IMG/VR virus record: IMGVR_UViG_3300035181_000873
Span: 1-27,837 of that record
DNA length: 27,837 bases
Strand: one strand, 5' to 3'
DNA from: a virus
In this document: positions 1 through 27,837 of the stretch, one piece after another
How the letters are laid out: the number at the start of each line of letters is the position of its first letter
Numbering within the stretch: position 1 is the first letter of the stretch
Position numbers and translations under genes: made by a program
The notes under the pieces: generated by a model
What the model saw: the letters and a program-made list of their open reading frames with translations, nothing else
What the model was told of the DNA's origin: nothing
The model's database searches: none

Positions 1-185
1 TTGCTGACATATACTATTTCCCCCTCCGTGAGCAATTTGTGGCGTGCTTACCCGCAGGACCGTGACATTCTGGACACTGACCGTTTGACGTCACTACCTG
101 AGCTTCACGTGGAGCGTATGTCGCTGAGCGAGGCGTATAGGCAACTGGAGTCAATGGTGTGGCCGGAACCTCTTCCTTCTTCTCG
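1..185. repeat. Left copy of terminal redundancy (185 bp)
   Basis: Bases 1-185 recur at 27653-27837 in the same orientation with two transitions (127 A versus 27779 G; 159 G versus 27811 A). The copy lies inside an early gene, and the next gene of that operon starts in the repeat and continues at the other end. This is therefore the overlap of a circular or circularly permuted assembly, not a functional long terminal repeat. The unique genome length is about 27,652 bp. Confidence 0.95.
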
Positions 186-847
186 GGGATCATGTCCACG
201 ATTTCTTCAGCTGGCGTAGGTTTGTATCCAGCAAGGACTGCTACCCATGCGAGGACGTTTCGAAGAGCCTTGGACCCTGCGCGAGTCTGAGCCATACTCC
301 TGAGTTGAAACTCTGGGACCAACTCTTCACCGACCTTGATACGGTCCTTCTTGGGATAGTTCTTGCCGTTCTTCGTTTCCCATACCCATAGTGATTTGTT
401 GGCTGGGGCGTCTTCTTCGGGGATTTTGTTTCCGTCCTTGAGATAGATAACATAGCCGTATTTGGTCCGACTACTCCACTTCGGCTCATCTCGCATACAA
501 GCACCCTCGGCTCCACCTACTTTGACGCCGTTCTGGAACACTATGGCCTTTGCTGTGAAACCGACGATCTTACCCTCTCGAATGACTTCGGTGGCGTCAC
601 CAGTCTCAACTGTGTAGCCGTAGAACCGAGCAAGGGTTTGCCAATCCTCATATTCGAGGTATCGCTCGCCATTCATAATGACGGGATTCTTCTTCTTATC
701 GAGAACGTCCTTTAGAGCGTCTGCTGCGGAAGCAGCCTGTTGGATCACGGTCCCCGGATCAAACATCGTGATCGGTGCTGGCATATTCGCCACAGGTCGT
801 GGTGCTATAGCGTTTGGAGTGCCTATCTCCGTATTTTGTTCTGGCAT
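14..847 (-). CDS. Putative Rad52/Erf-like single-strand annealing protein
   Basis: 277-aa early protein. The central part (about 50-215) is a compact alpha/beta domain ending in a helix with RSMAQTRAGSKALRN followed by VLAWVAVLAGYKPTPAEE. This SMAQTRA-KALR-N helix is the pattern I associate with uncharacterised phage recombination proteins near the Rad52/Erf/Sak group, whose members anneal single-stranded DNA. A Pro/Ala-rich linker leads to a C-terminal CPEC...C cluster that may bind zinc. The chosen start is ATG 847, preceded by GGGGGGAAAGG; the in-frame TTG further up has less support. It follows a small basic gene and precedes the replication genes. The family assignment rests on the helix pattern and context only; a different ssDNA-binding or recombination mediator is possible. 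Confidence 0.55.
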   Translation of the reverse strand: MPEQNTEIGTPNAIAPRPVANMPAPITMFDPGTVIQQAASAADALKDVLDKKKNPVIMNGERYLEYEDWQTLARFYGYTVETGDATEVIREGKIVGFTAKAIVFQNGVKVGGAEGACMRDEPKWSSRTKYGYVIYLKDGNKIPEEDAPANKSLWVWETKNGKNYPKKDRIKVGEELVPEFQLRSMAQTRAGSKALRNVLAWVAVLAGYKPTPAEEIVDMIPEKKEEVPATPLTPVAYTPRSATYAPREAQVVTSNGQCPECHGPAGKHATNCSRRGK

Positions 848-890
848 ACAATTAACCTTTCCCCCCGCAACGGGGCGCAACTCTAATAAT

Positions 891-1124
891 TCAAGCCTTC
901 CGGGCCCGACGAACGGGCACGATAAACTTGTTGTAGATATACGAAGACGAGTAATGATTTTTGAGCGCCTGATCGACTTGGTCCTTGGTCATGAGTTTGT
1001 GGTCGAGGGCATAGTTGATGATCGCGGAGAGCGGCGCGCGCTGTAGTGCAAAAAGGTCAGAGATGACTTTACGAATTGGACTGGTTGACGAGGCTGTTAT
1101 ATTATTCATAGGCACTTTTGACAT
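891..1124 (-). CDS. Small basic early protein, first gene of the early operon
   Basis: 77 aa, Ser/Thr-rich at the N-terminus, then a helical middle (IRKVISDLFALQ, KLMTKDQVDQALKNHY) and a basic tail ending RRARKA. I do not recognise a family. As the first gene after the switch region it could be an early regulator or DNA-binding protein. The start is uncertain: ATG 1124 sits in the T-tract of a terminator-like hairpin (1125-1149) with no Shine-Dalgarno, and ATG 1109 is an alternative five codons in. The position right behind a hairpin suggests that expression depends on readthrough. Confidence 0.65.
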   Translation of the reverse strand: MSKVPMNNITASSTSPIRKVISDLFALQRAPLSAIINYALDHKLMTKDQVDQALKNHYSSSYIYNKFIVPVRRARKA

Positions 1125-1149
1125 ACAAAAATCGACACCAGAGGTGTCG
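1125..1149 (-). terminator. Intrinsic terminator/attenuator in the early leader
   Basis: On the minus strand a perfect 7-bp stem CGACACC-TCT-GGTGTCG (1149-1133) is followed by ATTTTTGT. The first early start codon begins immediately after it. An outer inverted repeat CACTTTT/AAAAGTG (1113-1119 and 1157-1163) flanks the same hairpin and offers an alternative structure. The orientation fits termination of leftward transcripts only; the plus-strand side has no T-run. Confidence 0.65.
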
Positions 1150-1197
1150 TGTACGTAAAAGTGTTTTTATTAGGGGTAAATCGTTTCTATGCTAAGG

Positions 1198-1213
1198 TGT
1201 CACCCATGTGACA
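1198..1213. promoter_or_regulatory. Candidate operator (16-bp dyad)
   Basis: TGTCACCCATGTGACA is a palindrome with 6-bp arms and a CCAT centre, about 75 bp upstream of the first early gene. The size and symmetry suit a dimeric repressor site. No repressor gene was recognised to go with it. Confidence 0.4.
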
Positions 1214-1388
1214 TACCCGCATTTCTTCGACAAACCTAATCTAAAACACTTAACTACACTTTTCCTCTAAACCGATCTTTTGTGAATGTACTACACTCAC
1301 TTAACCATAGTGGGTATAGCTTGTCAATACCCCAATTATTGTATCCAATAACAAACCTATAACAAATACAATGAGCAAAGGTTAGGTA

Positions 1389-1417
1389 TTGCCAAAAGTA
1401 GCCCTATAAGATATAAC
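1389..1417 (+). promoter_or_regulatory. Sigma-70-type promoter of the integrase
   Basis: TTGCCA (1389-1394), 17 bp, TATAAC (1412-1417). The expected transcript start is about 15 bp before the integrase ATG at 1439, with GGAG (1427-1430) as ribosome-binding site. The -35 overlaps one arm of the CAATACC/GGTATTG inverted repeat, so binding there could regulate it. Confidence 0.55.
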
Positions 1418-1438
1418 GCCCTACGTGGAGTTGCGGAC

Positions 1439-2440
1439 ATGTTAAGGGATGGGTTACTACCATACCTACAGTTGATCAAACACCTCAAACCTAATTCGTT
1501 GAGGCTAGTCATCTCTAGGCTTAACATAATCGAGCGATGGCTCGAGGGTAGGGCATTATCACAAGACCTTTTCGAGGAGTTTCTCTACGACCTACAACTA
1601 AAGGGCCGATCAGATGGCGCACTCAATTCCTACCTCCTAGCAATCAAGTGCTACATTGATTTTCATGAGTACAAAAATATCCCACATCACCTCAAGGTCA
1701 TACCCACGTTCAAGAAAAAGAAAAAGGTTATCAATGTTCTCACTCCAGACGAGGTGATCCGAATTTGCCAGGCCAAACTCCCACGCCGGACCTACTGCGG
1801 CAAGGATCTCACAGAGTACGACTTCGTCAATGAGTCGTTTATCTACTTCCTGGCCCTCACCGGCTGTCGTATGACCGAGGCGCGTTTGCTCAAGGTTAAA
1901 AACGTCAATCTCGAAAAAGGCGAGTGCTGGTTTACTGAGACCAAAAATGACGACCCACGCAAGGCGATTGTCACCGGTGTGGTGGTGGACCACCTAAAAG
2001 TGCTCTGTGCCAAAAAGGGACCCGAGGACTACGTCTTCACAAACATGGAAGGAAAGCCACTGATAGAGCAGCTACTACGATACGACATCAAGCGGCGGGC
2101 GTTGATGGCCGGGGTCACTAAGCGGGTCCACCCTCATCTTTTTCGCCACAGCCTAGCTACAACTCTACTCGAGAATGGTGTCGACATCTCGATTGTGGCT
2201 CGCATACTGGGTCACAGAGACGTCAATACCACGTACAGCACCTACATGCACTTATCAGATGACTCAATCAGAAAAGCCATCATCCGCCACCCCGTTGTGC
2301 GGGACCAAACGGACCCGGAGGTCATACTCACCCACATCAAAGAGACGATCAGGAGCCTTGGAGTCCAAGACGATCACCGTTTCATATTCAAGTTCACTGA
2401 GTCGGCAAATTCGTTTGAGCTCTTAGTCGCCAAGCGCTAG
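1439..2440 (+). CDS. int: Tyrosine-recombinase integrase
   Basis: 333-aa site-specific recombinase for integration and excision of the prophage. Residues 1-95 are the helical core-binding domain, followed by a Lys stretch at 92-96 and the catalytic domain. Visible active-site residues: Arg144 (GCRMTEARL), a Lys near 169, His233 and Arg236 (HPHLFRH), His259 (LGHRD) and Tyr269 (TTYSTYMHL, 10 residues after His259 as in many phage integrases). There is no obvious N-terminal arm-binding domain, so it is closer to XerC/D size than to lambda Int. It starts at ATG 1439 with GGAG eight bases upstream. It is one of only two plus-strand genes and is divergent from the early operon. Its stop is 2 bp from the stop of the last late gene. 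Confidence 0.93.
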   Translation: MLRDGLLPYLQLIKHLKPNSLRLVISRLNIIERWLEGRALSQDLFEEFLYDLQLKGRSDGALNSYLLAIKCYIDFHEYKNIPHHLKVIPTFKKKKKVINVLTPDEVIRICQAKLPRRTYCGKDLTEYDFVNESFIYFLALTGCRMTEARLLKVKNVNLEKGECWFTETKNDDPRKAIVTGVVVDHLKVLCAKKGPEDYVFTNMEGKPLIEQLLRYDIKRRALMAGVTKRVHPHLFRHSLATTLLENGVDISIVARILGHRDVNTTYSTYMHLSDDSIRKAIIRHPVVRDQTDPEVILTHIKETIRSLGVQDDHRFIFKFTESANSFELLVAKR

Positions 2441-2442
2441 GA

Positions 2443-3141
2443 TTATAAAATGTATAGATACAGTTTAGTGTGATCGACATTTTTCAAGAGGAATGGCGCG
2501 ATGTAGTACTGACTACAAGAGGTAATCATCTGCGTCTCTACATTGTGCAGATTCAGGTTTTTCCAATCATACTTCGCAAATTCGACCTTGGTCATCCCCA
2601 TCTTCACGCCGGATTCGACGAAGGGCTTGCCGTACCCGTCAGTTCCGTTCACCTTCATGTTAACAGCAACTTCGTCAACACCGTCGACTTTGAATGCTTC
2701 CATGCCAAACTTCACTAGTGCCGAGTATCCTGATTGGACCTCAGCGGTCTCATCCCATTTTTCTGATGGTTCGGCAGTCAGGGTAGCGGTCTTCGTGGCC
2801 TCATCGTAGGCTACGCTATACCCGTCGATCTTACCCATTGCCACCTTCGTGGCGGCGACTAGTTTGTCGGTCATAGTTTGGGGCTGTGGTGATGGTGTGG
2901 GGGTTGCTGAGGCGATAGGCGATGGGCTGGCGACTACCTCAGCAGTCGCAGTGGGCGTTGATTTCGGACTCGATACCGCGATCAGAATAAATACGGCGAC
3001 GATAGCCGTCACGATCCATTTTGATTTTTTTGACCAGTCAGGGTGCGACCAAAGTAGGTACAATCCTACCGGGAAGAAAAAAAGAAGTGCCGCGCCGACC
3101 CCGATGTTCGTGCGATACCACTTGGGTTTTGCTAAACTCAT
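2443..3141 (-). CDS. Membrane protein with Pro/Ser/Thr linker, last late gene
   Basis: 232 aa. Two hydrophobic helices near the N-terminus (about 13-31, around the FPVGLYLLW motif, and 42-58) are separated by WSHPDWSKKSKW, an arrangement seen in many small bacterial membrane proteins. A Ser/Pro/Thr linker with SPSPIASATPTPSPQP follows, then a soluble domain of about 140 residues with Asp/Glu and aromatic residues. Function unknown. As the distal gene after lysis it may be a moron that changes the host envelope, for example in superinfection exclusion. A TAAGAT box six bases before its ATG suggests its own leaderless start, though no TGTATAAC box precedes it. It converges on the integrase with no terminator between them. 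Confidence 0.7.
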   Translation of the reverse strand: MSLAKPKWYRTNIGVGAALLFFFPVGLYLLWSHPDWSKKSKWIVTAIVAVFILIAVSSPKSTPTATAEVVASPSPIASATPTPSPQPQTMTDKLVAATKVAMGKIDGYSVAYDEATKTATLTAEPSEKWDETAEVQSGYSALVKFGMEAFKVDGVDEVAVNMKVNGTDGYGKPFVESGVKMGMTKVEFAKYDWKNLNLHNVETQMITSCSQYYIAPFLLKNVDHTKLYLYIL

Positions 3142-3170
3142 ACGAATATCTTACCCTATACGTCAAGACT

Positions 3171-3554
3171 TTACTTCTTTCTAGTTGCTCTGTCGGTATT
3201 AGTAAGTAGCTCAATAGCCGCATCATTTCCAGCCTCAGTCATACCGATCTCACTAGCGTTACCTTGATAGAGTAAATGATAATTCTCGTGGCAATCTACA
3301 CACTGGATACGCCCAGATTCAGGTTTGTCGTAATTAGGGTCAGATCTATCATGGAAAAAATGACTAGCGTGTACCATTGTCCCGTCACTAAACTTGGCCC
3401 CGCAATCTTGGCATTGCCAGTGATCTCTTTGCCCAATCTTTTTACGAGTTGCCAGACTAAAAGCTAGATTAGAGAGCAAATAAATCCCGCCGATGATAGC
3501 GGTGGTGGCAAGAAGAGACTTTAGTTCAGAAGGCTTTTGGCATTCTGGGGTCAT
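3171..3554 (-). CDS. Membrane-anchored HNH-like zinc protein
   Basis: 127 aa. A hydrophobic segment (about 12-35) is followed by a basic stretch and then an HNH-type fold: Cys48-x2-Cys51, His62/His65 (VHASHFF), Asn74 and Cys85-x2-Cys88-His89 with His93. HNH proteins are usually metal-dependent nucleases, and many sit next to terminase genes. This one is instead in the lysis cassette and appears tethered to the membrane, leaving either a nuclease at the inner membrane or a binding domain that has lost catalysis. The start ATG at 3554 overlaps the stop of the preceding gene by one base (TAATG), so translation is probably coupled. Confidence 0.7.
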   Translation of the reverse strand: MTPECQKPSELKSLLATTAIIGGIYLLSNLAFSLATRKKIGQRDHWQCQDCGAKFSDGTMVHASHFFHDRSDPNYDKPESGRIQCVDCHENYHLLYQGNASEIGMTEAGNDAAIELLTNTDRATRKK

Positions 3555-3784
3555 TACAGCTTGATCCTTCTAATAAAGTCTACAATAAAACTTACTAATA
3601 CCCCCATAACTGATCCAACGACCAATACTCCGATTGTTACCTTTCCCGCCAGATTGTTAAACAAACCCTCGACTACGCTTACTTTATTCTCTAATGTCGA
3701 GACCCTAGCTACTAGCTGATCCTCCATCCTGTCCATCCTGTTATTGACTACATCGTAGACATCTTTGAGGGTAATCTGGGTCAT
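3554..3784 (-). CDS. XhlA/holin-associated-like coiled-coil membrane protein
   Basis: 76 aa. The N-terminal half is amphipathic helix or coiled coil (VVNNRMDRMEDQLVARVSTLENKVS) and the C-terminal half is one transmembrane helix (VTIGVLVVGSVMGVLVSFIV) ending in basic residues. This is the layout of haemolysin XhlA-type proteins, which work with a holin in host lysis. I chose ATG 3784 because AAGGA lies five bases upstream; the in-frame ATG at 3805 lies within the previous gene. The stop of the putative holin gene is two bases away. Confidence 0.65.
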   Translation of the reverse strand: MTQITLKDVYDVVNNRMDRMEDQLVARVSTLENKVSVVEGLFNNLAGKVTIGVLVVGSVMGVLVSFIVDFIRRIKL

Positions 3785-3785
3785 A

Positions 3786-4112
3786 TTATCCTTGTGGGTA
3801 TACACTCAATGTCTTGTATTTATTCAGTAGATCAGCGATTGCCCCATAAAAGGCGAGGACGACGACGGGCCATGCTTGAGAGACGGGCACACCTTGAGCC
3901 AAGAGTCCAAAGAATGTTGCGAGAATCAGTGAGGTGAATTTTAGTAAGTTGACCGCCCAGGCTTTCAGATCCGATTTCTTGAGTCCGTTTACAGGCGAGA
4001 TCACCGGCACGGGGTTGGGGATTTGCAAGGTGACGGGCGTAGTTGGTACTACTATGTCTGGTGTGGCCACTGTGGCGTCTAATGGGGGAGTAACGATTGT
4101 GTTAGGTTCCAT
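3786..4112 (-). CDS. Putative holin
   Basis: 108 aa. A Pro/Thr/Val-rich N-terminus (1-45) precedes two hydrophobic helices (about 55-75, FTSLILATFFGLLAQGV, and 81-96, AWPVVVLAFYGAIADLL) and a short polar tail. Size, two membrane helices and the place between endolysin and an XhlA-like gene fit a holin that permeabilises the inner membrane. The N-terminal extension is longer than in most holins. A degenerate late-type promoter with an overlapping inverted repeat lies just upstream, so its timing may be controlled separately from the endolysin. Confidence 0.6.
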   Translation of the reverse strand: MEPNTIVTPPLDATVATPDIVVPTTPVTLQIPNPVPVISPVNGLKKSDLKAWAVNLLKFTSLILATFFGLLAQGVPVSQAWPVVVLAFYGAIADLLNKYKTLSVYPQG

Positions 4113-4123
4113 AATTTATCTCT

Positions 4124-4154
4124 TTCGTACAATTCTATTGTACAAACTTATAAT
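4124..4154 (-). promoter_or_regulatory. Degenerate late promoter P9 (holin module)
   Basis: On the minus strand ATTATAAG (4154-4147), 17 bp, TACGAA (4129-4124), then 11 bases to the holin ATG. The stretch TACGAAAGAGATA closely resembles TACGATAGAGGTA of the protease promoter, so relation to the other late promoters is likely. The upstream box and spacing deviate, which predicts weaker or later activity. Confidence 0.5.
4127..4143. promoter_or_regulatory. Perfect inverted repeat over the holin promoter
   Basis: GTACAAT-TCT-ATTGTAC, 7-bp arms with a 3-bp centre. It overlaps the -10-like box and the spacer of P9, the usual position of a repressor operator. In RNA it would give only an AT-rich hairpin without a T-run, so an operator is more likely than a terminator. 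Confidence 0.5.
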
Positions 4155-4265
4155 TTTATTCACTATTTTCTCTATTTTTAGTCTTAGAGTCACCCCTAAA
4201 ATGGGTGGTTGTATCAACATATTATTGTTTTTACTACCCTTTTAGCACTCCTTGGGTGCCGTCTG

Positions 4266-5255
4266 CTAAAGCCCAAAGAGGGATTTTAGCCAAACAAAAA
4301 AGGATACGGGCGTAGGTTGTGCCACTGGGGCGGGAATGGTTGGCGGGATGGGTTCGGCGACTGATGTAGTGACCACAACAGGCGCCGGGAGTGGTGTGGT
4401 TTCGACTGTTGGGGTTATCGGTGCGGGAATTGGTACAACGGGCGTAGGTATCACGGGCGCTGGTGTCGCAAGGGCTGCCGCGGTGAGCGCTACCACCTTG
4501 GTCTCTGCGTCGGTCATGGCCTTTTGCAGAGCCATGATTGCAGCTGTGATTGCGTCCTTGGTCGATCCATTAGGTAGGCCGAGGATGAGAGCGATCGCGT
4601 TCATGGTAGCGGTCACGTCACCTACGGCGACATACTGGTGCTGATTGACTACGGCGTCCCACATGTCCACCGCGACCTTCATACTGTCGGCGTTTGATAG
4701 ATCGAGTCCTTTATACACGTTCCCCTGTACTGGCGTTCCTTTGTACACCACGAATTTAACGATTGTCTGTGCCGGATTGGTACCATAGTTTTTGGTGAAG
4801 TTATCCACCGTCCCAAACCAAGGATCAGCGATCGTGACGTTTGACCCGTCGCAGTCTGTACATACAACGAAGTGAGTTTGGATCCCGTCGGCTGGGTTGT
4901 GATTGAAGTCAACTTCGAGTACTACGATCTGCGTAGGGTCCGCCATGATGTTTTTGAGATTATTCAGGTCGGCTGCTACTGAGACGTAGTTAAAAGTTTG
5001 AACGTATTTAATATCAGAGAAGGCGGTCGCTAGGCCATCGTCTGGCATGAGGTCCAGGCTGACATAGATTTTGTTTTTAGTACAAAGGGCGTTGAGACTA
5101 GCGGGGTCTTGTGGGTGGCCAAAGTACGAGGCAATCATCGCATCTGAGGTTAGGTAGCAACCATATAGGCCGATCGTGGCGCCAGGTGCGTCCCCGAGCT
5201 GAGTCGAAGCCCACCGGCTATCGCGCTGACCATATATTTTGGGTAACTGTCTCAT
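4266..5255 (-). CDS. Endolysin: C39-like cysteine peptidase with proline-rich tail
   Basis: 329 aa. Residues 1-170 resemble the C39-like papain-fold peptidases: Cys33 in LYGCYLTSDAM, His128 in GIQTHFVV and Asp144 in TIADPW give a Cys-His-Asp set. Such enzymes cut peptide bonds, here probably peptidoglycan cross-links, as the cell-wall hydrolase of lysis. Residues 185-260 form a helical middle region, perhaps wall-binding. Residues 263-318 are a Pro/Val/Thr-rich tail, and the protein ends in a short hydrophobic segment (FFVWLKSLFGL). No signal peptide is seen, so release would need the holin, unless the C-terminal segment attaches it to the membrane. It has its own late promoter (P8). Confidence 0.75.
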   Translation of the reverse strand: MRQLPKIYGQRDSRWASTQLGDAPGATIGLYGCYLTSDAMIASYFGHPQDPASLNALCTKNKIYVSLDLMPDDGLATAFSDIKYVQTFNYVSVAADLNNLKNIMADPTQIVVLEVDFNHNPADGIQTHFVVCTDCDGSNVTIADPWFGTVDNFTKNYGTNPAQTIVKFVVYKGTPVQGNVYKGLDLSNADSMKVAVDMWDAVVNQHQYVAVGDVTATMNAIALILGLPNGSTKDAITAAIMALQKAMTDAETKVVALTAAALATPAPVIPTPVVPIPAPITPTVETTPLPAPVVVTTSVAEPIPPTIPAPVAQPTPVSFFVWLKSLFGL

Positions 5256-5262
5256 ACCTACA

Positions 5263-5294
5263 ATTATGGGTACGAGGTGATTCGGTGTTATACG
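5263..5294 (-). promoter_or_regulatory. Late promoter P8 (endolysin)
   Basis: CGTATAAC (5294-5287), 18 bp, CATAAT (5268-5263), with AGGT directly before the ATG and 7 bases between the box and ATG 5255. A transcript starting 6-7 bases after the box would be leaderless. Confidence 0.75.
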
Positions 5295-5370
5295 TTTCCT
5301 TGAAAATAACTTATGTCACGACCACGAATCATATTTGTTACTTAATAAATCTTTTATAAGTTCCTCACTT

Positions 5371-5394
5371 AAAACCCCGACCGTAAGGTCGTGG
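5371..5394 (-). terminator. Intrinsic terminator after the fibre module
   Basis: On the minus strand CCACGACC-TTAC-GGTCGGGG (one internal mismatch) followed by TTTTAAG. It starts 6 bp after the stop of the glycine-rich gene and separates the fibre module from the endolysin promoter. The rest of 5256-5399 is AT-rich and holds only P8. Confidence 0.7.
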
Positions 5395-5399
5395 GAGTT

Positions 5400-6218
5400 T
5401 CATACCATAAAAGGCATTAGGGCACCGCCAGAAGTAAGAGATCCTGTTAAATAACTAACAATTACTATTCCTGAACCACCTGCTCCAGAACTTCCAGTTC
5501 CTCCACCCGGAGCGCCACCTCCTCCTCCACCAGTGTTGGCAGTTCCAGCAGTCGCAGCTCCATTGCTAGTATTACCGCCTGCTCCTCCACCACCATTTCC
5601 ACCCGCTGTCCCACCAGAATTAGCCCCCATACCCCCACCTCCAGCGTAGAAGACAGGAGACCCCGTTATGGAATTTGATATTCCAACTCCTCCTGCACCT
5701 CCCGCACTTCCAGCTGCACCTGCTCCTCCACCACTTCCTGAATTTGGATAAGCACCTGAGTTTCCGCCCGCATTACCATAGGCAGTTGCTCCATTTTGTG
5801 CTGTTTGTGTTGCTGAACCGCCAGTATGACTTGCATATCCAGCTCCACCACCATTTCCTCCAGCAACTCCATTATCGCCATTACTTCCACCACCTCCACC
5901 ACCTTTAGCGGTGAATATTGACCCAAAAGTTGTATCTGCCCCATTATTGCCGTCACCTCCTGAACCATTAACCTTACCCGCACCTCCACTACCAATCACA
6001 ATTGCATAAGTTTGTGCGGTTAAAGGGTAGGCAGCATGATACAAAACTCCACCGCCGCCACCACCACCAGCCTCGTTTATACCACCACCTCCACCACCAC
6101 CAACAACCAAAATTTTAGCAATCCCGTTACCGGGTACTACTAGATTCCCATTAGTCGTGAAACTATGAATTGTGTATCCACCTGAATATGTAATTGTTCC
6201 GCCTGTTGCGTCTGCCAT
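5400..6218 (-). CDS. Glycine-rich tail-tip adhesin
   Basis: 272 aa. After about 45 residues of beta-type sequence (TYSGGYTIHSFTTNG...VPGNGIAKILVVGGGGGG) the protein is mostly Gly-rich runs alternating with short polar strands, ending VIVSYLTG. This is the pattern of phage glycine-rich receptor-binding domains, where Gly runs pack as polyglycine helices and the loops touch the receptor. I chose ATG 6218 because AAGGA lies seven bases upstream and the preceding small gene ends three bases before it. Codon use is visibly more AT-rich at third positions than in neighbouring tail genes, which suggests recent exchange or diversification of host-range sequence. Confidence 0.8.
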   Translation of the reverse strand: MADATGGTITYSGGYTIHSFTTNGNLVVPGNGIAKILVVGGGGGGGINEAGGGGGGGVLYHAAYPLTAQTYAIVIGSGGAGKVNGSGGDGNNGADTTFGSIFTAKGGGGGGSNGDNGVAGGNGGGAGYASHTGGSATQTAQNGATAYGNAGGNSGAYPNSGSGGGAGAAGSAGGAGGVGISNSITGSPVFYAGGGGMGANSGGTAGGNGGGGAGGNTSNGAATAGTANTGGGGGGAPGGGTGSSGAGGSGIVIVSYLTGSLTSGGALMPFMV

Positions 6219-6220
6219 AT

Positions 6221-6331
6221 TTACATTCCTTGTGCTGACACTTGACCGTCTACAATTGTGTTCGTCGCATCTCCCCACGGCTTACCTGGGACTACTCGGT
6301 CGATCCTTTGCCATACATTTAGAGTACCCAT
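6221..6331 (-). CDS. Small 36-aa protein between fibre genes
   Basis: The ORF runs from ATG 6331 to TAA 6221-6223 and encodes MGTLNVWQRIDRVVPGK... ending QVSAQGM. AGGAG lies eight bases upstream, overlapping the stop of the previous gene (TAGGAG), and the next gene follows after two bases. The tight spacing and good ribosome-binding site support a real gene. It could be a small tail-tip component or an assembly aid; no family recognised. Confidence 0.6.
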   Translation of the reverse strand: MGTLNVWQRIDRVVPGKPWGDATNTIVDGQVSAQGM

Positions 6332-6343
6332 AATGGCTATCTC

Positions 6344-7210
6344 CTAAATATTCAATCCTACTGTAAAGCCCTCAGATGTGTGCGTTGAATCATTGGTAAC
6401 AGTCAAAAAATTAAACCCGAACTCATCTCCTTTATTAGCTGTCGTGGTAAGTGTTGGGACTGTAGCTCCTGGCCACGATAGCCCAGTCCACCACGAGACT
6501 GTCCGGCCGCCGACACTATCTTGGATGATTTTGATAAGCACGGTTTTTGGAATGAGTGGGACGTTTGAGAATGCGAGAGTGGTGTTACCCGCGCCCATAG
6601 TTACCTTGAATTTTTTACCTAGAGACAGGTTGAGAGTCGTTGTACCGGCGACAGTTGCGGCGACCGATACCCAAGCATCTTGAGTCAGTAGGTCAGCGCG
6701 CCAGCCGGCTTGAGGACGTACATCCGCGATTGACGCCGGGACTGACCCGCCAGAGTTTACAGTGACGTTCGCGAGAATGATATACGGGTTTGAGGCACCG
6801 ATCGCAGCTTGGATAGTTGCACCGCTTGGAGCGGTTGGCGAGCCAGCGGGAGTGCCATCGACCGAGACGACTTTGGCCACACCTGAGCCATCAGAGACGG
6901 GCGAGGCGGCAAGATCCACATACAAGACGATTGAGCTGATACGCGGGTTACCAGAGGAGTTGGCAGTAAGTGCAAGGTTAGCAATCTGAGCTGAGTTGAT
7001 GATTGGGTAACCATCGCCACCGCCAGATGCAAGGATGTACGCACGGCCTGCAGCGATATTGACTGTGAGACCAGCGCCGGCGCTGACGACGAACTGGGTC
7101 CCATTGACGATGTCCATGACGCCGTTGACCTTGAGCATGTCTGTCAAAAACTGCAAAAATGTCGATTGTGGAATGGCGGTTGCACCTGAGCGCACTGTGT
7201 ATAGTGTCAT
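6344..7210 (-). CDS. Upper tail fibre / receptor-binding protein
   Basis: 288 aa. The N-terminal half resembles the attachment region of siphovirus fibres (GLTVNIAAGRAYILASGGGDGYPI, then ISSIVLYVDLA and VPASIADVRPQAGW). The C-terminal part is a beta-rich domain with STHTSEGFTVG near the end. It probably joins the tail hub to the glycine-rich adhesin made next in the same transcript. It opens the fibre module behind promoter P7. The assignment rests on position and beta-rich character. Confidence 0.65.
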   Translation of the reverse strand: MTLYTVRSGATAIPQSTFLQFLTDMLKVNGVMDIVNGTQFVVSAGAGLTVNIAAGRAYILASGGGDGYPIINSAQIANLALTANSSGNPRISSIVLYVDLAASPVSDGSGVAKVVSVDGTPAGSPTAPSGATIQAAIGASNPYIILANVTVNSGGSVPASIADVRPQAGWRADLLTQDAWVSVAATVAGTTTLNLSLGKKFKVTMGAGNTTLAFSNVPLIPKTVLIKIIQDSVGGRTVSWWTGLSWPGATVPTLTTTANKGDEFGFNFLTVTNDSTHTSEGFTVGLNI

Positions 7211-7216
7211 ACCTAA

Positions 7217-7248
7217 ATTTTATCTGTCACGGATCCCGATGTTATACA
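7217..7248 (-). promoter_or_regulatory. Late promoter P7 (fibre module)
   Basis: TGTATAAC (7248-7241), 18 bp, TAAAAT (7222-7217), TT, AGGT, then ATG 7210, six bases after the box. It lies in the 38-bp gap between two tail genes. Leaderless initiation is expected. Confidence 0.8.
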
Positions 7249-7494
7249 TCAAGCGAGGGTGACTGCCTTTACGCCTCCCGACGTTTTAACTTTTAACTGG
7301 TTACTCGCAGTGTTGTACCAAATCTCACCATTCGGAGGGGTCGCGGGGTCCGAAGCCACCATCTTGATGACTAGGTAACCAGTGGTATCGGTTACCGCTG
7401 GGATTGTGATTTTTTGGATTATCATGCCACGCTCAAGCTTCTCGACTCTGAGTACTAGATCGGATAGTAAGCGGACCAGTAGGTCAATGTTCAT
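7249..7494 (-). CDS. Small tail protein with coiled-coil start
   Basis: 81 aa. A heptad-like helix (DLLVRLLSDLVLRVEKLER) is followed by a short beta module with PPNGEIWYNTASNQLKVKTSGG, a strand pattern common in fibre and baseplate proteins where a simulated-label phrase (G-IWYN-ts-NqLkv) precedes a trimeric region. It is probably a minor trimeric tail-tip protein. It starts at ATG 7494, two bases after the hub gene stop, within the tape-measure transcript. Confidence 0.6.
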   Translation of the reverse strand: MNIDLLVRLLSDLVLRVEKLERGMIIQKITIPAVTDTTGYLVIKMVASDPATPPNGEIWYNTASNQLKVKTSGGVKAVTLA

Positions 7495-7496
7495 AG

Positions 7497-8558
7497 TTAC
7501 ACCACCAGCATGTCGAGTTGGACGGTGATCGCACCGGCCTGATCGACATCGATCGTTTGTTTTTTAACCCTGTATAGACCATTATTCACGCCCGCCTCTG
7601 GGATGTTCACGGTGAGGGTATCCCCGATCGCATACGTCGTGATGTCTGGGTCACCGCCTTCGTGTTTGACAGAGATCATAGTGAGGGGTAATTGATTCAG
7701 CTGGATAAACTTAGAGCCCTCGTTTGATAGGACATTGGTGTCGGCCGCGCCGGGGTCGCTAATAACATCCTCGAGGAGTGTATAGCTATTGATCGTACTA
7801 CCTGACGCCTGCACGTTGACGACTGCCTGGTCGTTATTGATTCCCTGACCAGTCGCAAAGACTGAGTTTGTCATCGACAAGAGCATCGGGACCTTGGCAG
7901 TCATACCCAGGATGTTATTGTCGTCGAGGATGATGTTTTGTCGGACGGTACCCATGAATGGATAGTAGAGATTGAGTTTCTTGGTGACGTCGAGATCGAA
8001 ATCAAAGGATCCGAGCTGGCGCGCGTTGCTCAAGTTGATAATCTCGGTCCTCAGTTCGGCGTTTTTATAGGTGACTGTCACTGCCAAGCCAGTCACGGCG
8101 GTGACTCCGGCCGTGATGCCCAGGTTACCATAAGTGAGCGCCTGAGAGGTATTGATCAGGCTCATGGGAATGGTGGCAGGATCGGCCGCGGTAAAGCTGA
8201 GCATAGTCGAGCCAGTCCGGCGCTTCTGTAATAACGAAAAATAGTCGACCCCAGCGACCGTGACCTGGTAGCCACCAGAGGCATCGCGAGAGATGTCAAA
8301 CTCAGTCACGACGCCAAGCCATTGCAGGTTGCCGTTGACGTATACCTGTATCTCGCGCATGGTCGCGGTGAATAACTGGGCGACCGTAGTACTGTAGGTG
8401 GTGGCGAGCGCTTTGAGCGATGGGTAGTCAAGATTGAGGGTGATCTGCTTGCCGAAGTTGAGCTCGTTGATCCACTGTATCGTGTTAAATGGCAACTCGT
8501 AGACGGTCCCACCGACCGTATCCCTGAGCATAAGTGTGACTGTGGGTGAGATTGTCAT
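7497..8558 (-). CDS. Tail hub / baseplate protein (Gp37- or Tal-like)
   Basis: 353 aa, beta-rich, in the standard place after the distal tail protein. Residues 1-110 (INELNFGKQITLNLDYPSL..., REIQVYVNGNLQWLGVV, VTVAGVDYFSLL) match the pattern of hub proteins, in which a ligand-style oligonucleotide-fold-like barrel is followed by a second similar domain. The C-terminal part (TYAIGDTLTVNIPEAGVNNGLYRVKKQTID) is like the end of ReqiPepy6 Gp37-type proteins. It would close the tail tube and hold the fibres. GGGG lies five bases before ATG 8558. The exact family is inferred from motifs and synteny. Confidence 0.7.
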   Translation of the reverse strand: MTISPTVTLMLRDTVGGTVYELPFNTIQWINELNFGKQITLNLDYPSLKALATTYSTTVAQLFTATMREIQVYVNGNLQWLGVVTEFDISRDASGGYQVTVAGVDYFSLLQKRRTGSTMLSFTAADPATIPMSLINTSQALTYGNLGITAGVTAVTGLAVTVTYKNAELRTEIINLSNARQLGSFDFDLDVTKKLNLYYPFMGTVRQNIILDDNNILGMTAKVPMLLSMTNSVFATGQGINNDQAVVNVQASGSTINSYTLLEDVISDPGAADTNVLSNEGSKFIQLNQLPLTMISVKHEGGDPDITTYAIGDTLTVNIPEAGVNNGLYRVKKQTIDVDQAGAITVQLDMLVV

Positions 8559-8567
8559 ATGACCCCT

Positions 8568-9404
8568 TTATATTGCGTTTAGGTATGTATCTCTGAAAGT
8601 CATCGCGCAGTAGCCGGTATCAGTCAGATTGGCATTGCCGAGAGTCACATTGATGCTACCAATAGGTACAAGCCACCACGTGCCATAGATTGAAGCGCGT
8701 ACACTATTACCGGATGGGTAAAGTACGGCTGTCCGGTTGTATACGTCAACTGTGATGTATTGACCGGCCGGGATCGTGTAGGCGATCGAGAGTGTCTCGC
8801 CAGTCGTTTGGTCGGTGATTGTGGGGTTAGTAAGGGGACCGTAGAAGGTGTAGGTCGGATAGGCCGGGTAGTTGCCACCATTATTGACACTGACCACATT
8901 GATCTGACCGTTGGACATATTGAGCGGGATGCCAAAGGGGATCGCGAAGCCTCCGCCATTGATGATACTGATCGAGGCGCTATCTACCGCCGAGTTCATG
9001 AAAAACGGATACTCTGACTCGAACGTCACTTCGACCGTCGAGGCTAGCGAGTCGTCGGCTGTGTAGTCTCCGGTCACCTGTGCGGCTTTGATGTCGAGCT
9101 GTAATTGCTTGCCATCCGATCGGGTGATAATGAGGGTCTGTACTCCGGTCGAGTGGACCTTGCCGATGATCTGTATGAAGTTTGTACGCTGAGTGTTGAG
9201 GTCCGAGAATGAGGTACCGATGATTTTGAAGTCCATGACCAGCTGATAGTTGGCGAAGGTCGGGGTGACGAGCTTACTACCTTGATAGCCGCCACGCTTC
9301 GATCGCGTATATACCACGGCAGGGTAGCTCGCATTTTGGATCGACTGTAAAAGTATCTGAGCTGAGAGGAGGTTACTACCGCCAAGGGTCATGCCGGTGA
9401 TCAT
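8568..9404 (-). CDS. Distal tail protein (Dit)
   Basis: 278 aa. The N-terminal 140 residues carry Sipho_tail-type features: YTRSKRGGYQGSKLVTPTF, VMDFKIIGTSF, then TLIITRSDGKQLQLDIKA and STVEVTFESEYPFF. The C-terminal 140 residues form a second beta-domain (galectin-like in many Dit proteins). It connects the tail tube to the hub. Its ATG overlaps the tape-measure stop (ATGA), which fixes the start. The order tape measure, Dit, hub is that of siphophages. Confidence 0.8.
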   Translation of the reverse strand: MITGMTLGGSNLLSAQILLQSIQNASYPAVVYTRSKRGGYQGSKLVTPTFANYQLVMDFKIIGTSFSDLNTQRTNFIQIIGKVHSTGVQTLIITRSDGKQLQLDIKAAQVTGDYTADDSLASTVEVTFESEYPFFMNSAVDSASISIINGGGFAIPFGIPLNMSNGQINVVSVNNGGNYPAYPTYTFYGPLTNPTITDQTTGETLSIAYTIPAGQYITVDVYNRTAVLYPSGNSVRASIYGTWWLVPIGSINVTLGNANLTDTGYCAMTFRDTYLNAI

Positions 9405-11395
9405 CTTGTGTTCCTCACTGCGAAGGCGATCCGATTAGCGAGGACCGGGAAGTCGGCGTCGCTGTTCATAGTCGCATAGATATTGATAGGCGTGTGGTTT
9501 GTAGTTTTATTGACGGATGCGGGGGTAGGCGCACGGCCTGCGAGCATCTCTTTGGAGAGCACAAACTCGCCAGCGTGTACCATGGCGATCCCGGTCTGCG
9601 GGACCCAGCCACCTTGGTCAAAATGCGGGATGTTTGGGATTTTAATACCGCTCGCGCCCGGCACTTTGCCAACCAGGGTATTCGCCCCATTGATGAGGCC
9701 ATTGAGTGTATCGATCACCCCGTTAACCATGCCTTTGACAGTTGAGGTGATGAAGTTCACAGACCCCAAGACGATTGACTTGATCCCGTCCCACACGTCA
9801 CTCATTCCCTGTTTGATACCTTGCCAGGCTTTGGTCCAGTTGCCGGTTAGTACGCCCAGGCCGATCGAGAGGATAGTCGAGATGAGGCCCCAGCTTATCT
9901 CTATAATGCCCTTGATCAGTCCCCAGGTGAATTGCAGAGTGCCGACGATGGTACCCCAGAGCATGTCCCAGATACCTTTGATCACACCGACCCCGACTTG
10001 AAAAATAGCTTGAATGATCGGCCAGGCGATGCGTAGGTACACCATGATCTGATCAACGTTGACCTTAATGATTGCACGAAGCCCCTCAAACGCCGCAGAA
10101 TTGCGCTGCATAAAGGCGTTGATCTGTCCACCGATTACGCCAATAAAGCCCATAAATGAGGCTGAGAGGGCTTGGATCGTTGGTACGACCGATTGTATGG
10201 CACCTTGGACCTGACCCCAGCGCGTATAAAGTAGGTAGGCGATGCCGGCCATTGCGCCGAGGACAAAGATCACTGGTAGGCCGACGCTGCCAATCATGGC
10301 CAGGCCAGCAACGAGCTTGGGTAGGAAACCAATAAATATGAGGATAGGTCCGCCAATGAGCGAGAAAGCGGTCCCAAACTTCACTACATTGACGATGGTG
10401 TCGTACATCTTGGGGTCCATATTATTGAGGTGATCGATCACACCATTGATTTGCTTTGCAAATTCGGTGAGGGTAGGCAATAATCGAGCGCCAAGGCTCT
10501 CCTTGAGAGAGTCGATTGAGGCGGTCATAACCTCCATTTGCCCGGCGTAGCTTTTGCTAAACGCGTCAGCTTGCCCCTTGGCAGCCTGTTGGACCGCGGC
10601 GATCGCTTCGATGCCTTTGGCACCCTTTGGTAGCTCGATGCCTAGCTGTTTGAGTACGCGCAGATTACCTTCGTATGCCATTGTGAGTTGTAGCTGTGCA
10701 GTCGATAGGTCCTCGTGTTTGTACCTAGCAAGGTCTGCCGAGGCGGCGAGCATGGCTTGAGCGTCTTTGACATTGTTTGTTATATTGAGGGATTTTGCGA
10801 ATGCCTCAGCGGTAACGTTATTGTCGAAGCCGAGTTGTATGTACGATTTCGCGAGGCCTTCGGTGATTTTTTGGAGAGTGTCAAAACTCGTGGCGCTCTT
10901 GTTAGCCACGGTCATCATGTACCCTTTGCTCACGGTCGTGGCGTCGACCTGCATTTTGAGGAGTTGCTGGGCTTTGACCTCGTTTTGCAGGGCGGTGATC
11001 TCGTCTTTGTGGTTGCCCCCTTGGACCTGGTAGGTGAGTATTTGCTGTTTTAGTGAGGCGATGTGATTATCGATCGCGGCCTTGTTTGCCTTGAGCTCAG
11101 CCCCATTGCCTGCCACCGCTACAGTGGTGGTCTGCATGCGCTCTGAGACGTTCTGCAAAGTTTGATTGACACTCGCCCAGGTGGCTTCGTCAGCTGAGGC
11201 GGCATCGGCCCATGATTTGAGGGTTGCGAGGCCTGCCATTCCGACACCAGTCAGTATGCCACCAGCGACCTTGAAAGCCGTGCTCATCGCCTCGGCTTGT
11301 TTGCCAGCCTTATCGACAGCGTTACCCACACCCTCAATAACTTTGGTGGCTTCGTCGCGGGCTTGTAGTACGATCTCGAGTATATTGTTATCCAT
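9401..11395 (-). CDS. Tail tape measure protein
   Basis: 664 aa. It contains long amphipathic helices (about 85-150, ANKAAIDNHIASLKQQI and ITALQNEVKAQQ), a membrane-like block (about 340-395) and repeated Trp/Gly hydrophobic stretches (IKGIWDMLWGTIVGT, AWQGIKQGMSDVWDGIKS), ending with a Gly/Pro-rich C-terminus. Tape-measure length sets tail length in siphophages; at about 0.15 nm per residue this predicts a tail near 100 nm. It follows the frameshifted tail chaperones, as usual, and starts behind promoter P6. Confidence 0.9.
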   Translation of the reverse strand: MDNNILEIVLQARDEATKVIEGVGNAVDKAGKQAEAMSTAFKVAGGILTGVGMAGLATLKSWADAASADEATWASVNQTLQNVSERMQTTTVAVAGNGAELKANKAAIDNHIASLKQQILTYQVQGGNHKDEITALQNEVKAQQLLKMQVDATTVSKGYMMTVANKSATSFDTLQKITEGLAKSYIQLGFDNNVTAEAFAKSLNITNNVKDAQAMLAASADLARYKHEDLSTAQLQLTMAYEGNLRVLKQLGIELPKGAKGIEAIAAVQQAAKGQADAFSKSYAGQMEVMTASIDSLKESLGARLLPTLTEFAKQINGVIDHLNNMDPKMYDTIVNVVKFGTAFSLIGGPILIFIGFLPKLVAGLAMIGSVGLPVIFVLGAMAGIAYLLYTRWGQVQGAIQSVVPTIQALSASFMGFIGVIGGQINAFMQRNSAAFEGLRAIIKVNVDQIMVYLRIAWPIIQAIFQVGVGVIKGIWDMLWGTIVGTLQFTWGLIKGIIEISWGLISTILSIGLGVLTGNWTKAWQGIKQGMSDVWDGIKSIVLGSVNFITSTVKGMVNGVIDTLNGLINGANTLVGKVPGASGIKIPNIPHFDQGGWVPQTGIAMVHAGEFVLSKEMLAGRAPTPASVNKTTNHTPINIYATMNSDADFPVLANRIAFAVRNTR

Positions 11396-11409
11396 AGGCT
11401 TCTGTCTCT

Positions 11410-11441
11410 ATCGTATCGACGAATGGTGTGGGAGTTATACA
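11410..11441 (-). promoter_or_regulatory. Late promoter P6 (tape-measure module)
   Basis: TGTATAAC (11441-11434), 18 bp, TACGAT (11415-11410), then AGAGACAGAAGCCT and ATG 11395, 14 bases after the box, the longest leader of the set. The upstream box lies just after the stop of the frameshifted chaperone. Confidence 0.8.
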
Positions 11442-11442
11442 A

Positions 11443-12023
11443 TTACGGCGCTGGGATCATTGGCACTAGGGTGCTGTTTTGTGACTGAGCTTGCTCGGCT
11501 TTGTTTTTACCGTCCAGATACGCCATCGTCATCCCGACCCACCATGCCGGCTGAGACATAAAGTCGCGGTAGGTGAGTCCGAGCGAGTAGCAGGCGTGCA
11601 CAATGATCAGGTGGTCGTCGTCGGTTCTAATCTTGGATTTTTCGCGGTACGCCTTGAAGACTGCTAGGGTCAGTTCGTCGTTTTTTTTTCGGTGAAAGGC
11701 GCGGACGCCTCGGCCATGATTTTATTGATCTCGGTTACGATCTCCATGCCATCTACGGGAGGCAGTGGGAGTGATCCGCCCTCGTGAGGGACCGGGTTGC
11801 CAGCTTTGTCAGTGATTGACTTGATGAGGAAACTCATCGCGAGCTTGTTAGCGTCGTGCATGACGTTAGCAGGGATATTGCCGAGATCAGGCGTGCCCGT
11901 AGCCGCATTGACGACCGCGTTTGCGGTCCAGAGCTTTTGGATTTCGATAAACTGGTCGTACGTTAAAAACGTCGAGAATACGACGGCATAGCCTGATTGT
12001 GTAACTATCTTTTTGTCGTCCAT
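11443..12023 (-). CDS. Tail assembly chaperone, -1 frameshift product (gpGT-like)
   Basis: The 117-aa chaperone frame and a downstream open frame without its own start are joined by a -1 slip on a run of nine A (minus strand, 11689-11681). Reading GAA AAA AAA and slipping back one base continues as NDELTLAVFKAYREK for 79 residues, through QPAWWVGMTMAYLDG, to TAA at 11443-11445, giving about 193 aa. This matches lambda G/GT: the short and long forms bind the tape-measure protein and recruit tail-tube subunits. Sitting between tail tube and tape measure is the conserved place. The frameshift itself is inferred from slippery sequence, frame and context. Confidence 0.8.
11670..12023 (-). CDS. Tail assembly chaperone, short form (gpG-like)
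   Basis: 117 aa, helical, starting at ATG 12023 four bases after the tail-tube stop and ending at TGA 11670-11672, just after the slippery A-run (…TEKKTTN). It is the unshifted product, expected to be the more abundant form. It has no catalytic motifs. Its function as tape-measure chaperone is inferred from synteny and the frameshift overlap. Confidence 0.8.
   Translation of the reverse strand: MDDKKIVTQSGYAVVFSTFLTYDQFIEIQKLWTANAVVNAATGTPDLGNIPANVMHDANKLAMSFLIKSITDKAGNPVPHEGGSLPLPPVDGMEIVTEINKIMAEASAPFTEKKTTN
11681..11689 (-). other. Programmed -1 frameshift site (A9)
   Basis: Nine consecutive A on the minus strand, read as GAA AAA AAA ACG in frame 0, nine bases before the frame-0 stop. 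It satisfies the X XXY YYZ heptamer (A AAA AAA). It joins the chaperone short form to its extension. Confidence 0.75.
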
Positions 12024-12026
12024 ATG

Positions 12027-12980
12027 TTATGCCAAGGTTGCGGTAAGGTTGGTCACGGTAACGCCGAGCAACTTACTTGTCGCAGTGTCATAGACACCGT
12101 TAAATTCGATCGTCAAGAGGTTGTGCGAGTTCGTGATTGGAGCTGTGACAGCCGTATAGAAAGCTTTGGGGATAGTGATGTCGAGGACATAGTGAGCGCC
12201 AGTGCCGATGGTAGCAGCGCCAGTGCAGATGATCTCAATGCTCTCAGCGGTCCCAGCGACATAGTTAGTTAGGCGAGTGTTTGTAGTTGTGTCGAGATAG
12301 ACCTCGATTTTACCTGAGACTTCGGACCCACCAGAGATCGAGGCGTATGAGGGCTCAACAGATCCAAGGGCATGGACCATCTCAAGACCATTTTTGTAGG
12401 TCAGTTCAAAGCTCTCGACCTCGCCGATTGCCGATCCGCCAATTTTGACGACGGTCTGCGAGTGATCGAATGCTGGGACCGTTGAGAATGACGGAGTGAT
12501 CGCGGTTGCGGTTGCCTGAGTCTTGGCCATGAACGTTGGCTCGACGGCAATCATCTCGCCACTTTTGCCGGTCACTTTGAGTTGAGACACGATACTACCT
12601 GCAAAGCGGTACACTGCTTCGGCCTGTGCCTGTTCGATTGTGAGTGATGGCTTGGGGTTGGTTTCGGTGAAGACGTGGTCATATACGATAGTCTCGCCAG
12701 CGTGAGTCGCTGGGGTGTCGGTTCCCATCGCGGAGAGCCAAAGATAGGCAATGTGGTCGGCGAAAGCGTCGAGGGTAAAGTTTCCCTCGTAGGTAACTTT
12801 ACCCTTGATAGCTGTGAGATTTTTCTGTAGTTGACCACGAACTCCGGGAATGAGGGCGATATTTTCTTTGATGGTCATGCCGCCAGTTGGGCGAACGGTC
12901 ACCGACTTGTCAGGTACAACTGCTGTGCCCCAGGTGGTTTCTTTTTTGTACGAGATGGCTGCGAGTAGACCGACTGACAT
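12027..12980 (-). CDS. Major tail tube protein
   Basis: 317 aa, beta-rich, in the tail-tube position before the chaperones. It starts LLAAISYKKETTWGTAV, a common opening of phage tail tube proteins, continues with VTYEGNFTLDAFADHIAYLW, and has a second beta domain (about 160-260: IGEVESFELTYKNGLE, SGKIEVYLDT). It would polymerise into the tube around the tape measure. AAGGGG eight bases before the ATG is one of the stronger ribosome-binding sites here, fitting an abundant protein made from a downstream cistron of P5. Confidence 0.85.
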   Translation of the reverse strand: MSVGLLAAISYKKETTWGTAVVPDKSVTVRPTGGMTIKENIALIPGVRGQLQKNLTAIKGKVTYEGNFTLDAFADHIAYLWLSAMGTDTPATHAGETIVYDHVFTETNPKPSLTIEQAQAEAVYRFAGSIVSQLKVTGKSGEMIAVEPTFMAKTQATATAITPSFSTVPAFDHSQTVVKIGGSAIGEVESFELTYKNGLEMVHALGSVEPSYASISGGSEVSGKIEVYLDTTTNTRLTNYVAGTAESIEIICTGAATIGTGAHYVLDITIPKAFYTAVTAPITNSHNLLTIEFNGVYDTATSKLLGVTVTNLTATLA

Positions 12981-12983
12981 ATT

Positions 12984-13172
12984 TTATTTCCCCTTCTTTT
13001 TATTATCTTGTACTTCGAGCTCGGGTTTAGCGTCTGATTGATCACTGACAGTCACAAAATTTGCGTTGTCGATGACTTGATCAGTCTCTACCACTTCGCC
13101 GGTCTGTGAGACCGTGATACCGAGTGAGGGTAAGTGTATTTCGCCGGTTCCGATGTATCTATATTTAGTCAT
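12984..13172 (-). CDS. Small protein before the tail tube
   Basis: 62 aa: a short beta-type N-terminus (KYRYIGTGEIHLPSLGITV) and a polar, charged C-terminus ending NKKKGK. Its layout parallels the 73-aa protein at 15144-15365 (strand, valine-rich middle, Lys-rich tail), so the two may share a fold. First gene behind P5. Function unknown, possibly a minor tail or head protein. Confidence 0.65.
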   Translation of the reverse strand: MTKYRYIGTGEIHLPSLGITVSQTGEVVETDQVIDNANFVTVSDQSDAKPELEVQDNKKKGK

Positions 13173-13181
13173 ACTACCTCT

Positions 13182-13213
13182 ATTCTATCGGCCACCTTTG
13201 CGGGTGTTATACA
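13182..13213 (-). promoter_or_regulatory. Late promoter P5 (tail-tube module)
   Basis: TGTATAAC (13213-13206), 18 bp, TAGAAT (13187-13182), AG, AGGT, AGT, then ATG 13172, nine bases after the box. Confidence 0.8.
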
Positions 13214-13220
13214 TTATTTG

Positions 13221-13664
13221 CTACACCAGGGCGCCGGTCCCTCGCTGGATGCGTACTACTGAGGTAACCGTAAATTCGGCAATCCTGACGGGCGACTCTT
13301 TTGTGCCGTACCGCCACGATCCGCCGGTGAGGATCGCGTAGTTACACGCACCGTTCAGCGTGATGTTATTGTCGAATGCTTGCTGCATCGTATCGGCAAG
13401 CCCTTCGAGAATGTCCTCATAGTCTGGATCGTTGGCTTCGTCGGTCCTGAAGTACAGCCTGACGATGTGCTGGTATGTACGCTCGTCAACTCCACCCACA
13501 CCAATGCTCGAGAATTTATTAGCGTGACCCTTGGCCTCGACGGTTGCGGCCGGATAGGACCCAAGCGCCTTGGCTTCTTTGGCATACACAACGGCGATCC
13601 CGGTGACAGTGTTCAGCACCGTAACGATTTGATCCTTGATATTTTTGTAACCGTATACGGTCAT
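13221..13664 (-). CDS. Tail terminator / tail completion protein
   Basis: 147 aa of alpha/beta type (IKDQIVTVLNTVTGIAVVYAKEAKALGSYPAATVEAKGH, IVRLYFRTDEAND, then LEGLADTMQQAF). Length, the pattern of a helix followed by strands, and its position after the HK97 gp10-like gene and before the tail-tube genes match tail terminator proteins, which cap the tail at the head side. Its ATG overlaps the gp10-like stop (ATGA). Confidence 0.7.
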   Translation of the reverse strand: MTVYGYKNIKDQIVTVLNTVTGIAVVYAKEAKALGSYPAATVEAKGHANKFSSIGVGGVDERTYQHIVRLYFRTDEANDPDYEDILEGLADTMQQAFDNNITLNGACNYAILTGGSWRYGTKESPVRIAEFTVTSVVRIQRGTGALV

Positions 13665-14140
13665 ACTTGCCCCCTGACGCTATCGATTATTTTAGTAACA
13701 GCACTCTGCAGGTTTGCGGACAGGATGGGACCACCGGCCTCCTTGGCGTCTCGCATGTAGAATTTTGGCCGGATATTGCCGATGTACGTATACGGACGTG
13801 TGCGGCCGTTTGAGGTGGCGCGACCCCGTGAGACGTTGATCGTCATCCCGACAGTCCCGTACTCTTGGGCGCGGGCATATTCGAGATCGGTACCTACCAC
13901 GCCGACGATGTTATCACCCTCGATCCTGGCTTTGTGCCCCGGCGACTGCTCATAGTGAATCGATCCCCAGAGAGCACCGCGGAGATGAGGGGCGTGTGAG
14001 ACGGCATAAGCTTGGATATTGTAGCCAGCGGCATCGATCGCGTCTGAGATAGCCTTGGTCGCCACTGAGCCTACGTTTTTGAGCGCCTGGGCTAGTGTGT
14101 CGGCGCCGATGACTGTAGCTGATAGCGAGTAGTCTGCCAT
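13661..14140 (-). CDS. HK97 gp10-like head-tail component
   Basis: 159 aa. The motifs AHAPHLRGALWGSIHYE-type (here SHAPHLRGALWGSIHY) and VGVVGTDLEYARAQEYGT are characteristic of the HK97 gp10 family (residues about 50-100). These proteins lie in the head-tail joining block. ATG 14140 has GAGG eight bases upstream and sits one base after the preceding stop. Confidence 0.85.
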   Translation of the reverse strand: MADYSLSATVIGADTLAQALKNVGSVATKAISDAIDAAGYNIQAYAVSHAPHLRGALWGSIHYEQSPGHKARIEGDNIVGVVGTDLEYARAQEYGTVGMTINVSRGRATSNGRTRPYTYIGNIRPKFYMRDAKEAGGPILSANLQSAVTKIIDSVRGQV

Positions 14141-14141
14141 A

Positions 14142-14462
14142 CTATACGACCTCGTGTAACATTGCTCGAATATATGAGAGTGGTCGCCAGTTTATGACGA
14201 AGGGGACTCCGTCAAGTAGGTACACGGTCCCATTCTGATCGATCACCTTGTCTCCGGCTTTGAGCACAACCGTGGTGTCGTATACGAAGAGCTCGAATAG
14301 TTGGAAGGCTGGCACGTCGACTGATGGCTGTACATCGGTCCCGGTGGGTGCGAGACAGCACACGACGCCGGTATATGCGGCAGTGGAGTCCCACGCCTCG
14401 GTATTGCCGGTTCGTTTCTGGTGATACACACTGACTATGTTATTTCGTGGTAGTGTCGGCAT
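14142..14462 (-). CDS. Head closure / stopper protein
   Basis: 106 aa, beta-rich (NIVSVYHQKRTGN, FELFVYDTTVVLKAGDKVIDQNGTVYLLDG). Size and place between the connector (14464-15102) and gp10-like gene match head-closure proteins such as SPP1 gp16, which plug the portal after packaging. No ribosome-binding site is obvious. ATG 14462 follows the previous stop by one base, so translation is probably coupled. Confidence 0.65.
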   Translation of the reverse strand: MPTLPRNNIVSVYHQKRTGNTEAWDSTAAYTGVVCCLAPTGTDVQPSVDVPAFQLFELFVYDTTVVLKAGDKVIDQNGTVYLLDGVPFVINWRPLSYIRAMLHEVV

Positions 14463-14463
14463 T

Positions 14464-15102
14464 TTACATTCGATCGACAGGAATCAGCCGGTACTGATCG
14501 AGCGCGAGGACCACAAAGTCAGGTATGCCACTCGTGGCGTCCTCTTTGTACCTTGCGCTTACCGTTCCGGCCGCAACCTGTACGGGGTCTCTCCCTGCAT
14601 CTGGTCCGGCTAATACTTTGCGCGCAGTCCATTCGATCATCGCTTGTTTGATTGTGGCGGGTAGAGCTTGCGAGGCATCTGAGTTGTAGGTGATTTGTAC
14701 CGATTTAAACCCAAGCGGATTGGGTAGCATGATGGTCATGGGGCGTACCCACATTTTGATATGGGTCCCGTAGTTGTAGACGTAGTGCATATCCCAAACA
14801 ACACCACCGACGGTCACGCTGATCACCCCACCCGCTAGCGGGATCGTGGAGTCGGCGGGAGTGGCTGAGATCGAGGGCTTGCCGACAAAAAATGTATCCT
14901 TGGCGTAGGGAGCGGTAGAGTCCTCAAGTGCGTCGAAGTTCTCGACGACTGGGTTGCTAAAATTCCAAGTGCGATTGCAGTACTGATCGACCATGTCCAT
15001 CATGGCTGGGACCATCGCGGTCACGGCTGCTGTCTCGGCTGTGGTTAGGGTCCGCTGTAAATATGTGGCTACATCTGAGGCGGTGATATACGTGTACGTC
15101 AT
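14464..15102 (-). CDS. Head-tail connector (adaptor) protein
   Basis: 212 aa. It starts with the helical pattern of gp6/gp15-type adaptors (TASDVATYLQRTLTTAETAAVTAMVPAMMDMVDQYCNRTW), then a beta insertion (SVTVGGVVWDMHYVYNYGTHIKMWV) and a last helix in TIKQAMIEWTARKVLAG. Such adaptors form the ring under the portal. It opens module P4, and the ATG comes six bases after the -10 box, with AGGT touching it. Confidence 0.75.
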   Translation of the reverse strand: MTYTYITASDVATYLQRTLTTAETAAVTAMVPAMMDMVDQYCNRTWNFSNPVVENFDALEDSTAPYAKDTFFVGKPSISATPADSTIPLAGGVISVTVGGVVWDMHYVYNYGTHIKMWVRPMTIMLPNPLGFKSVQITYNSDASQALPATIKQAMIEWTARKVLAGPDAGRDPVQVAAGTVSARYKEDATSGIPDFVVLALDQYRLIPVDRM

Positions 15103-15108
15103 ACCTTT

Positions 15109-15140
15109 ATCGTAACGTCATCACCCTGCGCTGTTATACA
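15109..15140 (-). promoter_or_regulatory. Late promoter P4 (connector module)
   Basis: TGTATAAC (15140-15133), 18 bp, TACGAT (15114-15109), AA, AGGT, ATG 15102. The six-base gap from box to ATG predicts a leaderless mRNA. Confidence 0.8.
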
Positions 15141-15143
15141 CCG

Positions 15144-15365
15144 CTATTTTTTGGTGGTGCGGGGAGATCTGACCATTTTGTCGATAGGTGGAGCGGCGAC
15201 TACTTTGGCGACCACTGGCTGCGATCGCTCAATTAGGCGAGCGTTAGGACCAAGGGCGCCCGCAACGTCGTCAGGGAGCTCGACGCGTTTGTTTACCTCG
15301 AAGCGGTAGATCTGACCATCGAGGCCTCGACAGCCGCCAGTATGATTGACTAGGTATATTGACAT
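15144..15365 (-). CDS. Small protein after the capsid gene
   Basis: 73 aa: an N-terminal strand region (SIYLVNHTGGCRGLDGQIYRFEVNKRVELPDDVAGALG) followed by a Val/Ala/Pro-rich part and a basic tail (SPRTTKK). Small proteins of this type often lie just after the capsid gene in HK97-like phages; a decoration or head fibre role is possible but not shown. The 149-bp structured gap upstream is unusual for so compact a genome. Confidence 0.65.
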   Translation of the reverse strand: MSIYLVNHTGGCRGLDGQIYRFEVNKRVELPDDVAGALGPNARLIERSQPVVAKVVAAPPIDKMVRSPRTTKK

Positions 15366-15514
15366 AAGTTTGTGCCCTTTCGGGTTGCTGGCGGTAGCTG
15401 TAGAGGTTATGTGTTTGCTCTACATTGCCGCTCACCTTTCAGCTACGGTTATGCTAGGTTACTCGGCCGGCCTAGCAATAATATCTATTGCCGAGTTTAG
15501 TTTTTCAGCTTCGA
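15366..15514 (-). other. Structured non-coding gap between capsid and next gene
   Basis: No gene of its own. It contains nested complementary segments: GTAGCTG/CAGCTAC (15394-15400 with 15440-15446) around TGTAGAG/CTCTACA (15399-15405 with 15418-15424), then ACTCGGC/GCCGAGT (15461-15467 with 15490-15496) and a competing CTAGG/CCTAG pair (15454-15458 with 15471-15475). No T-run follows, so it is not a plain terminator. It could be an mRNA processing or stability element that raises capsid output over downstream genes. Confidence 0.5.
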
Positions 15515-16648
15515 CTAAGAGGCTGCGGTTGCCAACCAGGCGTGAGCCTTGGTAGGATTCGCAACTTCAATGTCAATTAAGCCCCAGACCTTGAGAGCAA
15601 CCATATTCTGTTGGAATAGGTTGATCGAGGTAAAGCCATCGACATCGGTGACAGTAGCTTGATCACTCATCTCGACAGTGTACTGCATGGCGTCGCCATG
15701 AATAAGATTGTCGTAGTTAACCAGAGCTGCAAATTTCTTTCCAGCATGACTAACGTCTGAGTTTTTGGGCATTACTGCACTTGTATCAAAGGGAATATCC
15801 CACATCGTTGATGGCATATTGCCACCAAAAGACTCAAACAAGAAACCTTGTTTGTCGGTCCCTACAACGCTGCGGAGTCTGCGGAAGTTATTCAACGCGG
15901 ACAGGCTCAACGCCCATCGCAAGTTGTCACCTATAAAGTTTTCATCGATCGAGTCGATTGTACTGAGTAGGTCTTCAGCGGTCGCATCACTGTAGGATGT
16001 TTTACCAGAGCCCAAGGTATAACCCGGGACGCCGGAAGTTTGGAAAATACCCTCGCCACTAGCTAACCCCAGTAGGCCCCACTGATCCTCGAGCTTGGCG
16101 ATAGCCTTGCCAGCGAGCATAGTGATTGCGTCCACTAATTGGACGGTGCTATTTTGCAATAACACTTTGGAGATAGGGATAATGACGCCAACGGTTTTTG
16201 CGCGGAGCTGTAAAGCACCGGTCGTTGGTTGCGATGCGGTTATCGCTGCGGTGTCACCTGCCAGACGGTAGGCGCTCATAGACCCCAGAGTAGGAATGTT
16301 TTCATTCACACCCTGCATGGGCCACTTGGAGGCGTACTTGCGTACGAGACCATATTTCTGAGCCACAGTGATAAACTGATCGGATACATAAGTCGGGACT
16401 AACTCAGACCCGGACGTACTAACGCCCGAACTGAGAGCCTTGGTGTCGCCACCTACGGCAAGTCTCTTGAAATATTCCGCTGCCACTTCTTTCTTTTCGA
16501 CCTCGTCGCTTTTGGCGGCACTGTCTCCAGATCCAAAGATGTCCTTACGGAGAGGCTTATCTGACTTGAGTTTGGCAAGTACAGCGTCAACCGTTTTGGG
16601 GGTGACCGCCTCGACTACTGTTTGTAGTTCCTTTTGTTCATCGTTCAT
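15515..16648 (-). CDS. Major capsid protein (HK97 fold)
   Basis: 377 aa. The N-terminal 70 residues are charged and helical (VEAVTPKTVDAVLAKLKSD, AAEYFKRLAVGG), like a short delta domain removed by the protease. The body matches phage HK97 capsids: GSELVPTYVSDQFI, then ENIPTLGSMSAYRLAG, TTGALQLRAKTVGVIIPISKVLL, LEDQWGLLGLASGEGIFQTSGVPG and a C-terminal strand with KVWGLIDIEVANP. A very purine-rich AAAAGGGGGTG lies about 12 bases before the ATG. It is the second gene after P3, directly behind the protease, the standard order. Confidence 0.9.
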   Translation of the reverse strand: MNDEQKELQTVVEAVTPKTVDAVLAKLKSDKPLRKDIFGSGDSAAKSDEVEKKEVAAEYFKRLAVGGDTKALSSGVSTSGSELVPTYVSDQFITVAQKYGLVRKYASKWPMQGVNENIPTLGSMSAYRLAGDTAAITASQPTTGALQLRAKTVGVIIPISKVLLQNSTVQLVDAITMLAGKAIAKLEDQWGLLGLASGEGIFQTSGVPGYTLGSGKTSYSDATAEDLLSTIDSIDENFIGDNLRWALSLSALNNFRRLRSVVGTDKQGFLFESFGGNMPSTMWDIPFDTSAVMPKNSDVSHAGKKFAALVNYDNLIHGDAMQYTVEMSDQATVTDVDGFTSINLFQQNMVALKVWGLIDIEVANPTKAHAWLATAAS

Positions 16649-16667
16649 AAAATATATTCACCCCCTT

Positions 16668-17621
16668 TTAGTTTTTAGCTTGTTTTAATAAACGTAGGGT
16701 GAAGCCGATCTGCTGGTCAGATTTGACCAGTTCACGGTGTAGACGTTTGATGAGGCCTTGGGGCATGCTCTTACCATCGTCTTGACCATCATCGGTTGCG
16801 ACGGTGTCTAGGACCTGTTTCACGAGGTCCATACTGGCGCCTATGTGGTCCACGGCTTTAGTGAGTACTTCTTGATGTTTGGCTGAGATGGTCCGACCGG
16901 ACTTAGTCACGTCGACCTTGCCGGCTTTACCTTCGTCTTCAGATCCCTCATCAGTACCGCCATCGGCCGCATCCTCTGCGGCGTCCTCTTCGAGCTCTTC
17001 AGCGTCGAGACATTCATCGATTAGGTTTTTGAGTTGTTTCACGGTTAGGTCGACGATTTTGGTGTCGTCAGTGTAGCCAGGATCAGTGGGGTTGTCGGCG
17101 TCTTTTTTTGTGTCAACGATTCCGCTAGTCTTGAGCGCTTCGACGTCAAAGCCTTTGCCACGTAGGACCGTGAGGGCTTCGGGATTGTCGGGGATCGCGA
17201 CGGCACTAAACTCGTACAGTTCCCACTTCGTGAAGGTCCGACCACCGAGTTCGTTATTTTCGTATTCGAGACCCAGGAAGCCGATACTCCATGCGTTCAT
17301 GTAGCCATCTTTGGCGAGTGAGTACACAAGATCGGAGTCAGCCGAGATGCCCTCGTCGGGGAATTGGACCATGGCGGTCACACCGGTGTCACTTACTTTG
17401 ATTTCGAGACACTTAGCGATCGGGGTAGGGTGACCGTAGTAGTCATGACCTAACATGACGACGGGGTTTTTCATGTAGTTGTCATAGACCATGCCAGTTG
17501 GCACGACAATATCTTTTGAGCGATCGGGAGTAGCAGTGGAGATCGTGACAACGAGAGTACGGCCACTATCGGCGGCTTTGGTGATGGCTGTGTATAGCTG
17601 GTGCAGTTTCTTGTTTTTCAT
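16668..17621 (-). CDS. Prohead protease with acidic C-terminal scaffold-like region
   Basis: 317 aa. Residues 1-160 are an HK97-type (U35/S78) prohead protease: STATPDRSKDIVVP, His59 in VMLGHDYYGHP, Ser112 in YMNAWSIGFLG and Glu137 in ELYEFSAVAIPDNPEA. Residues about 165-317 form a strongly acidic, helical extension (CLDAEELEEDAAEDAADGG...) that probably acts as internal scaffold and is cut away on maturation; no separate scaffold gene is present. It lies between portal and capsid, behind its own promoter P3. Confidence 0.87.
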   Translation of the reverse strand: MKNKKLHQLYTAITKAADSGRTLVVTISTATPDRSKDIVVPTGMVYDNYMKNPVVMLGHDYYGHPTPIAKCLEIKVSDTGVTAMVQFPDEGISADSDLVYSLAKDGYMNAWSIGFLGLEYENNELGGRTFTKWELYEFSAVAIPDNPEALTVLRGKGFDVEALKTSGIVDTKKDADNPTDPGYTDDTKIVDLTVKQLKNLIDECLDAEELEEDAAEDAADGGTDEGSEDEGKAGKVDVTKSGRTISAKHQEVLTKAVDHIGASMDLVKQVLDTVATDDGQDDGKSMPQGLIKRLHRELVKSDQQIGFTLRLLKQAKN

Positions 17622-17632
17622 ATTCTACCTCT

Positions 17633-17664
17633 ATCGTACCGACAGACGTCGCCGGTGTTATACA
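17633..17664 (-). promoter_or_regulatory. Late promoter P3 (protease-capsid module)
   Basis: TGTATAAC (17664-17657), 18 bp, TACGAT (17638-17633), AG, AGGTA, GAAT, then ATG 17621, 11 bases after the box. It is closest to the consensus of the set, fitting high capsid demand. Confidence 0.85.
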
Positions 17665-17665
17665 T

Positions 17666-19711
17666 TTATTCGCCGGACCCTGCGTCTCCGCCCGTTACCG
17701 GTTGCAGAGCACATTCACAATTCGGATGAGCGGTGGGGGCGTCGTCGCCGCTCGGGAAGGTCTCATCAAGTCCTATGACTCCCGCGTCAGCGTTTCCAGC
17801 GCACACACCACATGCTGAGTCGTCAGCGAGCCAGCTTTTACCAGTCACGACGTTGCTCTGCTTGTAGCCTTCGAGGTTACCTTGAGCGTAGGCGTCGATT
17901 ACTTCGGTCCTCGCGATCCTCATCGCCCGGAATTCGCTTTGATTGTTAAAGAAGGTTTCGATACCGGCTGAGATGTCATCGATACTGGCGCCCTCTTCGA
18001 CCCCCAAGGTAACGACATCGGTAATGTCCTCGCGCATGGTGTCGCTGTAGCTCGTTGAATTGGCAAGAGCATTGTTTGTCACCCACGCGACCGCTCGGGG
18101 ATTGGCGAGGTCAAAGGCGGCGTCGACTCCCACTTGGGCGAGTGCTACCTTGCCGGAGTCGGCTAGTACCTGGCTCTGTTTCTCTTTGGTGGCGTTGTAG
18201 AGTAGGCCAACCCAGTCGGTGTAATTGGTAAAAATGAGTTTGAGTAGGCTTGAGGCCTCGCTCTTTTTGAAGTGTCCGATCTTTGTGAGTAACCGTGATA
18301 CACTCTTCTGCTTTAGGTTACTCTGTAGCTGCTCGTTGAGCTGGGTATTCAGGTCCATGAAGGTTTTTTGAGTCGCCACGATCTGCTCACTGACGTACAC
18401 ACCGCGTTTGCCGGCGAGCTTCTTTTGGTCCACTGGGTGCTCATACTCGATCATTGCTGACTTGTAGATGTGTTTGGCGGCTTTAGTTGGGTTGCTAGGG
18501 CTCGACATGGGGACCTTGAGGCTCGATACCAAGATGACGTCACCTTCGGGGAGCGCCGGCATAGCCGGGCTCATCATGGCACGCGCTTCGTTGATCGTGA
18601 TGTAGCTATTGTTTACCCCGCTATCGCGGTCCAGACGCTTCTCGTCGAGGTTCTCGGGGATTGGGTCGGCGTAGGTGAAGCGCCAGTCATTCTCGTTGAG
18701 ACCGAATAGCGGCAAGAAAAACTCATTGAGGCGAGATACAAAAAATTGCATCTTTGGCTTGATCACAAACTTGTTAAATGTGTACTCACTTGCTTTGGCG
18801 CTGGCTAGGTTCACGTCTTCGGTGATACCGAGCACAACCTTGGGAACCCTGAATATAGCAAGGATCTCGTCGCGGGTATTCTTACGGCTCTCGCTAAACT
18901 GCATCTCGCGCGAGGTAGGGGTGAGGCTTGTATATTCGAGGCCACCATCTAGGATAGCGAGCTTATTCGAGTTCTGGTATCCACGAAACTTGGCATTCCA
19001 TGACCCGAGTATTCGGTTATATTGCTCGTCGGATACCTTGCCAGTTGTCTTGAGGATCGCGGCCGGCATAGCTGAGTTACCAAAGAAGTTTCGCTGCCAC
19101 TCGGCGGCGAAGGTGTCAGTGTCGATCGCGAGTGAGGCGGCCTCTACGGTCCCACGGCCTCGGTACTGATTCTGTGGATTGAAGTGCATAAAGTGAATAA
19201 CCTCAGACGGTTCGAGGCGAATGTCGGCGCCAGCCTCATTACGGAATGTGTAGTGGTCGATGTAGTTCTCTTTGCTTTTGACCACGGAGACGGCAGTTGG
19301 ATCGAGTGGCCATATTTCGACAGGCTTACGGCCACTGCTCTTGGCGCCGGGTAGGTACCAGTAAGCGTTACCGTCGATCTCCATCATGGCGGCTGTGTAA
19401 AATTTGAGATCAGCGAACGTCATCCAGTCATTGACGTGATTTAGGAGCTGTAGAGCCTCGTGTTCCTGTACGGTCTCCCAGCCGTACGCCTTTCCTTTTT
19501 TGATACGCTTCTGTAGCATGAGTTCCATTTCGGCGAGAGGTTGGGCGATTGCGTTGGTACAGGCGTACACCCACCCGCGGTAGGCGACCAGAAACTCCTT
19601 CTCTCCCATGCGAGGCTGCGCCGTAGGCATCATGAATGAGAATAGCTGGGGGTTTGCTGCCCCTTTAACTAAACCTGCCGTGAATGATTTAACCGAGTCG
19701 AGTATAGACAT
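17666..19711 (-). CDS. Portal protein fused to MuF-like minor head protein
   Basis: 681 aa, against roughly 400 for a portal alone. Residues 1-410 are an HK97-type portal (YRGWVYACTNAIAQPLAEM, YLPG...WPLDPTAV, RKNTRDEILAIFRVPKVVLGI). From about 440 on, the protein is helical and ends in a Mu gpF (MuF) domain: RIARTEVIDAYAQG (about 598-611), Cys634-x2-Cys637 and HPNCEC (662-667), a likely metal-binding set. The portal is the dodecameric DNA gate, and MuF proteins are minor head proteins brought inside with the DNA. Fusion guarantees one-to-one incorporation. It is transcribed alone behind P2; P3 follows directly. Confidence 0.88.
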   Translation of the reverse strand: MSILDSVKSFTAGLVKGAANPQLFSFMMPTAQPRMGEKEFLVAYRGWVYACTNAIAQPLAEMELMLQKRIKKGKAYGWETVQEHEALQLLNHVNDWMTFADLKFYTAAMMEIDGNAYWYLPGAKSSGRKPVEIWPLDPTAVSVVKSKENYIDHYTFRNEAGADIRLEPSEVIHFMHFNPQNQYRGRGTVEAASLAIDTDTFAAEWQRNFFGNSAMPAAILKTTGKVSDEQYNRILGSWNAKFRGYQNSNKLAILDGGLEYTSLTPTSREMQFSESRKNTRDEILAIFRVPKVVLGITEDVNLASAKASEYTFNKFVIKPKMQFFVSRLNEFFLPLFGLNENDWRFTYADPIPENLDEKRLDRDSGVNNSYITINEARAMMSPAMPALPEGDVILVSSLKVPMSSPSNPTKAAKHIYKSAMIEYEHPVDQKKLAGKRGVYVSEQIVATQKTFMDLNTQLNEQLQSNLKQKSVSRLLTKIGHFKKSEASSLLKLIFTNYTDWVGLLYNATKEKQSQVLADSGKVALAQVGVDAAFDLANPRAVAWVTNNALANSTSYSDTMREDITDVVTLGVEEGASIDDISAGIETFFNNQSEFRAMRIARTEVIDAYAQGNLEGYKQSNVVTGKSWLADDSACGVCAGNADAGVIGLDETFPSGDDAPTAHPNCECALQPVTGGDAGSGE

Positions 19712-19724
19712 ATGCTTTACCTAC

Positions 19725-19756
19725 ATTTTCCCGCCTACCCGGTCGGCTGTTATACA
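19725..19756 (-). promoter_or_regulatory. Late promoter P2 (portal)
   Basis: TGTATAAC (19756-19749), 18 bp, GAAAAT (19730-19725), GT, AGGT, AAAGCAT, then ATG 19711, 13 bases after the box. The box lacks the first T of TANNAT but keeps A at position 2 and the final AT. Confidence 0.75.
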
Positions 19757-19769
19757 TTGCAGAGCGTGG

Positions 19770-21221
19770 CTATCTGACTCCCGGCACTATGCGACCCTCT
19801 GAGAATGAGAGCATGAGCGCCTCGGCATGGTCCGGCGACTTGCCGGTCCTCTCTTTGAGTTTGTCTTTGGGTTCAATCTGTAGGACCTTGTCGCTGCTGA
19901 TTTTGTATTTAATCCAGGTGAGCTGGGACCATTTGGCATGGGGCTCAAGCTTGCCACCTGACTGTAGCCACTCCCTGAGTAGCCAGAAGTTCTCGGCTTT
20001 GATGTTTTTGTACTTACTCTTGTCGACTGGCTCGCCACCTACCGCCTCACCCTTGACGTAGTAGTCGAGCTCATAGAGGCGATCAGTCACACCACGCCCA
20101 ATGCCAATATCATCGATCGCGATAGCCTCTGGCTCAAGTAGTCGGACCTTGCGGTATACGGTCGGCTGAGTGGCGTAGGTGGCCTGATCGACGTGGTGAC
20201 CGTCACGGTCCAGGTAGATAGTGTACTTGTCTATGAGCTCGATCACCTGGGTGACGTTGGTCATGGTGTCGTTTGATCTATTCTCTGCCTCAATCCACGC
20301 GTGATCACCTTGGCGGATAGCATAGACGTTTGAGTCGCCACCACCACCTATATCGACGCCCATCCTCATCGGCTCGTCAGTAAGGTCAAGGCGGTTGAGA
20401 GTAGCTGACTGTATCATCGCGTCAGTCACTAGCTGACGATAGCCCTCGTGGTCGATCTCATCCTCGGCGGGGAATTGGTTCAGGTAGAATTGCTCGAAAA
20501 ATGGCATCCCGCGCTTCTCGTCGACACTCTTTGGGTCGAGACGTTTCTCGCTGATGGCTTGGTCAAGACTGATATTGATACGGTAATAATCCGTGTTGTA
20601 GAGCACGTTTTGCATAAAATGATTGCGGTTGATGGCATTGCCTAGCTCAAACAAAAACGTCGTGTTGTAGTCGCCAGTCCCTTCGAGTATTTTGAGGACC
20701 TGTAAGTACTTTGCGGGGGACAGTAGGGGAGACTCATCGAGAATGACATTAGGGGAGTGCTCACCGATTGTCTTACTGACATCGTTATCTGGGCCGAATA
20801 GCGAGACGATCTTGATGCCTCCGCCGTTCTTGAAGTTGAGAGATGTTTTGCGCCGCTCACGTTGCAATCGGTCGAGCGCCTCGGTCCCGTCGTACTGTAG
20901 CTCAGCGATAAAGTCGGGCACGTCAAAGAGGTGGTCGATCACCTTTTTCATGATAATGTCAGAGGTCCCATACTTCACAGACGCGATCACGAATGGCTCA
21001 CGCTTGAGCATAACCCGTAGGATGGCACCGATTGAGATCGCCTCAGACTTACCGTATCCCGTAGGGGCCACACAGGCCACACGGGGACGTACGCGTAGCA
21101 CGATTGCAGCAACTATGGTGAGCTGGCCGAGAGACATGACTTGATCAGCGGGCTTGTCGTTGATGACAAAGACGCTAACCAGTTTCTTGATTCTCGCCAG
21201 CCATTTCGGCTCTGGCTTCAT
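19770..21221 (-). CDS. terL: Terminase large subunit
   Basis: 483 aa DNA-packaging motor. N-terminal ATPase: Walker A APTGYGKS (about 52-59) and Walker B VILDES (159-164). C-terminal RNase-H-like nuclease: Asp290 in MGVDIGGGGDSNV, Asp370/371 in AIAIDDIGIG and Asp464 in SPDHAEALML. The central Asp lies in a phrase typical of nuclease strand 2. I use ATG 21221 (AAAGGG seven bases upstream) rather than an in-frame TTG two codons earlier. The gene overlaps the small terminase by 47 bp. Confidence 0.92.
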   Translation of the reverse strand: MKPEPKWLARIKKLVSVFVINDKPADQVMSLGQLTIVAAIVLRVRPRVACVAPTGYGKSEAISIGAILRVMLKREPFVIASVKYGTSDIIMKKVIDHLFDVPDFIAELQYDGTEALDRLQRERRKTSLNFKNGGGIKIVSLFGPDNDVSKTIGEHSPNVILDESPLLSPAKYLQVLKILEGTGDYNTTFLFELGNAINRNHFMQNVLYNTDYYRINISLDQAISEKRLDPKSVDEKRGMPFFEQFYLNQFPAEDEIDHEGYRQLVTDAMIQSATLNRLDLTDEPMRMGVDIGGGGDSNVYAIRQGDHAWIEAENRSNDTMTNVTQVIELIDKYTIYLDRDGHHVDQATYATQPTVYRKVRLLEPEAIAIDDIGIGRGVTDRLYELDYYVKGEAVGGEPVDKSKYKNIKAENFWLLREWLQSGGKLEPHAKWSQLTWIKYKISSDKVLQIEPKDKLKERTGKSPDHAEALMLSFSEGRIVPGVR

Positions 21222-21726
21222 CCTCAAACCCTTTCAGCACGTCGGCTAACTTGTCGACGGTATTTTTCTCAGTCTCGACTTTGATTTTTGTGCTTGGGTT
21301 ATAACCAGCCATGTGCAAAACACTCTCGGCAGCTTGCCACTTGTAGGCTGCGGCATGGGTCATCGTCTCAAGCGCAATCGGGACCGCCTCTTGTAACTTC
21401 TTGTTGGCGTGTTTGTACTGACGGCGTAGGGCTTTGGTCCGATCGAGTACTAACTCATCGTAGGCAAGGCGTACCGGCCTACCCATCTCAAAAAGGTGCT
21501 TTATTGTACCGTAGGCAAGTTCGCTGACTTTCGCCAAGTCGATCAGGTCATCATGCTCTAGTCGACCGTACACGAGCTTCTGGTAGTCAGGCTTGAGCTT
21601 GTCGACTAGCATCGGGTGTTCGGGATCTGGTTTGGGTAGCTTAACTTTTGGCACTCGGTGAGTCTTAGCGCTAGTCGGCGAGTGTTTTACCTGGTCCTTT
21701 GATTTTGCGGTCTTTTTCTTTTGCAT
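21175..21726 (-). CDS. terS: Terminase small subunit (probable)
   Basis: 183 aa. A Lys/Pro-rich N-terminus precedes helices and the segment AVPIALETMTHAAAYKWQAAESVLHMAGY (about 110-140), the pattern of small terminases in which a helical pair before an AG turn drives oligomerisation. It lies directly before, and overlaps, the large terminase. The start is ATG 21726 with GAGAG five bases upstream; a TTG in frame lies 12 bases earlier. It recognises the packaging site; no pac or cos site was identified. Confidence 0.75.
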   Translation of the reverse strand: MQKKKTAKSKDQVKHSPTSAKTHRVPKVKLPKPDPEHPMLVDKLKPDYQKLVYGRLEHDDLIDLAKVSELAYGTIKHLFEMGRPVRLAYDELVLDRTKALRRQYKHANKKLQEAVPIALETMTHAAAYKWQAAESVLHMAGYNPSTKIKVETEKNTVDKLADVLKGFEDEARAEMAGENQETG

Positions 21727-21734
21727 AAAATCTC

Positions 21735-21908
21735 TCAATTATTGCGATTTTTATTGGTATATTGCCCGATATGGTCCTCGCCGCTTCTCGTGAATGGTGA
21801 GACGGATGTAGACCTGGGTTTGCCGCCCCGTCGTCTCCGACCAAAGAGTTTGCGCCATAAGTTCTCGCGTACTGGGTTGTAGCTTCGATTGTTGCCTCTT
21901 TTGCTCAT
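21735..21908 (-). CDS. Small Arg-rich protein (57 aa) before terminase
   Basis: ATG 21908 overlaps the TGA of the previous gene (ATGA) and has GAGG just upstream; it ends at TGA 21735-21737, eight bases before the terminase ATG. The protein starts MSKRGNNRSYNPVREN and has an LFGRRRGGKPRS basic core. It is very basic, suggesting nucleic-acid binding, and could assist packaging. No known family recognised. Position, coupling and ribosome-binding site argue it is real despite its size. Confidence 0.6.
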   Translation of the reverse strand: MSKRGNNRSYNPVRENLWRKLFGRRRRGGKPRSTSVSPFTRSGEDHIGQYTNKNRNN

Positions 21909-22105
21909 AGGACCTCTGCCGAAATTTCGATAGTCTTCTCGTACCTGATGCGTTTGTCAGGCACGTAGGGGTACTCAATCGAGTACATCGACTCGACTGC
22001 ATCCTTTGCCTCTTTGGTCGTCTCAAAGATGTTCGTAAATAATGGCCATAGGTGTTGTGGTCTGCCAAGTGTGGGGATAATGATCGCGATGTCTTGAGTC
22101 TTCAT
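21905..22105 (-). CDS. Small protein resembling the start of a GT2 glycosyltransferase
   Basis: 66 aa. The opening QDIAIIIPTLGRPQHLWPLFTNIFETT looks like the first strand and helix of family-2 glycosyltransferases, which bind the nucleotide sugar. The sequence stops before any DXD motif or acceptor part, so it cannot be a full enzyme. Either a truncated remnant or a short protein reusing this fold. It opens the terminase module right behind P1, which argues for retained expression. ATG 22105 lies six bases after the -10 box. Confidence 0.65.
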   Translation of the reverse strand: MKTQDIAIIIPTLGRPQHLWPLFTNIFETTKEAKDAVESMYSIEYPYVPDKRIRYEKTIEISAEVL

Positions 22106-22111
22106 AACTTT

Positions 22112-22143
22112 ATGCTACCGTTCCCACGCCTGGGGGTTATATA
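22112..22143 (-). promoter_or_regulatory. Late promoter P1 (terminase module)
   Basis: TATATAAC (22143-22136), 18 bp, TAGCAT (22117-22112), AAAGTT, ATG 22105. The upstream box overlaps the TAA stop of the preceding gene (22137-22139). The six-base gap predicts a leaderless transcript. It is the first late promoter downstream of the sigma-like gene. Confidence 0.75.
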
Positions 22144-22352
22144 TTAATATTCGGTTTACTATCCAATAATTCGTCACGGATGTCGTACAACCACACTCTC
22201 AACTGAGAGAGCGTAGGGCGGTCGTATTCGAGTAGCGACTTGTCATTCGACCACGACTCATATATCTGGTCAGCGCTCATTTTCGGATGGATGAGTACAA
22301 AGAGATAGACAACTTGCTCAACCACGTTTTTCATAGCGCTAATAAGTCCCAT
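22137..22352 (-). CDS. Small protein after the sigma-like regulator
   Basis: 71 aa: a hydrophobic N-terminal helix (MKNVVEQVVYLFVLIHP), then a charged helical part (LSQLRVWLYDIRDELLD). It overlaps the 3' end of the sigma-like gene by 14 bp, so the two are co-transcribed and probably coupled. Unknown function. Co-expression could mean a partner of the regulator, for example an RNA-polymerase adaptor or an antagonist. Confidence 0.65.
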   Translation of the reverse strand: MGLISAMKNVVEQVVYLFVLIHPKMSADQIYESWSNDKSLLEYDRPTLSQLRVWLYDIRDELLDSKPNINI

Positions 22353-22695
22353 TGCGACGCCTCCAGCCTTGCAGGGGCACGCCGGCCATCACATGTAATC
22401 GAATACGCATACGCCCGACAATTTGGTGTACGGCCTGCTTGCACACTTGGGGTTTGAGTCGTGCCGCGATCTGCCGGCGAGTGTAGCCAGCCTGAATGAG
22501 GGCGAGTACCTGAACCTGTCGGGTTGTAAGGAGTGAGCGAAGCTTTTGCATGTCTAGGTTGGAGGTAGACATCTCGACCTCGATACCTTGATCACTGACT
22601 CCCTCAGCGAAATCACTGAGACTGTTGTCGTGATCATCAACTACGCGCTCGAGTGAGAGGGTTTGGACTGTTTGGTATATGGCAGGTATTCTCAT
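22339..22695 (-). CDS. Sigma-70 region 3.2-4-like late transcription regulator
   Basis: 118 aa. Residues 11-32 (QTLSLERVVDDHDNSLSDFAEG) resemble the sigma region 3/3.2 phrase SLD...DDDxxLGDFIxD. Residues 55-100 (LLTTRQVQVLALIQAGYTRRQIAARL, then KQAVHQIVGRMRIRL) are a region-4 helix-turn-helix. Regions 1 and 2 are absent. Region 4 reads the -35 element and touches the polymerase flap, so alone it could redirect host polymerase. I chose ATG 22695: the upstream in-frame ATG 22755 lies in the promoter -10, before the expected transcript start. It sits immediately before all late modules. Alternative: an ArpU- or LuxR-type activator. Confidence 0.75.
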   Translation of the reverse strand: MRIPAIYQTVQTLSLERVVDDHDNSLSDFAEGVSDQGIEVEMSTSNLDMQKLRSLLTTRQVQVLALIQAGYTRRQIAARLKPQVCKQAVHQIVGRMRIRLHVMAGVPLQGWRRRNGTY

Positions 22696-22706
22696 ATTTT
22701 GGGCAC

Positions 22707-22741
22707 AAAAAAAGCCACGCACGCAATTCGCGTATGTGGCT
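22707..22741 (-). terminator. Promoter-proximal intrinsic terminator before the sigma-like gene
   Basis: On the minus strand AGCCACATACGC-GAATT-GCGTGCGTGGCT (12-bp stem, one mismatch and one wobble) followed by TTTTTTT. It begins only about six bases after the predicted transcript start and ends 11 bases before the ATG. Unassisted transcripts would be about 40 nt long. Confidence 0.85.
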
Positions 22742-22753
22742 ATCGATAAGTCC

Positions 22754-22783
22754 ACTATATCCCAACAAAATAATGGTTGTCAA
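22754..22783 (-). promoter_or_regulatory. Near-consensus sigma-70 promoter of the sigma-like gene
   Basis: TTGACA (22783-22778), 18 bp, TATAGT (22759-22754) on the minus strand. It is the best host-type promoter in the window. Its predicted start near 22747 is followed at once by the terminator at 22741-22707. Confidence 0.8.
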
Positions 22784-22789
22784 CAGCTG

Positions 22790-22795
22790 TATAAT
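22790..22795 (+). promoter_or_regulatory. -10 box of a leaderless plus-strand gene
   Basis: TATAAT preceded by TG, with ATG 22802 six bases downstream, so the transcript probably starts at the ATG. No recognisable -35 at 17-18 bp. It abuts the -35 of the divergent promoter, so the two probably compete. Confidence 0.55.
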
Positions 22796-22801
22796 TACGG
22801 C

Positions 22802-23287
22802 ATGGATGCTAGTCAGGTAGGCTTATCACTCGCAAGCGGTTTTGTAGGTTCGGTTATAGGCGCGCTTGCTACCGTATGGGCCACAAACGCAACTATAAAC
22901 GCCACCGCCAGACAGACCAGAGAAGCGGATGAGAAGCGAATGCAGGATGAAAAAAAGGACCGCGAGGAGGTTATGTGTAATTGGATAAAAGCCGAGATAA
23001 TCCAGATCAGTCAAATCATAAAAAATACACCACCCGGGTTCCAAAGGTTGCCGACATCAGGATGGGAAACTAATAAAAAGTACCTTTTTCTGTGGACGGT
23101 AAAAGAGCAGGCCGCGCTCATAAACTTTTACAATGAAGTTGGTCTATTTAACACGTATGCAGATCAGTATGTTCACATCGGCAATCACCCCATGATGAAT
23201 ATGCCTTGGCAACTGACGGCGGCTCGTCAAAGAGTAATGCCCGTTTTGACGATTGTATTAGCCGAGCTCAAAATATCTGTCTCCTGA
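22802..23287 (+). CDS. Membrane-anchored coiled-coil protein, lone rightward gene
   Basis: 161 aa. An N-terminal transmembrane helix (about 8-32, LASGFVGSVIGALATVWA), a charged coiled coil (about 38-56, QTREADEKRMQDEKKDREEV) and a soluble C-terminal domain with Trp and Tyr. I chose ATG 22802: it directly follows a TATAAT box, while the upstream in-frame ATG lies across the divergent promoter. It is monocistronic, divergent from the late regulator and convergent with the early operon. This layout fits a lysogenic-conversion or superinfection-exclusion gene expressed from the prophage, but no known family is recognised. Confidence 0.7.
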   Translation: MDASQVGLSLASGFVGSVIGALATVWATNATINATARQTREADEKRMQDEKKDREEVMCNWIKAEIIQISQIIKNTPPGFQRLPTSGWETNKKYLFLWTVKEQAALINFYNEVGLFNTYADQYVHIGNHPMMNMPWQLTAARQRVMPVLTIVLAELKISVS

Positions 23288-23298
23288 GAAACAAGAGA

Positions 23299-23312
23299 GC
23301 CGCATGTGCGGC
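23299..23312. terminator. Hairpin between the convergent early operon and plus-strand gene
   Basis: GCCGCA-TG-TGCGGC, a perfect 6-bp stem. On the minus strand it is followed by TCTCTTGTTTCTC, moderately T-rich, so it can end the early operon. It lies 12 bp after the plus-strand gene stop and may serve both directions. Confidence 0.55.
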
Positions 23313-23365
23313 CCCCTAATCGATAGCCTGGTGTTTGTCAGTTTATGTTGTTATATCGACCTCCT

Positions 23366-24058
23366 TTATGGTATCAAGTAATGAGTAAAATCTCCCGTCA
23401 CAGCTTCGTTGTCTTCGATCGAGCGAGTATCATGCCAGTCAATGTCGAGTGCTGATTTTTGGATGCCGATATACCACCTAGCCATTCGGTTATTACGGTC
23501 AAAAGCCTCGTTGTATGGTCGCAGCGTTGTAGCGTTCCAACCAATATGCTCAACTAGGCTTGGCGCTGTAGCCCACACCTTCATGCCGTGGTAGTAAAAA
23601 TACATCGCCCAGCGGTTATCATCGAAATATATCGAGGGTTTGATGTGAAGCTCGGCCCAGGCAATAAAATCATCGATAATCGAAACGGGCATGATGTAGG
23701 TTTGCGCCATAAGCCACTTGGTCAGTTGGACGTAGTGGACCCCCGCGGCGCGCGCATTCTCGATCGACACGCGGTTTGAGAATAGGGTGATCGGCTTATC
23801 GGGTAGGGCGTCCACAATCTGGCGGACCGCCGGCATAAAGTTGTCACAGATCAAAACGTCATCCTGCAATAAAAGCACGTGAGTGGTCCCCTTGGGGTAG
23901 TTAGTGAGTGTGCGCTTGGCACTCTCCCAAAGGTTGCCAGTAGAGTCAAAAACTAACTGAGGTTTCTCGTGGACCCCAAACATGCGGACCATCTGACCAG
24001 CCCACCAATCGCGACCGTAGGCGTTGTGTTGGATGCGGATCGCAATATGATTGGTCAT
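23366..24058 (-). CDS. Glycosyltransferase-like protein, last early gene
   Basis: 230 aa. HVLLLQDDVLICDNF (about 60-75) looks like the DXD-type metal and nucleotide-sugar site of GT-A glycosyltransferases, and IYFDDNRWAMYFYYHG (about 143-158) could hold the acceptor-side acidic residues. In early phage operons such enzymes may add sugars to modified DNA bases or to host surface receptors to block superinfection. Nothing here indicates which. The start ATG overlaps the preceding stop (ATGA). A hairpin follows the gene. Confidence 0.6.
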   Translation of the reverse strand: MTNHIAIRIQHNAYGRDWWAGQMVRMFGVHEKPQLVFDSTGNLWESAKRTLTNYPKGTTHVLLLQDDVLICDNFMPAVRQIVDALPDKPITLFSNRVSIENARAAGVHYVQLTKWLMAQTYIMPVSIIDDFIAWAELHIKPSIYFDDNRWAMYFYYHGMKVWATAPSLVEHIGWNATTLRPYNEAFDRNNRMARWYIGIQKSALDIDWHDTRSIEDNEAVTGDFTHYLIP

Positions 24059-24288
24059 GCTGCCCCCACAACTTCCACGCCCAGTAAACTTCGTGTTGAT
24101 TGATCTAGGTATCCCGTTGGTATGTTAAATGACTCGATCGCACCATTTTTATCGGTTACGAAATAACCAAGTGCTTTGCATTTTTTATCGACATTTCGTT
24201 TGTGCTGGTAGTGATACTTACACATGCCCTTAGTAAAAAGAGCGTCACGACAGCCTTCGACTGTGCACTTGCGGGTGATAAACATCAT
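24055..24288 (-). CDS. Small zinc-finger protein
   Basis: 77 aa. The N-terminus carries Cys8, Cys13, Cys23 and His26 (CTVEGCRDALFTKGMCKYHYQHK), a compact C-x4-C-x9-C-x2-H zinc knuckle seen in many phage proteins (GC-xxx-Y-kGlC-xxHy). A basic KRNVDKKCK follows. It probably binds nucleic acid. Starts at ATG 24288, overlapping the previous stop by 4 nt. Confidence 0.7.
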   Translation of the reverse strand: MMFITRKCTVEGCRDALFTKGMCKYHYQHKRNVDKKCKALGYFVTDKNGAIESFNIPTGYLDQSTRSLLGVEVVGAA

Positions 24289-24554
24289 TGCTCTGGGTCC
24301 TTTCCCGTGGTCTTAAATATGAGTTTATTGGCTGAGAGTCGGTACTCCTCTGCCTGCTCGCCATCGTGCATCCATTGATCGACCAGTTTTTTGAAATGTT
24401 CGAAGTACTTACTCGCTGGGTCCTCAGCTCCCATGCTGCGACCGACGTCTATGCGCTTGAGTAGTTCGCCTGCGCGCGCTTCCAGCTTGTCGGCAACACC
24501 CTCAAAGTAGGCGATAGAGTCGCGCAGTTGGGACGATGTGAGTTCTGCAGTCAT
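24285..24554 (-). CDS. Hypothetical early helical protein
   Basis: 89 aa, almost entirely helical and charged (SQLRDSIAYFEGVADKLEARAGELLKRI, KYFEHFKKLVDQWMHDGEQAEEYRL). No motif recognised. ATGA overlaps at both ends show it is one cistron of the early operon. Confidence 0.65.
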   Translation of the reverse strand: MTAELTSSQLRDSIAYFEGVADKLEARAGELLKRIDVGRSMGAEDPASKYFEHFKKLVDQWMHDGEQAEEYRLSANKLIFKTTGKDPEQ

Positions 24555-24835
24555 AGACGCCCTCCGCTTATCTCCTCATCGGCTGCATCGACCAAAGCGA
24601 GCATCATCTTGAGAATTAGGCGCCAGCGGCGCAGAGTCTCAGGGGACCGATCAGAGCAAAACACAAAGCCGCCGCGGGTATCGCCGCCCTTTGGCACAAA
24701 CTCGAAATGCTTGTCTTTGATAAAAAGCTTGATCACCTCATCACCTTGTTTGCACACGAGCTCGGTGTGGTGGTGGACCTTCATAGCATCGAGTTTGGCT
24801 TTGGTAGTCTTAACGACTGATTTTGATTTGATCAT
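24551..24835 (-). CDS. Hypothetical early protein
   Basis: 94 aa from ATG 24835, which has AAAGGG five bases upstream; a longer frame upstream overlaps the preceding gene and looks non-coding. A basic N-terminus, a beta-type middle (TELVCKQGDEVIKLFIKDKHFEFVPKGG) and a helical C-terminus (RRWRLILKMMLALVDAADEEI). Overlaps the preceding gene by 26 nt. Unknown function. Confidence 0.6.
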   Translation of the reverse strand: MIKSKSVVKTTKAKLDAMKVHHHTELVCKQGDEVIKLFIKDKHFEFVPKGGDTRGGFVFCSDRSPETLRRWRLILKMMLALVDAADEEISGGRL

Positions 24836-25013
24836 TGGTCCCTTTCTGGCGTAGCTCGCCAAGTGTGTTGCTAATTTTGCCGAATATGAGAGTGAGTACA
24901 TGGCGGTCCTTGGCTTGGGTAGCCATCGCAAGGTACTGACGTTTTACAAACCCCTCTGGTAAGTGATTATCTGTCGCGAACTTTCGTAGCATCCTAGCTT
25001 TTTTTGCGTTCAT
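24810..25013 (-). CDS. Hypothetical early basic protein
   Basis: 67 aa, basic at the N-terminus (NAKKARMLRKFATDN), helical, ending in a polar tail. Its ATG overlaps the nuclease stop (ATGA). No family recognised. Its end overlaps the next gene. Confidence 0.6.
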   Translation of the reverse strand: MNAKKARMLRKFATDNHLPEGFVKRQYLAMATQAKDRHVLTLIFGKISNTLGELRQKGTNDQIKISR

Positions 25014-25357
25014 AGATTGTCTCCGAGTGCGATTTTTAATGCTTCTTCTGGTGTTGTGGCGACCCCGGCGCGGCCTCCGTGGCGACGAATATCATCCAAA
25101 AACATTGATTGGAATTCGGTTACTCTGTTGCGAGTCTCAGGTTTTTTGACTTCGATCGCGACAAAGATGCCATCGGGGGCGACTCCGACAATGTCACTCG
25201 TGCCAGTTTTTGCCATGCGGACCAGTCGCTTACTCGTTAAACCAGTCCGTTTGCTGGTGTAGGTCGCGGGCATCATGCCAGAGTTGACGCGCCAGACCTT
25301 ACAATCCTGGTAGTTGAGGAATTGCACGATCGCATTACAGAGGAGTTTCTCGGTCAT
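25010..25357 (-). CDS. VRR-NUC nuclease
   Basis: 115 aa. The core GTSDIVGVAPDGIFVAIEVKKPE (about 52-74) contains the PD-(D/E)XK set of VRR-NUC proteins: Asp55, Glu69 and Lys71, followed by VTEFQSMFLDDIRRHGGRAGVATTPEEAL. Phage VRR-NUC nucleases cut branched DNA (Holliday-junction type) in recombination and packaging. It fits with the annealing protein of the same operon as a recombination pair. ATGA overlaps at both ends. Confidence 0.85.
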   Translation of the reverse strand: MTEKLLCNAIVQFLNYQDCKVWRVNSGMMPATYTSKRTGLTSKRLVRMAKTGTSDIVGVAPDGIFVAIEVKKPETRNRVTEFQSMFLDDIRRHGGRAGVATTPEEALKIALGDNL

Positions 25358-25491
25358 TTTTTACTCTCCCCATTGTCCTCAAGCCAGGTGAGGAAAGCAT
25401 TGATAGTATTGGCGGCCATCTCGTAAAACATCCCCAGGTTGGATTCATCAAGCCACTTCGTTGCCATTCTGCGTAAGTAGTTTGTGGTCAT
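25354..25491 (-). CDS. Small 45-aa early protein
   Basis: ATG 25491 to TGA 25354-25356, with ATGA overlaps at both ends. The protein runs MTTNYLRRMATKWLDE... to LTWLEDNGESKK and looks like an amphipathic helix. The 4-nt overlaps on both sides, like its neighbours, support it as a gene. Unknown function. Confidence 0.65.
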   Translation of the reverse strand: MTTNYLRRMATKWLDESNLGMFYEMAANTINAFLTWLEDNGESKK

Positions 25492-25841
25492 TGTGATAAC
25501 TCCAATTTGCGAATTAAATCACTCCAACCCATCTCGACAAAATTCATGTCTTCATATTTTCTCGCCCTACGTAGCTTGAGGCCCCTTGCTTCGTCATCTA
25601 GCTCTCCCTGAAACTCTTCACTAGAGCACCACTTGAGGCCACCATAACCAATCCACTTGCTCAGGCTGTACCACGCTCGCACAACTCTGACTCTGTCGCA
25701 AATTCTGGACCTATCAGTTTTGCTGTAAGCCATCCTCATGTACTCGCTGTATTGAGATTGCCAGCGTTTATATGAATTGCCAAACATCATGGTGTACATC
25801 TCACCAGTTGTGTTGTCTTGAAGTAAAATTTTGATGATCAC
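25488..25841 (-). CDS. Hypothetical early protein with GTG start
   Basis: 117 aa. GTG 25841 overlaps the preceding TGA (GTGA) and has GGGAGG seven bases upstream, so this unusual start is well supported. The protein is Trp/Tyr/Arg-rich (YKRWQSQYSEYMRM, VRAWYSLSKWIGYGGLKW) and ends with an acidic helix. No family recognised. Confidence 0.65.
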   Translation of the reverse strand: MIIKILLQDNTTGEMYTMMFGNSYKRWQSQYSEYMRMAYSKTDRSRICDRVRVVRAWYSLSKWIGYGGLKWCSSEEFQGELDDEARGLKLRRARKYEDMNFVEMGWSDLIRKLELSQ

Positions 25842-26326
25842 TTGGAACCTCCCATCATCTGCATGGTGTATGACGCATAGCCGCAGTCGTTTGAGGCGGT
25901 CCCGGTGTTATACAGGCAAAGAGCTTGGCGGATCGTGTACTTGTCGAGCTTCTTGGTGAACCACTTGGACACCTCGGTCGCAATTTCCTCAAGTGATGAA
26001 TAGCAGGGGACCGAGCCGTCGGCTTTCTGACCGTATCCAAAACCGTTGTACATACCCTTAGCCTTGCAGCTATCATGTTTGCCATAGGTGGATTCGTGTC
26101 CGTAGGTGGCCCATACGACCTCACCCCATTCGAGACTCTTGATCATTTCCTCGTCAGTCTGTGGGCGAGTGTAGAGCTCGACTTCGATGGTGACGGTCTT
26201 TGTAACGGGACTGGCGAGTGGTGAGAGGAGGGGCAGATCTGCCGTGACAGTGGGGCGTTTTGCAAAGCTCCAGAGGGCTGTCACGAACAGACAAGCTAGG
26301 GCAAGTAGAAGAATTTTATTTTTCAT
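25838..26326 (-). CDS. Exported lysozyme/transglycosylase-like protein
   Basis: 162 aa. An N-terminal hydrophobic segment (KNKILLLALACLFVTALWSFA) is a signal or anchor, then a Ser/Pro-rich linker (LPLLSPLASPV). The domain has Glu78 in WATYGHESTYGKHD and NGFGYGQ, like lysozyme-fold goose-type or transglycosylase proteins in which the Glu is catalytic, and LYNTG (138-142) is typical of that fold. Cys87, 108, 137 and 148 could form disulphides outside the membrane. It is odd to find it between replication genes rather than near the endolysin. ATGA overlap with the upstream gene. Confidence 0.7.
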   Translation of the reverse strand: MKNKILLLALACLFVTALWSFAKRPTVTADLPLLSPLASPVTKTVTIEVELYTRPQTDEEMIKSLEWGEVVWATYGHESTYGKHDSCKAKGMYNGFGYGQKADGSVPCYSSLEEIATEVSKWFTKKLDKYTIRQALCLYNTGTASNDCGYASYTMQMMGGSK

Positions 26327-27096
26327 ACGGACCTCACTGGGTAGTTAGCTTTTATTTGGGCGATCCGCGTGATGTTGGCTTGTCTCTGCTCCTCGGTGAG
26401 TGGCACGTCCTCGGGCATGGGGAGGGCGGCGGTAGCTTTGATCTTGATGACTTTGCCTTCGTCCATACGGCGCCGGAGCCAATTCATGAGAGCAGCTCGA
26501 TAGTCCTTGTAGGTTTTACCCTTCGATTGGCAATAGAGCTTTAGCTCTTCACGGAGATTGATGACGACTTTGGATGTGACTGAATACTGCGAAGCAATAG
26601 ACTCGCACACATCGTCGGTGAGCGAAGCGATCGACGAGTAGTGTTCTGTTCTTTTCTCTTCTATTCTCTTCTGTTCTAATCCCCGACTTTCTCCCGCTTC
26701 TGTCGGGACACTATCGGTACACTGTCGAGTTAAGTCAATTTCCCTCTGGATAACGTCAAAATCTTTCTTGCGCTTCGACGCATATTCATCTAATCGCAGC
26801 AAAATCTTTGGAGCACACAAACGATGATCTAATTTGTACAACAAACCGATCTCATTACAGTATTCCAACACTGTCCCGAGTTTGTCCCGACTAACTCCGC
26901 ACTCGTCGGCGAGTGTGTCGAGATTATGTATCGATTCAACAAATCCCCAATCGTCTTTATTGTTGTCTTTGACGTTCTCGCCAATAATCTCAATCAGTTG
27001 AAAGTAGATTCCATACCCTTCAGCTTTAAACTTCTTCTTGAGGAGTTTCAGCTTGGTGTCATTTCTGGCAGAGCAGTCGTGTTTGAACCACTTCAT
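26323..27096 (-). CDS. Replication protein with Lin1244/DnaD-like domain
   Basis: 257 aa. The N-terminus (MKWFKHDCSARNDTKLKLLKKKFKAEGYGIYFQLIEIIGEN) is the Lin1244/Lin1753-type winged-helix domain found in phage replication initiators. The rest contains a linker and a C-terminal helical part (YKDYRAALMNWLRRRMDEG) like DnaD-type domains that bind DNA or load helicase. ATG 27096 overlaps the preceding stop (ATGA) and GGGAGG lies just upstream. It probably starts phage replication. The origin was not located; DnaD-like proteins often have it in their own gene. Confidence 0.75.
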   Translation of the reverse strand: MKWFKHDCSARNDTKLKLLKKKFKAEGYGIYFQLIEIIGENVKDNNKDDWGFVESIHNLDTLADECGVSRDKLGTVLEYCNEIGLLYKLDHRLCAPKILLRLDEYASKRKKDFDVIQREIDLTRQCTDSVPTEAGESRGLEQKRIEEKRTEHYSSIASLTDDVCESIASQYSVTSKVVINLREELKLYCQSKGKTYKDYRAALMNWLRRRMDEGKVIKIKATAALPMPEDVPLTEEQRQANITRIAQIKANYPVRSV

Positions 27097-27662
27097 ATTG
27101 CACCTCCCATATCGGTAGTGGAAGCGACGGAGTTGCGGGTCGCCGCCTCCACTACTGACGCAACTCTTTCTAACTGATCCGTCGGGTGAAAGACTTTCCG
27201 CAACGCCTCCCACTTTGTTTTGTCCGGGATCGTAAAATCCTCAACGGTGTGAGTGAGCATGTCGGCCCACTCTCTGATGTCCATAGTTGGATAGTCCTTC
27301 TCGACCTCCACCTTGCCCTTGCTGGCTTTCCAGCTGGCTAGTGGCAAGATCCATTGATCGTGACCACCAAAGTCACGCAGAATGCCTTTTGAAGTGAACT
27401 TGGACCTGGTGGTCGTATAGAACTGACCCATGTCTACACGTGTGTAGATGATCTGGGGATTGAAATCGTGCTCAGCGAACGTGTCGGTGATCCGCTTGGC
27501 AATCGCATAGCCGTTGCAGAAACGAATTACTTTGACAGGACTCATATCAGCGATGTAGGAAGCCTTGCCCTTGTAGTAACAAATCTTGCCCTGGGCTAGG
27601 AATTTATTTCCGATCCAGATTCCGATTTGTGCCTGGGCAGACATGGGCAGCTTTGCTGACAT
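27093..27662 (-). CDS. Hypothetical early protein between annealing and replication genes
   Basis: 189 aa of mixed alpha/beta sequence with a C-terminal helix (HPTDQLERVASVVEAATRNS). No family recognised; a role in recombination or replication is suggested only by its neighbours. ATG 27662 follows the annealing-protein stop closely, with GGAGGGGG upstream. The start lies inside the terminal repeat. Confidence 0.65.
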   Translation of the reverse strand: MSAKLPMSAQAQIGIWIGNKFLAQGKICYYKGKASYIADMSPVKVIRFCNGYAIAKRITDTFAEHDFNPQIIYTRVDMGQFYTTTRSKFTSKGILRDFGGHDQWILPLASWKASKGKVEVEKDYPTMDIREWADMLTHTVEDFTIPDKTKWEALRKVFHPTDQLERVASVVEAATRNSVASTTDMGGAI

Positions 27663-27837
27663 ATACTATTTCCCCCTCCGTGAGCAATTTGTGGCGTGCT
27701 TACCCGCAGGACCGTGACATTCTGGACACTGACCGTTTGACGTCACTACCTGAGCTTCACGTGGAGCGTATGTCGCTGGGCGAGGCGTATAGGCAACTGG
27801 AGTCAATGGTATGGCCGGAACCTCTTCCTTCTTCTCG
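27653..27837. repeat. Right copy of terminal redundancy (185 bp)
   Basis: Direct repeat of bases 1-185 with two mismatches. Both differences change an amino acid in the Pro-rich linker of the annealing-protein gene: read on the minus strand, codon ACA (Thr) becomes ATA (Ile) and TCA (Ser) becomes CCA (Pro). They may reflect population variation or read error. Confidence 0.95.
27666..27837 (-). CDS. Repeated 3' end of the annealing-protein gene (partial)
   Basis: This is the second copy of the last 56 or so codons of the gene at 14-847, present only because the contig ends overlap. Its stop (TAG, 27666-27668) corresponds to 14-16. It is not a second gene. It carries the Ile and Pro variants of the linker. 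Confidence 0.9.
   Translation of the reverse strand, partial: EKKEEVPAIPLTPVAYTPRPATYAPREAQVVTSNGQCPECHGPAGKHATNCSRRGK

Follow-up and report, generated by a model that had tools for sequence, protein, structure and literature searches.

A stand-alone sigma region 4-type protein as the most likely reader of a non-host -35 box at the late promoters of an uncultured phage

SigO is a region-4 protein that lacks region 2 and works together with the region-2 protein RsoA at specific promoters (PMC10028694). In phage T4, AsiA remodels region 4 of sigma, and MotA binds the MotA box (PMC6755090). Ltr has one late promoter with about four imperfect repeats located well upstream, from -107 to -42 (PMC13123087), and Xpf of PBSX is listed with both sigma regions 2 and 4 (PMC10141391). 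Phage 7-11, with its gp47, has eight late promoters with a non-host consensus (PMC8948821). Here we describe a phage locus encoding a small regulator. Its family, predicted fold and promoter rule, together with the co-occurrence and co-variation of protein and box, make it the most likely reader of a non-host -35 at all late promoters of the phage.

The analysed stretch of DNA (the window; 27,837 nucleotides) is a 27.8-kb virus record of an uncultured phage. A 185-bp direct repeat (99% identical) is present at its ends, at positions 1-185 and 27653-27837, and the record was therefore read as a genome that is probably complete and either circular or terminally redundant. A temperate lifestyle is presumed, given the integrase that the phage encodes. 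The features of the regulator locus and the late promoters are collected in Table 1.

Table 1. Location of the regulatory features in the window and, in the last row, in related loci
Feature	Position	Strand	Remarks
Sigma-A-type promoter TTGACA-N18-TATAGT facing the regulator gene	22754..22783	-	11/12 consensus bases
Intrinsic-terminator-like hairpin with U7 tract	22706..22741	-	between promoter and regulator start codon; folding z -3.3
Late regulator, 118 aa, sigma-region-4-type HTH	22339..22695	-	ATG at 22695, stop at 22339-22341; HTH residues about 43-104
Recognition helix of the regulator	about 22384-22440	-	from residue 86, by family alignment
71-aa gene, predicted trihelical HTH-like domain	22137..22352	-	overlaps regulator 3' end
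Late promoter TATATAAC-N18-TAGCAT	22112..22143	-	6 nt before ATG at 22105, first late gene
Late promoter TGTATAAC-N18-GAAAAT	19725..19756	-	before portal gene
Late promoter TGTATAAC-N18-TACGAT	17633..17664	-	before gene at 17621
Late promoter TGTATAAC-N18-TACGAT	15109..15140	-	ATG at 15102 on predicted +1
Late promoter TGTATAAC-N18-TAGAAT	13182..13213	-	before gene at 13172
Late promoter TGTATAAC-N18-TACGAT	11410..11441	-	before 664-aa gene (presumed tape measure) at 11395
Late promoter TGTATAAC-N18-TAAAAT	7217..7248	-	ATG at 7210 on predicted +1
Late promoter CGTATAAC-N18-CATAAT	5263..5294	-	before gene at 5255
TTTGTATAA(G/C) variant sites	L002 9718, L003 3700, L005 9117, L010 6251, L012 6891, L017 11772, L031 3005		

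The 118-aa ORF is real. An alternative reading of 138 aa from a GTG at 22755 is unlikely, because the sole strong sigma-A-type promoter would initiate RNA near 22747, downstream of this codon. The gene is followed by those for a 71-aa protein, a 66-aa protein, the putative small subunit of terminase, the large subunit of terminase and the portal. Its place immediately upstream of the late modules, pointed out in the original prediction, was found in 16 phages. The match of the regulator promoter to the consensus was equalled or beaten by 0.7% of random 160-mers. A similar order of promoter, terminator-like hairpin and start codon was observed in the related loci L002, L005 and L026, with weaker promoter matches there, and it is possible that the late switch is controlled by attenuation, antitermination or read-through at the hairpin (window 22696-22783). 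Opposite the regulator lies a divergent 202-aa ORF (22679-23287, plus strand) with an N-terminal hydrophobic segment, which probably starts at 22804.

Used as a single query, the 118-aa protein retrieved no relatives from viral contigs or annotated phages. These were reached through the terminase: a single query yielded one relative (L002), and a two-sequence terminase alignment yielded about 20 more viral contigs and one contig of a Patescibacteria MAG (L023). In 11 records, including the window, a regulator homologue was located ahead of the terminase. With four members from a family search and one from the whole record behind L011, the family comprises at least 16 members, encoded just upstream of terminase genes. 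They share the HTH sequence CLTxRQxxVxxLLxEGYxRKExAxxLxVxLQAVHQIIxRIRKRL and the N-terminal motif SLxxxxxxGxELGDxG. In 380 sampled genomes from the phylum to which the L023 MAG belongs (label: Patescibacteria), only the locus already known and a single LuxR-like gene on a chromosome were found. The host lineage is possibly Patescibacteria, an assignment based on one binned contig. The same contig carries a putative large serine recombinase gene beside tRNA-Gly (L023 3971-5657), which may mark an integration site.

The protein had been described as an HTH protein without sigma regions 1 and 2, and this description was confirmed. AlphaFold2 predicted the HTH at residues 43-104 with confidence (block-mean pLDDT mostly 91-95); confidence was low for the N-terminal 42 residues, which showed hardly any regular structure. 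In structure comparisons, the HTH matched the -35 domain of SigD with Z 9.6 (61/62 residues, rmsd 1.7), and almost all of the 50 top-ranking PDB matches were to sigma region 4. The comparison proposed as a check on the original prediction thus favoured region 4, but the LuxR-type protein EL222 followed close behind (Z 8.5). The assignment of the predicted fold to sigma region 4 is supported, although the fold alone does not fully separate it from the LuxR type.

The profile searches gave matches of both types. The best match of the window protein was GerE, below the cutoff, and the L002 relative exceeded the Pfam cutoff for Sigma70_r4_2. Over 11 members, GerE matched 9/11 and Sigma70_r4 8/11, with the sigma-4 models at 7-8/11 for E <=0.1, and phage sigma-factor families of PHROGs matched up to nine members. 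No receiver or ligand domain, a feature of LuxR/GerE proteins, was matched ahead of the HTH in the window protein, and Ltr, RinA or ArpU models were absent among the library matches listed for the family. Weak matches to 9/15 members were given by PRK06930 of NCBIfam ('positive control sigma-like factor'), a model presumed to be of the Xpf type.

One part of the original prediction, that the phrase SLERVVDDHDNSLSDF resembles sigma region 3.2, was not borne out. A profile of region 3.2 only, built from ten patescibacterial sigma-A-type sequences, placed the window protein only at rank 73 among 2835 ORFs, and the profile-profile alignment of the regulator family with sigma-A covered the HTH only. 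In the family alignment, the DHDNSLSDF part of the phrase falls mostly inside a window-specific insertion, and the members from L005 and L026 lack the whole N-terminal segment. On these grounds, region-3.2 homology was rejected.

The eight minus-strand late sites of the window each consist of TGTATAAC and a sigma-A-type -10 separated by exactly 18 bp, with a start codon 6-14 nt further on. Deviations were limited to one change in each of two boxes, one GAAAAT -10 and one CATAAT -10. The strict pattern TGTATAAC-N15-21-TANNAT occurred five times in the window, compared to 0.03 expected. A weight matrix built from the window and L002 was applied to 14 other, held-out loci, where it detected 34 sense pairs at N18, at most seven at any other spacing, and none at N18 in antisense orientation. 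Over all loci, an ORF start was present just after 53 of the 55 sites. The logo of these 55 sites reads AA-AATGTATAA(G/C)A followed by TANAAT, with TATAA and A-11/T-7 conserved at 94-98%. Conservation of the box extends from -42 to -30, and each promoter carries a single non-palindromic site. A recurring TTTGTATAA(G/C) variant, in several cases at a portal-like gene, replaces AATGTATAA at some sites. When the collection was scanned with the promoter pattern, the matches listed were mainly due to chance; among them were at least three stretches with two or more sites placed at start codons, each from a regulator-bearing contig.

The claim that the late promoters combine a normal -10 with a foreign -35 was borne out by these sites. 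Among 53 late sites, none had an extended -10, and the best match to TTGACA at normal spacing was 4/6 or less. Since both elements are absent, the host enzyme alone should open the late promoters poorly. The sampled sigma-A of the host lineage has a canonical TRERIRQIE helix and therefore should not favour the late boxes. A purine occupies the seventh base after the -10 (+1) in 87% of the sites, and in 100% of the class with the ATG 8-9 nt away. This fits transcription start at that base, and leaders of most genes would therefore be about 0-5 nt long. The late mRNAs may thus be leaderless or nearly so (window 5263-22143, minus strand; 53 sites over all loci). The literature yielded nothing useful on leaderless genes in Patescibacteria.

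The distribution of the box followed that of the regulator. Sites were present in all 16 regulator-bearing contigs, and 14 of these, counting the GATAAC phage described below, had a site of at least 15 bits; the single sites of L023 and L029 were weaker, at 14.6 and 13.8 bits, respectively. It should be noted that the window and L002 match by construction, as the matrix was trained on both. No site reaching 15 bits was found in the whole records of seven related contigs without the regulator; in the highest-scoring one, from L018 (14.8 bits), the ATG falls within the spacer.

A natural change of the box was found in the G388 record (L011). All six of its sites read GATAAC-N18-TANNAT (six sense, none antisense; shuffle mean 0.017), and the TATAA(C/G) version was absent from this record. 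Conversely, no GATAAC sites were found in the other loci tested. The recognition helix of the G388 regulator is also changed, to GVKRLQICRMRKRI from the GISLQAVHQIIPRI of the others, in a comparison made by eye without gaps at a position where MAFFT places a gap. This co-variation, a single event in one phage, is the strongest evidence that the regulator reads the -35. Together with the fixed N18 and the location of the box at -42 to -30, it lends indirect support to the proposal in the original prediction that region 4 reads this element.

The 71-aa protein is kept beside or near the regulator in most loci, including G388, and in L029 and L031 the two form a single fused reading frame; in three of the 16 contigs (L010, a fragment, L023 and L028) the partner was not recognised. 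The predicted fold of the fused partner domain is a trihelical HTH, with modest best matches to the Pax paired domain (Z 7.2 and 7.0) and lower scores for Tc3 and Fur-type structures. The N-terminal half of the fused-protein model was ignored, since the alignment was too shallow. No useful match was found for the partner in PDB sequences or PHROGs, and none in Pfam, where two members were tried. Homology between the partner and the regulator HTH was rejected (hhalign probability 0.3%), and a mixed alignment that forced the two together was discarded. The fusion in two relatives, a Rosetta-stone relationship, suggests that the 71-aa protein and the regulator act together, and the former is probably accessory to the latter.

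We propose that the recognition helix of the regulator would read AATGTATAA(C/G), centred at the -35 position, while the host sigma-A holoenzyme, via sigma region 2, would still read the ordinary TANAAT -10, 18 bp further down. The phage protein would substitute for host sigma region 4 at the late promoters and switch on the whole late block from eight separate promoters, and the host polymerase would turn on the structural genes only when the regulator is present. That a stand-alone region-4-type module provides the host RNA polymerase with another -35 specificity by replacing host region 4 is, in our judgement, probable. A more detailed version, with the phage region 4 in trans and host sigma regions 1-3 forming a hybrid holoenzyme assisted by the second HTH, near-leaderless late mRNAs from several promoters of almost identical sequence, and a host lineage, possibly Patescibacteria, whose phage transcription has been little studied, is tentative, and we would lean slightly against all of its parts holding together.

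One counter-argument is that the fixed spacing and the -35 location of the site would be equally expected of an activator overlapping the -35. Such a conventional activator, a LuxR- or region-4-like HTH that binds the box and recruits the holoenzyme through contacts with host region 4 or a different subunit, would agree with the GerE-type matches to 9/11 members and with the near tie of EL222 in the fold comparison. Nevertheless, the box covers the groove that host region 4 would occupy, which argues for replacement of the latter, and sigma region 4 dominates the structure matches. Moreover, typical LuxR sites are dimeric, unlike the one non-palindromic site per promoter seen here, which also differs from the approximately four repeats of Ltr. 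We therefore regard recruitment by a conventional activator as rather unlikely, though as the most serious of the alternatives. We infer activation and not repression by the regulator. A protein lying across the -35 of constitutive late promoters could block the polymerase and keep them off until induction, as might suit a phage that encodes an integrase, but sites without TTGACA and an extended -10 would be weak by themselves, and the gene adjoins the late genes and not an immunity region beside the integrase; this makes repression very improbable. We give just as little credence to the view that TATAA(C/G) is itself the -10, with TANAAT belonging to a leader or ribosome-binding region and the protein doing something else. 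TATAAC does resemble TATAAT, and the sigma factor of phiEco32 recognises just one element, tAATGTAtA (PMC8948821). However, the sixth base of the upstream element is G, C or A and not T, while T-7 of TANAAT is conserved at 98%; the N18 spacing is exact, the purine preference falls exactly 7 nt after TANAAT, and no further conserved element is present upstream at a -35 distance.

Overall, the original prediction was partly supported, and the promoter rule of the family is unusually clear. If replacement of host region 4 is correct, the locus would represent a minimal reprogramming of promoters, in which one region-4 module shifts the -35 preference of the host enzyme and the -10 stays standard. 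The tight rule, the several sites per genome and the natural switch from TATAA to GATAA make the region-4 code directly testable with purified parts. In addition, the promoter rule predicts the late transcription units of uncultured phages directly from their genomes.

The SigO/RsoA pair, cited as a precedent in the original prediction, fits only in part. The phage regulator likewise carries region 4 without region 2, whereas its neighbour is a predicted trihelical HTH protein, and none carrying region 2, as RsoA does, was recognised; host sigma region 2 would therefore have to take that role. The -10 is of the ordinary sigma-A type. With AsiA/MotA of T4 the locus shares the use of two phage proteins and the division of the promoter, host sigma keeping the -10 and phage proteins taking the -35 (PMC6755090); here, however, the DNA reader itself would have the region-4 fold, and there is no recognised sequence relation. 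The four-repeat arrangement of Ltr is not seen at the eight promoters of the window, each of which has one box at -35, in contrast to the Ltr/RinA regulators of Gram-positive phages. Xpf of PBSX is likewise a sigma-like late regulator, of a prophage, but the phage protein described here has region 4 only. Finally, 7-11 gp47 and phiEco32 gp36 are also phage-encoded specificity factors that drive late promoters of non-host consensus (PMC8948821), but these are sigma factors working with the core enzyme at promoters without a host-type -10, while the regulator described here would leave the host -10 in use.
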